Shown here: in pieces, positions 1-64,000 of the stretch | How the letters are laid out: the number at the start of each line of letters is the position of its first letter | Position numbering within the stretch: position 1 is the first letter of the stretch | Assembly (NCBI GenBank): GCA_019685575.1 | Contig: JABFQO010000001.1 | Coordinates: 1-64,000, forward strand | Direction: 5' to 3' | Origin: Candidatus Bathyarchaeota archaeon A05DMB-4 | GTDB lineage: Archaea; Thermoproteota; Bathyarchaeia; Bathyarchaeales; SOJC01 | Length of the DNA: 64,000 nucleotides | Notes under the pieces: generated by a model | Seen by the model: the letters and a program-made list of their open reading frames with translations, nothing else | Database searches by the model: none | Told to the model about the DNA's origin: nothing | Made by a program: the position numbers and the translations under genes

Positions 1-195
1 AACATAATATTCTAAATAGTAGAACATCACCGTCCAAATTAACAGAATTGATAAAAACACTCATGTTCGTTCCAAATTCGGAAAAGAATCCGAAATTCTG
101 TATCTTAACATTTGAAAAGCAATATTTTAATTTTGTAATTTTAACATAGAAAAGTAAAAAAAAAGCTTTTATGTCAAAAAGATGCGGAAATAGAA

Positions 196-741
196 ATGGA
201 AGTTGTCTTTATGAGAGCTGGATATATTATTACAATGGTTGTTCTAGTTTCCTTTCTGTTGTCTCTTAGCTTGCCATTCGCAACAACCAACGCTTCGCAG
301 CCCTTAATAGAAGCTGGAGCCAAAGGAAACTCGCACTTGAAACTTCTCGAAGTTGTTAGAGCTCTGCAGCCAGACGACAAAATACTTGTATGGATTGACA
401 TTAATGCGACTGGGGATCGCTTTGGCGGTCATTATTTGCCTGCAGACCCATCACTTTATGGAATTAAGTGGACAATTATAACTTTCGCTCCAGACATGGA
501 GGGAAGCAAACTTTTCTGGTGTTTAGCTGAGGTCCAAGCGCAAAGTGTTGAAGAGATGCTAAGGATACCTTGGGTCTTTGATATGGCGCTGGTTAGAGTC
601 GGTGGTTTAGGCAACGAACCCCCTGTAAGCTCTAAACTATCTCATGGTTTTCATGAAGCTATAGATAGGGCCATGCAATACAACGGGACTCTGCAGTTAT
701 TGTATGGATGCAAAATCCTTCTGATCTATCCGAGAAATTAG
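196..741 (+). CDS. Exported subtilisin-like protease, N-terminal piece (frameshifted)
   Basis: This reading frame holds the signal peptide and the first part of the pro-region of the large secreted protease that continues at 708. The better start is the ATG at 211, which gives a short basic start, a hydrophobic stretch to about residue 25 and a cleavage region near the Ala-Thr-Thr-Asn-Ala residues. The rest is beta/alpha sequence without catalytic motifs, as expected for a pro-domain. Around 688-692 the protein sense passes into the frame of the next feature: one missing T would rejoin ...NGT to SAVIVWMQNPSDL.... I therefore read this as the 5' part of one gene broken by a one-base deletion or sequencing error, not as an independent gene. 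Confidence 0.75.
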   Translation: MEVVFMRAGYIITMVVLVSFLLSLSLPFATTNASQPLIEAGAKGNSHLKLLEVVRALQPDDKILVWIDINATGDRFGGHYLPADPSLYGIKWTIITFAPDMEGSKLFWCLAEVQAQSVEEMLRIPWVFDMALVRVGGLGNEPPVSSKLSHGFHEAIDRAMQYNGTLQLLYGCKILLIYPRN

Positions 742-3719
742 TTGGCAACGACCAAACCATTACCAACGAAATAGTTCATAACATGACAATTGCGATAGAG
801 CATGTGGGAGGCAGTCTCCTAATGGATTATTATGAGAGTTCTCATACTCTTTTAACTGCTCTTCCAGCTGAAAACATAGTGAGAGTTACGGAGAATCCCT
901 TTGTAAAGAGGCTTTTCCTTAACGGTCCTGTGATCTTGGAGGGAGTTGATAATACAGCGAGTTTATATGGCTTCGGCAAAACAAAAGACAGCATCAATCT
1001 TTATCTATATGGGTTAATCGCTTTCTTAGGGTTTGCATTTCCTAACATTGCGATGTCTGAAAAGAAAACGAAGAAAAACATACGAGTATTTCTTGTTACC
1101 ATCGTTCTATCATTAACCTTCATCTCGCAAATAACACCTTCCGTTCAAGCTTTAAACATAAGCACTTCTGCGATCCGGGCTACTGACGTTTGGGCCACTG
1201 GGAACAGAGGCGGAGGTGTGAACGTAGCTGTAATTGACACTGGAATAGATTTAAATCACCCCGATTTTGTCAATGCCATAGTTGCCCAGATAAATATTCC
1301 TGATGGCACCAACAATGTGCAAGATACAGATGGACATGGAACACATGTCGCTGGAATTGTAGCCGGACGTGGTGTACGTAACCCTGCTTTCAGAGGAGTC
1401 GCTCCTGATGCAGGATTAGTTATCGTTAGAGCTTTACAAGATGCACATTTTGAACCAGCCATTCGCTGGATCATAAATAACCGTGCTCAACACAACATCC
1501 GTGTAATAACCATGAGCATGCGTCTTGTCAATGTTCCACCCGGCGGTGACGGGCTAGAAAGTCCAGCCAGTATCGCTATGGACGATGCTATAGAAAATGG
1601 CATCGTGGCGATCAAATCAGCTGGGAATTTGAGTCATCAAGGTTCCGGAACTATAACAAGCCCTGGTAATGCGTTTAACATAATAACTGTTGGTGCTACT
1701 AATGATATGGATACGCCTGACATAAGTGATGACGAGTTCGCTCATTACCCTAATGGCTATACATACAAAGGGAGATCCTATCCCGCATGGGGAAGTAGCA
1801 GAGGTCCAACAGGAGATGGACGACCTAAACCCGACGTTGTTGCACCTGGAGTGCACATCTGGTCATGTAGGTTAGCAAATTCTCCAGCAAACAATTATGA
1901 AGACGTTACAGCAGACGGTTTTTACGGTGAACTGAGCGGTACGAGTATGGCTGCTCCTCATGTTGCTGGCACGGTTGCTTTGATACTCCATGCCAATCCA
2001 AATCTTACACCAGCCCAAGTTAAGGCGATATTGAGGCAAACAGCAAGACTAAATACCAACTTAAACGGCTGGACTATAAACGATAGAGGTCATGGAATAA
2101 TTGACGCTTTCGCTGCTGTTCAGCTGGCGCAAAACGTAGGCAACATCAATATAGGTCAGATGTACGATTCGTGGAGCGGATCAACGCCCGGTCGTGATCT
2201 TGGATGGTGGTGCTATGATTATTTGACGTTCCATGTTCAACGGCCTTCAACAACTTTCGGCATCAGCTTAACGAGCATTGACTATCATTACAGACATCCA
2301 TTGGGCTGGGGGAACACTGATTATAGGCTCATATGGCAGTTGAGTGCGCGACACGTTTGGATAGATGGAACATACTATGATCTTGGTGTTAACATGCACA
2401 GATACCTGTTCAGCGGACCGCGCATATACGAAAGGGGCGGCGGCTATATTAGAATGCGAGCTTGGTATCAGGTGGGCAATGTGCGCGTAATGTATTACTG
2501 GTATACTTATGTTAATGAAATTTGGCTCTGGTTACAATATTATGGCGGGTCGTCATGGAAAACACTGATATACATAGATCCTGATGTGTGGGACACCACA
2601 AACTATCCATACTTGCCATCGACAAGTGAGACGGTTTTAATTGAAAGAAAGATTTCGGGTAATGTGCTTCTCAACATTAGAGACTTAGACCACACCGAAT
2701 ATATTCAAATAGATCCGTATGCTGCAGATAACCCTGTGATGTGGGTCCTTAGACAAGGGTATTACGGAAACAATCCAGACCTAGCTACCGTTAGAAACGA
2801 TGAATATGTCTACAACCGAGACGTTGCCATTTACTATCAAGGAACTTCAAGCTATCCGGGTGGATGGATATACGGAAGAACTGACGCCTTACCAGCGCCA
2901 AACCCGACCCAAAATGATGCTGGCACAGGTGGAGACGCAGGCAACACTTTCAGCGCTGCAACCTCTATAAATTCAGGATCATATAAGGGTATACTATGCA
3001 ATTCTGAGTCAGATAACGGAAACGATTACTATAAATTCTATGCTGAAAGCGGTCAAAGCATATACGTCAGCATGACGCCACCAGCTGGCATTGACTTTGA
3101 TCTCCAACTCTACAACCCTGCTGGGACTCTAAAGGCTGGGTCTTATCTAGGAGCTGGCTACACGGACAGCATCTCCTACACTGCGGATTCAAGCGGCTAC
3201 TGGAGAGCGAGAATCTACATATACAGCGGCGAAGCACAATACTCCTTCTACGTGTCTGTGTATTGGCCTGGCGGAGGCGGATGCCCATTCCTATACGTTT
3301 ATGATGGAAAAGAATACGTTTGCGAGGGCTTGCTAGACATACACAATCCCGACGGCGTAGATGTGATTACAAATCACACATTAATTACTGCGCCTAAACG
3401 AGTTGGGGGCATGTATCAGCTTCGGCTGGTTGAGCATCCACAAACCCACTCTTACATCGATCAGGTTAAGCTCTTCGCTGTATTGCCCGACAAAACGATG
3501 ATAGAATTGCCCTTAATCTCGGCTCTTCACTCCAAGTATGGCAATGTGCTGCCGCAGCTACTTTCTAGCGACGATTGGAAAACAGACCTTCTAGGGGCAA
3601 ATTTGAACAACGGAACAAGCCAATCGATAGACCTACGGTTTCAAGCATTGCCGCCAAGCATTAAAGCGATAGGCTTCCTCTTCGTCATAGAAGGAAACAA
3701 CATCATCGTCAAAGTTTAG
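708..3719 (+). CDS. Subtilisin-like (S8) serine protease with PPC domain, main piece
   Basis: This is the catalytic part of an exported S8 peptidase. The triad is visible: Asp in VAVIDTGID (about residue 177), His in DGHGTHVAG (about 210) and Ser in GTSMAAPHVAG (about 413). Residues 1-90 continue the pro-region of the preceding frame. Unusually, two hydrophobic stretches (about 98-112 and 122-140) lie between pro-region and catalytic domain. The second follows a Lys-rich stretch and looks like a signal peptide, with an in-frame ATG at 1053. After the protease come a Trp/Tyr-rich beta region (480-700), a pre-peptidase C-terminal (PPC) domain (about 735-840) and a C-terminal beta domain of roughly 150 residues. 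It probably degrades extracellular protein or peptide. The annotated ATG is an artefact of the frameshift near 690. Confidence 0.85.
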   Translation: MQNPSDLSEKLVGNDQTITNEIVHNMTIAIEHVGGSLLMDYYESSHTLLTALPAENIVRVTENPFVKRLFLNGPVILEGVDNTASLYGFGKTKDSINLYLYGLIAFLGFAFPNIAMSEKKTKKNIRVFLVTIVLSLTFISQITPSVQALNISTSAIRATDVWATGNRGGGVNVAVIDTGIDLNHPDFVNAIVAQINIPDGTNNVQDTDGHGTHVAGIVAGRGVRNPAFRGVAPDAGLVIVRALQDAHFEPAIRWIINNRAQHNIRVITMSMRLVNVPPGGDGLESPASIAMDDAIENGIVAIKSAGNLSHQGSGTITSPGNAFNIITVGATNDMDTPDISDDEFAHYPNGYTYKGRSYPAWGSSRGPTGDGRPKPDVVAPGVHIWSCRLANSPANNYEDVTADGFYGELSGTSMAAPHVAGTVALILHANPNLTPAQVKAILRQTARLNTNLNGWTINDRGHGIIDAFAAVQLAQNVGNINIGQMYDSWSGSTPGRDLGWWCYDYLTFHVQRPSTTFGISLTSIDYHYRHPLGWGNTDYRLIWQLSARHVWIDGTYYDLGVNMHRYLFSGPRIYERGGGYIRMRAWYQVGNVRVMYYWYTYVNEIWLWLQYYGGSSWKTLIYIDPDVWDTTNYPYLPSTSETVLIERKISGNVLLNIRDLDHTEYIQIDPYAADNPVMWVLRQGYYGNNPDLATVRNDEYVYNRDVAIYYQGTSSYPGGWIYGRTDALPAPNPTQNDAGTGGDAGNTFSAATSINSGSYKGILCNSESDNGNDYYKFYAESGQSIYVSMTPPAGIDFDLQLYNPAGTLKAGSYLGAGYTDSISYTADSSGYWRARIYIYSGEAQYSFYVSVYWPGGGGCPFLYVYDGKEYVCEGLLDIHNPDGVDVITNHTLITAPKRVGGMYQLRLVEHPQTHSYIDQVKLFAVLPDKTMIELPLISALHSKYGNVLPQLLSSDDWKTDLLGANLNNGTSQSIDLRFQALPPSIKAIGFLFVIEGNNIIVKV

Positions 3720-4055
3720 AGAAAAACCCTCAATCCCCCTTTTTATGACTTTTATGTTCTTTTGGTCCTGCTACATTCTGTTCAATTGAACGTAAGCTTA
3801 AACACCCCATGTGCACGCCATTCTAGCAAGAGTTTGAAGTTCACACACATGGCTTTATTTTAGCCCAAAAATTCGAAGCCTCACTAAGCATAAACAGTGC
3901 AATTTTACTGGAGATTGACGCTGAAATTCATTCCTTTGATACGCGCTTTATGAAGCGGCTCTGACATGCGGATATTATGGCTTCTATTACGCTAAGTATG
4001 CTGGATTCAGGCGCCTTCTCGATGAAGCTTTCTAGGTCTATTTTATTCGATGAAG
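3720..4055. other. Intergenic region without a supported gene
   Basis: About 335 bases lie between the protease and tRNA-Arg. On the minus strand, directly beyond the tRNA 3' end, a short open stretch ending near 3935 could be read as an alpha-helical fragment. It has no start codon, so at most it is a gene remnant. I see no RNA gene, repeat or clear promoter here. Confidence 0.4.
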
Positions 4056-4131
4056 CGGGCCCGTTGGGATTTGAACCCAAGATCTCCGGCTCCGCAGGCC
4101 AGTGTCCTAATCCATGCTAGACTACGGGCCC
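4056..4131 (-). tRNA. tRNA-Arg (GCG)
   Basis: On the minus strand the sequence folds as a standard tRNA. The seven-base acceptor stem GGGCCCG pairs with CGGGCCC, the T arm carries GGTTCAAATCC, and a five-pair anticodon stem encloses the loop CTGCGGA. The anticodon is GCG, which reads the Arg codons CGC and CGU. The discriminator base is G. CCA is not encoded and no intron is seen in the anticodon loop. Confidence 0.93.
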
Positions 4132-4186
4132 TCTGTTGTCTGCACAGAACACATTTAGCATTGCCGATTAAAAGCATTTCATTCAT

Positions 4187-5782
4187 TTAACGTTGAACTG
4201 CACGGTTTAGGGCTTGTATGACGTTTTGTTTTCCCATGCTGATTATGTATGGACCGAGTCTGGGACCTTGTGGCGCGCCGATGAGGATTGTGTAAAGGGT
4301 TTTGAAGAAATGTGCGGGTTTTATGTCGTTTTCCCTTGCTGTTGTGAATATTGCGGCTTGTATCTGGTTTTCGTCGTCTGTTTTCTCTAGGGTTTGAATA
4401 AGTTGTTTTATAGCGTTGATTTCTTTTTGACCGAGTTCAATGGCGGTCTCGGTTATTTCTTCAAAATCTCTAATCCAGTTGTAGGCGTACTGTATTCTCG
4501 GCTCAAAGTCTTTTGGCAAACCGTCTTTCACGTAGCCGTATTCTCGCAATTTTTGTGCGATGTAATCTTTTTCGGAGCCCTTCGGCGCAACTTTAGCCAA
4601 GAACACGAGCAAATTATAGGGCACATGAACGCTGGGGGTTTTTGGGGGTTTCGACACCCAAACATACTCGTACAAGCCTTTCAATTTTGTCAATTCACGT
4701 TGGTCTGGAATCTGCTTCCTGCCGAAGTAAATGTCCTCCAGTTCGTCCAACTCGTTCATGTACTTTGGGATGTCCGTAACCGAAACCGAACGTGTACCCA
4801 CGAACCGTTTCAGCATAAGCAGAAGAAGCGACTGAGGTGAACCATAACGGAACCAAACCTGCGGCGTGAACACGTTGCCGGCGCTTTTGGAGATTTTCTT
4901 TCCGCTTTTGTCTAAAAACATCTCATACTGCGCGTGCATAGGTGGCTCAAAGTTCAAAATTTCCCGGCAAATACGATCGTTAATCTTGACAGAATCGGCG
5001 ATGTCTTTTCCGTAAGGCTCAAACCGAATGTCAAGCGCCTTCCACCGTGCTGCGAATTCGACTTTCCAGACAAGTTTGCCCTCGCCTTTTGTGTAGTCGG
5101 CTTCGCCTTCGTGTCCACAGCCCTTGAACCATTGGCCCTTGACTTCCATGCCTTCACATCGGTAAAGCACCTTTTTTTCCTTCGGGATGTACTCGTAAGC
5201 AGTAGTGGTGTAGATTCGTCCGCAATTGCTACACACGGCGAAGTATGGTAGTTTCTCTTCAAACTTTTCCTGTCCAATCGTTTCTTTGATAAGCTCGCCC
5301 ACGCATTTAGCGTTCGCGAGTATTGTTTCGATTTCGTTATTGAAAATGCCCTTTCCGTAAGATTCGTATGCTGATACAAGCCTATACTCTATTCCGCAAG
5401 CCTCAAGCGCTTCGAGAAAAAGTCTAATCATGTGCTCAGCAAAGTTATCGTGGCACTTGAACGGGTCGGGAATATCTCGGACAGGGAACCCTAAGTATTT
5501 ATTCAACGATTCAGGAAGCCCTACGGGAACCTTGCGTAGCCCGTCTTTATCGTCGGCGAACGCGATTAATTCCGAATTGTATCCTTGTGCTCTCAAGGCA
5601 AGCGTGACGGCGTAAGACCTTGACGAGTCTCCGATGTGACCGATGTGCGGTATGCCGGAAATTCCTATGCCCATTTCGGTTCTGAGCATGTCAAGGCTTC
5701 TGCCGAGCTTTCGCTCTCTTTTTACGAGTGTGGCCGCAGTTTTGTCGTACCATGTGCCGTGACCGATTATTTCTTCTGACAT
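4187..5782 (-). CDS. lysS: Lysyl-tRNA synthetase, class I
   Basis: Charges tRNA-Lys in the cytoplasm using ATP. The class I form, typical of many archaea, is shown by the HIGH-type motif in IPHIGHIGDSS near residues 44-50 and by the KMSKS-type signature KISKSAGN near residue 290. A zinc-binding cysteine set lies between (CSNCG and the CEG...GCG region, about 180-225). The length of 531 residues fits the family. The C-terminal part is the helical anticodon-binding domain. The gene is divergent from the sugar kinase gene at 5897 and reads towards tRNA-Arg. ATG at 5782 is the natural start because the signature region begins close behind it. Confidence 0.95.
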   Translation of the reverse strand: MSEEIIGHGTWYDKTAATLVKRERKLGRSLDMLRTEMGIGISGIPHIGHIGDSSRSYAVTLALRAQGYNSELIAFADDKDGLRKVPVGLPESLNKYLGFPVRDIPDPFKCHDNFAEHMIRLFLEALEACGIEYRLVSAYESYGKGIFNNEIETILANAKCVGELIKETIGQEKFEEKLPYFAVCSNCGRIYTTTAYEYIPKEKKVLYRCEGMEVKGQWFKGCGHEGEADYTKGEGKLVWKVEFAARWKALDIRFEPYGKDIADSVKINDRICREILNFEPPMHAQYEMFLDKSGKKISKSAGNVFTPQVWFRYGSPQSLLLLMLKRFVGTRSVSVTDIPKYMNELDELEDIYFGRKQIPDQRELTKLKGLYEYVWVSKPPKTPSVHVPYNLLVFLAKVAPKGSEKDYIAQKLREYGYVKDGLPKDFEPRIQYAYNWIRDFEEITETAIELGQKEINAIKQLIQTLEKTDDENQIQAAIFTTARENDIKPAHFFKTLYTILIGAPQGPRLGPYIISMGKQNVIQALNRAVQR

Positions 5783-5854
5783 GTTTCGCCATTATTAGTG
5801 CGTACGAGCGTAGATAAAAAATGTTTCATGTTTTTGTGGTTCGGTTTGTTTCAA

Positions 5855-5864
5855 CTTAATATAC
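5855..5864 (+). promoter_or_regulatory. Probable TATA box (BoxA) for the HTH-PfkB gene
   Basis: The AT-rich element CTTAATATAC lies about 33 bases before the GTG at 5897. This suits a nearly leaderless archaeal transcript and argues against the upstream ATG at 5798 as the start. Confidence 0.45.
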
Positions 5865-5896
5865 GGCTTGTTCAAATTACAATCGGGGCGCGTTCA

Positions 5897-7321
5897 GTGT
5901 TGAAGGAAAACCGTGTTTGGCCTTATGTTCTTCCGTTTCCGCTCGAGGTAAAGAAACGTAAATTGATCTGGGCTATTTTGCAGTCTCGTGTTGGTATGAG
6001 TATTTTGACCCGTATGAAACTTGACGAGCGCACGTTTCAACACGACCTAATCGTGCAGTTGCCCTACTCGAACAAATCAATCATCAAATACCTAAAACAA
6101 ATGGCAAACGCGGGCATTCTTGAACATGGGGTTGAGGGTTTTAAAGAAAAAGGCAAGACGGTGTGGATGAAGTGGTACACGCCGAGCAGCCTTGGAAAAT
6201 GGTTTATTCTCTTTTTGACACCGCCCGAAGAAATTCGTCCCGAGTTGGCGAAACGCACGATTGAAGAACTTTTCAGGGTTTACTCCTCCAGCATCGTAGA
6301 AGTCTGCGAAAAATACGGTTTGAACATAGACTCGTTCCAACAGGTCTTTGATGAACACTACTTGCGTGCAGCGACTGCCAAAGCAGAAAAAATCAAGCCC
6401 AAGGTTGTGGTCTACGGAAGCGCCGCGTTGGATATTTATGGAAATTTGGAAACTCTTCCAAAAGCGGAAGAGACGGTGTACGTGGAAGAAGTGGGTAGGT
6501 ATGCTGGCGGCATGGGAGCGAACGTTGCGGTGGCTCTGGCGAGGTTGGGGGTTCCAGTGAGTTTTGTGGGAAGAATCGGCAGTGACTTTGTGGGAAGAGT
6601 ATTGCTGGATGGTCTCCGCAAAAACGGCGTGGGCATCTCGAACGTTAACGTAACCTCTCAGCGGTCTTTACGAACCTTAATCTTTCGTGACAAAAAACAG
6701 ACCCGCTGGCTTTTCGCTTTAGGTTCACCTGACCATGCCATGTCCATCACTTCGCCATCCGAAATCGATTGGAAATTACTGGATCAATGCAAAATAGTAT
6801 ACATCGGTGAAGTTTTCACCGAAATCGCCGCTACGATCGCCAGCTACGCAAAAAGCAAGGATAAGTTGGTTGTTTACCGCCCGGGCGTGCCCTACATGTG
6901 TTTAGGTGTTGAAAAACTGGGGGATATACTTAAGCACACAAACATGTTCATCCTAAACAAGGTGGGCTGGGATGTACTGCAGAATTTTTCGAAGAACTCG
7001 GTTAAAACGCCTGCTGATTTAATCAAGTTCGGGCCGACAGAAGTGATTGTAACAAAGGGCGCTGAGGGTTGCGACGTGTACACGAAAAGGGGGCATTTTG
7101 CAATGATGGTTCCCTTAGGTCTACGTGACAAGTTTGAGGTTGTTGACCCGACTGGTGCAGGAGACAGTTTTTCGGCGGGGCTGATTAAAGGATTGCTTGG
7201 AGGTTGGACGTTGAAAAAGGCAGTTGCTTTTGGACAAGTGGCCGCTTGTATTACATGCTCCCGAATCGGTGCTTCTTCGGCTTTTCCGACTCTTGAAGAA
7301 GTGGAAGCAGTAAAAACATGA
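5897..7321 (+). CDS. HTH domain fused to PfkB/ribokinase-family sugar kinase
   Basis: The first 120-130 residues form a winged-helix-like region (helix-rich, with a segment resembling a MarR/ArsR recognition helix). About 50 linker residues follow, then a PfkB-family kinase. Kinase marks are the N-terminal GGMGANVAVALARLG stretch with glycine-rich substrate contacts and the C-terminal DPTGAGDSFSAGL signature carrying the catalytic Asp. The expected activity is ATP-dependent phosphorylation of a sugar or nucleoside; the substrate cannot be told. The fusion suggests a self-reporting regulator in which substrate binding in the kinase domain tunes DNA binding. I chose GTG 5897 because a TATA-like element stands just before it. 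The longer form from 5798 would nearly abut the divergent lysS start. Confidence 0.85.
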   Translation: MLKENRVWPYVLPFPLEVKKRKLIWAILQSRVGMSILTRMKLDERTFQHDLIVQLPYSNKSIIKYLKQMANAGILEHGVEGFKEKGKTVWMKWYTPSSLGKWFILFLTPPEEIRPELAKRTIEELFRVYSSSIVEVCEKYGLNIDSFQQVFDEHYLRAATAKAEKIKPKVVVYGSAALDIYGNLETLPKAEETVYVEEVGRYAGGMGANVAVALARLGVPVSFVGRIGSDFVGRVLLDGLRKNGVGISNVNVTSQRSLRTLIFRDKKQTRWLFALGSPDHAMSITSPSEIDWKLLDQCKIVYIGEVFTEIAATIASYAKSKDKLVVYRPGVPYMCLGVEKLGDILKHTNMFILNKVGWDVLQNFSKNSVKTPADLIKFGPTEVIVTKGAEGCDVYTKRGHFAMMVPLGLRDKFEVVDPTGAGDSFSAGLIKGLLGGWTLKKAVAFGQVAACITCSRIGASSAFPTLEEVEAVKT

Positions 7322-7338
7322 AATAGTTTAAAAAAAAG

Positions 7339-7701
7339 TTAGGGATTAGGCTTTTTGCTTGTGGTCTTTAACGCTGTAACGATTGCTAATATGCCCAGCA
7401 GCAACAGAATTACGGCTATTGTATAGAGTAAGTCTACGCCTCGAAGGTTTAAGTCTAACCCAAAGCCAATAGCGGCTAAGAGTATTCCCCACCCGAAAAC
7501 GCTGAAGGCGCTGCGTGCGTATTTTGATGGGTTTTTCCATCTAACGCCAGATTCTATCACAAGCCAGCAACCATAAAGGGCAACGATTAACGGAACGATT
7601 TCTTGCCAAGTTAGTTGTCCTGCCGCGTACGCGACGATGACGATTGCAATGATTATTATGAAGGCACCGAGAGTTAGGAGACCCATTCGCTGGTTCGACA
7701 C
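7339..7701 (-). CDS. Small four-helix membrane protein of unknown function
   Basis: A protein of 120 residues with four hydrophobic segments (about 8-28, 34-50, 66-82 and 90-110), a short Lys/Asn-rich tail and no catalytic motif. It is the last gene of a minus-strand set with the SPFH/zinc-ribbon gene (16-base gap) and the coiled-coil gene, so it may be the membrane part of that module. It converges on the kinase gene; the T/A-rich 7322-7338 spacer may terminate both. I do not recognise the family. Confidence 0.75.
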   Translation of the reverse strand: MSNQRMGLLTLGAFIIIIAIVIVAYAAGQLTWQEIVPLIVALYGCWLVIESGVRWKNPSKYARSAFSVFGWGILLAAIGFGLDLNLRGVDLLYTIAVILLLLGILAIVTALKTTSKKPNP

Positions 7702-7716
7702 ATGTTTTCCTCCTTT

Positions 7717-8682
7717 TTACTCGATTTTCGCTCCACATTCAGGGCAGAACTTGGCCGTGGCTAATACGGGGTGACCACACTTGGAGCATTTTTTCGTTGC
7801 CTCCGGCTGTGCGATTTCGGTTCCGCAGTCTGGACAGAATTTTGAGGTCGCTGGGATTCGAGCGCTACATTTCGGACATATAATTAACGCTGCTGCAGGC
7901 GCTTGTGCTGGTCCTGACGGCGTCATTACTTGTGGAATCAGTACCATACCCGTGCCCAAGCCTGCGCCTGGAGATTTGCCGAGTTCTTCGGCGGCTTTTT
8001 TGACTGTTTCCATTCGCAGGACCTCTTCCGGCGTGGCGCGTCCTGTCCTAAGCCAGAAGAGTCGTTCGCGGTATTCGGACGTGGTGTCTATGCCTTCGAA
8101 GCGTAGGTCGGTTAGGTCTAAGCCGATTCGTCTGAACGATTCGAGAATGGCATTTTTGACCAAGACCGAAGTTTCGTCCAGTCGAGTGAACACGGTGAGC
8201 AAGTCGTATCGGGAGAGTTCGTCGATGATTTTTTCGTTTATAAAGCCCCTAAGATAGTTGTCAACTTGTTCTGTAGAGTAAGCGTTCTGTCCACCCACGA
8301 CTTCCATAACGAACAACTGTGGATTTTCAACCTTGAACCAGAAACTGCCATAAACCTGCAACGGCGCAAGCTCAGTAGTCTGAGCCCGTGTGCCATACTT
8401 GCCAGCGTTTACTTTGGTAGATACGAAGATAACTGTGGCTTTGAAGGGTTTTTCGCCGAAACCTGCGATGCGCGAAAGAATGCCCGTTAACAATGGTAAA
8501 TTCAGCGTGGTTAGCGTGTGTCTTCCCGGGCCAAAAACGTCGTATGCCTTGCCGTCTCGGAAGAAAACTGCCACTTCGTATTCATGAACTATAAGTTGGG
8601 CGCCCCAAGTAATGTTCTCGTCTGGATACCGCCACACCAGAGCGTTTTCAGCCGGGTTTTTCCATTCGATAACTTGTGGCAT
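7717..8682 (-). CDS. SPFH-domain protein with C-terminal double zinc ribbon
   Basis: Residues from about 20 to 220 look like an SPFH (stomatin/prohibitin/flotillin-like) domain of the cytoplasmic YdjI/virion-core type. It starts with VIEWKNPAENALVWRYPDENI and has no membrane anchor. After a Gly/Pro/Ala-rich linker come two zinc ribbons: CPKCSARIPATSKFCPDCG and CSKCGHPVLATAKFCPECG. Such proteins are thought to form oligomeric scaffolds. The gene lies one base after the coiled-coil gene (8684-9220) and before the four-helix membrane protein, so the three probably form one operon and perhaps one membrane-associated complex. Confidence 0.88.
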   Translation of the reverse strand: MPQVIEWKNPAENALVWRYPDENITWGAQLIVHEYEVAVFFRDGKAYDVFGPGRHTLTTLNLPLLTGILSRIAGFGEKPFKATVIFVSTKVNAGKYGTRAQTTELAPLQVYGSFWFKVENPQLFVMEVVGGQNAYSTEQVDNYLRGFINEKIIDELSRYDLLTVFTRLDETSVLVKNAILESFRRIGLDLTDLRFEGIDTTSEYRERLFWLRTGRATPEEVLRMETVKKAAEELGKSPGAGLGTGMVLIPQVMTPSGPAQAPAAALIICPKCSARIPATSKFCPDCGTEIAQPEATKKCSKCGHPVLATAKFCPECGAKIE

Positions 8683-8683
8683 T

Positions 8684-9220
8684 TTACTTCACTCCTAGAA
8701 TCACTTCTTCTCTCTGGTCAAACGTGTCTTCTAAAGCCTCCAGTGCATCGGTTACTTTCTGGATGTGGTCCTTTGCTTTTTCGAACCCTCGTTTTCCGAT
8801 TTCTTTCTTGAAGTTGCTGGCAGCGGCGGCGACTGTTTCTACTTCGTCGATAAGTTGACTGTCGAACTCAATCATCTTATCCAACTTGTCTTCCTCAACC
8901 TTCACAACGTTATAAAAGCCAGCGTAACCGTATGAAGCATGGTTGATTTTTTCTGCCACACGGTCGTATTTTGTGACAAGCTGGTCCATATCGTTTAAAA
9001 CCTCGTGGCGACGTTCTTGTGAGAGTCTCTGGAAAACTTCCTTCAAGTCACTTCTTGCCTTCTGCAATTTTCCGTAAAGATGGTTTCGGATTAGTCTGTC
9101 AGATTCTCTGCGAAGTTCTTTCTCTTTATATCCCCTAAACCCTGGGAGCGCGGCGAGAATTCTCTCAGAAAGCCTCATCTCGTCTTTTGCTTTTTCATAC
9201 AACCCTTTCTTCTCAGTCAA
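8684..9220 (-). CDS. Coiled-coil protein of unknown function
   Basis: A highly charged, almost entirely helical protein of 178 residues. Heptad-like Leu/Ile spacing runs through most of its length; there is no signal peptide, no membrane segment and no cysteine pair. It opens the operon with the SPFH/zinc-ribbon gene, separated from it by a single base. It resembles PspA-like or structural coiled-coil partners only in general composition, so no function is assigned. A role as partner of the SPFH scaffold is an inference from position. Confidence 0.75.
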   Translation of the reverse strand: MTEKKGLYEKAKDEMRLSERILAALPGFRGYKEKELRRESDRLIRNHLYGKLQKARSDLKEVFQRLSQERRHEVLNDMDQLVTKYDRVAEKINHASYGYAGFYNVVKVEEDKLDKMIEFDSQLIDEVETVAAAASNFKKEIGKRGFEKAKDHIQKVTDALEALEDTFDQREEVILGVK

Positions 9221-9314
9221 ACATTTCCCTTCTTTTTGTACAATCGTATAGTGAAAGTGGAGAGTTGCTTTTAAAGTTTAACAAGACAGACTGCAGCGTG
9301 TTTTGAGCGTGTTT

Positions 9315-9959
9315 TCACTTGAAAGCCCCTATTTCCCAATAGCGGAATCCGCTTTTCTCAAGTTTCAATTCTTTTTCGGCAAAACTCGAAAACATGTCTA
9401 GCACTTCGTTTTTCGTGCAGAAATGGTGGATTTCTTCAAACTGGGTTCCTTCAAAATCCTCTAAAACAAGAAAAGTGCCGTTTTCGATTTGTTTGCCCTC
9501 TCCGTACCGTGGGTCTTTGTCTGAGGCGATGTTTACGAGGAACAAGCCTTTTTTCTTGAGAATTCGGCGGGTTTCGTTTATGGTTTTTACCATGTCTTTT
9601 CTTAGTCCGTGATGTATAGTGCTGACGCTTATGACGGCGTCAACGCTGTCGTCGTGGAAAGGCAAGCGGGTCATTGACGCTCGAACTAGTGCGACATTAT
9701 CAAGTTTTTCTTTTCGAGCCCACTTTTCTACGATTTTCAATGCGTTTTTTGAGATGTCAAGAGCGATGACGTTGAAGCCGTGAGTGGCCAAGTATATGGT
9801 GTGCCTGCCTGCTCCGCAGCCCAAGTCGAGCACGGTCTTCGCTTTGATGCGGTTGAAAGTGGGTAAAGCCTTAACTATGAACGGTGCGAGTTCCCTTAGC
9901 CTGTTTGGCAATGTTTTCAGCGTCGAGTAATAATTTTCCCACATGACTGTAAACCACAA
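9315..9959 (-). CDS. Class I SAM-dependent methyltransferase
   Basis: The Rossmann-fold motif I, VLDLGCGAGRHTIYLA (about residues 43-58), binds S-adenosylmethionine. The acidic end of beta 2 (VIALDIS), a motif with SMTRLPFHDDSVDAVISV and a post-motif region follow in the usual order (methyltransferase type 11). The substrate is unknown. The second ATG (9944) is an equally good start. The gene stands alone, with about 95 bases to the coiled-coil gene. Confidence 0.88.
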   Translation of the reverse strand: MWFTVMWENYYSTLKTLPNRLRELAPFIVKALPTFNRIKAKTVLDLGCGAGRHTIYLATHGFNVIALDISKNALKIVEKWARKEKLDNVALVRASMTRLPFHDDSVDAVISVSTIHHGLRKDMVKTINETRRILKKKGLFLVNIASDKDPRYGEGKQIENGTFLVLEDFEGTQFEEIHHFCTKNEVLDMFSSFAEKELKLEKSGFRYWEIGAFK

Positions 9960-10067
9960 CGCTTGTTTTGAGTAATTGATTTACTGCCTTTAGAATTTTT
10001 GCCAAAAAATAGGCTTTGCTGATTCTTTACGCGGTAGAAATAGGAGGAAAGAAACTTGGCGTGTGTT

Positions 10068-10817
10068 TTAGAAGATTCCGAGTTTTATCGATGGAATGTC
10101 GCCTTTTATTACGGTGCCCGTGGCGCCGTCCAAGAAGAGGCTGTAATGTTCACGTTTATACTCGTAAGTGATGAACCACACGGGGGCGTGAAGATAGACC
10201 ACGTCGCCGACCTTGAACTCTGTTTTTGCTTCTATGATTTTGTCCACGTCTTCCTTCATCAAAAACTGATGCAAACTCTCGATTTCTTGTTTGGCGATTT
10301 CTATGGCTTCGTGCTGTGGGCGTTCGCTGTTAAAGACTTTGGCGAAGCCCTCGATTCGTCTGAAGTCGTACGGAATTTTTGCCTCCAAGGGCACCTCGTA
10401 TTCACGAGTCGGGAATTGGGTTGCCTTCCTCGCCAACACCAGCCAATTATACTCCTTTTCAATCTTTCCCTCCTTAACTACGGGCGGCGTTATCCTTTCA
10501 AAAACACCTTTGTAACTGGTCGTGGCTTTTGCGGGAACAATCCAGAACGGTAGATAAACTAGGTTTTTTTCGAGAATCTTCGATTTTGCGAGGTCGCCGG
10601 GTTTCAGAAAACCGGATTTCATCCATTCTCTTATGGGTGTTTCTACGGTTGTAGCGTCGTACTTGTTCAGCATCATGGAATGTTCGAACACGAATGCCTT
10701 CCCCGTCTCGATGACTTGCGTAAAGCCGCAGTATGGGCATGTTGCAATGATTTCGCCCGGGTTGAACTTGATTGGTGCACCACAATGGGCGCATTGTATC
10801 TCTTTCACCACCGACAT
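10068..10817 (-). CDS. Zinc-ribbon protein of unknown function
   Basis: Starting at the ATG at 10817, the protein opens at once with a zinc ribbon: CAHCGAPIKF...CPYCGF in the first 30 residues. The remaining roughly 220 residues are beta-rich with aromatic patches and have no recognised enzyme motif; membrane segments are absent. The frame is open further upstream to 10946, but that stretch abuts the divergent htpX start and has no conserved look, so the shorter form is preferred. It may be a metal-binding accessory or regulatory protein. Divergent pairing with htpX could mean a link to membrane protein quality control, but this is only positional. Confidence 0.75.
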   Translation of the reverse strand: MSVVKEIQCAHCGAPIKFNPGEIIATCPYCGFTQVIETGKAFVFEHSMMLNKYDATTVETPIREWMKSGFLKPGDLAKSKILEKNLVYLPFWIVPAKATTSYKGVFERITPPVVKEGKIEKEYNWLVLARKATQFPTREYEVPLEAKIPYDFRRIEGFAKVFNSERPQHEAIEIAKQEIESLHQFLMKEDVDKIIEAKTEFKVGDVVYLHAPVWFITYEYKREHYSLFLDGATGTVIKGDIPSIKLGIF

Positions 10818-10946
10818 TTGTGAAACCTCGTCCAACCTATTAAGCAACTGAGAGACATAAGTTTTCTTTAACCCGGCAAAGAGAAAGTTTAATTCTTTCT
10901 GTTGAAAACTGTGTGATAATTGAATAAAAAAGGGTGAGGCAAACAA

Positions 10947-12008
10947 ATGGCGCGTTTATCTAGGCTTAAGATGTCTATGACCATGGCGATTCTCTTAGTG
11001 GGAATAATCTTCGCTGTTTTCCTTGCGGTGCTGATGTACGTGGTCAGCCTTTTCTGGGAAGTGCCGCCGCTTGGGATGTACGCAATAGCCATCATAGGTG
11101 CTGGGTTCTTTATCTTTATCCAGTACCTCATCGGACCAGCAGTCGTCAGAGCCGCCACACGCCTGCGTTACTTGAAGCCTAATGAAAACCCTTGGCTTGA
11201 AGAGACCGTTAAAAAATACGCGGAAAAAAGCGGACTGCCAATGCCTAAATTAGCCATCGTGCCTGACGAGACGCCCAACGCTTTTGTTTTTGGCAGAACG
11301 GCGAGCAGCGCGACTTTGGCGTTGCATGAAGGTTTACTTAAGCAGTTGACTAAGGAAGAAGTGGAAGGCGTGATTGGGCACGAGTTGGGTCACCTTAGAC
11401 ATAAGGATTATCTGGTGATGACTGCACTTTCGGCGGTTCCGTTAATCGCTTATCTCATTGCCCGCGTAAGTTTTGAGGCTATGCGTTTCGGGACTATTGG
11501 ACGCAACCGGAAAGACAGCGGAGTCATTTGGGTGGCAATAATCGCTGCGGCTTTCATTTCATACATCGTTTACATTATTACGCAACTTTGCGTTTTGGGA
11601 TTGAGCCGTTTAAGGGAGCATTATGCTGACGCTTATTCGGCCTATTTGACTGGCGATCCGCGGCAACTCCAAAGCGCGTTGACGAAGATTACCTATGGCT
11701 TGTCGCTTTCGCCCAAGCCTCCAAGCGGGGCGCGAACCTTCTACATCGGCGATCCTGCGACGGCGAAATTAGAGTTTCAAAGCATCATATCACGAAAGCA
11801 AGAGTATGATTTGGACAGAGACGGTGTGCTGGATGAAAGAGAGTTGGAGTTGGCTATGGAGAAGGAAGCGAAGAACACGTGGGTTAAGGTGAACACGTTG
11901 TTCACGACTCACCCGCCGACCTATAAGCGAATACTATTGTTGCGTGAGATTGAAAAAGAAATGGAGACGGGTAAATTTACAAGCAACAACATCTACTCGC
12001 ACATTTAG
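10947..12008 (+). CDS. htpX: HtpX-like M48 zinc metalloprotease
   Basis: A membrane-bound M48 peptidase that degrades damaged membrane proteins. Two transmembrane helices lie in the first 75 residues. The zinc motif HELGHLRH is near residue 145. Two more helices follow (about 155-170 and 190-215), and the third ligand is probably the Glu in LREHYADAYSA, where the family has ExxxD. The length of 353 residues is longer than bacterial HtpX because of an insertion around 270-310 with an Asp-rich DRDGVLDERELE stretch that resembles an EF-hand loop. ATG 10947 follows a GGTGAGG ribosome-binding site. Confidence 0.9.
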   Translation: MARLSRLKMSMTMAILLVGIIFAVFLAVLMYVVSLFWEVPPLGMYAIAIIGAGFFIFIQYLIGPAVVRAATRLRYLKPNENPWLEETVKKYAEKSGLPMPKLAIVPDETPNAFVFGRTASSATLALHEGLLKQLTKEEVEGVIGHELGHLRHKDYLVMTALSAVPLIAYLIARVSFEAMRFGTIGRNRKDSGVIWVAIIAAAFISYIVYIITQLCVLGLSRLREHYADAYSAYLTGDPRQLQSALTKITYGLSLSPKPPSGARTFYIGDPATAKLEFQSIISRKQEYDLDRDGVLDERELELAMEKEAKNTWVKVNTLFTTHPPTYKRILLLREIEKEMETGKFTSNNIYSHI

Positions 12009-12107
12009 CCCGTCATTTTTGTTTGATATTTTTGTAGAAAACAGTTTAATACTCCGACTGTAGGTATAGTAGGAGGGCTTAGAAGGGAAGGAGGTCCTCC
12101 CGCTAAC

Positions 12108-12821
12108 TTGAAGCACATAAAAATCGAGGCTTTCGACTGCCCCAACGCTTGGTTTAAAACGTTAAACGCCATCTGGAACCAAGGCGAATCCTTCAAAATC
12201 GGTTATGGTTCTGAATGCACGAATACTAAAAAACTCAACATAACCATCGAGATTAGCCATCCCGAGAATCGCCCGCTAGTCGACGAGAAGGCACCGTGCG
12301 ACATGAAATATGTGCAGTGGTACGCGTTGAAGTATTTGTGGTCAGGCGAGATTGAAGAGGAAACCTACACGTACGGCAGCCGCTTGAGAACACCCGTGGA
12401 CCAGGTGGAGATGGCGATACGGCGGTATCTGGAAGAACAATGCGACAGACAGGTAACGATGGTGATTAGGCTTCCTGAAGACATCCACAAAACCTTAAAC
12501 AACCGTCAACACGAACCACCATGCCTGAGCCTGATTGACACAGAAATTTTGGACGGACAAATGAACCTTACCTGCTACTTCAGGTCATGGGACGCTTACG
12601 CGGGGTTGCCAGCAAATATTGCGGGCATTCAGTTGTTTAATGAGGCTTTTGTAGAAGAAATCAACCGACGAGGCAACTTAAACATAAAAACAGGAAAACT
12701 TGTGTTTCACTCTAAAAACTGCCACATCTACGAACGACAATTCAAACTTGTAGAAGACCTCTTGAAACCACAACAACCAGACAACCGACGCAAAATGCTC
12801 GTCAAATCGAACGTTGGCTAG
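12108..12821 (+). CDS. thyA: Thymidylate synthase, archaeal ThyA type
   Basis: Makes dTMP from dUMP by reductive methylation with a methylene-pterin donor. The catalytic Cys stands in EPPCLSLID (about residue 143). The conserved nucleotide/folate region CYFRSWDAYAGLPANIAGIQL follows, matching the RSWD...P.N..G signature of the family. At 237 residues it is shorter than bacterial ThyA, as in methanogen enzymes. The start is TTG at 12108, supported by a GGAGGT ribosome-binding site some ten bases before it. In archaea of this kind the donor may be a tetrahydromethanopterin derivative rather than folate; that is an inference. Confidence 0.85.
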   Translation: MKHIKIEAFDCPNAWFKTLNAIWNQGESFKIGYGSECTNTKKLNITIEISHPENRPLVDEKAPCDMKYVQWYALKYLWSGEIEEETYTYGSRLRTPVDQVEMAIRRYLEEQCDRQVTMVIRLPEDIHKTLNNRQHEPPCLSLIDTEILDGQMNLTCYFRSWDAYAGLPANIAGIQLFNEAFVEEINRRGNLNIKTGKLVFHSKNCHIYERQFKLVEDLLKPQQPDNRRKMLVKSNVG

Positions 12822-12922
12822 ATTCGATTCAGTTCATCCCGCGGGCGGAACGTTCTGGTTTATGATTCTGCAAGGAATTTTATCGAAGAAAGCAGCATGG
12901 TGAATACCAATTAAGGCATGGT

Positions 12923-13393
12923 ATGTCTTTGTCATCCAATAACAGCATAAATGGAAATTATTTGTTGGCATGCACGCAATACAGCATATCGCTGCACGGT
13001 TCTTCAAACAATTTGTTCCACCATAATTTCATAAACAATACTCCATCAGTGAGGTTTCCGAATCTCTGTAGGGAGTTTTGGAATAACCGTGTCGAAAGTA
13101 ATTACTGGAGCGACTACGCGGGTGTTGATGCAAATCATGACGGGATAGGCGATACTCCATATATGCTTAATGCAGAAAATCAAAACAATTACCCATTAGT
13201 GAACGTGTACATCGCAGGCGATTATAATCATGATGATACAGTGAACATGTCTGATGCGGATATGGTGGAATTAGCATGGCAATCCAGACGAGACAATTTG
13301 AATTATAACGCGCATGTGGATTTTAACATGGACGGCATAATAAACATTAAAGACGCCACGATAATCGGCATGAACTGGCAAAAACACGTCTAA
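12923..13393 (+). pseudogene. Remnant of an exported beta-helix/dockerin protein
   Basis: The sequence starts in the middle of a right-handed beta-helix (NosD type: Asn-rich turns such as SSNNSINGNYL and SGSSNNLFHHNF-like repeats). It runs into the WSDYAGVDANHDGIGDTPY motif that commonly ends such helices, and finishes with a type I dockerin-like pair of calcium loops (DYNHDDTVNMSDAD and DFNMDGIINIKDA). There is no signal peptide and the frame is closed by a stop about 60 bases upstream, so the 5' part is missing. The intact version would be secreted and bind calcium and possibly a cohesin partner. A related dockerin gene lies at 47946. I read this as a truncated, probably dead copy. Confidence 0.7.
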
Positions 13394-13476
13394 CCACTAA
13401 TTCTCTGTCCACATTGAAACCTACAAGAATAGTCTGTCAACTACAGCGTACGCTCACACGGAGACCCCTAACTTTC

Positions 13477-13650
13477 ATTGTGCTATGCAGAAACGATACT
13501 TAGACGAGGGAAAGGCGTATGCGTTTTAGGAAAGAAACTCACCCGCAACACGACAACACATCACAACATCAAAACCATATTTGCCGTATATTTGGAGCCT
13601 AATAGGATCATATATGGAAGAGGGTCTAGAAACGCATCACACGGCGCACA
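13477..13650 (+). repeat. Dispersed intergenic repeat, copy A
   Basis: About 174 bases that recur in opposite orientation at 28194-28386 with near identity. Both start with ATTGTGCTATGCAGAAACGA and share the middle block around CATATTTGCCGTATATTTGG and the end around GTCTAGAAACGCATCACACG. Copy A lacks about 18 bases of an AC-rich run present in copy B and differs at a few other positions. A short partial copy lies at 57265. It stands 84 bases after a gene end and just before eS30. Short open frames inside it are not credible genes. It could be a non-autonomous mobile element or a structured RNA element. Confidence 0.8.
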
Positions 13651-13681
13651 CACTACACCGAATCGAAAGCCCACACAAAAA

Positions 13682-13690
13682 TGTTTAAAA
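13682..13690 (+). promoter_or_regulatory. Probable TATA box for eS30
   Basis: TGTTTAAAA lies about 40 bases before the eS30 ATG, the spacing expected for an archaeal BoxA with a short leader. It also marks the right border of repeat copy A. Confidence 0.4.
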
Positions 13691-13729
13691 GAACCATCCG
13701 CCAAAGTTACAAAACAGAAGTGAAAAAAC

Positions 13730-13891
13730 ATGCCAACACACGGCTCACTCTCAAAAGCAGGAAAAGTCCGAGGCCAAACACCAAAAATAGCCCCCACCGA
13801 GAAAAAAAAGCCATCCCCACGCATCCACACCCGCAGAAACTATGAAAAACGCCTAATCCTGCAACGAAAAAGCGGACAAAACTGGCTCTAA
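13730..13891 (+). CDS. rps30e: Small ribosomal subunit protein eS30
   Basis: A 53-residue basic protein of the small ribosomal subunit, found only in archaea and eukaryotes. Translation from ATG 13730 gives the family signature start [20 protein letters not shown], then a Lys/Pro-rich stretch and the RRNYEKR...KSGQNW ending. The length matches the family. It lies 37 bases before the amidohydrolase gene and may be cotranscribed with it. It is easily missed because of its size. Confidence 0.93.
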
Positions 13892-13928
13892 CAAAACTTT
13901 AATCACACTTTATTCTGGAATTAAAATC

Positions 13929-15503
13929 ATGCAAAACACAGATCTAATTCTCTACAACGCCAACATATATACTCTAAACAAGAAAAAACCCAAAGCCCAA
14001 GCCATAGCCATAAAAGACAAAAAAATAACCGCGGTAGGCACAAACCAAGAAATTCTCAAATTAAAAACCAAAAACACAAAAATAATCAACCTCAAAGGCG
14101 AAACCGTAATCCCAGGCTTAATTGACTGCCACGTTCACATGTCAGCATTCGCACACTCACTCCAACAAATCAACTTATGCAACATCACCTCCATCACACA
14201 GTTACAACAAAAACTCAAACAAGCCGCCGCAAAAAAACCACAAAACACATGGATAATTGCCCGAGGATTCGACCACGAAAAATTCAAAGAAAAACGCTTA
14301 CCAACAAAATTCGACCTCGACAAAGCTGTTCCCAATCATCCAACAATAATAACACGCGTATGCGGCCACCTAAGCGTAGCCAACAGCAAAGCACTAGAAA
14401 TCGCAAACATAACCAACCACACAAAAACAGAAAAAAACACAAAAATCTGCAAAAACCCCAACACAGGCGAACCCACCGGAATTCTCCTCGAAGACGCCCA
14501 ACAACTTATCATGGAACACCTTCCAGACCCGAACGAAGAAGAACTACTCAAATCATACCAACAAGCATGCAAAAAAGCAACAGAAAACGGGCTAACCAGC
14601 ATACACTGGATACTCAGCAACCCAAAAGAAATACAACTCATACAAAAACTCCACAAACAAAAGAAACTTCCAATACGAACCTACCTAATCACCCCCATCG
14701 AAGACATCGACAAGTTAACAGAAAACGGCCTTTACACAGGCTTCGGCGACGACCAAATAAAAATTGGATGCGTAAAAATCTTCGCTGACGGCTCACTCGG
14801 AGCATCCACAGCCGCTCTACAATCACCATACACGGATAACAAAACAACTCGGGGGCTCCTCGTAAACTCGAAGACCAAACTGGAAAAACTCATCAAAAAA
14901 TCACAAAAAAACGGCTTCCAAACAGCCATCCACGCAATAGGTGACAGAGCCATAAAAACAGTTTTAGACGCATTAGAACACGCCCAAAAAGAAATCACCA
15001 AAAAAAATCACCGGCACCGCATAGAACACGCATCCGTGTTGAACGAAAAATTAATCGAACGCATACGAAAACTCAAAATAATCATTTCAGTCCAACCACA
15101 CTTCGTTGCCTCAGATTTCTGGGTAACAAAACGGCTAGGCAAAAAGCGAGCAAGATGGACGTACCAGTTCAGAACTCTGCTAACTTCGGGAATACGTGTT
15201 TGTGCAGGCTCAGATTGCCCCGTAGAGCCAATTAGCCCATTACTCGGCGTTTGGGCATCCGTGACTCGAGAAATCTCGCCTCAAGAAAGAATCTCAATAG
15301 ACCAGGCAATACGAATGTACACTATCAATGCTGCATTCGCGTCCTTCGAAGAAAAAATAAAAGGCACAATTGAAGAGGGAAAACTTGCCGATTTAACAGT
15401 CCTTGCACAAGACCCGTATAAAGTACATCCACACAAAATAAAAGACATACGTGTGAGCATGACAATTGTTGATGGCAAAATCGTTTACAAAAGAAGACAC
15501 TAA
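13929..15503 (+). CDS. Metal-dependent amidohydrolase (YtcJ-like)
   Basis: A 524-residue member of the amidohydrolase superfamily (Amidohydro_3 type). The metal motif DCHVHM is near residue 67, IHAIGDRAI near 335 carries a further His ligand, a helix with RIEHASVL holds another, and CAGSDCPVEP near 420 provides the Asp. An N-terminal beta-sandwich part (LILYNANIYTLN) and the closing ADLTVLAQDP region complete the composite beta domain typical of the family. It hydrolyses an amide or ester bond of an unknown substrate. Codon use is strikingly A-rich, similar to eS30 just before it. Alternative: one of several imidazolonepropionase-like enzymes, so no symbol is given. Confidence 0.9.
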   Translation: MQNTDLILYNANIYTLNKKKPKAQAIAIKDKKITAVGTNQEILKLKTKNTKIINLKGETVIPGLIDCHVHMSAFAHSLQQINLCNITSITQLQQKLKQAAAKKPQNTWIIARGFDHEKFKEKRLPTKFDLDKAVPNHPTIITRVCGHLSVANSKALEIANITNHTKTEKNTKICKNPNTGEPTGILLEDAQQLIMEHLPDPNEEELLKSYQQACKKATENGLTSIHWILSNPKEIQLIQKLHKQKKLPIRTYLITPIEDIDKLTENGLYTGFGDDQIKIGCVKIFADGSLGASTAALQSPYTDNKTTRGLLVNSKTKLEKLIKKSQKNGFQTAIHAIGDRAIKTVLDALEHAQKEITKKNHRHRIEHASVLNEKLIERIRKLKIIISVQPHFVASDFWVTKRLGKKRARWTYQFRTLLTSGIRVCAGSDCPVEPISPLLGVWASVTREISPQERISIDQAIRMYTINAAFASFEEKIKGTIEEGKLADLTVLAQDPYKVHPHKIKDIRVSMTIVDGKIVYKRRH

Positions 15504-15580
15504 ATTTTTGGGGTAAATGCTTTAAGCCGTTCTCTAATATTTATAATATCAAACGTAGAACGCTTGAAGGGAGATTTAGA

Positions 15581-16057
15581 ATGCCATTTTCGTTTCGTGT
15601 GAGATTCGGCGAATATGAAGTAGAACTCAACGGCACCAAACAAGAAGTTCTCGACACAATAAAGGACCTGCCAACCCTCGTCGAAAAAGTGTCTAAAGCC
15701 TTTGAAGAATCAAAAATCAAAGGTACCAGTGTCACCGCCAAACCATTAACCGTACGCATCGCCCCATCCTCAAACTCTCAATCTACCGCTGGAGCCATAA
15801 CTTCCATCCCGATTCCGTCAATTCCCCACACACAACAGTGCAACCAAGCTGTTCTCAGTTTGTTGGAAACAGATTGGGGACGATGGAAACCGAGAACACT
15901 GCCCGAAATAATTGAGGCATTAAGAGTAAACGCTATCCATTATCCGGCTACAACGCTTTCCGGCGTGCTGAACTGGTTGGTGAAAAAAGGCAAAGTCAGA
16001 CGCTGGAAAACCGACGAAGGTTACGTGTACATCCTTGCAGAAAAGGAGGCAAAATAA
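15581..16057 (+). CDS. Winged-helix protein, paralog 1 of a tandem trio
   Basis: The N-terminal 50-60 residues form a small beta/alpha unit (FRVRFGEYEVELNG then a helix with KDLPTLVEKV). A Ser/Thr/Pro-rich linker and a C-terminal winged helix of about 75 residues (LSLLETDWGRWKPRTLPEIIEAL...GVLNWLVKKGKVRRW) follow. The two following genes have the same plan, so this is a tandem triplication. ATG 15581 follows GGGAGA. An AT-rich element (TAATATTTATAAT, about 15534-15546) is a likely promoter. The C-terminal half resembles an archaeal DNA-binding domain; the N-terminal unit is unrecognised and might dimerise or bind a ligand. Confidence 0.78.
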   Translation: MPFSFRVRFGEYEVELNGTKQEVLDTIKDLPTLVEKVSKAFEESKIKGTSVTAKPLTVRIAPSSNSQSTAGAITSIPIPSIPHTQQCNQAVLSLLETDWGRWKPRTLPEIIEALRVNAIHYPATTLSGVLNWLVKKGKVRRWKTDEGYVYILAEKEAK

Positions 16058-16069
16058 CTGCCCAGCAAA

Positions 16070-16534
16070 ATGCAAGTACACATAAAGACATCATTCGGCG
16101 AAATAATCATCGAAGGTGAAACAGCAACCGAAGTATTGAACATGCTACAAGCCATACCGCAAAATTTTACTGCCGAAGTTTCGAGCAGGATCTCGTCGAA
16201 ACTGGCTACATCCATCAAACCGCGCCTCGAAGGGATTGTGGAGTTCACAGATGAGGGACCAGTAATAACCACACATAAATCGCTCACTCACTACGAAACT
16301 ATTAGTTTAATTCTTTATGCCCTCGAAAACAAAACAGGCACAGCAGCACAAATTCAAAAACTCCTGCAATCAAGCGGCATAAAATCCATGGTGCCTGCGC
16401 GGTTGAATGAAATGACAAGACGCGGAATCGTCTTTAAACCTACTCCATCACGCCCAGAATTCAAGCTTACCACGCAAGGCGTAAGATGGGTCGAAGACAC
16501 GATTTTGCCTAAACTGAAAGAGGGCGAAAAGTGA
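16070..16534 (+). CDS. Winged-helix protein, paralog 2 of a tandem trio
   Basis: It starts 12 bases after paralog 1 and repeats its plan in 154 residues. The N-terminal strand-strand-helix unit is VHIKTSFGEIIIEGETATEVLNML, followed by a linker and a winged helix (SLILYALENKTGTAAQIQKLL...RLNEMTRRGIVFK). The matched hydrophobic pattern of the N-terminal unit in all three genes is the clearest sign of common origin. The stop overlaps the next start by four bases (GTGA), indicating translational coupling. The function is unknown; it is probably a transcription regulator or DNA-binding accessory protein. Confidence 0.78.
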   Translation: MQVHIKTSFGEIIIEGETATEVLNMLQAIPQNFTAEVSSRISSKLATSIKPRLEGIVEFTDEGPVITTHKSLTHYETISLILYALENKTGTAAQIQKLLQSSGIKSMVPARLNEMTRRGIVFKPTPSRPEFKLTTQGVRWVEDTILPKLKEGEK

Positions 16535-17052
16535 ACGCTGGAGATGCTTCGGAAAAGATTTCGGTTAACATAAAATTCAAGGACATCGAACAAAAATTCG
16601 AAGGCGACGTTAACGACGTTTGGTATCTGATCAACAAATTCTTCAGCGAGACAGTTCCCAACCTAAAAATAGTGCGCAAACTCTTGCTTACCGTAGACAT
16701 GCAGAAACTTATGGAAGACTGCAAGGACATTGTAGCAATTACTCCAGAAGGTACCGTTATACTCATCTCGAAAGGACTATTAACGGACAATGAAGCCATT
16801 ATGCTTCACTTGCTAGCCTGCTATGTAGGATACAAGATTGGCGTGCTGAAAACAGATTTAATCGCCAAAGATTCATTACAAAAAGGCTTGGGGAAAAACG
16901 CAAAAATCATCAGCACGCGACTTGGAGAACTTTGCCGAAAAGGGTACGTGGTTAAGATGAATGATGCGTACAAGATTTCAACCATGGGCATCAAAACGTT
17001 GCAAAGCGAACTGTTGCCAAAATTGAAACAAAACCTAGGTTCCAAACCTTAA
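16531..17052 (+). CDS. Winged-helix protein, paralog 3 of a tandem trio
   Basis: It starts with GTG at 16531, inside the stop of paralog 2. The N-terminal unit (VNIKFKDIEQKFEGDVNDVWYLINKFF) is followed by a middle region with ITPEGTVILISKG. A C-terminal winged helix holds ISTRLGELCRKGYVVKMNDAYKIS and ends near LQSELLPKLKQ, which matches the ending of paralog 2 (EDTILPKLKEG). It closes the operon; radA begins 140 bases on from its own promoter region. The proximity to radA is suggestive but not proof of a role in recombination. Confidence 0.78.
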   Translation: MNAGDASEKISVNIKFKDIEQKFEGDVNDVWYLINKFFSETVPNLKIVRKLLLTVDMQKLMEDCKDIVAITPEGTVILISKGLLTDNEAIMLHLLACYVGYKIGVLKTDLIAKDSLQKGLGKNAKIISTRLGELCRKGYVVKMNDAYKISTMGIKTLQSELLPKLKQNLGSKP

Positions 17053-17192
17053 CAACTATTATCTTTTAAGGTTCACTTTCAGTCACCTCTGGGTAAGTTT
17101 TATTTCTATACATTCGCATCTCTTAAATACTAACAAACCGTTTAAAGTCATGCTCTCACTAACCAAATCAACGCGAAAGAGATGCAAAAATC

Positions 17193-18194
17193 ATGACAAC
17201 GGAAGAAACTAAAACAAAAAAGCACTACGAAATCCTAGAAGACTTACCCGGCATAGGTCCCACAACTGCTCAACGGTTACGCGAACTAGGCTTCCACACG
17301 ATAGAATCACTCGCAACTGCGACAACAAGAGAACTTGAAGCCGCAGGAGTTGGCGAGAAAAAAGCGTTAGAAGTTATCCGCGCCGCGCGAAGCGGTATGG
17401 AACTCTCTTTTATTCGTGCAGATGAACTTATGAGAATGCGACAAAACGTTCTTCGATTAACCACAGGAAGCAAAGCCATCGATAATCTATTGGAAGGCGG
17501 CTTGGAAACACAAACAATAATAGAATTTTTCGGCGAATTCGGAAGCGGCAAAAGCCAAATCTGCCATCAACTTTGCGTAAATGTGCAATTGCCTCCAGAA
17601 CGAGGCGGCTTGGCCGGTGGAGCACTGTACATTGACACAGAAAACACCTTCCGCACAGAGCGTATCGTGAAAATGGCGGAACATTTAGGTCTAGACCCAA
17701 ACGAGACAGTGCGCAACATAATATTTGCTGAGGCTTATAATAGCGATCACCAAATCTTCCTCCTCGACAACGCTGACGAAATCATAAAGGAAAACAACAT
17801 TCGCCTTATCATAATTGACTCTTTAACCGCTCATTTCCGCAGCGAATACGTAGGTCGAGAAACACTCGCAGAAAGACAACAAAAAATAAACAAGCACATG
17901 CACAGGCTTATTCGTCTAGCCCAAGCCTTCAACGCAGTCGCCGTAGTAACGAACCAGGTCATGGCCAAACCAGATGTTTTCTTTGGCGACGCAGTTCACC
18001 CAGTCGGCGGCCACATAATCGCTCACACAAGCCACACTAGGTTTTACCTGCGAAAGGCTTCAAGAGGACCCGTACGTATTGCAAGACTCGTCAGTAGCCC
18101 TCAATTGCCAGAAGGCGAGGTGGCGTTCAAAATCACAGTGAACGGTATAGAAGACGTTACTGAAGAAGATAGTTCAGAAAGGGGAAAACGCTAA
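17193..18194 (+). CDS. radA: DNA repair and recombination protein RadA
   Basis: The archaeal RecA/Rad51 recombinase, which forms filaments on single-stranded DNA and performs strand exchange. Residues 10-65 carry the helix-hairpin-helix domain (EDLPGIGPTTAQRLRELGF). The ATPase core has Walker A GEFGSGKSQ near 112 and Walker B LIIIDSLTAHFR near 208. The length of 333 residues is usual. Likely TATA-like elements are TTAAATACT (about 17122) and GTTTAAAG (about 17138). The stop overlaps the next gene in a TAATG arrangement, so the small protein downstream is translationally coupled. Confidence 0.96.
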   Translation: MTTEETKTKKHYEILEDLPGIGPTTAQRLRELGFHTIESLATATTRELEAAGVGEKKALEVIRAARSGMELSFIRADELMRMRQNVLRLTTGSKAIDNLLEGGLETQTIIEFFGEFGSGKSQICHQLCVNVQLPPERGGLAGGALYIDTENTFRTERIVKMAEHLGLDPNETVRNIIFAEAYNSDHQIFLLDNADEIIKENNIRLIIIDSLTAHFRSEYVGRETLAERQQKINKHMHRLIRLAQAFNAVAVVTNQVMAKPDVFFGDAVHPVGGHIIAHTSHTRFYLRKASRGPVRIARLVSSPQLPEGEVAFKITVNGIEDVTEEDSSERGKR

Positions 18195-18697
18195 TGAGAG
18201 CGCCTGTAAGAAAAGCCTACGTTATCCGCTTCTTTCAACTCGTGACCGCAAAACAACTCGCCGAAGCCGAACGCGAACTGCAGAGGATAAAGGAGAAAAT
18301 AGAGAGAACAGAATGGAACCACGGCTACTACCGTGCTCTTCAAGGAATGCTACTTACAAGGCGCAACAACAACGACCAATATTCTTTTTTTACATCGTTA
18401 GACCACAACGACAAACAAACGATCAATAATGCTCGAAAAGACTTTCAAGAACGGTCAGAAAGCCGACTTTACGCCGATTACGACAGAGGTTATTTCTCTG
18501 CATGGGCAGAATACATGCGAGTGCTGATTAAAATGCAAAGAACCGCCATGCCAATCTCAGTAACCAAGCCTACACCTGCCCAAATAATCACTCATGCTCA
18601 ACCACCGACATCAGACGCAAATTCTCCAGCCCAAACTTCACTGGCTAACTGGCAAGAAAAACAAACACGAGTTGAGAATGCAGAGCCAACATTATAA
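18194..18697 (+). CDS. RadA-coupled helical protein of unknown function
   Basis: A 167-residue charged protein that starts inside the radA stop codon (TAATG). The first 125 residues are helical, with repeated Tyr-rich turns (WNHGYYRALQGM and DYDRGYFSAWAEYM). The last 45 are Pro/Thr/Gln-rich and probably unstructured. No known domain is recognised. Coupling to radA suggests a helper in recombination or a coregulated DNA-repair protein. It overlaps the convergent membrane-protein gene by six bases. Confidence 0.78.
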   Translation: MRAPVRKAYVIRFFQLVTAKQLAEAERELQRIKEKIERTEWNHGYYRALQGMLLTRRNNNDQYSFFTSLDHNDKQTINNARKDFQERSESRLYADYDRGYFSAWAEYMRVLIKMQRTAMPISVTKPTPAQIITHAQPPTSDANSPAQTSLANWQEKQTRVENAEPTL

Positions 18698-19015
18698 GGT
18701 TGTTATCAATATAGAACGTAACAAAACCCAAATAACTAGCCATAAAAAGAAGTAGGCGCCTATGCCCGTTGAAAGTATCTTAGTTTTCTTTTCAACCTTG
18801 TTGACGAAATAGATTTTTAGAATGTAATAAGTTATGAGGAAAAACAGTAGGGCAAAGGATAAGCCAGTGAGAAAATCGTTGATAGAAGGCTGGCTTAACT
18901 CTCTACTAAGCACTCCTGTGGAGTAATCGTATAACGCGTTTATGACGCCCATAGCAACGCCTAAGCCAGCTCTGCTCCAGTAAAGCATCTCAGCGGGTTT
19001 CATCAAACACGACAC
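18692..19015 (-). CDS. Small three-helix membrane protein
   Basis: About 105 residues with hydrophobic segments near 12-28, 48-68 and 80-105 and no catalytic motif. The ATG at 19000 (giving MKPAEMLYW) is a better start than the first ATG. It converges on the RadA-coupled gene with a six-base overlap. The family is not recognised and the gene is weaker than its neighbours, but codon use and membrane pattern look real. Confidence 0.6.
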   Translation of the reverse strand: MSCLMKPAEMLYWSRAGLGVAMGVINALYDYSTGVLSRELSQPSINDFLTGLSFALLFFLITYYILKIYFVNKVEKKTKILSTGIGAYFFLWLVIWVLLRSILITTL

Positions 19016-19094
19016 CTTGCTATTCTACATTAAAGACTTCAACATTTAAGGATGACGCAAACAAAAAATAACCCCAAAACCTCAATCTGCATGT

Positions 19095-21122
19095 GTGCTG
19101 GCGAAACCTTTGAAAAGAGAAATAACAAGTCTCGACGTTGCCGCAATCATAACAGAACTAAAAAAACGAATTGTAGACGCATGGATAGTCAACATTTATC
19201 AATCCAACTTCAAAACCCTAATATTCAAACTCCACAAACCCGATCAAGCAACACAACATCTTGTTATTGAGGCAGGAAGTCGACTTCACCTTACCCGTTT
19301 TTCGATAGCAAAACCTTCAAAACCTTCAGGGTTCTGCATGGGACTACGGAAATTCTTGCGAAACGGCAAAATTCAAGCAATCGAGCAACACGAGTTCGAA
19401 AGGATAGTTATAATGAAAATAAAAGCGAAACAAGAAGAACTTACTTTCATCACCGAACTATTCGGCGACGGAAACATCATCGTAGTAAACAAAGAAAACA
19501 AAATCCTACAAGCCTTAACCTATAGAAAAATGCGCGACCGGAACATTCTCAGAAACGAAAAATTTCAATACCCGCCACCGAGCGGAAAAAATCCGTTTAA
19601 AATCGAAAGAAAGGACTTGGACGAAATAAGAAGTTTTGATGGATTGGAAACAGTAAAAGCACTTGCACGTTTCCTCGGAATGGGCGGCTTCTACACTGAA
19701 GAAATTCTCTTACGCGCGCAAGTTGACAAAAACACTCCTTGCAACTCTCTAGGCAACGCTGATTTAGACGCTATATTCAGAGCCCTGAAAGACCTTCTAT
19801 CACTAATTGAAACAGAAAAACTTTCGCCGGCAATAATAATGAATGATAAAGGTAGAATGATTGATGCAGTACCTGTTTCACTAGAAAAATACGCCTCATT
19901 CCACAGCAAACCATATCCCACTTTCAACGATGCCTTAGACACATTTCACACCGAAACAGCAATCGAAGAAGAAAAAACCGCAGAAACCACGGACGCAGAA
20001 CAATTATTGGCGCAACAAGAAAGAATACTGCTCAGACAACAAAAAACCATCGAAGAAATCGAAAACGAAATCAAGAATTACAAGAAAATCGGCGACATTA
20101 TTTACGCGCACTTCAATGAACTACAACTTCTTTTCCAGAAATTCATAACCGCAAAAAGTGACGGAAAGTCATGGGAGGAGACTGTTTCCACCATTGAAAA
20201 AGAGAAAGAAGCCGGCGAAATTCCAGCAGTGTATTTTAGCTCATTTAACTCTGAAAACGCCATTTTATACCTTTCAGTTGATGGCCTAACATTTCCTGTA
20301 AACCTTCGAAAGTCCATTCAAGAAAACGCCGCCGAGTATTATGAAAAAGCAAAGAAGGCGCAAAAAAGACGCGAAGGCGCAAAAAAAGCCTTACAACAAA
20401 CAATACAAAAAATGGCAGAAATAAGGAAAAAAAGTGTCGAAAAAATCGCCGCAATCAGCAAACCGGAACTGCGGCAACCAGAGAAAAGGACATGGTACGA
20501 AAAATTCAGATGGTTTTACTCTTCTGAAGGGTTTCTTGTTCTCGGCGGGAAAGATGCTTCGACTAATGAGATTCTCATCAAAAAATACGTGGAGCCAAAC
20601 GATCTTGTCTTCCATGCAGATATCGCGGGTGCGCCCTTTGTAGTCGTCAAAACTGAAGGACGCGAAGCATCGGAGCAAACAATAAAAGAAGCTGCGGAAT
20701 TCGCTGCAACGTTTTCTAGGGCTTGGCGAGAAATGCTTGGCGCTTTAGACGTTTATTGGGTTCGCCCAGACCAAGTAAGCAAAACTCCACCATCGGGGCA
20801 ATTCTTGCCAAAAGGTTCGTTTATGATTTACGGAAAAAAGAATTATCTTCGAAAGGTTTTACTGCGAACAGCAATAGGTGTGGTTCCAATGGGAGAGGGA
20901 AAAGTCAAAGTAGTAGGCGGACCAAAAGATGCCATTACAAAACAAACAGACTATTATGTAGAGATCTCCCTTGGGGAACTATCCAGCGGCGCGCTGGCGA
21001 AAACGATTCGGGCGTCACTTTCTCAAAAGGTTCCGAAGGAACTAAAGGAGACCGTTCTTTCGCTTCCTCTGGAAGAAATCCAAAAATTTATTCCACCAGG
21101 AAAGGGTAAAGTGTCGCAATGA
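19095..21122 (+). CDS. rqcH: RqcH/NEMF-type ribosome quality control protein
   Basis: The archaeal member of the NFACT family (Rqc2/NEMF/RqcH), which binds stalled large ribosomal subunits and recruits tRNA to tag nascent chains. It shows an N-terminal NFACT-N domain (SLDVAAIITELKKRIVDAWI), a central helix-hairpin-helix region with SGKNPF, and a long coiled coil (about 290-460). The C-terminal NFACT-R domain has KFRWFYSSEGFLVLGGKDAS and DLVFHADIAGAPFVVVK. The length of 675 residues fits. The reported GTG start is uncertain: a TTG about 18 bases further on, giving MKREITSLDV, is nearer to the conserved start. Confidence 0.92.
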   Translation: MLAKPLKREITSLDVAAIITELKKRIVDAWIVNIYQSNFKTLIFKLHKPDQATQHLVIEAGSRLHLTRFSIAKPSKPSGFCMGLRKFLRNGKIQAIEQHEFERIVIMKIKAKQEELTFITELFGDGNIIVVNKENKILQALTYRKMRDRNILRNEKFQYPPPSGKNPFKIERKDLDEIRSFDGLETVKALARFLGMGGFYTEEILLRAQVDKNTPCNSLGNADLDAIFRALKDLLSLIETEKLSPAIIMNDKGRMIDAVPVSLEKYASFHSKPYPTFNDALDTFHTETAIEEEKTAETTDAEQLLAQQERILLRQQKTIEEIENEIKNYKKIGDIIYAHFNELQLLFQKFITAKSDGKSWEETVSTIEKEKEAGEIPAVYFSSFNSENAILYLSVDGLTFPVNLRKSIQENAAEYYEKAKKAQKRREGAKKALQQTIQKMAEIRKKSVEKIAAISKPELRQPEKRTWYEKFRWFYSSEGFLVLGGKDASTNEILIKKYVEPNDLVFHADIAGAPFVVVKTEGREASEQTIKEAAEFAATFSRAWREMLGALDVYWVRPDQVSKTPPSGQFLPKGSFMIYGKKNYLRKVLLRTAIGVVPMGEGKVKVVGGPKDAITKQTDYYVEISLGELSSGALAKTIRASLSQKVPKELKETVLSLPLEEIQKFIPPGKGKVSQ

Positions 21123-21220
21123 AAAAGGCTATTTCATAAAGAGTTCCTTTCTGTTTTTTAGTTATTTTTTTAATAACATTTAATAATACACTGTGCAATT
21201 GACGTAATGAGGAATGCGGC

Positions 21221-21799
21221 ATGGCGGAACTTGGAATAAGGCCGAGAATGCTGGTCAAAGATGCAATGACTAGCCCGGTCCTTACGGTAGACGAAAACAC
21301 CACGGTTGATAAAGTAGCCCAACTTATGGATAAACACGGATTTGGCTGTATCATCGTTACTGGTAAGGATGGAAAGGCGATAGGAGTAATAACAGAAAAG
21401 GATATGGTTTCGAGAGTTTTGGCGAAAAATGTTCTTCCAAGCAAATTGAAAGCAAAAAAAGTGATGTCAACTCCTCTAATTACTGTTAACCCCGACTTGA
21501 CGTTAAGCGAAGCAGCACGCACTATGAGCCGTCTTAACATACGTAGATTAGGCGTCATGTACAAGGGAAATTTGGTGGGCATAATTTCCAGCAGAGACAT
21601 ATTAAACGTCACGCCTGAATTGATTGAAACCATTCAAGAAAAAGCCCGCCTAGAAAACGCAAAAGCAACCGAGGAAGAAGCAGAAGCCACACCTCTTGCC
21701 GGATACTGTGACCGTTGCGGCGCGTGGTCCGATACGTTGAAGGAAATAGAAGGCCAGTTTATCTGCGAAGACTGCCGTGCCGAAATTAAAGGAGAATAG
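21221..21799 (+). CDS. CBS-pair protein with C-terminal zinc ribbon
   Basis: Two CBS motifs (about residues 10-65 and 75-130) make one Bateman module that usually binds an adenine nucleotide. A small zinc ribbon at the C terminus (CDRCGAWSD...CEDCRAE) follows a Glu/Ala-rich linker. It is the first of three consecutive CBS genes, with 15 bases to the next. An AT-rich tract around 21165-21190 precedes it and probably holds the promoter. The likely role is sensing energy state and passing it to an unknown partner. Confidence 0.88.
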   Translation: MAELGIRPRMLVKDAMTSPVLTVDENTTVDKVAQLMDKHGFGCIIVTGKDGKAIGVITEKDMVSRVLAKNVLPSKLKAKKVMSTPLITVNPDLTLSEAARTMSRLNIRRLGVMYKGNLVGIISSRDILNVTPELIETIQEKARLENAKATEEEAEATPLAGYCDRCGAWSDTLKEIEGQFICEDCRAEIKGE

Positions 21800-21814
21800 C
21801 TTGGAGTTACCTCA

Positions 21815-22597
21815 TTGCTCGTTAAAGACATCATGAACTCCAGTTGGCAAGCGTTATATGAAGATGAACTTGTAACAAAAGCACGTGCTATAATGCGAGA
21901 ACAAGGAGTCAGGGTTCTCCCAATAATCAATAACGAAAGACGTCTTTTAGGTGTTGTTTCTCGTAGCGATGTCATGGCTGTAACCTCGTCAAAGTCCCCA
22001 ATACGAGTGAAAGGTGTAATGTCCACGTCATGGTACGTCGCAACAACGGACGCTGAAGCGGCTCGAACCGTACAAGAGATGATTAAACTCGATTATTGGT
22101 ACGCACCAGTTATAAAATCTGTACAAGACAATGTTTATGCTGGTGTATTAGGTCTTGAAAACTTTATTCAAGCGTTGCTGAAAAAAGAATCACCAAAACT
22201 TATGAAACCCGTATCTGAAATCATGACAACTGACGTTATTACGTGTTCGCCGGAAGATGAAATAGACAACGTGTGGCGGTTAATGCAGGAGAAATCTGTG
22301 CGTGGACTACCTGTTACAGAAAGAGACAAACTTGTAGGCATTGTAACCGAGAAGAATCTACTAGAAAGTGGCGCAGATTTTCCCACGTTTGAATCAAGGA
22401 AGGGTCGCTTCAAGGCCCCTGCAAAAATCGCATCTTTAATGAAAACTTCAGTAACAACATTAAAAAAAACCGCCACGCTAAAAGAGGCTGCGAGGATAAT
22501 TGTCGAAAAAAATTTCGGACGACTACCTGTAGTTGACGATAGGGGAGTGCTTATAGGCATAGTCGACCGAGAAGATATCGTAAAGGCTTTGTTATAG
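21815..22597 (+). CDS. Four-CBS-domain protein
   Basis: 260 residues containing four CBS motifs in two Bateman modules (about 1-60, 65-120, 125-185 and 200-260) and no other domain. Each motif shows the usual ending with GIV/GVV followed by (T/S)xxD or xE. It begins with TTG at 21815, 15 bases after the first CBS gene, and the next CBS gene follows by 15 bases. A purely regulatory nucleotide sensor is the usual reading. No target enzyme domain is attached. Confidence 0.88.
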   Translation: MLVKDIMNSSWQALYEDELVTKARAIMREQGVRVLPIINNERRLLGVVSRSDVMAVTSSKSPIRVKGVMSTSWYVATTDAEAARTVQEMIKLDYWYAPVIKSVQDNVYAGVLGLENFIQALLKKESPKLMKPVSEIMTTDVITCSPEDEIDNVWRLMQEKSVRGLPVTERDKLVGIVTEKNLLESGADFPTFESRKGRFKAPAKIASLMKTSVTTLKKTATLKEAARIIVEKNFGRLPVVDDRGVLIGIVDREDIVKALL

Positions 22598-22612
22598 TTT
22601 GGAGGAATCGAT

Positions 22613-23545
22613 TTGGCAAGAAGAAGTGGAAGGCATGAAACGTTTCGTCGTTCTATAAAGGATAAAGGCGCTCGTTCACTGAAGTCGCTGAAGGAACATC
22701 CAGCCAAGAAACGTGAAGGAGAAATAATGAGCATTGCACGAAGTCCGATTGTCACGATGGCGCCCACAACGCCCATTTATGATGCAGTTCAAATCATGGT
22801 AAAACAAGGCTTCCGCCGCATTCCTATAGCAGATCCTGGCACAAAAAAGCTTGAAGGAATAATCACGGCCACAGACATCGTAGATTATTTTGGCGGAGGC
22901 GACAAATTCCAGATAATACAGCAAAAATACGCTGGCAACTTTTTCAAAGCCATAAATGAACCCATTAAAACCATTATGACGCGGGAAATTGTTTCAATCC
23001 AAACTACGGCTAAAATTGCAGATGCCATTCGGTTGATGACCGAGAACAAAGTGGGCGGTTTGCCCATTGTTGACGATAAAAGAAGAATCTGGGCTATTGT
23101 GACCGAAAGAGACATCGTTAACCTCCTCAAGGACAAAATTAGCGGCGTCAAAGTCAAGGAAGTTATGTCAAAGGACTTGGTCACAGCGAAGCCAGAAACA
23201 TCGATTTATGAAGCCGTGAAAATTATGACGACGCAGGGATTTCGACGATTACCCATTGCCTCGGATAAAAAACTCGTTGGCATACTCACTGTTATGGATG
23301 TTATGCGGTACTTCACTGTTGGCGGCGTCTTTCAAAACCTACGTTCGGGCACCATAACACAAGTACTTCAAACGTCGATCATGGAAATTGCCACAAAAAA
23401 CGTTATTACAATTGACCCGGAAAAAGACTTAGGATACGCCGCAAAACTGATGCAAGAAAACAAAATCGGCGCTCTCATAGTAGTAGAAGACAACAAATTA
23501 GTGGGCATAATCACTGAACGTGATTTCTTCAAAACCATCACTTAG
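22613..23545 (+). CDS. Four-CBS-domain protein with basic N terminus
   Basis: 310 residues starting with TTG at 22613 after a GGAGGAAT site. The first 35 residues are strongly basic (ARRSGRHETFRRSIKDKGARS). Four CBS motifs follow, with an extra helical insertion after the first pair (DYFGGGDKFQIIQQKYAGNFF). The last motif ends with IITERDFF. It is the third CBS gene in a row and lies 22 bases before pyrC, so the whole set may be one transcript. The basic extension could contact nucleic acid, but that is an inference. Confidence 0.88.
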   Translation: MARRSGRHETFRRSIKDKGARSLKSLKEHPAKKREGEIMSIARSPIVTMAPTTPIYDAVQIMVKQGFRRIPIADPGTKKLEGIITATDIVDYFGGGDKFQIIQQKYAGNFFKAINEPIKTIMTREIVSIQTTAKIADAIRLMTENKVGGLPIVDDKRRIWAIVTERDIVNLLKDKISGVKVKEVMSKDLVTAKPETSIYEAVKIMTTQGFRRLPIASDKKLVGILTVMDVMRYFTVGGVFQNLRSGTITQVLQTSIMEIATKNVITIDPEKDLGYAAKLMQENKIGALIVVEDNKLVGIITERDFFKTIT

Positions 23546-23567
23546 CATCGGATTATGAGGCGAAAAT

Positions 23568-24911
23568 TTGCCTGTCGATCTTGTTCTTTATAACGGCAAA
23601 ATCTGCATAAACGACACGTTCATAACTGCTGGGTTGGCTGTAGAAGAAGGGAAAATCATAAAAATAGCCAAAAAAACAAATCTGCCATCAGCAGTAGCAA
23701 TTATCGACGCAAAAGAATGCTTTATTCTTCCTGGCTTAATTGATGTGCATACTCATCTTCGTGACCAGCGTCAATCGTACGAGGAAGATTTTTTTACTGG
23801 CACTTCCGCTGCCGCTGCCGGGGGTATTACTCTTTGCCTTGACATGCCCAATAACGAGCCTGTGACTATGGATTCTCGATCTTTAAAAGAACGTATGCAT
23901 GTTGCGGCTAACAAGTTGCTAGTTAATGTTGCCTTTTACTCGGCTTTTCCAAAAGAGTTGGCTGAAATTTCTCGATTGGTGAAAGATGGCGCCGTGGCCT
24001 TCAAGTTGTTCTTGACAAAGCAGATCGGAGGCGTAGACATTGAAGATGACGAAGCGCTAGAGGCCGCTTTTCTACAGGCTAAACAAAGCAATGTTCCAGT
24101 TGCCGTTCATGCAGAAGACAAGAATATGTTAGAAAACACAACTGAAGAGCTGAGACGAACCAACCACAACAACATCGACGCTTATCTTAAAGCCCATTCG
24201 CCTGAAGTTGAAGAAAAAGCAGTAAATCGAATCGTGAAAATGATTGAAAAAACCCAAACTCACGTGCACTTCTGTCACATTAGCTCAAGGCAGGGGCTAG
24301 ACGCCGTTTTAGAAGGGAAAGCATCTGGGCTGCCTCTAAGTTGTGAAGTGACGCCGCATCATTTGCTTTTATCATCCAATCATCTAAAACGTTACGGACC
24401 CATTGCGCTCTCTGATCCTCCGGTTAGAAATGATAAAAACCGCGAAGCACTCTGGAATGCTTTAAACCAAGGATTAATCGACATAATCGCCTCTGATCAT
24501 GCTCCCCATTTGTTGGAAGAAAAAAAGAAAGACGTTGTTTGGGAGGTGAAACCAGGTTTTCCCGGCCTTGAAACCATCATTCCTTTACTTCTAACACAAA
24601 TCAACGAAGGGCACATACGAATTTCTGATCTAATTCGATCGATGGCAGAAAAACCTGCAGAAATCTTTCACCTAAACGGAAAAGGCCGCCTCGCACAAGG
24701 ATATTCCGCGGATATCACAGTTGTCGACATGCACAGAGAACATAAAATCGATGCTTCAAAATTTTATTCAAAAGCAAAATACTCTCCTTTTGATGGATGG
24801 AAAGCCAATGGCAAGCCAATAAAAACTTTCGTTAATGGATGTTTAGTCGTGGAAGATGGCGAAATAATCGCGAAGCCGGGAATTGGCAAAATAGTTGGAT
24901 GGAAGCGTTGA
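23568..24911 (+). CDS. pyrC: Dihydroorotase
   Basis: Catalyses ring closure of carbamoyl-aspartate to dihydroorotate in pyrimidine synthesis. Metal and substrate marks are DVHTHLRD (near 60), the carboxylated Lys region FKLFLTKQ (near 145), VAVHAEDKN (near 180), VHFCHISS (near 230), EVTPHHLLL and IASDHAPH (near 307). The length of 447 residues matches the class I archaeal enzyme. Allantoinase is the main alternative in this superfamily but the motifs favour PyrC. The start is TTG at 23568. The next gene begins inside its last codons. Confidence 0.92.
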   Translation: MPVDLVLYNGKICINDTFITAGLAVEEGKIIKIAKKTNLPSAVAIIDAKECFILPGLIDVHTHLRDQRQSYEEDFFTGTSAAAAGGITLCLDMPNNEPVTMDSRSLKERMHVAANKLLVNVAFYSAFPKELAEISRLVKDGAVAFKLFLTKQIGGVDIEDDEALEAAFLQAKQSNVPVAVHAEDKNMLENTTEELRRTNHNNIDAYLKAHSPEVEEKAVNRIVKMIEKTQTHVHFCHISSRQGLDAVLEGKASGLPLSCEVTPHHLLLSSNHLKRYGPIALSDPPVRNDKNREALWNALNQGLIDIIASDHAPHLLEEKKKDVVWEVKPGFPGLETIIPLLLTQINEGHIRISDLIRSMAEKPAEIFHLNGKGRLAQGYSADITVVDMHREHKIDASKFYSKAKYSPFDGWKANGKPIKTFVNGCLVVEDGEIIAKPGIGKIVGWKR

Positions 24912-25387
24912 AATTTATAACCGACGGCATGCTGGGCAAACTCACCAGGTGGTTGCGACTGCTTGGGCACGATGTTGAATATGCGAATGATGTCGAGGAC
25001 AAAAAATTAATGGCGATTGCTAAAAAGGAAAAAAGAATTCTTTTAACGCAAGACTTGGAACTTTTTCAGCAAGCCAACGCTCGAGGAATTGACGTTTTTC
25101 TTGTGGAAGGCAGAACGGAAGTTGAAAGAATCGCGTGCATGGCGAAAAAGTATGGTTTCCCGTTGGAAATCGATGTTACGGTTTCCCGTTGCCCCAAGTG
25201 CAACTCAGAAATTAAATTAGTTTCAAAAGACGCAGCCGCAGAGAAAATTCCGAAAACCACATACGCGTACTACAACGAGTTTTGGGAATGCCAAAAATGT
25301 GGGCAAATTTATTGGCGCGGTGCACATTGGAAAAGAATCACTAAAACTTTAGAAGCAGCAAAGAAATTAAGCAACATAAAAGATTAA
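24899..25387 (+). CDS. Mut7-C PIN-like RNase domain and zinc ribbon protein
   Basis: From ATG 24899 (overlapping the pyrC stop by 13 bases) the protein begins MEALKFITDGMLGKLTRWLRLLG. That is the standard opening of the Mut7-C family, whose PIN-like fold is predicted to act as a nuclease. Acidic residues in FITDGML, NDVED and LLTQDLELF fit a metal site. A zinc ribbon follows (CPKCN...CQKCGQIYWRGAHWKRI). The length of 162 residues is usual. An open frame extends upstream into pyrC but lacks family similarity, so the inner ATG is the right start. Confidence 0.9.
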   Translation: MEALKFITDGMLGKLTRWLRLLGHDVEYANDVEDKKLMAIAKKEKRILLTQDLELFQQANARGIDVFLVEGRTEVERIACMAKKYGFPLEIDVTVSRCPKCNSEIKLVSKDAAAEKIPKTTYAYYNEFWECQKCGQIYWRGAHWKRITKTLEAAKKLSNIKD

Positions 25388-25593
25388 CGAGAAGATTTTC
25401 GCAATTTGTGTTTCAAGTAAAGCATAACCAGCATTGTCGCGGGGATGTAAAAAATAAAGAATTCAACTGCTGTGTCGAAAACTTGAACCAGAAAATGTTG
25501 AACAAAAAATATCACGATCGCGATTAGCACCATAATAATTGTTGCAAGAAGTAAACTTTGGCTTTCAACGGTTTCTTGTGACAACGGTTTCAC
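25384..25593 (-). CDS. Small two-helix membrane protein
   Basis: 69 residues with two hydrophobic segments (about 12-34 and 38-58) and a basic tail ending KHKLRKSSR. It converges on the Mut7-C gene with a four-base overlap and lies just downstream of Rpo6 on the same strand, so it may be cotranscribed with that gene. No family is recognised; moderate support only. Confidence 0.5.
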   Translation of the reverse strand: MKPLSQETVESQSLLLATIIMVLIAIVIFFVQHFLVQVFDTAVEFFIFYIPATMLVMLYLKHKLRKSSR

Positions 25594-25608
25594 TAAGAAA
25601 AAAAATGT

Positions 25609-25878
25609 TTAGGGGTTGGTTTGGAGAAGCCACTTTAGCGGTACATCTTGGTATGTCCCGTCTGGCAGTGTCCGGCGAATGGTTATTGGCAGTATGCCAT
25701 TCTTAAGTTCTTCCAAACCAATGTCAATGGGGCTGGAGAGCTTCGTTGAAGGTTCCACGAGTATCGGTGCACCCATGGCGATTTGAAGAGCTCTAGCGCC
25801 TACTATTCTTGCCCGTTCAAATCGGGTTAGTTTTGGTGGACCAATTTTGATTTTGGGTTCTTTTTCTAGAGTTGTGAT
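25609..25878 (-). CDS. rpoK: DNA-directed RNA polymerase subunit Rpo6 (RpoK/omega)
   Basis: The frame encodes the core of archaeal Rpo6: [27 protein letters not shown], then [21 protein letters not shown], matching the omega/RPB6 signature that helps assemble RNA polymerase. Ending at TAA (25609-25611), the open frame runs about 89 codons. No ATG, GTG or TTG is found before the conserved core. The first in-frame ATG is inside the core, and the frame runs back into the thermosome gene without a start. I set the 5' end at an in-frame ATC directly after the thermosome stop; the true start may be non-canonical or the sequence may carry an error. The product identity is much surer than the start. 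Confidence 0.82.
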
Positions 25879-25879
25879 G

Positions 25880-27544
25880 TTAGTACTCTCCCATGCCTTC
25901 CATTCCGCCCATGCCGCCTGCTTCTGATGGTCCTCTCGGCGGAGTTGGTGGCATCTTTGTTTTGCCTGCGGCGATAACGTCGTCGATTTTGAGTATCATA
26001 GTTGCTGCTTCGGTTGCTGATTTTACTATTTGTTTTTTCACCGCTTGAGGTTCAAACACGTTTGCTTTGCTCATGTCTTTTGGCTTGCCTGAAAGAACTT
26101 CGATGCCTGCCCAAATTTCGTCTTTTTCATGTCTTGCGCGAAGTTCCGAAATCACGTCGATCGGATCCAATCCTGCGTTTTCTGCTAGTGTAAGGGGTAT
26201 GACTTCCATGGCATCGGCAAAACTCATGACTGCAAGTTGTTCTCGGCCTGGTAGTTGTTCAGCGTATTTTCTTAACGTTCGTGCTATTTCGAGTTCTGGG
26301 GCGCCTCCGCCGGCAACGATTTTTGGTTCTTCAACAACGTCTCTTGCCACGCAGAGTGCGTCGTGAATTGATCTTTCGGCTTCGTCTACTATGCGTTGTG
26401 TGCCGCCTCGTATTAGGATTGTAACCGCCTTGGGATGTTTACAGCCTTCGATAAAGGTCATTTTGTCATCGCCGATTTTTCTTTCTTCCACCAATGCTGC
26501 ATATCCTAAATCTGCCTTGGTCATGTCGTCTAGGTTGGTGATTATTTTTCCGCCTGTTGCTTTTGCTAGTCCTTCCATGTCGGATTTTTTGGCTCTTCTG
26601 ACCGCTAGAATGCCTTTTCTGGCGAAGAAATGTTGCGCCATGTCGTCGATGCCCTTTTGACAGATAACAACGTTTGCTCCTGTAGCAGCGATTTTTTCGA
26701 CCATGTCGCTCAGCATGGTTTCTTCTTGTTTAAGGAATTTGTCCATTTGCTCTGGGCTTTCGATGTTTATTTTGGCGTCGAATTCTGTTTTTTCAATTTC
26801 GAGCGCGGCATCAAGAAGGGCTATTTTGGCGTTTTCAACTCTTTTAGGCATTCCTGAATGCACTACTTCTTTGTCGAGGACTATGCCGTTGATTAGTTTG
26901 GTGTCGGTTGTTGATTCTCCGGGTTTTTTCTCAACTTTGACGTCGTCGAGGTCTACTTTGAAGCCGTCTTTTGTTTGCTCTGCCACTGAGAGTATCGCTG
27001 TGGCGGTAAGTTCGGCTAGGTATTCTCGGTGTTCTGCCACGAGTTTGCTGGCCATCGATGTCATGCAGACTTTTTTTAGTATTTCTTTCTTTTTGTCCGG
27101 CTCTACCGAGATGGCAATTTTTTCGAGCGTTTCGAGGGCTTTTTCGGATGCTTTTTTGTAGCCGTCGATTATTACTGTTGGGTGAATGTTTTTTTCGACG
27201 AGTTCCTCTGCTTTGTTTAGGAGTTCGCCTGCGATTATTACTGCGGTGGTGGTGCCGTCGCCTACTTCATTGTCTTGCGTCTTTGCAACTTCGACCATCA
27301 TTTTTGCGGCTGGATGCTGAATGTCCATTTCGTCAAGGATTGTGCGTCCGTCGCTCGTTATAGTGACATCGCCGAAGTTGTCCACCAGCATTTTGTCCAT
27401 GCCTTTTGGTCCAAGTGCGCTTTTGATGGATTCGGCTACGATCCTTGCGGCTAGAATGTTTGCGTGTTGGGCTTCTTTGCCTTTGGATCTACTTGAGCCT
27501 TCGCGTAAAATCAGCACGGGTGTTCCTGCTAATTGAGATGACAA
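25880..27544 (-). CDS. thsA: Thermosome subunit (group II chaperonin)
   Basis: An ATP-driven chaperonin subunit that forms double rings with a built-in lid. Family marks are the N-terminal [14 protein letters not shown], the nucleotide motif [15 protein letters not shown], the [22 protein letters not shown] region of the apical domain, the GGGAPELE motif and the Gly/Met-rich C-terminal tail ending GGMEGMGEY. 554 residues is full length. The start follows the site AAGGAGG. Rpo6 begins right behind its stop. Only one subunit gene is present in the window. Confidence 0.96.
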
Positions 27545-27585
27545 TTTTCGACTACCTCCTTGTTGGTGCGTTGACTAAAAAGAAA

Positions 27586-27600
27586 AGCATTAAAATATAA
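27586..27600 (-). promoter_or_regulatory. Probable thermosome promoter (BoxA)
   Basis: On the minus strand GTTTATATTTTAATG stands about 45-55 bases before the thermosome start and is preceded by purine-rich GAAA as expected for BRE. Heat-shock control is typical for this gene but not shown by the sequence. Confidence 0.45.
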
Positions 27601-27702
27601 ACTTTCTCATTTTCTAAAAATGTTTCTTGTGGGTGCATGTTGTTTGCCGTGTGATGTCTTTTTAAGCAACGTTGTGTATAGAAAAGTTTAGGGTGTAGTG
27701 GT

Positions 27703-28179
27703 TTGTCTCGGCACGTGATTGGTAAGATCTTAGTTCCTGTTGACGGTTCTGAGTACGCGTTAAAGGCTGCTGAGTATGCGGTGGATTTTGCGAAGATAGT
27801 GAAGGCGAAGTTGGTTGTTTTGCATGTTTTGCATCTGCCTTCGTACGTGTTTGCTTATCCATCGATCGAAGGGGCTTCAGGTGTTACTTTGCCTCGGGCT
27901 TTGCCAGCATCGGTTTTTGAGGAAGAAAAGAAGGCTGCAGAAAATCTTGTGAGGAAGGTGAAAGAAATGGCTGAGAAGGCGGGCGTTAGTGCTGAGACGG
28001 CGATAATTGAGCGTCAGCCTTCAGTTCCAGATGCGATTATTGATTTTGCGCTGAAGTCTGAATGTGATTTGATCGTTATGGGGTCAAAGGGTAGAACGGG
28101 GATTAAGCGGTTTTTGTTGGGGAGTGTAACTGAGAGCGTTGTTCATCATGCTCATTGCCCGGTGCTTGTAGTGCGATAG
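27703..28179 (+). CDS. Universal stress protein (UspA family)
   Basis: A single-domain UspA-fold protein of 158 residues. It opens with ILVPVDGSEYALKAAEYAV and ends with the ATP-binding signature GSKGRTGIKRFLLGSVTESVVHHAHCPVLVV, so ATP binding is expected. The start is TTG at 27703 and the gene reads away from the thermosome. Repeat copy B begins 15 bases after its stop and may overlap its 3' untranslated region. Confidence 0.93.
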   Translation: MSRHVIGKILVPVDGSEYALKAAEYAVDFAKIVKAKLVVLHVLHLPSYVFAYPSIEGASGVTLPRALPASVFEEEKKAAENLVRKVKEMAEKAGVSAETAIIERQPSVPDAIIDFALKSECDLIVMGSKGRTGIKRFLLGSVTESVVHHAHCPVLVVR

Positions 28180-28193
28180 TTCTGTGTTGTGGT

Positions 28194-28386
28194 TGTGTGC
28201 CGTGTGATGCGTTTCTAGACCCTCTTCCATATATGATCCTATTAGGCTCCAAATATACGGCAAATATGGTTTTGATGTTGTGATGTGTTGTTGTGTTGCG
28301 GGTGTGTCGTCGTGTTGCGGGCGAGTTTCTTTCTTAAAACGCACACGCCTTTCCCTCGTCTAAGTATCGTTTCTGCATAGCACAAT
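28194..28386 (-). repeat. Dispersed intergenic repeat, copy B
   Basis: The reverse complement matches copy A (13477-13650) nearly base for base along about 175 bases. It has an extra block of about 18 bases in an AC-rich run, itself a partial duplication of the CCCGCAACAC unit. It lies immediately after the universal stress protein gene and marks the left edge of the AT-rich accessory patch. No transposase or clear terminal inverted repeat is visible. Confidence 0.8.
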
Positions 28387-28411
28387 AAAGAGGGCGTTAG
28401 TCTATGCAGTG

Positions 28412-28583
28412 TCAGATTAATCCTTCTTCTGCAAGTTTTGTAACAAAGGATTTGACGTTGTCATTCATCCGTTGAGGCAAATCCATTTCTAGGTATCCGA
28501 TGAACCTTTCAGCAACTGCTTCGTAACTTCAACGTATCTTCCAGCGCTTCCTTCAACTCTCTATTCGGAATAGTAATCCTCAT
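28412..28583 (-). pseudogene. Small frameshifted gene, possibly antitoxin-like
   Basis: On the minus strand an ATG at 28583 opens MRITIPNRELKEALEDTLK, then stops. In another frame the sequence continues sensibly as YEAVAERFIGYLEMDLPQ...NVKSFVTKLAEEGLI and ends at TGA (28412). A single indel near 28525 would join both into a protein of about 55 residues. The opening resembles small DNA-binding antitoxins only loosely. It lies in AT-rich sequence next to another broken gene and is probably decayed. Confidence 0.35.
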
Positions 28584-28705
28584 AGTAATTCCTCGTTCTT
28601 CTTTAGCAAAATAGAACATAAATTCAAAACCCTTATAAATTGTAACTTACAAGTATTGAATTGCATATCCTAAGCCCAAAGGATATGCATATGCGCAATA
28701 GCGCT

Positions 28706-29314
28706 TTATTGTTTTAACCTATCATCTACTTTTATTCTTGGAAAAACTGACCTAATTGATTCAACCATAGTTTTTGCCTGTTCGTTGGCAACAATCACAA
28801 TATCTTCGTCTTCTTTTATAAAGTGGGGTCCGTTTTTAGGATCCCAAAATCTGACGCAACCGTTTGCTTCAAAAGCTCTTTCCATTGTTTTAGAATATAC
28901 TGGTGACCATTCAAAAGCATCTTTTTCAGAACTTCGACTAGTGGGATTCTGCCAAGCAACAACAAATACAGGATGTTTAATCCTTGGTCTTACATCAGCA
29001 CTTATGTCCTTGTTCGGTGCGATGTTATTAAGGAACTCTTTCTTTGGACCTAACCAATGCGCATCTACATGCGTTCCATTTACTATTGTGTCAAAACACT
29101 TCCGAACATTCTGTTGAATTAAATTTCCTTGTAGTTTGTTCTGAATGTGCCTCAATATCAAATCTGCAGTCGAGATAAAGCAGTTGCATTCGCCACCACT
29201 ATTGTAGAGGTGCAAGTTACTCATATCTCGAATGCTTTCCCAAGCAGGCGTTACACGTCCCTCGAAGTAATCGCAATGAAAATCGTATTTCTTACAATCT
29301 GGATGCAGTTTCAA
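28706..29314 (-). pseudogene. Accessory protein of unknown function, C-terminal piece
   Basis: This frame holds the C-terminal 200 residues of a protein whose N-terminal part is in another frame at 29350-29727. The sense extends upstream of the apparent start through YDADCFISLIENSYVHICAWRYLKLHPDC, so the ATG at 29314 is not the real start. Features seen are a GGECNCFISTADLILRHIQNKL segment, a W-rich middle and a beta strand EDIVIVANEQA. The ADLI-helix pattern faintly recalls DUF3800-like proteins but I cannot confirm that. The AT-rich composition and neighbouring broken gene suggest a horizontally acquired patch. Confidence 0.5.
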
Positions 29315-29349
29315 GTATCTCCAAGCGCAAATGTGAACGTAAGAGTTCT

Positions 29350-29727
29350 CTATAAGACTGATAAAGCAATCTGCATCATACCATCTTGGATGAGTGTCTT
29401 TTTAAACGTAGATTCTTGAAACAAGATTACTGGGAAAGTAACTGTAAAAGACATCAATTCGTACGATATAATCTGAAATTTCCTCCAAGAAATCTTCAAT
29501 GAAGTCACACTTGCATCCAGAATCTGGTTAACAAGATGTGCAGCCTTGTAAATTCTCTTTTTTCTTTCATTTTCATATTTTGTGAAAAGACTATCCAGAA
29601 TTTTATCATACGCCTTTAAAAATTTCTTCTCGTCCTTGATAGTGATAGCAACCCCCATTGGGGCTCTGAAAGTGCCGACTAGACCGCGTCTTTCGAAGAC
29701 AATATCATCTAATGCAACAGTAGGCAT
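29350..29727 (-). pseudogene. Accessory protein of unknown function, N-terminal piece
   Basis: The ATG at 29727 opens MPTVALDDIVFERRGLVGTFR, followed by a helical region with a Lys/Glu-rich KYENERKKRIYKAAHLV and strands up to VTFPVILFQEST. After an A5 run (TTTAAAAAG on the minus strand, near 29402) the sense passes to the frame of the 28706-29314 piece. One additional A would restore a single open frame of about 340 codons. It is either a real homopolymer mutation or a base-calling error. An AT-rich stretch upstream could hold a promoter. Confidence 0.5.
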
Positions 29728-29877
29728 AAATCAGCATATGGTCTGCTACTTAAAAAAAATATTCGTTAGAATAATTTGGTTCAATAACTTATTCACGAGC
29801 CTCTTTAGTCAATAACGTCTTGCTATGATAATGTTTTCATGCTTGGTTTGTTTGGGCTATTGTCACTTGTTTTGTTT

Positions 29878-31332
29878 TTATCGTTTTATTGTTTTTATTA
29901 GTTTGTGGTCTTTGTCGTAAACGTTAGCTTTCAACGGCATCTGCCCAATGGCGAAGTGTGTTGCGCAAGCGTTGCATGGGTCGTAGGCCCTGAACGCCAT
30001 CTCCACCATATTCAGCAGCCCATCATCAACTTTTCCGCCCTTGATTAAGCCCTTCGCCGCATCCCGCACAGACATGTTAATCGCCGCACTGTTATTCGTC
30101 GTCGCCACGATCAGGTTCACCTTCTCCACCAACGCGTCCTTATCCAACTTGTAATGATGAATCAACGTTCCCCGCGCAGCCTCCACGATGCCCACGCCTT
30201 CACCCGGCTCGCCCACCGGACGCCGCACTTCTTTGCTCGTAATCTCGGCGTCCCGCGCCAACTCGACCGCCCGCTCAGCAGCATACAACAACTCAATCAA
30301 CCTTGCCCAATGAAACGCCAAAGTATTATGCACAGGCTTACCGCCCAACGCTTCATACATACGCTTGTACTCAGCATCAGCCAAAGGCGTAGCCATCCCA
30401 TCAGCCGCGTTCAAACGCCCCAACGGACCCACACGATACACGCCGCTTCCAGCACCGTCCACGAACCCCTTCCAACCCACCCGCTTCAGGTACGGAAACT
30501 TCACGTAAGACCACGGCTCCACATGCTCCTCAATGTGACTCAAATAATCCCGCGGCTCAAACTTCACAAACTCCCGCCCATCAGGATCCACCACACGCAC
30601 GTCGCCGTCGTAAAAGTTGACACGGTTACGCTTGTCCACCAAACCCATATAATAAGTCCTATGCACGTAAGAACCCGACTTAATCAAACCCAAGTACCGC
30701 TCACTCTTCAAAACCACATCATGAAACAACTTAAGACTAAACTGCGCAAAATCAACAGTCTCAGCCGCCATCCGCTCAATCTCCGCCCTGTCCGCCTCGC
30801 TCAAGGGCTTAGAAATCCCACCCGGCAAACCACACACCGGATGCGTAGCCTTCCCACCAATAATAGCAGTAATCTTCTGCCCGTACGCACGAAACTTAAT
30901 CACCTGCCTACCCACATCCAAGCCCACTTTACTAATCACGCCCAAAATATTCCGCTCCGCAACAGGCGCCTCAGGACCAACCACAAAATCCGGACCGCCT
31001 AAAAAGTAAAAATGCAGAATATGATCGTAGATGATATAGCCACAGTACATCAGCTCCCGAAGCTTCTTCGCCGCAACAGGCGGATCCGCATGAAACGCCG
31101 CGTCCAAAGCCTTCGTCGCCGCAAAATGATGCGCAACAGGACAAACGCCACAAATACGAGTGGTCAACTGCGGCATGTCCTCGGCTTTCCTGCCCTCACA
31201 AAACTTCTCAAACCCACGCAATTCAGGAATAGAAAAGTACGCGTTCTCCACGTCGCCAGCATCATTCAAGAAAATATCAATCCTGCCGTGACCCTCGAGC
31301 CTCGTAATCGGATCGATAGTAATCTGCCTCAT
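29878..31332 (-). CDS. mvhA: [NiFe]-hydrogenase large subunit, MvhA-like (group 3)
   Basis: The catalytic subunit that splits hydrogen and feeds electrons through MvhG and MvhD to the Hdr complex. Both Ni-binding motifs are intact: RICGVCPVAHH (about residues 60-70) and DPCNACATH (about 448-456). About 28 residues follow the last His, a C-terminal extension that a maturation protease should remove. The length of 484 residues is normal for group 3c. It overlaps mvhG by four bases and is the distal gene of the operon mvhD-hdrC-hdrB-mvhG-mvhA. Groups 3b/3d are alternatives, but the Hdr context favours 3c. Confidence 0.92.
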   Translation of the reverse strand: MRQITIDPITRLEGHGRIDIFLNDAGDVENAYFSIPELRGFEKFCEGRKAEDMPQLTTRICGVCPVAHHFAATKALDAAFHADPPVAAKKLRELMYCGYIIYDHILHFYFLGGPDFVVGPEAPVAERNILGVISKVGLDVGRQVIKFRAYGQKITAIIGGKATHPVCGLPGGISKPLSEADRAEIERMAAETVDFAQFSLKLFHDVVLKSERYLGLIKSGSYVHRTYYMGLVDKRNRVNFYDGDVRVVDPDGREFVKFEPRDYLSHIEEHVEPWSYVKFPYLKRVGWKGFVDGAGSGVYRVGPLGRLNAADGMATPLADAEYKRMYEALGGKPVHNTLAFHWARLIELLYAAERAVELARDAEITSKEVRRPVGEPGEGVGIVEAARGTLIHHYKLDKDALVEKVNLIVATTNNSAAINMSVRDAAKGLIKGGKVDDGLLNMVEMAFRAYDPCNACATHFAIGQMPLKANVYDKDHKLIKTIKR

Positions 31333-32300
31333 TCTTTTTTCACCCTCCTACGCAGAATCGACGCAGGAAGCGAATAACGATAAAACGTACCCACAGGGTC
31401 CTTAACCTGACTAATCAACTTCTGCGGGTCATAACCCTCTTGCTTCTCCTCGTCCACACCCAGAATCGAAGCCAACGCGCTCATCATAGCCGCACCTTGC
31501 TCCATCTCACCCGGACAAGAACCACCACAACCCGTACAAGGCATATCCACCTTCAAACACTGCGCACCGCACCCAGCACGCGTCGCCGGACCCATGCACA
31601 AGATTCCCTGCTCAAGAAGGCACAACTCTGGCTCGGGCGGCTTCTCATAAACACGATAAACCTTAGAAATCCGCTTCTTCTCCCTCTTCCTCGGACACTC
31701 GTCACATACTGACTTGTTGGGCGCCAAAACCGAACCCTTCGGAGGCAACTTATTCGTCGCGATGGCTTCAACCGCTTTCACTATCAAATCCACCGGCGGA
31801 GGACACCCCGGCAGAACATAGTCAACTTCGACCGTCTGACCCAGCGTCTTCACCGTGTCATAAAACTCCGGAAGATGCAACTCGCCCTCCTTCACCTTAA
31901 CCGAAGGCGCAGGCACGGCGTGCGACTCGTTCTTGACAGACGGACAATCCATGTAAACCTTCCGAAAAACCTCCTGCCTATCATGCAAGTTAGCCAACCC
32001 AGGAATGCAGCCCTCATGAGCACACGAACCGAAGGCGACGAGGATTTTTGATTTTTTCCGCAGAAGCTTCGCCATTTTCTCGTTTTCCGAGTTCCGTACG
32101 GAACCGTTGAAGAAGCACACGTCTATGCTCTTGTCCGGCATGGCTTCGACATCCTTATACTTCACGTCCATCGCCACCGGCCAAAAAACAATGTCCGCCT
32201 GCTTAGTCACGTCCAATATTTTCTCGTTAATGTCCAGCACGGCTATCTCGCAGCCGCCGCAACTTGCTGCCCAGTAGAAGGCAAATTTTAGTTTCTCCAT
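31329..32300 (-). CDS. mvhG: [NiFe]-hydrogenase small subunit, MvhG-like
   Basis: Carries the iron-sulfur relay of the group 3 hydrogenase. The proximal-cluster cysteines are in SCGGCEIAVLD (residues about 14-17), GSCAHEGC and PGCPPP. The C-terminal part holds further cysteine groups (CDECPRKREKK, CLLEQGILCMGPATRAGCGAQC, CTGCGGSCPG), which fit medial and distal clusters. The length of 323 residues is typical. It follows hdrB by about 20 bases and overlaps mvhA. It works in the cytoplasm as part of the Mvh-Hdr electron-bifurcating complex. Confidence 0.92.
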   Translation of the reverse strand: MEKLKFAFYWAASCGGCEIAVLDINEKILDVTKQADIVFWPVAMDVKYKDVEAMPDKSIDVCFFNGSVRNSENEKMAKLLRKKSKILVAFGSCAHEGCIPGLANLHDRQEVFRKVYMDCPSVKNESHAVPAPSVKVKEGELHLPEFYDTVKTLGQTVEVDYVLPGCPPPVDLIVKAVEAIATNKLPPKGSVLAPNKSVCDECPRKREKKRISKVYRVYEKPPEPELCLLEQGILCMGPATRAGCGAQCLKVDMPCTGCGGSCPGEMEQGAAMMSALASILGVDEEKQEGYDPQKLISQVKDPVGTFYRYSLPASILRRRVKKE

Positions 32301-32319
32301 TTTTTTCTTCTCCTTTTTT

Positions 32320-33228
32320 TTATGTTACCAGCGCGATTATTTTTGAGGCGTCTACTCGGAGTTCTTTCATTCCTAGTTCTTCAGGTGTGAAGCCCATGGC
32401 CAAGCCTAGGAGTTGTGTGTAATGGATGGCGGGGATGCCGAAGGTTACGTTGAAGGTGCGCTCTATGCGTGGTTGGTTCGTGTCGAACATCATGTGGCAA
32501 GACGGACACACGGTGATTACGGCTTGCGCGCCGGCTTCTTTCATGTGTAACAGTTTTTCTTTAGTCAAGTTGAGGGTGATGTCTTGATTGATGCCCACGA
32601 TCGGTGCGCCGCAACATGCGGTTTCGTCTTGGTAGGATACGATTTTTGCTCCCGTGGCTTTGATGAGGTTTTTCAGGCTCTGCGGGTCTTCTGGGTCGTC
32701 GAAGCCTATGTACTTCGCGGGACGTAGCATGTGGCATCCGCTGTGTTCTGCAACACAAACGTTTTTGAGGGGTTTGGTTATGGCTGCTTTGATTTTGTCC
32801 AAGCCGACGTCTTCGATGAGGACTCGTGTTATGTGTTTAACGTCGATGGTGCCTTTGAATTCCATGCCTATTTCTTTCAGGTAATGGTTGACTTCTTCTC
32901 TTGTTTTCTTGTCTTCTTTCAATGTCTTGTTCACTTTGCGTAGCATGCCGGCGCATCCGGGACAAAGTGCGGTTATGTTTAGCCCTTTCTGTTCGGCTAG
33001 GCAGAGGTTTCGCGCTGCGAGTGCAAGCATCGTTTCGTGGCTGACTGGGTCGATGGGTAAGCCGCAACAGTTGAATTCGGGCATCTCAACGAGTTCTACG
33101 CCGAGTTTCGGAAGCACTTTTCTCGCGGAAACCTCGTATGAGCCTTCGCGGTACGGTATGTTGCAGCCTAAGAAGAGCAGGTATTTTACGACTTTTGGTT
33201 CTTCTTTCTTTTCCGTTGCTTGTGCCAT
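32320..33228 (-). CDS. hdrB: Heterodisulfide reductase subunit B (HdrB), copy 1
   Basis: HdrB is the catalytic subunit that reduces a heterodisulfide with two non-cubane [4Fe-4S] clusters. Both CCG-domain motifs are complete. First: FLGCNIPYREG, FNCCGLP and LCPGCAGM. Second: HSGCHMLRP, TACCGAP and VCPSCHMMF. The length of 302 residues fits. It sits two bases after hdrC and before mvhG. In organisms without methanogenesis its acceptor may be another disulfide or thiol compound, so the CoM-S-S-CoB substrate should not be assumed. Confidence 0.92.
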   Translation of the reverse strand: MAQATEKKEEPKVVKYLLFLGCNIPYREGSYEVSARKVLPKLGVELVEMPEFNCCGLPIDPVSHETMLALAARNLCLAEQKGLNITALCPGCAGMLRKVNKTLKEDKKTREEVNHYLKEIGMEFKGTIDVKHITRVLIEDVGLDKIKAAITKPLKNVCVAEHSGCHMLRPAKYIGFDDPEDPQSLKNLIKATGAKIVSYQDETACCGAPIVGINQDITLNLTKEKLLHMKEAGAQAVITVCPSCHMMFDTNQPRIERTFNVTFGIPAIHYTQLLGLAMGFTPEELGMKELRVDASKIIALVT

Positions 33229-33230
33229 TT

Positions 33231-34058
33231 TTAACTCCTCTTGCTTGTTTCAAGAAGTTTGGAGAAGCCGGTGGCGTTGAACAGTTTGGCGATGTCTTCC
33301 GTGTTCCCTTTTGGTAGGGGCGGCAAGCCTATGTCTCCTCGCTTCTTTATTCTTAATTCTGGAATCTTGAACGCGTAACCCGTCTGCAAGATGGCTGTGC
33401 CCAATTCTTTGAACAATGGAGGCATATATCCCTCTTTTACTGCCAAGTGCCGCAGAGCCCGGAGGACGCTGGAAATCTCCACGCCTTGTGGGCATCTGTC
33501 AACGCACGTGTAGCAGGCAGCGCAAAGCCATATCGAGTCGCTTTTTAAAACTTGGTCTTTTATTCCTAACTGGGTCATTCTCAAAATCTTGCGTGGGCGG
33601 TATTCCTCGTTGAATCTTGCTACGGGACAATCTGCAGTGCATGTGCCACATTGGAAACACAGCATAAGCCGTTCTGCGCCGGGAATTTTCTTGACTTCGT
33701 ACTTGAAACGAGCGCTTTCGGGCGTGATTTTGAGCACGGTTTTTTGGGGCATTTCTTTCTTTTCAACTGTGGGTATGGGTGGAGAAGGTGTCGGCATGGG
33801 TGGCGGCAAGATTGGTTGAGGAGTTGGCGGTGGCGTCTCCATTTTGACCACTATTTGTGGGGGCGCTTCGGTTTCTTGCGGTTTTTCTATGATGGGCTGT
33901 TCTGTTGGTTTGGCTTCTTTTTCTTCTATCTTCGGCGGTGTTTCTTCTGTTGGTTTTGATTTTGCTTCTGTCTTAAATTTGGGCTGTTTTTTCGCCCTTT
34001 TTCTCGTTTTTGCCGATGTTACTGTTTTGGTTTTTTTCTTTCTGCGTGTTTGTGGCAT
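33231..34058 (-). CDS. hdrC: Heterodisulfide reductase subunit C (HdrC) with long N-terminal extension
   Basis: The C-terminal 165 residues are HdrC: two [4Fe-4S] motifs, CFQCGTCTADCP and CAACYTCVDRCP, that pass electrons from HdrA to HdrB. Ahead of this are about 105 residues found in no ordinary HdrC. A Lys/Arg-rich run (PQTRRKKKTKTVTSAKTRKR) is followed by a Pro/Glu/Lys-rich stretch with PPPTPQPILPPPMPTPSPP. No start codon closer to the core looks better, and the downstream mvhD-to-hdrC spacing of five bases supports ATG 34058. The extension may be a disordered tether or nucleic-acid or membrane contact. Confidence 0.9.
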   Translation of the reverse strand: MPQTRRKKKTKTVTSAKTRKRAKKQPKFKTEAKSKPTEETPPKIEEKEAKPTEQPIIEKPQETEAPPQIVVKMETPPPTPQPILPPPMPTPSPPIPTVEKKEMPQKTVLKITPESARFKYEVKKIPGAERLMLCFQCGTCTADCPVARFNEEYRPRKILRMTQLGIKDQVLKSDSIWLCAACYTCVDRCPQGVEISSVLRALRHLAVKEGYMPPLFKELGTAILQTGYAFKIPELRIKKRGDIGLPPLPKGNTEDIAKLFNATGFSKLLETSKRS

Positions 34059-34063
34059 CTTTG

Positions 34064-34501
34064 TTAGTTGCCTCCTTCTGTTCTTAACGAGTTAGGGCCG
34101 AGTTTTTTAATTTCGTTCGTCATGTCCTTAATAACGGTTGCGAAACGGTCACCCTCGGACGCCGAGACCCATTCCAGTCGTAGCCTTTCCGGCTCGATGC
34201 CGAACTGTTTAAGAACCTCCTTCAAAAGAAGCACTCTTCTTTGTGCTTTGAAGTTACCCGTCAAATAATGGCAGTCGCTGGGGAGATGACAACCCGCAAC
34301 GAGTACACCGTCGGCTCCGTCTTTGAAGGCTTCAAGAATAAACACGGGATCCACGCGACCACTGCACATGACCCGGATGATTCGCACGGTCGGCGGATAT
34401 TGAATTCGACTCACGCCTGCAAGGTCTGCACCCGCGTATGCGCACCAGTTGCAGAGGAAAGCAACGATTTTTGGTTCAAACTCAGTTTTGGCTTCGGTCA
34501 T
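34064..34501 (-). CDS. mvhD: Hydrogenase delta subunit MvhD
   Basis: A small [2Fe-2S] protein linking the Mvh hydrogenase to HdrA. The expected cysteines are present: FLCNWCAYAGADLAG, VMCSGRVDP and GCHLPSDCHY. The length of 145 residues matches. It is the first gene of the operon; the upstream 212-base gap (34502-34713) holds its promoter region but no gene. Its intact cysteines contrast with the degenerate MvhD-like tail on HdrA (39410-39844). Confidence 0.93.
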   Translation of the reverse strand: MTEAKTEFEPKIVAFLCNWCAYAGADLAGVSRIQYPPTVRIIRVMCSGRVDPVFILEAFKDGADGVLVAGCHLPSDCHYLTGNFKAQRRVLLLKEVLKQFGIEPERLRLEWVSASEGDRFATVIKDMTNEIKKLGPNSLRTEGGN

Positions 34502-34713
34502 GCATCGTCACTCCTGTAAAATTGGTGTAAACTCGTTTTCAGCGCGCGTTTTTTGGGCATTTTGGGTTCACGAGGCTGTGATGGAGAAACTTAAGAATGG
34601 AACAACTCTTACATAAAGTTTCCACAATTTCAACAAAAACAACCACAATTCTGGAGAGCATCAAGATTATCCATAAAAAAGGAAGACTTGCGGATGTAAG
34701 GAAAAAAAGAGGT

Positions 34714-35613
34714 TTATTTTTGCAGAGCAGTTACGGAAAGCCGAGACAGTAATTGTTTGGCTTTTTTAATGTTCGATATTTTTCTTCTGCAACTCAAGCA
34801 TACGCCAATCGTTTCTTTCAAGTAGTCATGATACCTCTTGTATTCGGCGACTTTTTCTTCAGTTCGCTCCAAGGCTCGTTTCAGTTGTCGCTGCGGCATG
34901 AAGTAGGCTCCACACGAACTGCATTTCTGCATGTCCACGTCGGTGGTGACGCTGGCTTGTTTGCGGTCGGTGAAAACCAAGTGGTATTCGCGGGTGAGTT
35001 TTATCGCGTCTTCTGGGCATTCATCTTGACAGAACGCACAGTATGAGCAGTGACCATAATCGACTTTCACGGTGCGTTTGCCGTTGTTCTCTGTGAGTTC
35101 GATGGCGTCAGAGCTGCAAACCTGAGCACACGCACCACAGCCTATACATTTTTCGCTGTCGAATTCATGTCTTCCTCGGTATTCTTCAGGCGTTGCCCAA
35201 TAGTCTTCTTTCTCTTCCAACTTGGCGCCTAAAGCCTTCGCAATCGAGGTTACGATTGCCTGTGGACGTGGGGGACAGCCGCTGATATAAAAGTTGACGG
35301 GTATGATTTTGTCGGGTGGTCCCACCATCGAGTAGCCTTTGTCGAAGATTTCTTTTGTCAAAGCACAATTGCCGACGGCGACCACGAGTTTTGGCGGTTG
35401 AAGTTTCTCGTAGATGCTCTTTAGTTCTTCCATCGTTTTTATGTTGACGCCGCCAGTGACGGCTAAGACGTTTGCTTCCTCAGGCGTAAATACCACTCCC
35501 ACTCCGAGGTCTGCAAGCTTATACCTTGGAACAAGACATTCCAGTATTTGTACGTCGCATCCGTTGCATCCGGCTGCCATAAACCTGTAGACAGAGATTT
35601 TTGGTTGTGCCAT
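34714..35613 (-). CDS. Group 4-type hydrogenase small subunit (NuoB-like) fused to ferredoxin domain
   Basis: The N-terminal 140 residues are a NuoB/EchC-like small subunit. The proximal-cluster cysteines lie in AAGCNGCDVQ, GNCALTKE and SGCPPRP. A NuoI-like part with two [4Fe-4S] motifs (CIGCGACAQVC and CSYCAFCQDEC, about 155-200) follows. A tail has two more CxxC pairs (CSSCG and CLSCR) joined by a helix. It is the last gene of the operon that begins at 38810. Fusion of the small subunit with a ferredoxin and a zinc- or iron-binding tail is unusual. It should carry electrons from the NiFe site to the neighbouring HdrB or ferredoxin. Confidence 0.87.
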   Translation of the reverse strand: MAQPKISVYRFMAAGCNGCDVQILECLVPRYKLADLGVGVVFTPEEANVLAVTGGVNIKTMEELKSIYEKLQPPKLVVAVGNCALTKEIFDKGYSMVGPPDKIIPVNFYISGCPPRPQAIVTSIAKALGAKLEEKEDYWATPEEYRGRHEFDSEKCIGCGACAQVCSSDAIELTENNGKRTVKVDYGHCSYCAFCQDECPEDAIKLTREYHLVFTDRKQASVTTDVDMQKCSSCGAYFMPQRQLKRALERTEEKVAEYKRYHDYLKETIGVCLSCRRKISNIKKAKQLLSRLSVTALQK

Positions 35614-35635
35614 TTTTCATGTTCCCTCCTTTCCA

Positions 35636-36763
35636 TCACTCCAGCTTGGCAAGGCGTTTCTTGCCCGTTTTCGCGTTGATTATCGTCACTCGGTCAGTGC
35701 AGGCGAAGCATGGGTCGATGCTTTCGATGATTAGTCGGGCGTTTTGTAGATAGTCGCCGCGCATCATTTCGATAATCGTAAAGTCGTTGGCAAATGACGG
35801 TGTGCGCACTTTGACTCTTTCTGGAATGTTGGTGCCGTTTGATTTGATGTAGTAGAATAGTTCGCCACGTGGTGCTTCGACTCGGCCGATGGACTCTGTT
35901 ACAAGCGGGTCGCCGAGTTCTCCGACGATGTCGCCTTTCGGCAAGTTGTCTATTGCTTGGTTTATCATTTTCATGCTTTCGTACGTTTCTCGTGCACGGA
36001 CGAGCGATTTGGCGCGGACGTCGCAGTCTTTTTCAGTTATAACTTCCCAGTCGAGTTCGCCGTACGCAGCGTAGGGATCATCCTTTCTCGCGTCGCTTTT
36101 TATGCCAGAACCGCGAAGCACAGGCCCAACGGCTCCGACTGCCAAGGCACGTTCTTTTCTGAGAATTCCCACACCCTTCGTCTTCTTCGTAAAGCGTCCA
36201 TTATCATCCAACAGCGTCATTATGTGGTCTGACAATGGTTTCATGTCTTTCAGCACGCTTCGAATTCGCTGTATCTTCTTCTCGTTAAGGTCTCTACGAA
36301 CCCCGCCGATAGTGTTGATTAGGTAGTTCATACGGTTGCCCGTGAGAAACTCCAGCAAGTCTTGGACTTTTTCCCGTTCACCCATAATCTTAAGGAAAGC
36401 CTCAGTATCATGCAAGCTATGCGCCAGCACACCGAACCACAGGTAATGGCTGTGTAACCGTTCGATTTCCATGTAGATGGTTCGTAGGTACCTTGCACGG
36501 TCCGGGACTTGCACGTCAATGACGCCTTCAGTGGTCTGCGCGTAAGCGAGCGTGTGGATGCCTGAGCAGATGCCGCAGATGCGTTCGGCTAACGCGAGGT
36601 TTTGTAGATAAGTCTTGGTTGTGAACAGTTTTTCGATTCCGCGGTGCACGTAGCCGAGTTCGATGTCGGCGTCGATGATTTTATTGTTTTCCACTGTCAA
36701 GGTGAATTTTTCTGGCTCCACGAGTTGTGGACGGAACGGGCCGATTTGGACTATTTCTGGCAT
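35636..36763 (-). CDS. Group 4-type [NiFe]-hydrogenase large subunit (NuoD-like)
   Basis: It resembles the EchE/HycE/NuoD family: early LGYVHRGIEKLF, then ERICGICSGIHT (Ni motif 1), and DPCFACTDR (Ni motif 2) at the end. All four Ni-ligand cysteines are kept, so it should be a true hydrogenase rather than a complex I homologue. About 18 residues after the second motif form a cleavable tail. The length of 375 residues is typical. Neighbours are a second HdrB (three-base gap) and the small subunit (22-base gap). No membrane subunit is encoded near it, so the complex appears soluble. Confidence 0.9.
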   Translation of the reverse strand: MPEIVQIGPFRPQLVEPEKFTLTVENNKIIDADIELGYVHRGIEKLFTTKTYLQNLALAERICGICSGIHTLAYAQTTEGVIDVQVPDRARYLRTIYMEIERLHSHYLWFGVLAHSLHDTEAFLKIMGEREKVQDLLEFLTGNRMNYLINTIGGVRRDLNEKKIQRIRSVLKDMKPLSDHIMTLLDDNGRFTKKTKGVGILRKERALAVGAVGPVLRGSGIKSDARKDDPYAAYGELDWEVITEKDCDVRAKSLVRARETYESMKMINQAIDNLPKGDIVGELGDPLVTESIGRVEAPRGELFYYIKSNGTNIPERVKVRTPSFANDFTIIEMMRGDYLQNARLIIESIDPCFACTDRVTIINAKTGKKRLAKLE

Positions 36764-36765
36764 TT

Positions 36766-37653
36766 TTAAATCGCCTCCATTTTCTGCGCAAGTTGAAGAA
36801 CTGGGCTTCGGTGGAAGTCTAGGCTTAGTTCTTTAGAGGGCACACCGAACGATAAAGCGAGCAGTTCCATGATGTTAATGCAGGGCAAGTTGTGTCGTAT
36901 GCCGTATCTTCTGAGCATCACTTGGCCGGTTTCAAACTGCACGGTGCATGCGGGGCATGTTAGGACGACTGCTTCTGCGCCCATGTCTTCCATGCGTTTC
37001 AGTTTAAGCGCAAGTCTTTCTTTAAGCGAGAATTCTTCGTCTGCTTGCATGCCTGGATAACCACAGCACAGTTTTTCTAGTCCATAGTCAACCACTGTTG
37101 CGCCGGTGACTTGGGCGATTTGTTTCATCATGTTAGGTTTCCGCATCATGTCTTCGCCCTCGTGGCCTCGGTAAAGGTGGCAGCCGTAATGCATGGCTAC
37201 TTTGATTTTCTGAGGTTTCTTGACGAGTCCTTTTAACTTGGCGAAGCCTATGTCTTCGGCGAGCACCTCGACGGCGTGTTTCACGTCTATCGTGCCCTTG
37301 TACTGCTTTCCAAACTCGCGGAGAAGTTGGTTGGTTTCTTTCAGCATCTTCGGGTCGTGCTTCAGCGTTTCATTCGCCTCGATAAGTGTCTCGTAGCAAC
37401 CGTTGCACAGAGTCATAAGGTCCAAGCCCTTTTCTTCAGCCATTGCGAGGTTTCTTGCTGCTGCTGCAAGCCAAGCCTTTTGGTCGATTAGGCGGGAGAT
37501 GACGGGTTCTGGGCAGCATGTGTAGCCCTCCAAGTCGACTGCTTCTATGCCTGTTTTTTCGAACACTTTTTTTGCCGCAATTTCTATGCTCGGAAGCCGC
37601 AGAGGAATCATGCAGCCGAGGAATGAAACATACTTAACCATGCTTGTTTTCAC
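36766..37653 (-). CDS. hdrB: Heterodisulfide reductase subunit B (HdrB), copy 2
   Basis: A second HdrB of 295 residues, placed inside the group 4-type hydrogenase operon. Both cysteine sets are complete: FLGCMIPLR, YTCCPEP and LCNGCYET, then HYGCHLYRG, KLCCGYPG and TCPACTVQF. It overlaps the NuoC-like gene by four bases and precedes the large subunit by three, so it is translated with them. It differs clearly from copy 1 (32320), notably in the first CC motif, which is followed by Pro rather than Gly. It probably receives electrons from the soluble hydrogenase or the adjacent four-cluster ferredoxin. Confidence 0.9.
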   Translation of the reverse strand: MKTSMVKYVSFLGCMIPLRLPSIEIAAKKVFEKTGIEAVDLEGYTCCPEPVISRLIDQKAWLAAAARNLAMAEEKGLDLMTLCNGCYETLIEANETLKHDPKMLKETNQLLREFGKQYKGTIDVKHAVEVLAEDIGFAKLKGLVKKPQKIKVAMHYGCHLYRGHEGEDMMRKPNMMKQIAQVTGATVVDYGLEKLCCGYPGMQADEEFSLKERLALKLKRMEDMGAEAVVLTCPACTVQFETGQVMLRRYGIRHNLPCINIMELLALSFGVPSKELSLDFHRSPVLQLAQKMEAI

Positions 37654-38330
37654 TCTCCTCCTACTTTGTAGCGCAACCGTTTCTTTTCCATGTCATAGCC
37701 AACTTTCTCTGCGAACCCAGACTCTTCCATCAGACTCTGGAATTCTTTCATGGCTTTTTCATCAGTGAAAGTCAAAGGCGGAGTGCGCGGTAGTCCTGCT
37801 TCGACGCGTTTCTTTTCGATGAACGATGATACTGAAAACACGCAGCCTGAAGATATCAGTGCCTCGGCTGAGGCTTTGGCTTGTGAAGGCAAATCGACTC
37901 CATGCGGTTCTCGTAATGGTCTTTTATCGTTCGGCCAATTTGCTGGAAGAATCAGTGGTTGAGGTTGGTGGTGGTTGGTGAATTTGGCGCCGAAAAGGTC
38001 TGAGATTTCTCTTTCTATGAAGTTTGCGGCTGGAACGATGTCGACTATTGAGTCTATTGTGTTGTCTTCTTTGGGTTTTACGGTTCTAAATGTAACGACA
38101 TTGCCGCCGACGTGGAAGTGGTGTAGGAATTCTAGGTCTAAACCGTGATCCACAGCAGAGACGGTGATGAGTCTTGTTTCATACTTTTGCGTAAGGGTTT
38201 TCACGGCTTTTCTCAGCGCTTCGGGCCTGATTCGTAGGAAGACACGGTGTTTTTTTGGAGATTCTGCTTCAAAAACGTCGTTGGCTAGGGTTTGTTTCAT
38301 GTCTTTGATTATTTCTTGTTCATTTACCAT
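37650..38330 (-). CDS. NuoC-like hydrogenase subunit
   Basis: It matches the 30-kDa subunit family of complex I and group 4 hydrogenases (NuoC/EchD). The key segment is IVPAANFIEREISDLFGAKFTNH (about 115-137), followed by WPNDKRPLREP. About 70 C-terminal residues with a helix-rich, charged sequence extend beyond the usual end. It stabilises the NuoD-like subunit and is not expected to carry cofactors. It is the second gene of the operon. Confidence 0.87.
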   Translation of the reverse strand: MVNEQEIIKDMKQTLANDVFEAESPKKHRVFLRIRPEALRKAVKTLTQKYETRLITVSAVDHGLDLEFLHHFHVGGNVVTFRTVKPKEDNTIDSIVDIVPAANFIEREISDLFGAKFTNHHQPQPLILPANWPNDKRPLREPHGVDLPSQAKASAEALISSGCVFSVSSFIEKKRVEAGLPRTPPLTFTDEKAMKEFQSLMEESGFAEKVGYDMEKKRLRYKVGGE

Positions 38331-38342
38331 GTTTCTTCACTC

Positions 38343-38810
38343 CTATGGGTAGTTTTTCCTGTTGAATTCCCATGCTTCTTCTCGTTTTGCTACGCGGATT
38401 GCTTGGGGTGAACAGAATTTGGCGCATTGCGGTTCGCCGTTGCAGAAGTCGCATTTCATGGAGATTCTGTAGTCTTTGTTGAACCATGGCACGCCCAGAG
38501 GACAAGATACCGTGCATGTTTGACAACCAATGCATTTCATCTGATTTATCCGCACCAGCCCAGTTTTTTCGTCCTTTATTATGGCTTCTTTTGGGCACGA
38601 TGCGACGCAGACGGGTTCATCACAGTGTTGACAGTAGATGGCTTCTAACGCGCCGTTGTTTTGGTCGAAGACAACGTGTAAATGTGCCTTGTTGAAGTCT
38701 ATCTGGTTGAAATGAAAGAACGAGCAGGCGATTTCGCAGTACCGACAACATGTGCATTTTTGCGGGTCATAAAGCAAAACTTTCTGTTGTGCAGTAGCTT
38801 GTTTTGACAT
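38343..38810 (-). CDS. Ferredoxin-type electron carrier with four [4Fe-4S] sites (HycB/CooF-like)
   Basis: 155 residues with four cysteine groups: CTCCRYCEIAC, CQHCDEPVCVASCP, CIGCQTCTVSCP and CDFCNGEPQCAKFC. The pattern matches HycB/CooF-type iron-sulfur subunits that link a hydrogenase to an electron donor. It is the first gene of the soluble group 4-type operon, 12 bases before the NuoC-like gene. It likely ferries electrons between the hydrogenase, HdrB copy 2 and perhaps HdrA. Confidence 0.92.
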   Translation of the reverse strand: MSKQATAQQKVLLYDPQKCTCCRYCEIACSFFHFNQIDFNKAHLHVVFDQNNGALEAIYCQHCDEPVCVASCPKEAIIKDEKTGLVRINQMKCIGCQTCTVSCPLGVPWFNKDYRISMKCDFCNGEPQCAKFCSPQAIRVAKREEAWEFNRKNYP

Positions 38811-38833
38811 TGTTGCCCCTCAATTTTTGGTTT

Positions 38834-38846
38834 ACTTTTTTATAGT
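38834..38846 (-). promoter_or_regulatory. Probable promoter of the group 4-type hydrogenase operon
   Basis: On the minus strand ACTATAAAAAAGT stands about 25-35 bases before the ferredoxin start, the spacing of a BoxA for a leaderless transcript. The divergent maturation protease starts at 38945, so the 134-base spacer may serve both. Confidence 0.5.
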
Positions 38847-38944
38847 TTTAGAAGCATCATATGGAGTAGAAAGCCTTATTTAGAGTTTTCGAGAGATGGA
38901 GCCAACTAGGTAAATATTGTATATAGTGGAAAGAAGGATAAAAA

Positions 38945-39433
38945 TTGACGTTGCTCAGCCAACTGGAAACGTGGTTACGCCATAGCAAGAACATTGTAAT
39001 CCTCGGCGTAGGCAACCCACTCCGCGGAGACGACGCAGTGGGTACGCAAATTTTACGGCAACTGCAAGGCAAAGTGCCAAATCACGTGAACCTTATACCG
39101 TGCGAAACTGTGCCCGAAAACTTCACAAGCAAAATCATAAAGTTCAACCCCACCCACGTGCTTATCATAGACTCCGCTGAAATGAATGAAGAAGCAGGCG
39201 CCGTCAGGCTTTTCCCCGCCACAAAAATCGCTGGATTACCAGTTTCCACACACAACGCTCCGCTTTCAATGCTGACGGATTATTTGAAACACGCCATAAA
39301 CCCGAAGATGGCTTTGCTGGGAATTCAACCTAAGCAAACAGAACTTAATCAAGGCTTGAGCAAAGAAGTCGAAAAAGCAAGCGGTCAAGTTGTGATGGTT
39401 CTTGAGCGCTTATTGAACCGTCGTGGAGGCTAG
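38945..39433 (+). CDS. hycI: Hydrogenase maturation protease (HycI/HyaD type)
   Basis: Cuts the C-terminal tail from a [NiFe] large subunit after Ni insertion. Family marks are the N-terminal VILGVGNPLRGDDAVGTQI with the metal-binding Asp (about residue 25), LIIDSAEMNEEAGAV with the second Asp (about 75) and a His near THNAPLS (about 102). The length of 162 residues is typical. It diverges from the group 4-type operon and overlaps the end of hdrA by 24 bases. Both large subunits in the cluster carry a cleavable tail, so it could serve either. Confidence 0.93.
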   Translation: MTLLSQLETWLRHSKNIVILGVGNPLRGDDAVGTQILRQLQGKVPNHVNLIPCETVPENFTSKIIKFNPTHVLIIDSAEMNEEAGAVRLFPATKIAGLPVSTHNAPLSMLTDYLKHAINPKMALLGIQPKQTELNQGLSKEVEKASGQVVMVLERLLNRRGG

Positions 39434-41785
39434 TTTCTCTTTTATCTTCGCTCTAACCTCTGGTTTTAGCGGTCCTATTTTCTGGATTCTTTGGGCGGTT
39501 GTTTCGAAAATATTGATTATCTTATCATATTGTGGCAGTGTGGTGGCTATGGACATTAACCTCAGCGAGTCGACGCCGTAGTTGCGGAGTTCTTTCTTCA
39601 TCTGGTTCACGTATTCCCGCTGTGCGTCTTCCTTGAACACACTATCGTCGCCCTCCACGAAGATTACACCATCCGCGCCTGACGCGAACGCATGCAACAC
39701 ATGTTTCAAGCCGACTCGTCCCGTGCTGGGGACGCTGATGATTTCCACGTTAGGCGTGTAGTTGGTCCGTGTTTGTCCCGCCAAATCCGCAGACCCGTAA
39801 GCCGTGGCGCCTTCGATGAACGCGATTATTTTTGGCGAAACGCCTCCTTGGCTTACGCCTTCAATCTGCGCCATCAACTGAGCGTCCGTACAATGGTTGA
39901 GTTCAATAGCATTTTGAGGACAACGGGGCACGCAGATACCGCAGCCTACACACGACACGGGGTTAATCGAATATCCCTTGTCAGTCTTCGTGACCGCACC
40001 GACTGGGCAAACTTGCATACAAACGCCACAATTGTTGCATTTTTCTGGCATGATGTATGCGATTTCGGGTGAGACTGGGATTTCGCCTTTTCCAACAAAA
40101 GTTGCAACTCGGGAAGCCGTTGCCATGGCTTCGAGCGTTGTCTCTCTGACGTCTTTGGGGCTTAGAACGCATCCACACGCGAATATTCCTTCTTTCTGGC
40201 TGTCTACTGGTTTGAGCTTGTAGTGTCTCTCGACGAGGAAACCATCCGCGCCGACCGATGCGCCGATTTTCTTGGCAAGTTCTGGAAGCCCAAGCGGCGG
40301 AGTAATTCCTGCGCTGAGGATAACAAGGTCGAATGTGCCTTCTATGTCTCTGCCGAGAAACGTGTCTTCTGCCCTAACTAAAAGTTGTCCATCAGGCTGC
40401 GGAATTATCTCTGAAACCCTGCCCCTAACAAACTTGACTTGGTGATCCAAAGCCTTAGCGTAAAACTCTTCATACCCCTTACCATCAGCCCTAATGTCAA
40501 TGTAGAAAATCCACGGCTCAGCATCGGGCACGGCTTTCTGCAACAACAAAGCCTGCTTAATCGCCGCCATACATCCGATTTTGCAGCAGTGTTCCACGCC
40601 TTTGCCTTTGTTGAGCATGCGGCTACCTACGCAAAGAACGAAGGCAACCTTCTTGGGCATCTTGTTGTCCGAAGGTCGACGGAAGCCTTGCAGCATTAGG
40701 CGTTCAAACTGCAGGTTCGTGACAATATTGGGGTGCAAGCCGTAACTGTATTCTTCGAAGATTTTTGGGTCAATCTGCTCAAAGCCCGTCGCGGTCACGA
40801 TGGCTCCAATATCTAATTCAATTGTTTCGTCTTTCTGGTCGAAGTTGACAGCGTGGGCTTTACAGAATTTTTCGCAGACTCGGCAGATGCCCTTTTGGAA
40901 GAACAAACAGTGCTCTTTGTCGATGATGTAAGTGCGGGGCACCGCTTGCCTAAACGGCGTGTAAATGGCTTTTCTTTGCTGCGTCGCCGCTTCGAATTCG
41001 CTGGCAACCTTAACTGGACATTTCTTTGCACACTCCCCGCAAGCAGTACATGCAGGACCAACGTACCGCGGATGCTTTGTGACGATGGCGCGGTAGTTGC
41101 CCGGTGTGCCCTCGATAGCCGTAACTTCGGCGTTTGTGAAGATTTTAATGTTGGGGTGCTGAGCAGCGTAAACCATCCTAGGCGTGAGGATGCATTGTGA
41201 GCAGTCGAGGGTTGGGAAGGTTTTGCTGAGTTGTGCCATGTGTCCGCCGATGCTTGGGCTTTTTTCTACGAGATAAACTGGGAAGCCTTTGTCGGCGAGT
41301 TCCGTGGACGCCATTATGCCAGCGACGCCTCCGCCGATGACTAGGACGCTTTTCTTTACGGGCATTGATTTCTGCTCGAGCGGTTGCAGTTCTCGGGCAC
41401 GTTTGACGGCGCCTCGGACAAGGTCTATGGCCTTGATTGTGGCTTTTTCCTTGTCGCTATGCACCCAACTGACTTGTTCACGAAGGTTCACCATCTCAAA
41501 ATAATACGGGTTCAACCCGGCAGATTGTACTGTGCGTCTAAAAGTGTCCAGGTGCATACGGGGAGAGCATGAGGCGACTACGATGCGGTTTAAGCCGTTC
41601 TCTTTTATACCCTTCACTATCATTTCCTGCCCCGGGTCGCTGCAGACGTATTCGTAGTTTACGGCAACCGTAACACCGTCTAGTTTGGACACGGCTTCAC
41701 GGACTTTTTCGACATCCACGGTGTCGCTGATGTTGCCTCCACAGTGGCAGATGTAAACGCCGATTTTAGGTTCCTCGTTGGTCAT
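39410..41785 (-). CDS. hdrA: HdrA fused to a degenerate MvhD domain (QmoB-like)
   Basis: HdrA is the flavin subunit where electron bifurcation occurs. From ATG 41785 (791 residues) the order is IGVYICHCGGNISD, an FAD Rossmann motif VLVIGGGVAGIMAS near 145, and the cluster signature TLDCSQCILTPRM. Iron-sulfur groups follow at CTACGECAKKCP and CRVCEKFCKAH. Two C-terminal ferredoxin motifs are CNNCGVCMQVCP and CVGCGICVPRCP. Residues 648-791 align with MvhD but lack its cysteines: FIEGATAYGSADLAG replaces FLCNWCAYAGADLAG. QmoB also has an HdrA-MvhD layout. Residues upstream of 41785 are not family-like. Confidence 0.92.
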   Translation of the reverse strand: MTNEEPKIGVYICHCGGNISDTVDVEKVREAVSKLDGVTVAVNYEYVCSDPGQEMIVKGIKENGLNRIVVASCSPRMHLDTFRRTVQSAGLNPYYFEMVNLREQVSWVHSDKEKATIKAIDLVRGAVKRARELQPLEQKSMPVKKSVLVIGGGVAGIMASTELADKGFPVYLVEKSPSIGGHMAQLSKTFPTLDCSQCILTPRMVYAAQHPNIKIFTNAEVTAIEGTPGNYRAIVTKHPRYVGPACTACGECAKKCPVKVASEFEAATQQRKAIYTPFRQAVPRTYIIDKEHCLFFQKGICRVCEKFCKAHAVNFDQKDETIELDIGAIVTATGFEQIDPKIFEEYSYGLHPNIVTNLQFERLMLQGFRRPSDNKMPKKVAFVLCVGSRMLNKGKGVEHCCKIGCMAAIKQALLLQKAVPDAEPWIFYIDIRADGKGYEEFYAKALDHQVKFVRGRVSEIIPQPDGQLLVRAEDTFLGRDIEGTFDLVILSAGITPPLGLPELAKKIGASVGADGFLVERHYKLKPVDSQKEGIFACGCVLSPKDVRETTLEAMATASRVATFVGKGEIPVSPEIAYIMPEKCNNCGVCMQVCPVGAVTKTDKGYSINPVSCVGCGICVPRCPQNAIELNHCTDAQLMAQIEGVSQGGVSPKIIAFIEGATAYGSADLAGQTRTNYTPNVEIISVPSTGRVGLKHVLHAFASGADGVIFVEGDDSVFKEDAQREYVNQMKKELRNYGVDSLRLMSIATTLPQYDKIINIFETTAQRIQKIGPLKPEVRAKIKEKLASTTVQ

Positions 41786-41836
41786 GACGGTTTTCTCCAA
41801 AGAGGTGAATGTGAGGTTGTAGAATAACGATAAAGC

Positions 41837-41848
41837 GTTATATAAGCA
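41837..41848 (-). promoter_or_regulatory. Probable hdrA promoter (BoxA)
   Basis: CTTATATAACGC on the minus strand lies about 52-63 bases before the hdrA start at 41785. This supports the shorter start, because the longer frame would begin almost on the TATA box. Confidence 0.45.
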
Positions 41849-41943
41849 CTTAAGCATCACGCTTTTTCAGCAAAAACGCGCTTTCTTAAGCAAAGAAGAA
41901 GAATTGGGCGCATCTGAAGAACGGCGCGAATAATGAAAGGCGA

Positions 41944-42105
41944 CTACTTTACGATTTCCCGCTTCTTCCACCGCAAATTCTTACTGTGGCATTTTCGGCA
42001 TTTTATCGCAGAAGAAGCATTCCTTACGCCGCATGCGCGGCAGATTTTGAAATAGAGCCTCCGCTTCTGTGCGATGGTTTTCTTAGTCGGGTCTGTAATC
42101 GGCAA
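41944..42105 (-). CDS. rpl40e: Large ribosomal subunit protein eL40
   Basis: A 53-residue zinc-ribbon ribosomal protein. On the minus strand, TTG 42105 gives MPITDPTKKTIAQKRRLYFK, then the zinc ribbon CRACGVRNASSAIKCRKC and the basic end NLRWKKREIVK. This matches archaeal eL40 in length and cysteine spacing. An in-frame stop just upstream fixes the TTG as the only possible start. TATA-like AAAGTATATTTG (minus strand, near 42150-42163) may drive it. Confidence 0.92.
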   Translation of the reverse strand: MPITDPTKKTIAQKRRLYFKICRACGVRNASSAIKCRKCHSKNLRWKKREIVK

Positions 42106-42246
42106 TCATTAACACGCTCGTGTTGCTCTACGCTCAAGACAAAACACGCACAAATATACTTTTCCATAAAATCCTTACTCACCCGCACGTAAGCAGAACG
42201 TTTATAATTCAAAACTGTCATCAAACACCAACCACGTGAAAAAGAT

Positions 42247-43056
42247 TTGAAATGCCAGCAGTGCAACGTCGAAACCTACATGCCATTCCGTTGTCCCTAC
42301 TGCAACGGTTATTTCTGCGCCGAGCACCGGCTCCCAGAAAATCACAACTGCCCCGAGCAATGGAAAGCAAAAACGCCGCAACCACCATCACCCGTATTTA
42401 CTCAACGAGAAAACCGAGATGCTTACGAACACACGGTTACGTTTCAACCCATGCTACCCGCCGGAAAAACCAAACTCGTCACCTTCAGCAAAAAAGAACT
42501 ACAACACTTACTCGTCGGCACAGCGCTGGTGTTGGCAGTGGGGCTTTCCATCATGCTGGAATTCAACAGCCAAATTTCCACAGCCCTAATTCTTGCCGCG
42601 CTGTTCACCGCGTCATTCCTCTTACATGAACTTGCCCACAAAATCGCCGCGCAACATTTCCGTCTCTGGGCAGAGTTCCGTCTAACACTGTGGGGTGCCA
42701 TCATCACACTAATCTCCATAATCTCGCCATTGTTCAAAATAATCTCGCCCGGCGCAGTGATGATTGCTGGCGGTTTCGTTGACCGAAAAATCATGGGAAA
42801 AACAGCCATCGCCGGACCGTTAACCAACATCACCCTCGCCGCAATTCTCGGCACTGTTGCCTTCCTTACGTTTGACCCTCTAGTTTTCTCCATAACTGCG
42901 TATACGGCTTTCATTAACGCCTTCCTCGCCGTGTTCAACCTCATACCCTTTGGCATCATGGACGGCTTCAAGGTTTTTGGGTGGAATAAACTGGTCTGGG
43001 CTCTGGCGTTTTCCGCGTCAATTGCGCTTATGTTTTTTACAATCCTCTACGTTTGA
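42247..43056 (+). CDS. AN1 zinc finger fused to M50-type (site-2 protease) membrane protease
   Basis: Residues 1-40 are an AN1-type zinc finger: [34 protein letters not shown] linker of about 50 residues follows, then an intramembrane metalloprotease with [10 protein letters not shown] (about residue 123) in the second hydrophobic segment. Further membrane segments lie near 80-95, 150-170, 185-205 and 215-265, with a second motif [12 protein letters not shown] (the family's NxxPxxxLDG type, with Met for Leu). It should cleave membrane-spanning substrates; the zinc finger probably binds protein partners. The start is TTG 42247. The combination occurs in other archaea but its target is unknown. 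Confidence 0.88.
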
Positions 43057-43065
43057 GCCAAAAAA

Positions 43066-43374
43066 CTACATTAACTCGATGCTCACGTAAACTTCTTCTG
43101 GTACACGGATGCGCATGATTCGCCGCATCACGCGGTCCTCGGCGTCGATGTCGATCAAGCGTTTGTGGATACGCAGTTCCCACTTGTCCCATGTTTGCGT
43201 GCCTTCGCCGCACGGGGACTTCAAAACCGGCACCTTAAGTTTCTTCGTGGGCAAGGGAATCGGGCCTGTGATTTTTACGCCTGTTTTTTCAGCGATAGCC
43301 TTGAGTTCGCTGCATACTTCTTCCAGTTTTGTGTAATCTGAACTTGTTAATCGTATTCGCGCTTTTCTTGCCAC
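43066..43374 (-). CDS. rps10: Small ribosomal subunit protein uS10
   Basis: A 102-residue ribosomal protein of the 30S head. It opens ARKARIRLTSSDYTKLEEVC and contains KITGPIPLPTKKLKVPVLKSP and WELRIHKRLIDID, the standard uS10 signature. It stands alone here; elongation factor 1A, its usual archaeal neighbour, is not in the window. Confidence 0.96.
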   Translation of the reverse strand: MARKARIRLTSSDYTKLEEVCSELKAIAEKTGVKITGPIPLPTKKLKVPVLKSPCGEGTQTWDKWELRIHKRLIDIDAEDRVMRRIMRIRVPEEVYVSIELM

Positions 43375-43414
43375 TGGTTTGATACGCTCCGTGACGCTTC
43401 TAACCGTCGGCTCG

Positions 43415-43426
43415 TTTTTAAATACT
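43415..43426 (-). promoter_or_regulatory. Probable rps10 promoter (BoxA)
   Basis: On the minus strand AGTATTTAAAAA lies about 40-50 bases before the rps10 start, matching archaeal TATA-box composition and spacing. Confidence 0.45.
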
Positions 43427-43538
43427 TTTTGCCTTGAACAATAACCAGCAAAGGCTATAAGAACTTAACTGTGGAAGAAGAATGTCGTCCCCAAAAAACA
43501 ATTAAGCCACATGAAAGATAGATTAAGTATGATGAGAG

Positions 43539-44309
43539 ATGAGGAGGGCACGTTTTTTCTGTGTAGTTTGCGTTATCCTCGTTGGTAACTTGTTGGTCTT
43601 TGCTTCTAACATCCAACCAGTAAACGCGCCTATACCGCCGTTGCCCAAAATCTACATAAAATTCGACGGCAGCATCGACCCTCCGACAGCGCCCATTCAC
43701 AGTGACAATAACGTCACCTACACGTTTACGAGCGGCATCATAAACCGCACAATCATCATCGAAAGAAGCAACATAATTCTTGATGGAAACAAATACACAC
43801 TCGAACGGCGCCCAATACTAGCCGCTGGTCAAGGCATAATCATAGAAAACCAAAACAACATAACCATTCAAAACCTAACCGTCAAGGGGTTCTCAGTCGG
43901 CATAAGCCTATCCCACACAAACGACGTAACTATACGCAAATGCAAGATAACAAGCAATGGAGTGATAGGCATCGAAACCGCCCTTTGCTCACGCACAACC
44001 ATCGCACAAAACAGCATAGTCGAGAATGGCTACGGCGTCTCAATAGGTTATTCTCAACACAGCAACGTTACACTTAATAGTTTCTTAGGAAGCGACCAAA
44101 AAAGCCTTGAGGTCTGGGGAGAAGCGCTCGTAGATTTTACGCATTCGATTGACCAAACAAACCTCGTCAACGGCAAACCCGTGTATTATTTGATGAACCT
44201 CCAGAACACGACAATAGACCCTAGCACCTACCCAGATATAGGGTGGCTGGCGCTCATAAACTCGACACGTATAATCGTTAAAGACTCGAACCTCACCGGA
44301 AATGGATAA
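43539..44309 (+). pseudogene. NosD-like beta-helix surface protein, N-terminal piece (ends at in-frame stop)
   Basis: The signal peptide (RRARFFCVVCVILVGNLLVFA) is followed by Asn/Ile-rich right-handed beta-helix repeats (for example IILDGNKYTL, ITIQNLTVKGFS and VTIRKCKITSNG). The frame stops at TAA 44307-44309 after NLTGNG, but the same frame continues at once with GLLMAYTSNSIISNN in the next piece. A CAA-to-TAA change would restore NGQGLLMAYT, a normal turn in this family. I read both pieces as one gene of about 570 codons broken by a nonsense mutation or base error. Confidence 0.75.
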
Positions 44310-44318
44310 GGACTTTTA

Positions 44319-45251
44319 ATGGCTTACACGTCAAACTCGATAATAAGCAACAACACCGTCATAAACAACGCCGAAGGCATTTGGCTCAGACACTGCACAA
44401 ACAACACAATCATCAAAAACTACATCTCAAACATCGGAGAAGGCATTTTCCTCGGCGGCTTCTCAGAAAACAACACCATCGCTGAAAACAACATAATATA
44501 CAACTGGGCAGGCCTCTCCATATACGAATCTGCCACCAACAACCTCATCTATGGAAACACTATAGCGGGAAACCTAGAGGGCGTCGAGTTCGGAGCAGCC
44601 TCCGGCAACAAATTTTATCACAACAACTTCAAAGAAAACATCTATCAAACCTCGTTCACCTTTGACGAGTACCCCCAAGTTTGGGATGACGGCTATCCTT
44701 CAGGCGGCAACTACTGGAGCAATTACTTAGGCGCAGACGCTAACGGCGACACCATAGGCGACACGCCACATTACGTCGCCGCAAACAACACGGATCACTA
44801 TCCGTTGATTGCGCCTATAACTGTCTTCAACGTGGGCACATGGAACAACGAAACCTTTTACGTCGAAGTCATAAGCCCTTCGAACGTGACAAATTTCGAC
44901 TTCTCCCCAGCCAACAAAACACTCAGTTTTGACGTAGAAGGCACGAACGGTACCCTAGGCTTTTGTCGAGTAACGATTCCGCTTGGTCTCATGTGGTGCG
45001 ACGACCGTAACCAGTGGGCAGTGAAAGTTGACGGCGAACTAGTGCAACGCAACGTCACTGAAACAACCCGCACGTTTATCTACTTCACGTACGCCCACAG
45101 CAAAAAAAGAGTAGAGATAACAAGCACACACGCGACATCAGAATTCTACCCCTCAACAATCGCACTGCCACTAACAATAGCAGCAACACTTCTGGCAATC
45201 GTGGTTGCTTTAAAGAAAAAAAGGTTCGTTCGACAAATTCAACCGCGCTGA
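44319..45251 (+). pseudogene. NosD-like beta-helix surface protein, C-terminal piece
   Basis: It continues in the same frame as the preceding piece. More beta-helix turns (NTVINNAEGIWL, NTIAGNLEGVEF) are followed by the GGNYWSNYLGADANGDTIGDTPHY cap and then a beta-sandwich region. A C-terminal membrane anchor (IALPLTIAATLLAIVVAL) is followed by a basic tail. The intact protein would be displayed on the cell surface. The cap motif is shared with the remnant at 12923, so these belong to one family of surface proteins. Confidence 0.75.
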
Positions 45252-45303
45252 ATAGAATATTTTTTAAGACTGGGAAAAGATAAGTTATATTTGAGGGTGA
45301 GAT

Positions 45304-45717
45304 GTGAAAATCGCGAGTAAAGTAGATTTTCTAAATCCAATAAACGTGGAAAAGATCACGGTTGAAAGAGACTATTATTTTCCTAACGCTTACGTAATCG
45401 ACCTTCCCCTGAACGCTCCGCCAGATCACGCTTGGCAAGACATTTTTGAACGCGAGTGCAGAGTAAGCACGCAGTTTTGGGAAAGAAAAATTTTCGTGAT
45501 GGGCGACAAGCTTCGCCTCGTGACCACTGAAAACGAAATCGAAGACAAACTCGGCTGGATCAAGAAAGTCGTGGAGCAGACCAACAGAAAAATAGACGAA
45601 TACAACCGTACTTTCAGAGTTGAAAAAGAACTCTGCAAAAAAATTCCCGAAGAAGATGCAAAAGAATGCATCGAAAGAATCCGAGAAACTCTAAAACAAG
45701 TCCTACGCACCTACTAG
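45304..45717 (+). CDS. Hypothetical protein
   Basis: 137 residues, GTG start at 45304 about 50 bases after the surface protein. The N-terminal half is beta-rich with VERDYYFPNAYVIDLPLNAPPD. The C-terminal half is helical and charged with KKVVEQTNRKIDEYNRTFRVEKELCKKIPEED. There is no signal peptide, membrane segment or known motif. Codon use resembles the neighbours. Confidence 0.7.
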   Translation: MKIASKVDFLNPINVEKITVERDYYFPNAYVIDLPLNAPPDHAWQDIFERECRVSTQFWERKIFVMGDKLRLVTTENEIEDKLGWIKKVVEQTNRKIDEYNRTFRVEKELCKKIPEEDAKECIERIRETLKQVLRTY

Positions 45718-45832
45718 CCCACCGATCAGCAAACTGATTCCATGAAAGTTTATCTGAAAGTTTTGCCCTCAATAAACATGAAAAAAAGTAAACCCATTAA
45801 ACTCGCCAAAAAACAACAAATGGCAACGAGTT

Positions 45833-46462
45833 ATGAAAGCGTCCAAGCTTGGCAAATTTCTTAAAAGAACCCACGACTTGCTTAGTGGTTTGTACGAGGC
45901 TCTTTACGGCTTCGTGTTGCATTTTTTCAAAAGTTTAAATCGCAAAGTGTTGTCGACTTTTCCGTTCTTACGAATGAAAGAAGAAACCTCGGAACACGTC
46001 TACTTGACAATCAAAGTTTTCAAATGGGTAATTCTCCCTGCGAGCATTATCTACGTTTGCGCTGATTTTTTATTTTTCAACACAAACGCTCTGGACTCCG
46101 CATTTTGGAGCCTAATCGTATTCCTTTACAGTTGTTTTCTTCCCGACTTGCCGTCAATCTTTAGAGCGAAAAACCAACAAGAAATTAGGGATGCACCGTG
46201 GTACAAGAAATACGCTCTTTTACTGTTTACGCCGCTTCTCATTTGGGCGCTGTTTTCTGAAATGCAGTTGGGATGGAAGACTACTGAAACTTTCCATAAC
46301 CTCAAATCTCTAACAATATACAGCGTCTTCCTATTCTGCTTGGGTTTTCTCGGATTCGGCGCTTTTCCGTTGTCGATTGGCAACATAGCAAAGGTTTTGT
46401 CCATTCCTATCTACGGCGCGATAGGATACTTTACCCATCTTAAAGTTGACAAATTATGGTAA
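45833..46462 (+). CDS. Multi-pass membrane protein of unknown function
   Basis: 209 residues with hydrophobic segments near 66-82, 92-108, 130-146, 160-180 and 185-200. The PDLPSI motif after segment 2 and GYFTHLKVDKLW at the end recall membrane-bound YdjM-like metal-dependent hydrolases (PD and H residues), but the resemblance is weak. The first 45 residues are amphipathic and cytoplasmic. No operon partner is seen. Confidence 0.7.
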   Translation: MKASKLGKFLKRTHDLLSGLYEALYGFVLHFFKSLNRKVLSTFPFLRMKEETSEHVYLTIKVFKWVILPASIIYVCADFLFFNTNALDSAFWSLIVFLYSCFLPDLPSIFRAKNQQEIRDAPWYKKYALLLFTPLLIWALFSEMQLGWKTTETFHNLKSLTIYSVFLFCLGFLGFGAFPLSIGNIAKVLSIPIYGAIGYFTHLKVDKLW

Positions 46463-46514
46463 GAACTCCGTTTTAATCAAATACGAACGCCGCAAGAGGA
46501 ACAGTAGGCCAGAC

Positions 46515-47897
46515 CTATTTTTTCCAGTTTCCCCTATCCTTCAACAGCAAAAACTTCGCTGCCCCAGCCAACCGAGCAGCACCGTTCAAAAACTTTAAAA
46601 CGTAATAAAACGGCGAATACGCCAACAACCAGCCCCAATTAAGCCTACCATAACAAAAACGCAAAGTCACCGCTTGCGTCGCCACGCCGACCGCCAAGGC
46701 ATAAACTAAGAACAACAAGAAATTAAGCGCAAAAAAGATTCTGTCAGGGGCAAACCAGAATAAGAACGGAAAACCGACCAAAGCCGCAGTGTCAATCAAC
46801 ACTCCGCCGTACTCGGTTATGAGGCTAAACCACAACAGCGCGCTAAGCCATTTTCGTTTAAACAACAAATCTCTGTGAACACCTAAACAATTGTCCAGCC
46901 ACCCAATAAACCATCGCAGCCTTTGTCCAAAAAACCCGTTCAAATTCAAGGGTGCTACTGTCCCGCCGAACGCTTCGCTTGCGTAGCCTACGCCTAAGCC
47001 TCGTTTATGCAATTCTAGAGTTATCTCTAAATCCTCAGTAACCGACCGTGGCCGACGCGAGTTCAAAATATCACGAAGTATATCAGCCCTAAACAAACCT
47101 ACTGCTCCGGGCACCACGGTAACGCAGTTGCCCACGCTTTGAGCGCATCGGAAAACTCCTAGACTTTGACTGTATTCTAACTGTTGCAGGGCGCAGTATG
47201 AGTTTACTTCTCTTTCACCATCGCTTGGATGAACGTAGCCTGTTACTGCGGCTTTTCCGTTGTCCAGCATGTAATCCACGAGTTTGACTAAAGTGTCAGG
47301 CGCCCACCATGAATCCCCGTCCACAACAGCGATTAAACTGCCGAAAGCCTTGTTCACGCCCGTTCTCACGGCTTCAACCTTGCCCAAATTCGCAGAGTGA
47401 CGCACGACTTTTCCACGCACGTTGGGATGACGCCGTCTTCCCACTTCCACTGCGCCCCAAGCAACCTCATACGTCAAATCGCTGCTTCCGTCATCAACCA
47501 CAATGATTTCGCTGAGCCCCTCATATCGCGCGGCACACTCGAACAAACTCAAAACACAGCGCCCCACACGTTTTCCTTCATTAAAACATGGAACGACGAA
47601 AGAAACCATCGGATAAAACTTTGCCTTTGGCTTGGTGTTTTTTTTCCTCCGTCTCACTATCCACGCGACTGCGACGAAAAACCCTGCCACTCCGATGGCC
47701 AAAAACGTGTACCAAATATAGAAAAACCAGACCGCGACAAACCACAAAACACTCGTGGTCTTAAAGTTAGGCGTATAGCCCACAAATCGAATCAAACCCT
47801 CCGTAAGCGTAGGAAACCAAAGCAAAGATGCAAAGGCTAAAACAAAAGGCAAAACGACGACTAAATACTCTAGTTTTTTCAGTCTCTCTCTTCGCAA
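46515..47897 (-). CDS. Membrane glycosyltransferase, family 2
   Basis: A processive GT2-type enzyme. Two N-terminal membrane helices precede a cytoplasmic GT-A domain with VVVDDGSSDLTYEVAW (nucleotide Asp), VVDGDSWWAPDTL (DxD-like metal site), EDLEITLELHKRG (acceptor-side ED) and FFGQRLRWFIGW (QxxRW). Three to four C-terminal helices follow. The motif set matches polysaccharide synthases such as cellulose/hyaluronan-type or poly-GlcNAc enzymes. The product is unknown. Start TTG 47897. It likely contributes to surface polysaccharide or protein glycosylation. Confidence 0.88.
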   Translation of the reverse strand: MRRERLKKLEYLVVVLPFVLAFASLLWFPTLTEGLIRFVGYTPNFKTTSVLWFVAVWFFYIWYTFLAIGVAGFFVAVAWIVRRRKKNTKPKAKFYPMVSFVVPCFNEGKRVGRCVLSLFECAARYEGLSEIIVVDDGSSDLTYEVAWGAVEVGRRRHPNVRGKVVRHSANLGKVEAVRTGVNKAFGSLIAVVDGDSWWAPDTLVKLVDYMLDNGKAAVTGYVHPSDGEREVNSYCALQQLEYSQSLGVFRCAQSVGNCVTVVPGAVGLFRADILRDILNSRRPRSVTEDLEITLELHKRGLGVGYASEAFGGTVAPLNLNGFFGQRLRWFIGWLDNCLGVHRDLLFKRKWLSALLWFSLITEYGGVLIDTAALVGFPFLFWFAPDRIFFALNFLLFLVYALAVGVATQAVTLRFCYGRLNWGWLLAYSPFYYVLKFLNGAARLAGAAKFLLLKDRGNWKK

Positions 47898-47945
47898 ACT
47901 GGCGGTAGTCGTGGCGTTGCAGCCTCCGTTGCGTACGTGCCTATG

Positions 47946-48587
47946 TTAGCCCTTCTTAGGGTGAATCACTCGAATCGTGTCGTTTCCCAAGAATGCCAAT
48001 CGACTTCCAACTTTGCCGCTGACGGTTAAGGTTAATACGTAAGATTCCTTGCAGGACATTGATACTTTTGTGCTGAGTTTTTCACGAATCAACGAAATGA
48101 CTGCTTGACGGCTGAACTTCACTACGAAAATGTTAGGAAACTCGCTGCAAAGGCTGATTTTCAAACTCGCTGGGATGGTGCCATTAAGCTTGACTGAAGA
48201 AACATCCACGTCGGTGGCGTTGACGCCTTTTGGCAGTATGACGATGGCGATTACCCAGTTACCTTTGCTTTTCAGGTTTAGAGTTTCAGGCATTATATAG
48301 ACGCGCGCTTTCAGATAAGTCGTCCAATTAAGCCCGATGTATATTGCATCTTTGATGTTGATTATTCCGTCGTTGTGAAAGTCGCAACGGGGGTCAAAGT
48401 TAACGTCGCCGATTCGTGACTGCCAAGCAAGTCTAAACAACATGACATCGTCCATGTTCACTAATCCATCGCGGTTGACGTCGCCGAGTATATATTCGGT
48501 TGCATTCGTGCCAGAAGCGTTAAAAGAAGACGCTAGTAAGGCAAGAATCGCCAGTAAGGCTACTGCTTTCAGTTTCAACTCTGTCAT
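47946..48587 (-). CDS. Exported dockerin protein with cohesin/Ig-like domain
   Basis: From ATG 48587 a signal peptide (TELKLKAVALLAILALLASSF) is followed by a dockerin type I-like domain with two calcium loops, DVNRDGLVNMDDV and DFHNDGIINIKDA (about 35-90). A beta-rich domain of about 110 residues follows. Dockerins normally dock to cohesins in multi-enzyme assemblies or act as calcium-dependent modules in archaea. No clear cohesin gene is in the window, though the beta-rich part might fill that role. Related dockerin sequence sits in the remnant at 12923. Confidence 0.82.
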   Translation of the reverse strand: MTELKLKAVALLAILALLASSFNASGTNATEYILGDVNRDGLVNMDDVMLFRLAWQSRIGDVNFDPRCDFHNDGIINIKDAIYIGLNWTTYLKARVYIMPETLNLKSKGNWVIAIVILPKGVNATDVDVSSVKLNGTIPASLKISLCSEFPNIFVVKFSRQAVISLIREKLSTKVSMSCKESYVLTLTVSGKVGSRLAFLGNDTIRVIHPKKG

Positions 48588-48701
48588 GTGCCTTCTCCAC
48601 ACTTTCTCTAAAGTGAAAGTACAGATTCACAAATAAAGATAGTATTTCCGTGGGCACGATATTCTCAGTTTAGACTTATCAAACAAGAAAAAGAAGATGG
48701 T

Positions 48702-49550
48702 TTATTTTGACAAGTATTTCCATGACAATATAATGCCCGCCGTAGCGAAGACCAGAGCAAAACCGCCTAAGAACGCAAAATCCATGATTAATTTTGAGGT
48801 ATCAATCGTAGAAAGAATAAGCAACTGTCTCGCAGCGTCGGTTCCGTAAGTTATAGGGTTTATTCTTGAAATCGTCTGAAGCCAGTCGGGCATAAAGTTT
48901 GATGGAAAAAGCGCATTGCTGGTGAATATGAGCGGCAAGTTTAGAAGGTTAACTACGGCCATCTGCGTTTCCCACCGTGTTGAACGTATAGCTATGGCTA
49001 TGAACAACGAGGCCAACCCAAGACACATCAGGAACAAAGCCGCGAAGGTGCCCAGCAAATGAAGAACGGTGAAAGACGAACTGAACTGCATCCCAAGCAA
49101 CCAAGCCAGCACTATGACGATGCCTGCTTGAATCAGCGACCGTACCACTGCAGAAAGCACTTTCGACATGATGATGGCGCCCCGTGCAACGGGTGTGCTT
49201 AGTGCTTTGTTAAGGAAACCGAGACGTCTGTCCCAAACAATGGACATCCCGCTGAACATAGCCGTGAACACTATCACGAACGAAAGCATACCCACCGCCA
49301 TGAACGAAAAATAATCACCTACGCCGAAAGTTTGTATCATAAGTTGATTCGCAATCTCAGGCGGTACGTTATTGTTTGTGAATATGGCGCCGATGTTCAT
49401 GGCTCTGCCGAAAAGTCCCATCCACAGCACGGGCTGGATTATTGACATGAATAACAGTATGGGTTCTTTGTACCATTTTTTCAAGTCTCGATTCGTCAGC
49501 GCCCAGAAACCGTGGAACATGCTTTTGGCGTTGTGATTTTCTTGTGTCAA
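48702..49550 (-). CDS. ABC-2 type transporter permease
   Basis: 282 residues with six membrane segments (about 25-45, 75-105, 120-145, 155-180, 185-200 and 245-270) and the ABC-2 signature region around IMSKVLSAVVRSLIQAGIVIVLAWLLG and NPITYGTDAARQL. It overlaps the ATPase gene by four bases. It forms the export channel of a drug- or lipid-type exporter under PadR control. Confidence 0.92.
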   Translation of the reverse strand: MTQENHNAKSMFHGFWALTNRDLKKWYKEPILLFMSIIQPVLWMGLFGRAMNIGAIFTNNNVPPEIANQLMIQTFGVGDYFSFMAVGMLSFVIVFTAMFSGMSIVWDRRLGFLNKALSTPVARGAIIMSKVLSAVVRSLIQAGIVIVLAWLLGMQFSSSFTVLHLLGTFAALFLMCLGLASLFIAIAIRSTRWETQMAVVNLLNLPLIFTSNALFPSNFMPDWLQTISRINPITYGTDAARQLLILSTIDTSKLIMDFAFLGGFALVFATAGIILSWKYLSK

Positions 49551-50542
49551 TGTCTTGCCCTCCTTAAAGTTATTCTTTGACGAAACATATCCGTGCCTTC
49601 CTCTTCGCGAATGGTTTTCCCAGTGTACTCCAAATAAACCTCATCCAAAGTCGGCTTCGAAAGCGAAAGTTTCGTTATTGTAACGCCGTTTTTCATCAGT
49701 GCATTTAGAATAAGCGGAGCAGTTTCTTCTCCCTTTTCCACTTTGACGCGGTACGTGGAATTCTGTTTTTTCACTTCTTTCACCTTTGGAACCTTACTGA
49801 TCAACCCTGAAACATCGTTGTCGTCTTCTTTTGTGGTGACTGTGAGAATGTCTCCGTCTATACTTTCCTTCAACGCGTCTGGCGAGTCAAGTTTGATGAT
49901 TTTGCCGTGGTCAATTATGGCTATTCTGTCGCATAAGTTGTCTGCTTCTTCAAGATAATGCGTCGTCATGAAAATAGTCATATTATACTGTTCCTTCAGT
50001 CTTTTGATGTAACTCCACGTCGCAGCTCTCGTTTGCACGTCCAAACCCAACGTTGGTTCGTCGAGAAAAAGCACGCGAGGCCGGTTGATGAGGCCACACG
50101 CGAGTTCGAGGCGTCTCCGCATGCCGCCTGAGTAAGTTTGAACCCGTTTATCTGCAAACTTGGTTAGTTCAACTAGTTCGAGTAATTCTTGAGCGCGTTT
50201 TTTTGATTCGCTTCTCGGGATGCCGTACAAATCTGCGCAGAGTAGTATGTTTTCCATGCCGGTGAGGTCTTCGTCGGCAGTGTACTCTTGCGGCACGACG
50301 CCTATGCTGTTTCTAACGCCGTTCGCGTCTTTCTGTATGGAATGCCCGCATACTGTAGCAGTGCCCGACGTAGGTTTGAGCACGGTGATTAGCATGTTGA
50401 TCGTAGTGGTTTTTCCTGCACCGTTGGGTCCGAGGAAACCAAAAATCTCGCCTTCTTTTACGCTGAAGCTCACATGGTCTACAGCGGTTAAGGATTTGTT
50501 GAACACCTTGGTCAAATTATCTACCTGGATGATTTCTTCCAT
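49547..50542 (-). CDS. ABC transporter ATP-binding protein (DrrA-like)
   Basis: 331 residues. Walker A GPNGAGKTTT (about 37), signature YSGGMRRRLELA (about 140), Walker B VLFLDEPTLGLD (about 158) and H-loop TTHYLEEAD are all present. A C-terminal domain of about 100 residues, ending in LSKPTLDEVYLEYTGK, is typical of the daunorubicin-resistance type. It partners with the overlapping permease, and the PadR gene lies 32 bases upstream. Confidence 0.93.
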   Translation of the reverse strand: MEEIIQVDNLTKVFNKSLTAVDHVSFSVKEGEIFGFLGPNGAGKTTTINMLITVLKPTSGTATVCGHSIQKDANGVRNSIGVVPQEYTADEDLTGMENILLCADLYGIPRSESKKRAQELLELVELTKFADKRVQTYSGGMRRRLELACGLINRPRVLFLDEPTLGLDVQTRAATWSYIKRLKEQYNMTIFMTTHYLEEADNLCDRIAIIDHGKIIKLDSPDALKESIDGDILTVTTKEDDNDVSGLISKVPKVKEVKKQNSTYRVKVEKGEETAPLILNALMKNGVTITKLSLSKPTLDEVYLEYTGKTIREEEGTDMFRQRITLRRARH

Positions 50543-50574
50543 CTTCTTTTTCCTCCATCACGTCTCGTTTGCGG

Positions 50575-51159
50575 CTAGTCTTTTTTGGTTAACTCTTTGA
50601 TTTTGCTGGTGGCTTCTTTTAAGATTTCGATAGCCTTAGAAATGTTTTCCTTTGCTTCTTTTTCAGGAATGGTTTTTTTCAGTTCCCACAGGACTTTTTG
50701 AAGTTCAAAATCAACCCTTATCAAGGCTTTTACGTGTTCGGGCTGGGCACTGAGCCAAGGAGGCTCAAAGAAGCCGTGAAAAGGAGGACCGAAGCATTTG
50801 AACCGTTCTTCGATTCTGCGTCTTTTGTTCTCATGTGCTTCGAGAAATTTTTTTCCTTCATTCGTGAGAGTGTAGCGTTTTATGCCGGCTTCCTCGGCGG
50901 AAACTTCTTTGATGTATTTTTCCTCCTGCAGCCAAGCCAGCAACGGATAGACTGAGCCGGGGCTCGGTCTCCAGCGACCTTCACTCTTTTCTTCAACATG
51001 CTGAATTATCTCAGACCCCGACATAGGCTTCTCGCTAAGCAACCGCAACACATAATACCTTACGAACCCCTTAGGAACAAAAGCCATATGCCTCATAAAG
51101 TGTTTAAACCGCCATTCAGGAGCATCTTCAAACATTAATTCTCGCCTTCTTATCAACAT
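50575..51159 (-). CDS. PadR-family transcriptional regulator
   Basis: A winged-helix PadR domain (about residues 20-105): GFVRYYVLRLLSEKPMSGSEII, the wing helix with PSPGSVYPLLAWLQEEKYI and YTLTNEGKKFLEAH. A helical C-terminal dimerisation part follows. The ATG at 51159 (MLIRRREL) is preferred over the GTG at 51180, which lies in a perfect palindrome; the ATG at 51135 is also possible. First gene of the exporter operon, so it probably represses its own operon until a ligand arrives. Confidence 0.88.
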   Translation of the reverse strand: MLIRRRELMFEDAPEWRFKHFMRHMAFVPKGFVRYYVLRLLSEKPMSGSEIIQHVEEKSEGRWRPSPGSVYPLLAWLQEEKYIKEVSAEEAGIKRYTLTNEGKKFLEAHENKRRRIEERFKCFGPPFHGFFEPPWLSAQPEHVKALIRVDFELQKVLWELKKTIPEKEAKENISKAIEILKEATSKIKELTKKD

Positions 51160-51173
51160 TGATATCAACCACG

Positions 51174-51189
51174 ATATCACATGTGATAT
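51174..51189. promoter_or_regulatory. Perfect 16-base palindrome, probable PadR operator
   Basis: ATATCACATGTGATAT is perfectly self-complementary. It lies between the PadR start and an AT-rich TATA-like stretch (TTTAAATTTT, 51189-51198), exactly where a repressor would block the exporter operon promoter. A further GATATC sits next to it at 51161. Confidence 0.65.
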
Positions 51190-51281
51190 TTAAATTTTCT
51201 GCAAGCGCGGAGGGAAAAGATTTTAGAAGCGACCGTAACGATTAAAACGCTGTCTGCGTACTCACAAGAGAGTGCCATGCC

Positions 51282-52073
51282 TTGGGAGACGTATCACGGT
51301 ATCATACTTTGCTTCGCGACCCTACCCGTAGAAAGATCATTGAAATTCTCGGCGAGCAAGGTAAGATCGGGTTTAAAGAGTTAAAACAGACTCTAGGGTT
51401 GGGCGTGGGCACTGTTTATTACCATTTAGACATGCTTTCTGAGTTCTTGACCCAAGACAGGGAAAGAAAATACTCCTTGAACGACCGTGGACGACTATTG
51501 TATGCGTCTTTAAAGGAAGGAAGCCTACCGCCCGCGTTGCAGATGGGTGAGGCGTTGAGCCACCGTGTCGGAAAATGGCTGTTTTTTTCACCTATATTCG
51601 CAAAAACATCCAAAACCATAATATTTCTACCCATCGCTCTGGGCATTTTGGTTTTGGGCGGATTCGGCGCGGCGATTGCTGAAGTGAACCCTATGTTGTT
51701 TTTTTATGCGCCGGGTGACGCGTTGTCTTTTCAAGCAACTATCGCTCTTTTTGTTTCTAACTGGATAGGGTTGTTTCTGTTTAGTGAATTGATGATTTAC
51801 GTGTTTTTCAAACGTGCCGGCGGAGACATGCAACTTTTCTGTTGTATTGGGTTGGCTGCTTTGCCGTTAGCGGTTTTTCCGTATATCACCCTATTTGTTC
51901 CCTTCACGCTTATGCAGTACGTACTTTTTGTTTTTCAAATCTGGACGATACTGCTTTTGTCCGCGGCGTTTTCTTTTGGAAAAGGAATTCGTCTAGACAA
52001 ATCTATAATTCTAAGCCTAACTGTCATCTATCTCAACACGATGGTTCTGTTGCTTCTTGGCAAGTTTTCATGA
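51282..52073 (+). CDS. ArsR-like winged-helix protein with C-terminal membrane domain
   Basis: 263 residues. The N-terminal 90 form a winged helix (TLLRDPTRRKIIEILGEQGKIGFKELKQTLGLGVGTVYYHLDML). The rest has four membrane segments (about 110-130, 150-172, 185-215 and 235-260). Membrane-tethered ArsR-like regulators of this kind are common in archaea. The start is GTG or a similar codon at 51282. It diverges from the PadR-exporter operon and might sense membrane signals; no target is evident. Confidence 0.85.
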   Translation: MGDVSRYHTLLRDPTRRKIIEILGEQGKIGFKELKQTLGLGVGTVYYHLDMLSEFLTQDRERKYSLNDRGRLLYASLKEGSLPPALQMGEALSHRVGKWLFFSPIFAKTSKTIIFLPIALGILVLGGFGAAIAEVNPMLFFYAPGDALSFQATIALFVSNWIGLFLFSELMIYVFFKRAGGDMQLFCCIGLAALPLAVFPYITLFVPFTLMQYVLFVFQIWTILLLSAAFSFGKGIRLDKSIILSLTVIYLNTMVLLLLGKFS

Positions 52074-52258
52074 ACCGACGCCGTTTCGCATAGCATTGCC
52101 ATCACAAAAAAAGGACTGTTCAAACAGCGTCAAGGTTGCTGAAAAGCATGCAAGCAAAAAAATTGTGATGCCTCTTTCAAGGCTAAGGCGATGTTGTGAC
52201 TAGTTAGGTTTAAGTAGAACAATGCTTTTGTAAGATTTTGCTGTCAAAAAATCAGTGT

Positions 52259-52336
52259 GCCTTGGTAGTATAGTCCGGTCTAGTATAAGCGGCTGTCGCC
52301 CGCTGGACCCGGGTTCAAATCCCGGCCAAGGCGCCA
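52259..52336 (+). tRNA. tRNA-Asp (GTC)
   Basis: The acceptor stem GCCTTGG pairs with CCAAGGC. The five-pair stem AGCGG/CCGCT encloses the loop CTGTCGC, giving anticodon GTC (Asp). The T arm is GGTTCAAATCC. The 3' CCA is encoded (52334-52336). Confidence 0.93.
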
Positions 52337-52415
52337 CGTTTCAACATGGGCATACACTTTTCAAAATAGTTTTATTTTTGCTTGTGCGGTATTATGGTCA
52401 AAGGAAGCATGTGAT

Positions 52416-52988
52416 ATGGATTTGAAAGGAAGCCAAACTGAAAAGAACCTTTTGGCAGCGTTTGCCGGTGAATCCCAAGCGAGGAATAGGTACACGTTCT
52501 TTGCAAGCGTAGCCCGAAAAGAAGGATACGAACAGATAGCCGCGATTTTCCAGGAAACCGCAGACAACGAGAAAGAACACGCACAATTATTCTTTAATCT
52601 TCTCAAAGGCGGGATGGTAGAAATAACTGCTGCTTACCCGGCTGGAGTCACAGGCACAACGGCGGAAAACCTGAAGGCGGCCGCTGAGGGAGAGAAACTT
52701 GAATGGGGAACGTTATATCCCAACTTTGCCGATGTTGCGGAAAAGGAAGGCTTCAAAGAAGCGGCGAAGACGTTTCGGATGGTTGCTAAAGTAGAAAGTT
52801 ACCATGAGCGACGTTACCGAAAACTGTTGGCAAACGTGGAGCAGGGACATGTGTTTGTGAGAGATACACCCATCAAATGGAAATGCAGAAACTGTGGGTA
52901 TGTCTTCGAAGGCGCATCAGTACCCGACAAATGCCCAGTCTGTGCGCATCCGCAGAGCTACTTTGAAGTTTGGTGCGAAAACTACTAA
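52416..52988 (+). CDS. Rubrerythrin
   Basis: A peroxide-scavenging diiron protein of anaerobes. The N-terminal ferritin-like domain (about 1-145) carries the Glu/His ligands in FAGESQARNRY, ETADNEKEHAQLF, EKEGF and ESYHERRY. The C-terminal rubredoxin-like domain is CRNCGYVFEGASVPDKCPVC. 190 residues is full length. ATG 52416 is close behind tRNA-Asp. It supports a strictly anaerobic, oxygen-sensitive lifestyle. Confidence 0.95.
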   Translation: MDLKGSQTEKNLLAAFAGESQARNRYTFFASVARKEGYEQIAAIFQETADNEKEHAQLFFNLLKGGMVEITAAYPAGVTGTTAENLKAAAEGEKLEWGTLYPNFADVAEKEGFKEAAKTFRMVAKVESYHERRYRKLLANVEQGHVFVRDTPIKWKCRNCGYVFEGASVPDKCPVCAHPQSYFEVWCENY

Positions 52989-53006
52989 GCCTCCCCTCAT
53001 CTTTTT

Positions 53007-53768
53007 TCACAACAAGCCCACGGCGTGTAGAACAACCTCAAAATTTTCTTGGGTAGACGCCTTTTTGTAGTTTTTTAACGCTTGTTTCAGTTTGGTTTCT
53101 TCGGTTTTGCCGAGTTTTTTGGCTACTTGTTTTGCGATGTGGCCTCCGATAAAAAAGAATTGACACAGCGCGGTTACGTTTGAGGGTCGGCGGTTGATGC
53201 TGGCGGTTTCGAAATCCACTATGCATGGCGTGTCGTCGGGTTTTATCATGACATGTTTAGGTGCGTTGCTCAGTTCGCCGTGGTCTAGACCCGCCTTGTC
53301 TAGTTGCCAGCACTGCTCTAAACCATGCTTTAAGACATTGCGAATTCTCTGTTTGCTCCTCACGGAACTGAGCCATTCTGGGAAGAGTTTGCCTTCAACG
53401 AATTTCATCACGAGAAAGTTTTCGGTAACATCCAGCAGTCTGGGGCCTATGCTTAGCGTGTTTGCGAGTGTCAGCATTTTTGCTTCGTGTTGCATGTTGT
53501 TTCGGTCAGCGTCTACTCGGCGGATTTTCAGTGCAACCGTTCTAGTTTTCGTGAAAGCTTTTACAACTACGCCGACGCATCCTTTGCCCAAGACCGGAAG
53601 GTTGGATACATGTTTGCCGCCTGAAAATTCAACAGCCCTTACGCCCAACTGTTCCAGTTCCTTCAGCCGCTTGTGCAGGGTTTCGTCAGTGGGCGTTGGA
53701 TGGCAAACAACTATGCTGTAAGGTTGCTCAGCCAACCGTTCGCGTCTAACCACAAGCGAAGACTTCAT
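53007..53768 (-). CDS. Predicted serine/threonine protein kinase (COG2112 type)
   Basis: 253 residues in the archaeal small-kinase family. The glycine loop is VLGKGCVGVVVKAF (about 58-71), the Lys is in VALKIRRVD (about 79), the catalytic loop is AGLDHGELSNAPKHVMIK (about 165), and DFETAS gives the metal-binding Asp (about 190). It lacks the large C lobe of eukaryotic kinases, as is usual for RIO/COG2112-like proteins. Its substrate is unknown. It converges with the rubrerythrin gene. Confidence 0.85.
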   Translation of the reverse strand: MKSSLVVRRERLAEQPYSIVVCHPTPTDETLHKRLKELEQLGVRAVEFSGGKHVSNLPVLGKGCVGVVVKAFTKTRTVALKIRRVDADRNNMQHEAKMLTLANTLSIGPRLLDVTENFLVMKFVEGKLFPEWLSSVRSKQRIRNVLKHGLEQCWQLDKAGLDHGELSNAPKHVMIKPDDTPCIVDFETASINRRPSNVTALCQFFFIGGHIAKQVAKKLGKTEETKLKQALKNYKKASTQENFEVVLHAVGLL

Positions 53769-53871
53769 GATAGCCCCTGCAAATAATCATCCATACACGA
53801 ACAAATAAATTCTCGCAACACTGTTTGAAGTAACCCTTAATTATCGTTTACGCAAATCTTACTCTTTGACT

Positions 53872-53959
53872 GCAGCGGTCGCCGAGCCAGGTCAAAGGCG
53901 AAGGACTCAAGATCCTTTCCCGTAGGGGTTCGCAGGTTCGAATCCTGCCCGCTGCACCA
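53872..53959 (+). tRNA. tRNA-Leu (CAA)
   Basis: A long-variable-arm tRNA. The acceptor GCAGCGG pairs with CCGCTGC, the D arm is GCCGAGCCAGG, the anticodon stem AAGGA/TCCTT has loop CTCAAGA (anticodon CAA), the variable arm is TCCCGTAGGGG, and the T arm is GGTTCGAATCC. The 3' CCA is encoded. Confidence 0.93.
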
Positions 53960-54102
53960 TTAGGCTTTTGTTGTTGTGCTTTTTGTTTTTCGGATTCTAA
54001 ACTATGTTCGGACACAGCCAAATCATCGATTCATAATTGATTTATATTGTTTTGATCGACTGGGTTCTATCTTTATGCGTTAGTTTGTGTCGAGGTGTGA
54101 TC

Positions 54103-54483
54103 GTGAAAAGGCAGGATTTTGACAGACTCGTGCTCGAGGCGGTGGATGAGGGACTTTCAACTTTGGGAGAATCTTCCAAGCAAGCGGTCTATTTTCATCT
54201 CACCAAGACTTTCCACATAAGAAAGGACGAGATCCCCAAAAAAATCGAAGAGTTCGACGACGCCATGAAGAAGATTTTCGGGTTGGGCGCTGGCTTTCTG
54301 GAGATCTTGATTATGCAGCGGCTTTACAAGAAGGTGGACGGCAGTTTGAATTGGGATGAGGCTAAAGATTTGACGTTTGTTGAGTATGTCGCTATTGTTA
54401 GGCGATGCTTTGAAGAACAGAGGGCCAGAGAGAAAAACGTGGGGCTGATTCGATGGGAGAATGTAGTGAAGAGGGAAGGCTGA
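54103..54483 (+). CDS. Small archaeal signalling-associated protein (NitrOD5/DUF3227-like)
   Basis: From GTG 54103 the protein opens VKRQDFDRLVLEAVDEGLSTLGESSKQAVYFHL. A helical domain of about 85 residues follows (EFDDAMKKIFGLGAGFLEILIMQRLY), then about 35 more helical residues. The pattern recalls a small output domain found beside archaeal sensor kinases; I hold that loosely. It overlaps the following histidine kinase gene by 31 bases, so both are coupled. The upstream extension to 54037 looks non-native. Confidence 0.75.
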   Translation: MKRQDFDRLVLEAVDEGLSTLGESSKQAVYFHLTKTFHIRKDEIPKKIEEFDDAMKKIFGLGAGFLEILIMQRLYKKVDGSLNWDEAKDLTFVEYVAIVRRCFEEQRAREKNVGLIRWENVVKREG

Positions 54484-56816
54484 GCAAACTATTCCAGACA
54501 GAATCCGTCACGGAAATTTTAGAATACTTGTTGGAAAATGCCAGTGACGCCATCTACGTTCTCGACTTGAAGGGAAATTTTGTAGCCGTCAACCGTAAAG
54601 CCGAAGAATTAACTGGGTTCAAACGGGAAGCCTTTGTCGGGAAATCATTCAGGCATATTATATCACCCAGAGACTTGTCCAAGGCGTTTAAAGGATTCTT
54701 GAGCGTTGCCGGAGGTAAATCTATACGGCTTGAGTTGGGGTTGAAAACTGCGGAAGGCAAGGTTGTTCCGGTGGAGTTAACTTCGACACCGCTGGTTGTG
54801 AAAGGAAAGACTGTGGGAACTTTCGGGATTGTGCGAGATATTAGTGAACGTGTTTTGATGGAGAAAAAATTGCAAGCCATCAACAGAAGGCTGGAAACCG
54901 TTTTGGAAACGGCGATGGAAGGAATTACTATTGTCGACGCTGAACAAAACTTCTGTTTCGTGAACCGAGCTTTTGCCGAGATGTTGGGTTATAAAGAAGA
55001 TGAGCTTATTGGCATGAATATACGAAAACTTGTTGATGATGAAGCTTTTAGAGAAATTAGAAAACAGACTGAACTTAGAAGAAAAGGGAAAGCAACGCGT
55101 TACGAGTTGGCCTTGCGACATAAAAATGGTGAACGCCGCTATTTTCAAGTGTCTGCGTCGCCCTTGTGGAACGAGGACGGAAGCTTCGCGGGCAGCATAG
55201 GCATAGCCTTAGACATTACTGAGCAGAAACTGGCAGAGAAAAAAGTTTTGGAGAGCCAACAAAAATTTAAAGCGCTTTTTTCTGGAAACCCGGAGGCAAC
55301 GGTGTACGTGGATCCCGGTTTTCATGTTTTGGATGTTAATCCGCGTTTTGAAGAGTTGTTTGGGTTTTCATTGGATGAGATTAAGGGTAAGCATATTAAT
55401 GATGTGTTGGTGCCGAGGAATTTGAAGGATGAGGCCCGCGCGTTGGATGAGAAGGCTGGGGAAGGCTACGTTTATCATGACACAGTTAGGAGGAGAAAAG
55501 ATGGTTCTCTGGTTCCTGTCTCCATATCTGCGGCGCCCATAGTTGTTGAAGGTCGGCTTATAGGGTATGTTGGAGTATACAAGGACGTGACTGAAAGAAA
55601 ACAAATGATGGAAGAGTTAAGGGAGTCTGAAGAAAAGTTTAGGAATATTTTTGAAGGCGCCAACGACGCGATTGTGTACGGCGATTCTACTGGTAGAATC
55701 TTAGGCATTAACCGAAAGGGAGAGGAAGTGGCCGGAGTAAAAAGAGAGGAAATTGTAGGGAAACATTTTTGGAAACTGGGGCTCGTCAGCCCGAAAGACG
55801 TACCGAAAATTATGAGCCGATTGAAAAGCCGAATGATGGGCAAACCAGCTTCGGGTTTTGAGCTTGCGATAAAGAGTAAGGACGGTAAGAAGAGGTTTCT
55901 CGAGGTGAACGTTTCCACGCTTCGTAAGGGTGCGCTTCCTGCTGGTTTTTTGGCGATTATTAGAGATGTTACTGAACGGAAGCAGATGATGACTAAGTTG
56001 GAGGAATACTCTCAAACTTTGGAAGTGTTGGTGGAGAAAAGAACGAAGCAATTGAAAGAAGCGCAAGAACAACTTCTTAAAGCCGAACGACTTGCAGCAA
56101 TAGGCCAAGTAGCAGCCATGGTTGGCCACGACTTGCGAAATCCACTCACGGGCATCGCTGGCGCAGTGTATTATTTGAAAACGAAGTTTGGTTCGAAAAT
56201 GGATGAAAAATCTAAGGAAATGATGGAGTTGATTGAGAGGGACGTTGAGTACTCGAACAAGATAATAAGTGATCTTTTGGACTATTCAAGAGAGATACGT
56301 TTAGAAGTTAACGAGACGAATCCAAAGCTGATTCTTGAAGAAGCCTTGTCGATGGTGAATATTCCTGATAATATTAAGTTAACAATCGAAACTCAAGACC
56401 AGCCTGCGATGAAGGTGGATGTTGAGAAAATTAAAAGAGTATTCGTCAACATCGTCAAAAACGCGGTCGACGCCATGCCCCACGGCGGCAGTCTCACAAT
56501 TAAAAGTATGAGAAAAAACGGTAACGTAGAAATCACCTTTGCAGATACGGGTGTGGGCATGCCTAGGGATGTTTTGGAGAAAATCTGGACGCCGTTCTTC
56601 ACGACGAAGGCGAAGGGCATGGGCTTGGGCCTGCCCATCTGCAAACGCATCATAGACGCACACGGCGGCAGCATATCGGCAAAAAGCGCCACGGGAAAGG
56701 GCACGATTTTCACGGTAACTATTCCCCTCGAGCCCCCGCAATCCATAAGTGAAGGAGGTGAAAAAGTATGGGTGACCCCGCGAGAATCTTGGTTGTCGAT
56801 GATGATGAAAGCATAA
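54453..56816 (+). CDS. Multi-PAS sensor histidine kinase
   Basis: 787 residues without membrane segments, so a cytoplasmic sensor. Four PAS domains follow each other (about 15-125, 140-255, 265-385 and 395-510), each ending with an IVRDISER/IALDITEQ/VYKDVTERK/IIRDVTERK linker. A coiled coil leads to the HisKA helix with phospho-acceptor His559 (MVGHDLRNPL). The ATPase domain has N-box NIVKNAVDAM, G1 FADTGVGMP, F-box FFTTKAKGMGLGLP and G2 SATGKGTIF. The response regulator starts inside its last codons, at a strong GGAGGTG site. Confidence 0.94.
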   Translation: MGECSEEGRLSKLFQTESVTEILEYLLENASDAIYVLDLKGNFVAVNRKAEELTGFKREAFVGKSFRHIISPRDLSKAFKGFLSVAGGKSIRLELGLKTAEGKVVPVELTSTPLVVKGKTVGTFGIVRDISERVLMEKKLQAINRRLETVLETAMEGITIVDAEQNFCFVNRAFAEMLGYKEDELIGMNIRKLVDDEAFREIRKQTELRRKGKATRYELALRHKNGERRYFQVSASPLWNEDGSFAGSIGIALDITEQKLAEKKVLESQQKFKALFSGNPEATVYVDPGFHVLDVNPRFEELFGFSLDEIKGKHINDVLVPRNLKDEARALDEKAGEGYVYHDTVRRRKDGSLVPVSISAAPIVVEGRLIGYVGVYKDVTERKQMMEELRESEEKFRNIFEGANDAIVYGDSTGRILGINRKGEEVAGVKREEIVGKHFWKLGLVSPKDVPKIMSRLKSRMMGKPASGFELAIKSKDGKKRFLEVNVSTLRKGALPAGFLAIIRDVTERKQMMTKLEEYSQTLEVLVEKRTKQLKEAQEQLLKAERLAAIGQVAAMVGHDLRNPLTGIAGAVYYLKTKFGSKMDEKSKEMMELIERDVEYSNKIISDLLDYSREIRLEVNETNPKLILEEALSMVNIPDNIKLTIETQDQPAMKVDVEKIKRVFVNIVKNAVDAMPHGGSLTIKSMRKNGNVEITFADTGVGMPRDVLEKIWTPFFTTKAKGMGLGLPICKRIIDAHGGSISAKSATGKGTIFTVTIPLEPPQSISEGGEKVWVTPRESWLSMMMKA

Positions 56817-57241
56817 GGAAAACCCTTGCGACGATACTTGAAGATAAAGGCTATGTCGTTGATACTGCGGAAAATGGAAAAGACGCCATTAAGAAATCCA
56901 ATCGAAGATTCTACAACTTAGCGTTGATAGACATCCGACTTCCCGACATGACGGGCACCGAACTTTTGACTTCAATGAAAGAAACGACGCCTAAAATGGT
57001 TAAAATCATCATAACAGGCTACCCGTCCTTGCAGACTGCCGTGGAAGCCGTCAACAAAGGTGCAGACGCGTATATTTTGAAGCCTTTCAAGATGAGCAAC
57101 GTGCTCGACATGATTGAGAAGCACTTGAGGAAACAGCGAGAAGAGAAAAAATACAGCGAGGAAAAAGTCACAGAATTCATCGAAACACGGGCTAAGGAAC
57201 TAGAAGAAGAAAAAACACTGCATACGATGAAACATCGCTAA
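56768..57241 (+). CDS. Response regulator with receiver domain and coiled-coil tail
   Basis: 157 residues. A CheY-like receiver (about 5-120) has acidic pocket ILVVDDDES, phosphorylated Asp55 in LIDIRLPDM, switch residue in IIITGYP and Lys in ILKPF. A charged helical tail of about 30 residues follows. There is no DNA-binding domain, so it signals by protein contact. It starts 49 bases before the end of the histidine kinase gene. It completes a two-component pair. Confidence 0.94.
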   Translation: MGDPARILVVDDDESIRKTLATILEDKGYVVDTAENGKDAIKKSNRRFYNLALIDIRLPDMTGTELLTSMKETTPKMVKIIITGYPSLQTAVEAVNKGADAYILKPFKMSNVLDMIEKHLRKQREEKKYSEEKVTEFIETRAKELEEEKTLHTMKHR

Positions 57242-57264
57242 ATGAGACTAGAAGAACCGTTTCC

Positions 57265-57307
57265 ATGGTGCTATGCAAAAACGATACTAGAGGATAGAGG
57301 CGTGTGT
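57265..57307 (+). repeat. Partial copy C of the dispersed intergenic repeat
   Basis: About 40 bases with GTGCTATGC(A)AAACGATACT and GGCGTGTG in the same order and orientation as copy A (13477). It is more diverged and truncated, and begins 24 bases after a gene stop. A 15-base AC-rich match (ACACACCCGCAACAC) near 58904 could be the far end of a split copy, but this is too short to be sure. Confidence 0.45.
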
Positions 57308-57403
57308 TCACCCAGAATCCTTAACATTCGCCAATAAACCGTCAACTGGAAAATCAAAAAATCGGCGCAAACCAGTTAGTCGTCCCCTTTTTGGAATCAT
57401 TTG

Positions 57404-57838
57404 CTATATAGGCACATAGAGCATGACGTAAACGTATATGCCCAAAACCAGCCCGAGTAACCACAAGACAACGGTAACCCGCATAACCTGCTTCTTCTTA
57501 AAACAATCGTTGATGTTTCGGGAAAAAGCCCAAGCACCGACAAGGAATACCCCAAGAATTTCTGCGATGCTTCCTGCGATGGAATGAATAATCGTAACCA
57601 TCGCAAATCGGTCATACACGTTCTCGAAAATGCCTCCCATGCTCCGCAAAGAGGGCAACATCACCGCAAGAATCGTAATCGTGTGCAAAACCACGGCCAC
57701 AGTCATCAGCCAACCATGCGCTTTGTAGTTTCGTTTTATTTTTACTCGCATGGCAAGAGAGATGAAAACCAAGACCACAATTTGTAAGATCAAACTCACG
57801 TCAGCAAAAAACGGGGCATTCGGATTGAAAAGACCCAT
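57404..57838 (-). CDS. Four-helix membrane protein, DUF420-like
   Basis: From ATG 57838 (MGLFNPNAPFFADV) the protein has four membrane segments (about 13-30, 42-62, 83-105 and 120-140). Conserved-looking histidines sit in KAHGWLM, VVLHTIT and IIHSIAGSIAE, which resemble the DUF420/YozB family linked to haem-copper oxidase assembly or haem binding. The longer frame would overlap the superoxide reductase-like gene upstream and is rejected. It lies 36 bases after that gene and is probably cotranscribed with it. Confidence 0.72.
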   Translation of the reverse strand: MGLFNPNAPFFADVSLILQIVVLVFISLAMRVKIKRNYKAHGWLMTVAVVLHTITILAVMLPSLRSMGGIFENVYDRFAMVTIIHSIAGSIAEILGVFLVGAWAFSRNINDCFKKKQVMRVTVVLWLLGLVLGIYVYVMLYVPI

Positions 57839-57873
57839 ATTCTCACTTGCCAAATATCTTTCTATGGGTTCGT

Positions 57874-58404
57874 CTAAAAGCCTTGCTGTAAAGAGACATT
57901 GAAAAGAAAAACATGCGCTCGGTGTAGACAATTTCCGTGTGCCCCGTATCTTTGGCGCATAAGCAAGATGAGGGCTGAAACAATGGCTATGATGGCAAGC
58001 AATTGAACAACCGAGAATTCTGGAACTTCTACCGGACCAAACCAGTTCGTGTCGCCGCCATTCCCGTGAACGTTGCAGTTCGGCCTTGCGCGCACATTAA
58101 CTACGCCGATGACTTGGCCTAGATTATGTTGCACGACGAAAGGGTCGGTCTGAACTGGCGGCCATGATAAATTAATCGTTTGGACGGTTCCATTAATCTC
58201 AACTTCAACCCTGTTCACAAAATGAATGGACGTCGGCAGAGCATGCCTCACCGTGATGTTAAGAACAGTATCAGACCCGTTCGTCCAAGGCACTATACCC
58301 AGCACATTGGGCACATCAGCAAAGGCAGGCCCAACCTGAAACGCAACAACCATCACAAAACCCAAAACCAACAAAGCAACTAGGCGAATTCCCAACCCAA
58401 TCAT
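57874..58404 (-). CDS. Exported, membrane-anchored superoxide reductase-like protein
   Basis: A signal peptide or N-terminal anchor (about 5-28, ending PAFADVP) is followed by a beta-rich domain of about 90 residues. It has the superoxide reductase layout: TVRHALPTSIHFVNRVEVEI (two histidines, resembling HPxxxxHxI) and RARPNCNVHG (CNxHG, Fe-binding Cys and His). A PEF motif (VEVPEFSVVQLLAII) then starts a C-terminal membrane helix with a basic end, as in archaeal PEF-CTERM sorting signals. The usual N-terminal EKH motif is not seen. It may remove superoxide outside the cell, or may bind metal for another purpose. Confidence 0.68.
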   Translation of the reverse strand: MIGLGIRLVALLVLGFVMVVAFQVGPAFADVPNVLGIVPWTNGSDTVLNITVRHALPTSIHFVNRVEVEINGTVQTINLSWPPVQTDPFVVQHNLGQVIGVVNVRARPNCNVHGNGGDTNWFGPVEVPEFSVVQLLAIIAIVSALILLMRQRYGAHGNCLHRAHVFLFNVSLQQGF

Positions 58405-58582
58405 AACAACTTCAACCAAACAAATAAATGTAAAACGAAATATTTAACGCTTAAATGATAAAAAACAAGGAATGTTCAAAATCTTGTGGTTGACGTCTCC
58501 AGATATATGTCACGTATCGTAATAGAGGTTAAATTTTAAAAGCGCCAAGAACAAATATCAGAGAACAATGTAGGTGCAGTAA

Positions 58583-58900
58583 TTGTCGGAAGAAAGAGTA
58601 ACGAAAATCCTCACCAACCCACAACTTTCACCGATAAAACGGATGCTCGAAAAAGACCACGCCATCGACTGCTTGTTCCTGCTTTACATGGGAAAAGGCA
58701 AATGGAAAGACGCCAAGGACTACATGCGAAAACACGGCTTAACCCTCAGCGACGGCACATTCCGCATGCGAATGATGGAAATCGAATCCCTAGGCATGGC
58801 AAAATCCACACCAATCGACCCACTCAAAAAATTCTGGACCATCACCCGAAAAGGCGAAAACATCACAAAACTACTCCTAGACATGTTCGAAAAACTCTAA
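58583..58900 (+). CDS. Small helix-turn-helix protein
   Basis: 105 residues, TTG start at 58583. The middle and end fit a winged helix: DYMRKHGLTLSDGTFRMRMMEIESLGMAKSTP and a WTITRKGENITKLLLDMF ending typical of archaeal small regulators. A probable transcription factor upstream of the pilin/roadblock genes. Confidence 0.75.
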   Translation: MSEERVTKILTNPQLSPIKRMLEKDHAIDCLFLLYMGKGKWKDAKDYMRKHGLTLSDGTFRMRMMEIESLGMAKSTPIDPLKKFWTITRKGENITKLLLDMFEKL

Positions 58901-59057
58901 CAAACACACCCGCAACACCGCAATATGCCTTCACAATGTGGAATAGACAATTTTTGAGGTTCGTCCTTATTAATATGATGTCGTAATTCGTAAGATTTAA
59001 ATGTCGAGTTATCGTTTACATTCTTGTGAACTCAAGCAAGGAGGGATACATACCAAA

Positions 59058-59474
59058 ATGAGAAAACTCTTTAAGAGTAGAAAGGCGCTCAGCCCTGTCG
59101 TTGCAGCCATTATACTCATCGCCGTAACAGTCGCCGTATCCATCGCCGTAGCCGCATGGATGGGAGCACTAACCTTCAGCTTCACATCAACAGAACAAGT
59201 TTCAATCACAAACCTACAATTCATTGGCGCTAGCAACAATATCATCCGTGTAACGATGCGAAACTCGGGCACAACACCAGTAACAATTAACGAAGCGTGG
59301 GTTAACAACGTTCAGCAAAGTACTACCACCCCGATTTTACCGACAACTCTTGCTGCAAACAGCGTAGCATACTTAAACATCACGTACGGGTGGACTGCCG
59401 GCGACAACTACGAAGTGAAACTAGTTTCCTCAAAGGGCAACACGTTCCTAAGATCAGGAATTGCACCAGCTTAA
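59058..59474 (+). CDS. Archaeal type IV pilin-like protein
   Basis: From ATG 59058, preceded by GGAGGG, the protein has a class III (prepilin) signal: MRKLFKSRKA then LSPVVAAIILIAVTVAVSIAVAAWMG. The peptidase should cut between Ala10 and Leu11, leaving the hydrophobic helix as the filament core. A beta-rich domain of about 105 residues with Thr/Asn-rich strands follows (Pilin_N/DUF1628 type). It starts the set with the coiled-coil and roadblock genes. An upstream frame to 59001 is not part of it. Confidence 0.9.
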   Translation: MRKLFKSRKALSPVVAAIILIAVTVAVSIAVAAWMGALTFSFTSTEQVSITNLQFIGASNNIIRVTMRNSGTTPVTINEAWVNNVQQSTTTPILPTTLAANSVAYLNITYGWTAGDNYEVKLVSSKGNTFLRSGIAPA

Positions 59475-59555
59475 AACGAAAAATTCGTTTAGTTTGAATG
59501 GGGGCAGAGAAATGCCTTTTTCTTTCCCATTATCCGTGGAGGTGTAAAAAACAAA

Positions 59556-59981
59556 ATGGTCATAGAACTAAAAGAATATGATTCAGCCTCAGAAATAGCC
59601 AAAAACATAGAAACAGAAATAACCCAAACGAAAAGCATGCTAGGAGAATACCTGCGTCGCCTAGACGAAATCCGAAACCTAGCAGAACGCTCAAAGAAAA
59701 TCCGAGAAGTAGTCTTCAAACTCGCAGGCAAAAAAGCCGGCCAAGAAAACCTCGGCGAAATCTCGGTGGGCGGGCTCAGCGTTGTACTTGACGCGAATCC
59801 ATTTCACGAGTTGACCGCCATCGAAGAAGTCGTCCGCAGCCAACAAGAACGCCTGCTGGTTCTGCAAAAGGCACGGGAAGCCCTAAAATGGGTGGATCAA
59901 ATAGGCGACACTGAAGGCCTCAAGTACCTTGTTCTCGAAAACGACGGAGTCCCGGAGAGGATTCTGTTTAAAGTTTCATAA
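59556..59981 (+). CDS. Coiled-coil protein of the pilin/roadblock set
   Basis: 141 residues. Two helical regions (about 5-55 and 85-120) with heptad character flank a short LGEISVGGLSVVLDANPFHEL segment; a small beta end (LKYLVLENDGVPERILFKVS) closes it. No known motif. A GGAGGTG site precedes the ATG. It lies 20 bases before the roadblock gene, so the two are likely cotranscribed. Confidence 0.75.
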   Translation: MVIELKEYDSASEIAKNIETEITQTKSMLGEYLRRLDEIRNLAERSKKIREVVFKLAGKKAGQENLGEISVGGLSVVLDANPFHELTAIEEVVRSQQERLLVLQKAREALKWVDQIGDTEGLKYLVLENDGVPERILFKVS

Positions 59982-60001
59982 AAATGATGGAGTGAGTAAA
60001 A

Positions 60002-60841
60002 ATGTACGATGAAGCATACTCAGCCGCATTACAGAATGCACTAACGGAAATCCGAAACATTTGCCCAGACGTGCACACGTCCTTCCTCTTCGACAAGGAC
60101 GGTTCAATAATCGCAGGAGACAACGGAACACAAGAGTATAACCTAGAAAAAACCGTAAACTCGATGGAAGGCATCTTCGAAAAAGCCGAAACCATCGGCG
60201 GACTAGACGCCCTAGTCATTTACGGAAACAGGGGCAAAGTCCACATCTCTTGCGTCAACGACATGTACCTCGCGCTGGTGGCATCGGAAAAAGCAGACAT
60301 GACCTACATTCAAACGATCTCTCGGGTACTAATCCCAACAGTAATAAAACTTTTGGACAGCATCACCTCCACCCCATTCAAACCTGCACCTCCAAAACCG
60401 CCAGAATTGTCTCCGTTTCCGCTGAAAAAGGAACCGGAAATGAAAGTAGAGGAAGACGCGTTTGTTGATGAAGAAGAAGATATGACGAAGCCAATAACGA
60501 AGCCAGAAGAACCCGAACCAATAGAAAAAGAAACATTAGACGAAGTTTCAAACCAACTCATCGTCGACACCTTGGGCGGACTGCTAGTACGCGGAGACAC
60601 AGTAGAGGTCGACCCACATGTTCTCGAGGAATGGACGCAAACCTATAGCGATACGGAGATCCGAGAAGTCGAAATAGAAACCTTCAACGGCAACTCAACC
60701 CAATGCAAAGTCAAACCAATAAAAGACTCAAAACTAGAAGGCAAAGGGCTAATCCGAATCCCAGAAAAAGTCTGCCAAGCGCTCGAGGTAAGAAAAGGAG
60801 AACTCGTCAAGGTCAGCCCATTAATAGAAGAAGAGGAATAA
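60002..60841 (+). CDS. Roadblock/LC7 protein with C-terminal beta-barrel-like domain
   Basis: Residues 1-120 form a roadblock/LC7 fold (LTEIRNICPDVHTSFLFDKDGSIIAG, then LDALVIYGNRGKVHISCVNDMYLALVAS). These proteins regulate small Ras-like GTPases or anchor complexes. An acidic Pro-rich linker (about 125-180) leads to a C-terminal domain with LIVDTLGGLLVRGDTVEVDP and LIRIPEKVCQALEVRKGELVKVSP, which resembles AbrB- or double-psi-barrel-like strands. Two bases separate it from the next gene. No GTPase gene is in the window. Confidence 0.85.
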   Translation: MYDEAYSAALQNALTEIRNICPDVHTSFLFDKDGSIIAGDNGTQEYNLEKTVNSMEGIFEKAETIGGLDALVIYGNRGKVHISCVNDMYLALVASEKADMTYIQTISRVLIPTVIKLLDSITSTPFKPAPPKPPELSPFPLKKEPEMKVEEDAFVDEEEDMTKPITKPEEPEPIEKETLDEVSNQLIVDTLGGLLVRGDTVEVDPHVLEEWTQTYSDTEIREVEIETFNGNSTQCKVKPIKDSKLEGKGLIRIPEKVCQALEVRKGELVKVSPLIEEEE

Positions 60842-60843
60842 AA

Positions 60844-61293
60844 ATGCCAAAAACAAAAAGCAAACTTGAAAAAATCAATCAAGAAAACATCGAAATAGGC
60901 CTAGACGAAATCAAACCGAAAGAACCACATCCACAAACTCAACTAAAAACAAGAGTCAAAGAACCACCTGCTCCCACCATCAACACGATGCTAAGTGAAC
61001 TAAAATCAAAAGAAGGCATCATCGGATACATCCTGAGAAACACCAGATCAGCATCAATAGACCTAAACGACCCGACAAAAATCATCGACTATGCAGTGCT
61101 ATCTTCTTCCGCCATAGACACCGGAGACGAACTCTCACGAACTTTCGACTTGGGCGAAATCAAACATGTAATCGTTGAAGGAAAAACAGCAAAACTACTC
61201 TCCGTAACAATCGGCGAAAACAACATCAGCGTCTTCATGGACAAAAACGTCGACCACAACCAAATCTACAAAACTCTAATCCACACCGTCTAA
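60844..61293 (+). CDS. Second roadblock-like protein
   Basis: 149 residues from ATG 60844. A basic/charged N terminus of about 50 residues is followed by a roadblock-like half (MLSELKSKEGIIGYILRNTRSASID, VIVEGKTAKLLSVTIGENNISVFMDKN). It directly follows the first roadblock gene and could form a heterodimer with it, as LC7-type proteins often do. It closes the set; a long inverted repeat follows at 61334. Confidence 0.78.
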   Translation: MPKTKSKLEKINQENIEIGLDEIKPKEPHPQTQLKTRVKEPPAPTINTMLSELKSKEGIIGYILRNTRSASIDLNDPTKIIDYAVLSSSAIDTGDELSRTFDLGEIKHVIVEGKTAKLLSVTIGENNISVFMDKNVDHNQIYKTLIHTV

Positions 61294-61333
61294 AGCGCCT
61301 TTCTTTCCATATTCTAATCCAAATCTCCGGGAA

Positions 61334-61403
61334 GATGAGCGCTGAGAAAAAAGGAAATTAACATTATTCTCAATCCCCTCCCCCTTTCCTTCTCAGCCTC
61401 ATC
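61334..61403. repeat. Long imperfect inverted repeat downstream of the roadblock genes
   Basis: GATGAGCGCTGAGAAAAAAGGAAA is matched by the inverted TTTCCTTCTCAGCCTCATC, giving a stem of about 19 pairs with small bulges and a loop of about 25 bases. A T-rich run (61424-61438) and a second hairpin (AGCCGTT/AACGGCT, 61447-61463) follow. It may be a terminator or stable RNA hairpin at the 3' end of the operon. Confidence 0.55.
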
Positions 61404-61531
61404 CCATTGGAGATAGTACCGATTTTTATTTTTTTATCATCCAAGTAGCCGTTTTTAACGGCTGTCTTCTTGAAGAAACAATGTTTAAATAAACCGCGAA
61501 ATAGAGATACTTTTGAATGCGCATAGTTTAG

Positions 61532-61828
61532 GTGAAGTTGTTGGTTCAAAAGGAGAAGGAGGTCACTGTTGGTCATCGTGGACGTTTTGACATTATAGCG
61601 AACATTTTGAATTCTTCGTTGAACGGCGCGAAAAAGACGCAGTTAATGTATAAATGCAATTTGAGTTTTAAGCAGTTGGGAACCTACTTGAGCTTTCTCC
61701 TTGACAAGAAACTTCTCAACGGAAAACTTTCACGACAAAGCCGAGAATCCATCTTGTACATAACCACCGAAAAGGGGCTTTCTTTTCTTAAAGCCTACCG
61801 CACTTTAAACGCACTTTTAACGGCTTAA
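61532..61828 (+). CDS. Small winged-helix regulator (HTH_45-like), copy 1
   Basis: 98 residues, GTG start at 61532 following a TATA-like TTTAAATAAA near 61483. The domain reads RGRFDIIANILNSSLNGAKKTQLMYKCNLSFKQLGTYLSFLLDKKLL and closes with LYITTEKGLSFLKAYRTL. This is the pattern of archaeal small winged helices that recognise DNA as dimers. It is related to the gene at 62274, and the stop overlaps the convergent HTH gene by four bases. Confidence 0.82.
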   Translation: MKLLVQKEKEVTVGHRGRFDIIANILNSSLNGAKKTQLMYKCNLSFKQLGTYLSFLLDKKLLNGKLSRQSRESILYITTEKGLSFLKAYRTLNALLTA

Positions 61829-62154
61829 CCGACGGTTTCAGTTTCAAGCGAGGTTCTCTCGAAGAATCGTGAAAACGATCGAGACATCTTCATTTTTTTG
61901 TTTTCCGGGTCGAGCTTGACGAAGGTGTATTTTGCAAGAAAATCCGTGACAACCCGAATCTTTAAAGGAGTTAGATGAGTTTTTTCGGCTAGTTCGTTTA
62001 TGTCGTGCCATCGACCATCTTGAAGTATTCTCAGTATTCGCTCGATACTTTGATCGGTCAACGAGCATCCTTTCTTGTTGGTTCTCCAGTTAGGCATGCT
62101 GGTTCTTAAGATTTCTGAAGTTTTCTTGAGGAAGAATTTTCTATAATCAAACAC
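61825..62154 (-). CDS. Small helix-turn-helix protein
   Basis: 109 residues; the middle holds a winged helix, SIERILRILQDGRWHDINELAEKTHLTPLKIRVVTDFLAKYTFVKLD. A basic N terminus (DYRKFFLKKTSEILRTSMPNWRTNKKG) and a short C-terminal extension flank it. It converges with copy 1 and lies head-to-head with the gene at 62274, so the 62155-62273 spacer may hold shared operators. Target unknown. Confidence 0.72.
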   Translation of the reverse strand: MFDYRKFFLKKTSEILRTSMPNWRTNKKGCSLTDQSIERILRILQDGRWHDINELAEKTHLTPLKIRVVTDFLAKYTFVKLDPENKKMKMSRSFSRFFERTSLETETVG

Positions 62155-62273
62155 ATGGAGTAATCTTCTAGAATATTATGCAAGTCGTAATATGCTTGCT
62201 TGGGGAATTTTCCTTTTTAGGCTTTCCATTCTTTGGTTTGTTATAGACAAGTGTTATAGACGAGGTTTATAGA

Positions 62274-62612
62274 TTGATAAACTGGGACAACCCGCAAAAA
62301 AGGCGCGACCGACTGTATATCATCGCAGAAATTCTCGACATCGCCAAGGAAGGAACCTTAAAAACCCAAATCATGTACCGAGCCAACCTTAGTTTTACAC
62401 AGTTGAACGAGTATTTGGATCTGCTTGTAAACATGAAGTTAGTCGGACTACAAGAAAGCGGAGAAAAAATAATTTACAAAACTACCCCAAAAGGGCTACA
62501 ATACTTGCAGAACTATAAGGAAATAATTGAACTACTAAAAAACAACAACGATAACGGCAAGCCAAACATCAAGGGTGGACCCACCATATACTGGGTCAAA
62601 AAAACACCATAA
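62274..62612 (+). CDS. Small winged-helix regulator (HTH_45-like), copy 2
   Basis: 112 residues, TTG start at 62274. It shares the domain of copy 1: RRDRLYIIAEILDIAKEGTLKTQIMYRANLSFTQLNEYLDLLVNMKLVGL and a closing YKTTPKGLQYLQNYKEI. A Lys/Asn/Gly-rich tail follows. It may control the neighbouring secreted protein gene or the roadblock/pilin set; this is an inference from position. Confidence 0.82.
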   Translation: MINWDNPQKRRDRLYIIAEILDIAKEGTLKTQIMYRANLSFTQLNEYLDLLVNMKLVGLQESGEKIIYKTTPKGLQYLQNYKEIIELLKNNNDNGKPNIKGGPTIYWVKKTP

Positions 62613-62650
62613 ACCGCCAAAACATTTCCATCTTTTTCGCGTCCCCTCGA

Positions 62651-62672
62651 ACTTTTTTTTTAAAAAAAGAGA
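62651..62672. terminator. Probable bidirectional T/A-run terminator
   Basis: A run of nine T followed by seven A sits between two genes whose ends face each other (62612 and 62687). It provides an oligo-U tract for both transcripts, the usual archaeal terminator signal. Confidence 0.55.
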
Positions 62673-62686
62673 AAAAATTTGGGGGT

Positions 62687-64000
62687 TTAGTTTGGTTTTA
62701 GCACGTTGACTGGACCTTTCTTCCAACGGATTGCGAGTATGCCGATGGCGATGATAGTTGCTATGCCTAAGAGTGCGATCACAAGTTCATACGTAGCAAG
62801 CGCTGGCAGCGTTTCTAACCCTATGGAAGGATCATGTTCAAGGACGTAGTTTCCGAAGTACGGATAACAAATGTACGCCCGCAAGTGCCCACCAGCAGCA
62901 ACGTAAGACGCAGTAACGTCCACCACGTCCATTACGGTATTGTTAGTCGGATCTCTAAGCAGAGCCTTCGGCACAAACTTGAAGAAACCAGCTAGTGTTG
63001 CGTTACCCTTTTCGTAACGGAACCTGAAGCGTTCCCTCAAACGGTTCGGCAACGGTTGACAATCTTGCAAAGTCATGTTCTGCGTTACTTGCACTCTTTC
63101 GCCTTCCACGTACATGTTGCGGGTCATCGCCGCCGTCTCGAGTCCCTCGTCGCTTAAACCTTGCGCGTCAGCCTCTAAAATTGGCAACTGCGTCATGTTA
63201 ATCGACGCCATGTTAACCCACAACGCCAAGCCTGACTTGCCTTCAGGTATGGTTATGCCCAAGTATTGCTCGAGCAGTTGCAGATAATTTCTCAGATACT
63301 GGTTGTCTATGTTCCATTCCCAGTGTTTTATCACCAAGTCCATCTTGAACTCGCCAGCTTCAACACTGTAGCTGTACTGTCCTTCCACATCCTCGGTTGC
63401 CGGTGTGTAGTAAAACCTGCATCTTATGATGATGTTGCCCTCAGCGAACTGCAAGTCTGGCCGATTGTCGGGAACGTCGACGAGAGTGAAGTTGAAAGCA
63501 AGATACTTCACGTCGCCCCTAGTCACGTCCCCATGAGTGCTAAGTTCCCATCTGGCACCGCTAAAGGGCAAGTAGGGCGCATGAAGACCTGTCAAATTTC
63601 CTATGTATGATAAGAGTTGCCATGCGGCTCTCAAGCGTAACATATCTTGTATCATGTGGCGTCTGGGTTCATAGAAGAGGGTTTGTATGCGTTGTCTGAT
63701 TCGCCAAGGTTCGGCTTGGGCTTTAAGCAAGAAGTATGGTTGATCGTAGCTTACGTATTCGATTAAGCCCTTGTATTTTACGACGTTAATGTTGTCTGGG
63801 TTCTTCGTGTACCACCATAGAAAAATGGGTTTTTTGCCGCCGGCTGGAAACGCGATGGTTATGACGTCATTTTGGATATAGGTCCAGTTTCCTTCTATAC
63901 GCCAAGTTGCTTCTTGATTCTGTTGCTGTTCTGCTTGCACGGTTGCGGTCGTTAGCGGAAGCGCCAAAGTCATCAGCAAAAGTCCTAGAAGAACGGTCGC
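62687..64000 (-). CDS. Secreted, membrane-anchored protein of unknown function (5' end beyond window)
   Basis: The frame stays open to the window edge, so the true start lies beyond 64000. The first visible residues (ATVLLGLLLMTLALPLTTATVQA) are the end of a signal peptide. About 380 residues of beta-rich extracellular sequence follow, with many Trp/Tyr, a membrane helix near the C terminus (LATYELVIALLGIATIIAIGILAI) and a basic tail. No known domain is recognised. Related surface proteins occur in many archaeal genomes of this kind; function unknown. Confidence 0.78.
   Translation of the reverse strand, partial: ATVLLGLLLMTLALPLTTATVQAEQQQNQEATWRIEGNWTYIQNDVITIAFPAGGKKPIFLWWYTKNPDNINVVKYKGLIEYVSYDQPYFLLKAQAEPWRIRQRIQTLFYEPRRHMIQDMLRLRAAWQLLSYIGNLTGLHAPYLPFSGARWELSTHGDVTRGDVKYLAFNFTLVDVPDNRPDLQFAEGNIIIRCRFYYTPATEDVEGQYSYSVEAGEFKMDLVIKHWEWNIDNQYLRNYLQLLEQYLGITIPEGKSGLALWVNMASINMTQLPILEADAQGLSDEGLETAAMTRNMYVEGERVQVTQNMTLQDCQPLPNRLRERFRFRYEKGNATLAGFFKFVPKALLRDPTNNTVMDVVDVTASYVAAGGHLRAYICYPYFGNYVLEHDPSIGLETLPALATYELVIALLGIATIIAIGILAIRWKKGPVNVLKPN

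What the first reader, a model, noticed from the sequence alone, without database searches (positions are those of the whole stretch)
34714..38810. Soluble group 4-type [NiFe]-hydrogenase operon with its own HdrB and no membrane subunits
Seen: four-cluster ferredoxin, NuoC-like, HdrB, NuoD-like with both Ni motifs (RICGIC and DPCFAC), and a NuoB-like subunit fused to ferredoxin, with gaps of at most 22 bases or overlaps. Known: group 4 hydrogenases are normally membrane-bound ion pumps, and HdrB is normally in a complex with HdrA/HdrC. Here the usual membrane genes (NuoH/NuoL-like) are absent and HdrB copy 2 is translated with the hydrogenase. Inference: a new soluble hydrogen:disulfide oxidoreductase module, possibly bifurcating together with HdrA at 39410.
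Basis: partly seen in the sequence, partly recalled or inferred. Interest (0 to 1): 0.78.

Follow-up and report, generated by a model that had tools for sequence, protein, structure and literature searches.

The report
Soluble hydrogenase that lost its membrane
Some little-known archaea carry a hydrogen-using enzyme of a class that normally sits in the cell membrane and pumps ions, but this version has dropped the whole membrane part and its anchors and is instead built together with a subunit that splits disulfide bonds, so it probably uses hydrogen to reduce disulfides inside the cell.

Summary
Five tightly packed genes (34714-38810, minus strand) encode a four-cluster ferredoxin, NuoC-like, HdrB, a NuoD-like subunit with both Ni-binding motifs, and a NuoB-ferredoxin fusion. 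The same order recurs, without any membrane gene, in 13 more Bathyarchaeia-order genomes, three Hadarchaeota and one further phylum-mate. The catalytic subunits form one clade (100/100). It branches with HdrB-carrying group 4 hydrogenases that do have NuoH (97/92), inside membrane-bound group 4, so the soluble state is derived. Three genomes of at least 92% completeness, this one included, have no NuoH gene anywhere. All complete soluble copies also lack the N-terminal membrane-anchoring segments of NuoB and NuoI; operons whose NuoH merely lies elsewhere keep them. HdrB-linked group 4 hydrogenases (Ehd, Ehe, Drh) are known, but as membrane complexes; I found no description of the soluble clade. 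Most likely it is an H2:disulfide oxidoreductase wired like formate hydrogenlyase, with HdrB in place of the formate dehydrogenase. The core has no flavin, and close HdrA/Mvh partners are absent from several genomes that keep the operon, so obligate bifurcation with HdrA at 39410 is not supported. The disulfide is unknown; the genome lacks McrA.

The parts
38343..38810 (-). Fd4: CooF/HycB-like ferredoxin with four [4Fe-4S] motifs, first gene of the operon
   Evidence: Pfam Fer4_11 1.2e-15; PDB relatives include HycB3 and FHL subunit 2; present in the soluble loci and upstream of the membrane HdrB type
37650..38330 (-). NuoC-like subunit
   Evidence: Complex1_30kDa 2.4e-19
36766..37653 (-). HdrB copy 2: disulfide-reductase subunit with two complete CCG domains
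   Evidence: two CCG domains; ten cluster cysteines invariant in 13 sequences; family profile matches solved HdrB 5odc_B at 2.4e-101 over full length
35636..36763 (-). NuoD-like [NiFe]-hydrogenase large subunit with L1 RICGICSGIH, L2 DPCFACTDR and a 17-residue C-terminal tail
   Evidence: best PDB matches FHL HycE 7z0s_E and Mbh alpha 6cfw_L; trees
34714..35613 (-). Small subunit: NuoB/HycG-like domain fused to HycF-like ferredoxin (proximal cluster, two [4Fe-4S], C-terminal CxxC...CxxC metal site), without the N-terminal membrane anchors
   Evidence: family profile matches 7z0s_G over 6-130 and 7z0s_F over 141-279; cysteines invariant; anchors missing
38945..39433 (+). HycI-type hydrogenase maturation protease, divergent from the operon
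   Evidence: TIGR00142 hycI equivalog 129 bits over its cut-off of 119.1; also near the operon in L034, L037, L040, L041, L043, L044, L049
38837..38844 (-). TATA-box-like TATAAAAA about 27-34 nt upstream of the Fd4 start codon; possible promoter of the operon
   Evidence: read from the sequence; no archaeal promoter test available
34702..34708 (-). T-run just after the NuoB-ferredoxin stop codon, possible archaeal terminator separating the operon from MvhD
   Evidence: read from the sequence; not tested
39410..41860 (-). HdrA with a C-terminal MvhD-like domain that has lost all its cysteines; neighbour, probably partner of the Mvh-HdrBC set; not shown to be part of the five-subunit enzyme
   Evidence: HdrA2 model 853 bits, FlpD domain 678-796; no Cys in the domain, same in L035
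34064..34501 (-). MvhD (neighbouring operon)
   Evidence: FlpD 1.4e-57
33231..34058 (-). HdrC-like (neighbouring operon)
   Evidence: Fer4_8/Fer4_17
32320..33228 (-). HdrB copy 1 (neighbouring Mvh-Hdr operon), a lineage separate from HdrB copy 2
   Evidence: CCG 3.7e-31; separate clade 100/100 in the HdrB tree
31329..32300 (-). MvhG, small subunit of group 3c hydrogenase (neighbour)
   Evidence: VhuG 1.3e-62
29878..31332 (-). MvhA, large subunit of group 3c hydrogenase (neighbour)
   Evidence: VhuA 5.2e-127

Best explanation
The five genes encode one cytosolic [NiFe]-hydrogenase:disulfide oxidoreductase. H2 is split at the Ni-Fe site in NuoD. Electrons run through the proximal cluster in NuoB, two clusters in the fused ferredoxin domain and four in Fd4 to the two non-cubane [4Fe-4S] clusters of HdrB, where a disulfide is reduced to two thiols. 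The layout is that of formate hydrogenlyase, with HdrB in place of the formate dehydrogenase. The enzyme descends from an HdrB-carrying, membrane-bound, ion-pumping group 4 hydrogenase that lost NuoH, the antiporter subunits and both N-terminal membrane anchors, so it no longer pumps ions. Shown: gene content, conserved order, absence of membrane genes, loss of anchors, intact metal ligands, phylogeny. Inferred: subunit contacts, electron path, H2-uptake direction, disulfide substrate. Confidence that it is cytosolic is about 0.9; that it is an H2:disulfide oxidoreductase working in the uptake direction about 0.6.
For: Group 4 catalytic subunit with both Ni motifs and a cleavable-type tail beside HycI. 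Five-gene order conserved in Bathyarchaeia, Hadarchaeota and G106. No NuoH in G000, G032, G044, all at least 92% complete. Soluble clade 100/100; with membrane HdrB hydrogenases 97/92, nested in membrane group 4. Anchors: 14-16 residues before the NuoB CxxC and no ARxKSPW segment in soluble copies, against 22-28 or more in membrane copies; the NuoI helix with KPxTxKYP is also gone. Control: L048, L049, L072, L104, L110 lack an adjacent NuoH yet keep both anchors, and G047 and G050 encode NuoH on another contig. The GPxHP histidine, present in 36 of 37 membrane NiFe sequences, is Arg/Lys in the 13 Bathyarchaeia-order soluble sequences. HdrB: ten Cys invariant, full-length match to solved HdrB. 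The fusion matches HycG then HycF including its metal-site cysteines (PMC9474812).
Against: No biochemistry. All genomes are MAGs. The substrate is unknown and McrA is absent, so CoM-S-S-CoB is not an obvious substrate. Docking of HdrB on Fd4 is inferred. An uncoupled H2-driven disulfide reduction would waste energy unless another Hdr complex recovers it. The membrane HdrB group's own monophyly is weak (77/17) and the outgroup branches are very long, so the rooting of the loss scenario carries some doubt. The GPxHP histidine is retained in the Hadarchaeota and G106 copies.
Confidence: 0.62

Rival explanations
1. The hydrogenase is the H2-oxidising front end of a larger flavin-based bifurcating complex: it docks on HdrA (39410) and HdrBC, as an alternative to MvhAGD, so that H2 reduces ferredoxin and a disulfide together.
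For: HdrA and MvhD-HdrC-HdrB1-MvhGA flank the operon in the window. HdrA-HdrC-HdrB lies next to it in L035, and HdrC-HdrB1 follows it in L034, L036, L040 and L041 without Mvh genes.
Against: No flavin protein in the conserved core. HdrA is adjacent in only 2 loci. In G026, G032, G038, G044, G047, G050, G062 and G065 the only HdrA found is a distant one (44-49% identity), and of the relatives only G041, G062 and G077 have an Mvh-type MvhA at 70% or more. Hadarchaeota and G106 loci have no Hdr neighbours besides the operon's own HdrB. HycI lies antisense between HdrA and the operon.
Confidence: 0.2
2. It is a membrane complex after all: NuoH or other anchors are encoded elsewhere or were missed, as in other Ehd-type operons.
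For: Group 4 hydrogenases and the published HdrB-linked ones are described as membrane-bound (PMC9723716, PMC6046458). Some relatives with the soluble operon have NuoH genes.
Against: No NuoH in three near-complete genomes. In G026, G038, G041, G062 and G077 the NuoH hits lie beside another NuoD paralogue. Both membrane-anchoring segments are deleted only in this clade, while operons with NuoH elsewhere keep them.
Confidence: 0.06
3. HdrB acts on something other than a small disulfide, e.g. a protein-bound lipoamide or persulfide, or works as an electron-transfer subunit as in other CCG proteins (SdhE, TfrB, LdhH).
For: The genome lacks McrA. Culexarchaeial Ehe clusters carry GcvH (PMC9723716). 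CCG proteins serve several enzymes; HdrB copy 2 also matches SdhE, LdhH and TfrB models.
Against: Best matches by far are true HdrB models and structures, with all cluster ligands conserved. No GcvH hit on this window's contig.
Confidence: 0.3
4. It is an ancestral soluble group 4 enzyme, a relic from before hydrogenase and Mrp antiporter joined.
For: Current models derive complex I from a soluble [NiFe]-hydrogenase plus an Mrp antiporter (PMC9474812 introduction).
Against: The rooted tree nests the clade inside membrane group 4 together with HdrB-carrying membrane enzymes (97/92). The fused NuoI part keeps the xFRG remnant of the anchor region just before its clusters.
Confidence: 0.05

Closest known systems
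Ehd (Methanomethylicia), Ehe (Culexarchaeia) and 'Ehd-like' Bathyarchaeia complexes
   Same: HdrB encoded with a group 4 hydrogenase; the NuoH-bearing loci found here share the order Fd4-NuoC-HdrB-NuoD, and their NuoD is the nearest outside clade
   Different: They carry membrane subunits including an ion antiporter and are described as membrane-bound (PMC9723716); here NuoH, antiporter and membrane anchors are gone and NuoB is fused to NuoI
Drh, disulfide-reducing hydrogenase of Methanocellales
   Same: HdrB plus group 4 hydrogenase without an antiporter subunit; proposed direct H2-dependent heterodisulfide reduction
   Different: Described as putatively membrane-associated (PMC6046458, PMC9723716) and from methanogens; its sequence could not be reached here, so its NuoH content was not tested
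Formate hydrogenlyase (E. coli FHL-1, PDB 7z0s)
   Same: HycE/HycG/HycF/HycB-like chain, including the C-terminal HycF cysteine quartet; best PDB match of the large subunit
   Different: FdhF replaced by HdrB; HycC and HycD absent; HycG and HycF fused in one chain
MvhADG-HdrABC (group 3c)
   Same: H2-dependent disulfide reduction through HdrB in the cytosol; a copy is encoded next door
   Different: Different hydrogenase group (MvhA vs NuoD-like); flavin HdrA and MvhD are essential there and absent from this core
hdrB2 within an 'fpo-like' operon of hot-spring Bathyarchaeia Family-4.3 (PMC8407382)
   Same: Probably partly the same genes: isolate JZ_bin_23, whose name matches the MAG naming of that study, carries the soluble operon (L112)
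   Different: Read there as an Fpo complex with lost subunits and with fpoBDHL always present; the hydrogenase nature and the soluble state were not noted in the text I could read

Membership tests
Group 4 [NiFe]-hydrogenases | L1 C[GS][ILV]C[AGNS]xxH and L2 [DE][PL]Cx[AGST]Cx[DE][RL] motifs in the large subunit | tested here: met
   CGICSGIH and DPCFACTDR; motif definition quoted in PMC7886697
Group 4 [NiFe]-hydrogenases | Catalytic subunit branches with Mbh/Hyc-type enzymes, not group 3 | tested here: met
   PDB best matches HycE and MbhL
Group 4 [NiFe]-hydrogenases | Membrane arm (NuoH-like plus antiporter-like subunits) | tested here: not met
   none in operon or genome
Ehd/Ehe HdrB-linked membrane hydrogenases | HdrB encoded within the hydrogenase operon | tested here: met
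Ehd/Ehe HdrB-linked membrane hydrogenases | NuoH-like and antiporter subunits | tested here: not met
Drh (Methanocellales) | Phylogenetic placement with Drh large subunits | not testable with these tools
   no Methanocella genome could be reached; literature only (PMC9723716, PMC6046458)
Respiratory complex I / Fpo | NuoD without the Ni-binding cysteines; NuoH and antiporter subunits | tested here: not met
   four Ni cysteines present; no NuoH/L/M/N
MvhADG-HdrABC bifurcating complex | Flavoprotein HdrA as conserved partner | tested here: not met
   HdrA adjacent in 2 of about 17 loci; no close orthologue in several genomes
HdrB (CoB-CoM heterodisulfide reductase subunit B) | Two CCG domains with ten cysteines for two non-cubane clusters | tested here: met
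HdrB (CoB-CoM heterodisulfide reductase subunit B) | Reduces CoM-S-S-CoB | not testable with these tools
   no McrA in the genome, so CoM-S-S-CoB is not an expected metabolite
Formate hydrogenlyase | Formate dehydrogenase FdhF as terminal module | tested here: inconclusive
   no FdhF-like gene in the operon; not searched genome-wide

The most novel reading that the evidence does not exclude
A previously undescribed clade of the complex I/group 4 hydrogenase superfamily that lost its whole ion-pumping membrane arm and its membrane anchors and became a cytosolic H2:disulfide oxidoreductase, shared by Bathyarchaeia and Hadarchaeota.
Probability: 0.6. Interest if true: 0.75.

Novelty: new variant of a known kind. 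Interest (0 to 1): 0.63.

Why it matters
Group 4 hydrogenases and complex I are defined by coupling a redox arm to ion pumping. A natural clade in which evolution removed the pump and its docking segments but kept the catalysis gives an uncoupled reference. It shows which residues may have been kept only for coupling (for example the GPxHP histidine and the GxxTxxMxxW and ADxP positions changed here). It also offers a soluble group 4 enzyme that may be far easier to purify and study than a membrane one. It adds a direct, flavin-free route from H2 to disulfides in uncultured sediment archaea whose H2 metabolism is usually read as Mvh/Hdr bifurcation or Fpo-like pumping.

Tried and rejected
Membrane subunits encoded elsewhere: searched and not found. 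Complex I without Ni: rejected. Ancestral soluble relic: not supported by the rooted tree. Methanogenic CoM-S-S-CoB role: no McrA. Lipoyl-carrier link: six GcvH hits in the genome, none on this contig; the two on contig C10 beside a second Mvh-Hdr cluster seem to lack the lipoyl lysine by eye, so not pursued. The sigma-70 promoter scan is not informative for an archaeon (7 found, 6.8 expected). Two region requests failed for length. dS could not be estimated because synonymous sites are saturated.
Full report
OBSERVATION. The five ORFs lie exactly at 34714-38810 on the minus strand, with gaps of 12, -4, 2 and 22 bases. Pfam and NCBIfam identify them as a multi-cluster ferredoxin, a NuoC/30-kDa subunit, an HdrB with two CCG domains, a NuoD-like hydrogenase large subunit, and a NuoB-like subunit continuing into a ferredoxin. 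The large subunit has both Ni motifs and 17 residues after DPCFACTDR, a typical tail for a HycI protease, and a HycI-type protease (above its curated cut-off) is divergently encoded at 38945-39433. Around the operon lie HdrA (39410-41860) and MvhD-HdrC-HdrB1-MvhG-MvhA (34501-29878).

IS IT A HYDROGENASE OR COMPLEX I? By sequence the best solved relatives of the large subunit are formate hydrogenlyase HycE (7z0s_E) and Pyrococcus Mbh alpha (6cfw_L), both aligned through the two Ni motifs, ahead of all complex I subunits. The small subunit has CxxC...C...C in place of the complex I CC pair, then a HycF-like domain whose two clusters and C-terminal CxxC...CxxC are invariant. The equivalent quartet in HycF binds a metal ion near the FdhF interface (PMC9474812).

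CONSERVATION. A search of 101 relatives found closely related large subunits (mostly 70-75% identity) in 13 other genomes, G050's copy being split over two contigs. All complete loci have Fd4-NuoC-HdrB-NuoD-NuoB~Fd and no transmembrane gene within the unit. A phylum-wide sample of 398 genomes added G106 (55% identity, another family), again without NuoH. A named-genome scan added Hadarchaeota (L113, L114, L120) and further Bathyarchaeota (L111; L112 appears to be the same contig as G041's). A contig labelled Methylomirabilota (L115) has Fd4-NuoC-HdrB-NuoD but neither NuoB nor a NuoD tail, and may be mis-binned or decayed. The same scans showed a second type, Fd4-NuoC-HdrB-NuoD-NuoH-NuoI-NuoB (L092-L095, L121, L125; partial in L117 and L124; Fd4 sits apart or is missing in L093 and L094), resembling the published Ehd-like complexes.

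IS IT REALLY SOLUBLE? Four lines agree. First, NuoH is absent from the whole genome here and in G032 and G044 (94, 97 and 92% complete), and NuoL/M/N is absent here. Second, the two N-terminal segments that tie NuoB and NuoI to the membrane arm are gone. Membrane-type NuoB has 22-28 or more residues before its CxxC, with an ARxKSPW(I/V)xH stretch, and NuoI has about 42-47 residues with an amphipathic-looking helix and KPxTxKYP; soluble NuoB parts start 14-16 residues before the CxxC (longer ORF starts in L035, L038 and L111 reach back over the preceding gene or use an upstream start), and NuoI is joined to NuoB just before its xFRG stretch. The amphipathic helix at the membrane surface is described as present in all solved structures of the superfamily (PMC9474812). 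Third, there is an internal control: operons L048, L049, L072, L104 and L110 also lack an adjacent NuoH but keep both anchors, and G047 and G050 encode NuoH on another contig. G047 carries both kinds of operon. So deletion of anchors marks true loss, not relocation. Fourth, positions conserved in 37 membrane NiFe sequences changed: the GPxHP histidine (36 of 37) is Arg or Lys in all 13 Bathyarchaeia-order soluble sequences (retained in Hadarchaeota and the G106 lineage), and the GxxTxxMxxW and ADxP positions changed in nearly all. That these face NuoH is my inference from knowledge of complex I, not measured here.

PHYLOGENY. In a careful ML tree of 53 NuoD proteins the 18 soluble sequences form one clade (100/99). 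With group 3 outgroups and E. coli HycE, HyfG and NuoD added, soluble (100/100) plus membrane HdrB types form one clade (97/92) nested in membrane-bound group 4. Hence the simplest history is that HdrB joined once and the membrane arm was lost once. Caveats: very long outgroup branches and weak monophyly of the membrane HdrB group (77/17). HdrB trees separate operon HdrBs (26 sequences) from HdrB1 (100/100), so the operon HdrB is an old resident, not a copy of its neighbour.

HOW IT MOST LIKELY WORKS. HdrB has all ten ligands for two non-cubane clusters and the family profile matches solved HdrB over its full length. Fd4 is HycB/CooF-like. The inferred wire is NiFe - NuoB cluster - 2 clusters - 4 clusters - HdrB, that is, formate hydrogenlyase with HdrB in place of FdhF. 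No domain in the core is a known flavin binder, so the core itself should not bifurcate. H2 (about -414 mV, general knowledge) to a disulfide is exergonic, so uptake is the likely direction. The disulfide is unknown; McrA is absent.

THE HdrA QUESTION. HdrA adjoins the operon only in the window and in L035; HdrC-HdrB1 adjoins it in four further loci. Eight other carriers (G026, G032, G038, G044, G047, G050, G062, G065) have only a distant HdrA (44-49% identity), and most carriers lack an Mvh-type MvhA. The operon is therefore retained without these partners. Cooperation in this genome remains possible, but obligate bifurcation is not supported. A T-run follows the last gene and a TATA-like box precedes the first, consistent with a separate transcription unit; neither was tested.

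RELATION TO KNOWN SYSTEMS. HdrB-interacting group 4 hydrogenases are known: Ehd, Ehe, Drh, Ehg and an 'Ehd-like' cluster with Bathyarchaeia sequences, all treated as membrane-bound (PMC9723716). Drh lacks an antiporter but is called putatively membrane-associated (PMC6046458). Qi et al. noted hdrB2 inside an fpo-like operon in hot-spring Bathyarchaeia and read it as Fpo (PMC8407382). I found no description of a soluble version; subscription papers, including the original Drh paper, are not in the library, and figures could not be seen. I therefore rate it a new variant of a known kind.

LIMITS. All genomes are MAGs. Transmembrane counts come from a simple hydropathy window. Drh could not be placed in the tree. 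No structure or biochemistry was available.

Noticed in passing
window 39410-41860, C-terminal ~120 aa; L035 HdrA: HdrA carries a C-terminal MvhD-like domain that has lost every cysteine, so it cannot hold the [2Fe-2S] cluster; the same in the orthologue in L035, while a separate intact MvhD is encoded at 34064-34501.
   Followed up: partly
L196 (G000:C10:1-18000), 1399-12585: A second complete MvhA-MvhG-HdrB-HdrC-MvhD-HdrA-MvhD cluster in the same genome, with two neighbouring proteins that carry a GcvH-like domain and seem, by eye, to lack the lipoyl lysine.
   Followed up: partly
L048, L049, L072, L104, L110: Other group 4 operons (NuoB-NuoC-NuoD-NuoI, or NuoB-NuoD-NuoI without NuoC) with no adjacent NuoH but with membrane anchors kept; G047 and G050 have NuoH on another contig.
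   Followed up: partly
L115 (contig labelled Methylomirabilota), 196-3588: Fd4-NuoC-HdrB-NuoD cluster with no NuoB after it and a NuoD ending at DPCLSCTDR without a tail; either a mis-binned archaeal contig, a decayed operon or a transfer.
   Followed up: partly
L100, L102, L105: HdrA-MvhD-NuoC-NuoD-NuoH-NuoB-antiporter clusters in another family of the phylum (f44), resembling the published Ehg complex of Nezhaarchaeia.
   Followed up: no
L034, L036, L040, L041: HdrC-HdrB1-HypF (with HypC) follow the soluble hydrogenase directly, without HdrA or Mvh genes nearby; what this HdrBC pair works with is unclear.
   Followed up: partly
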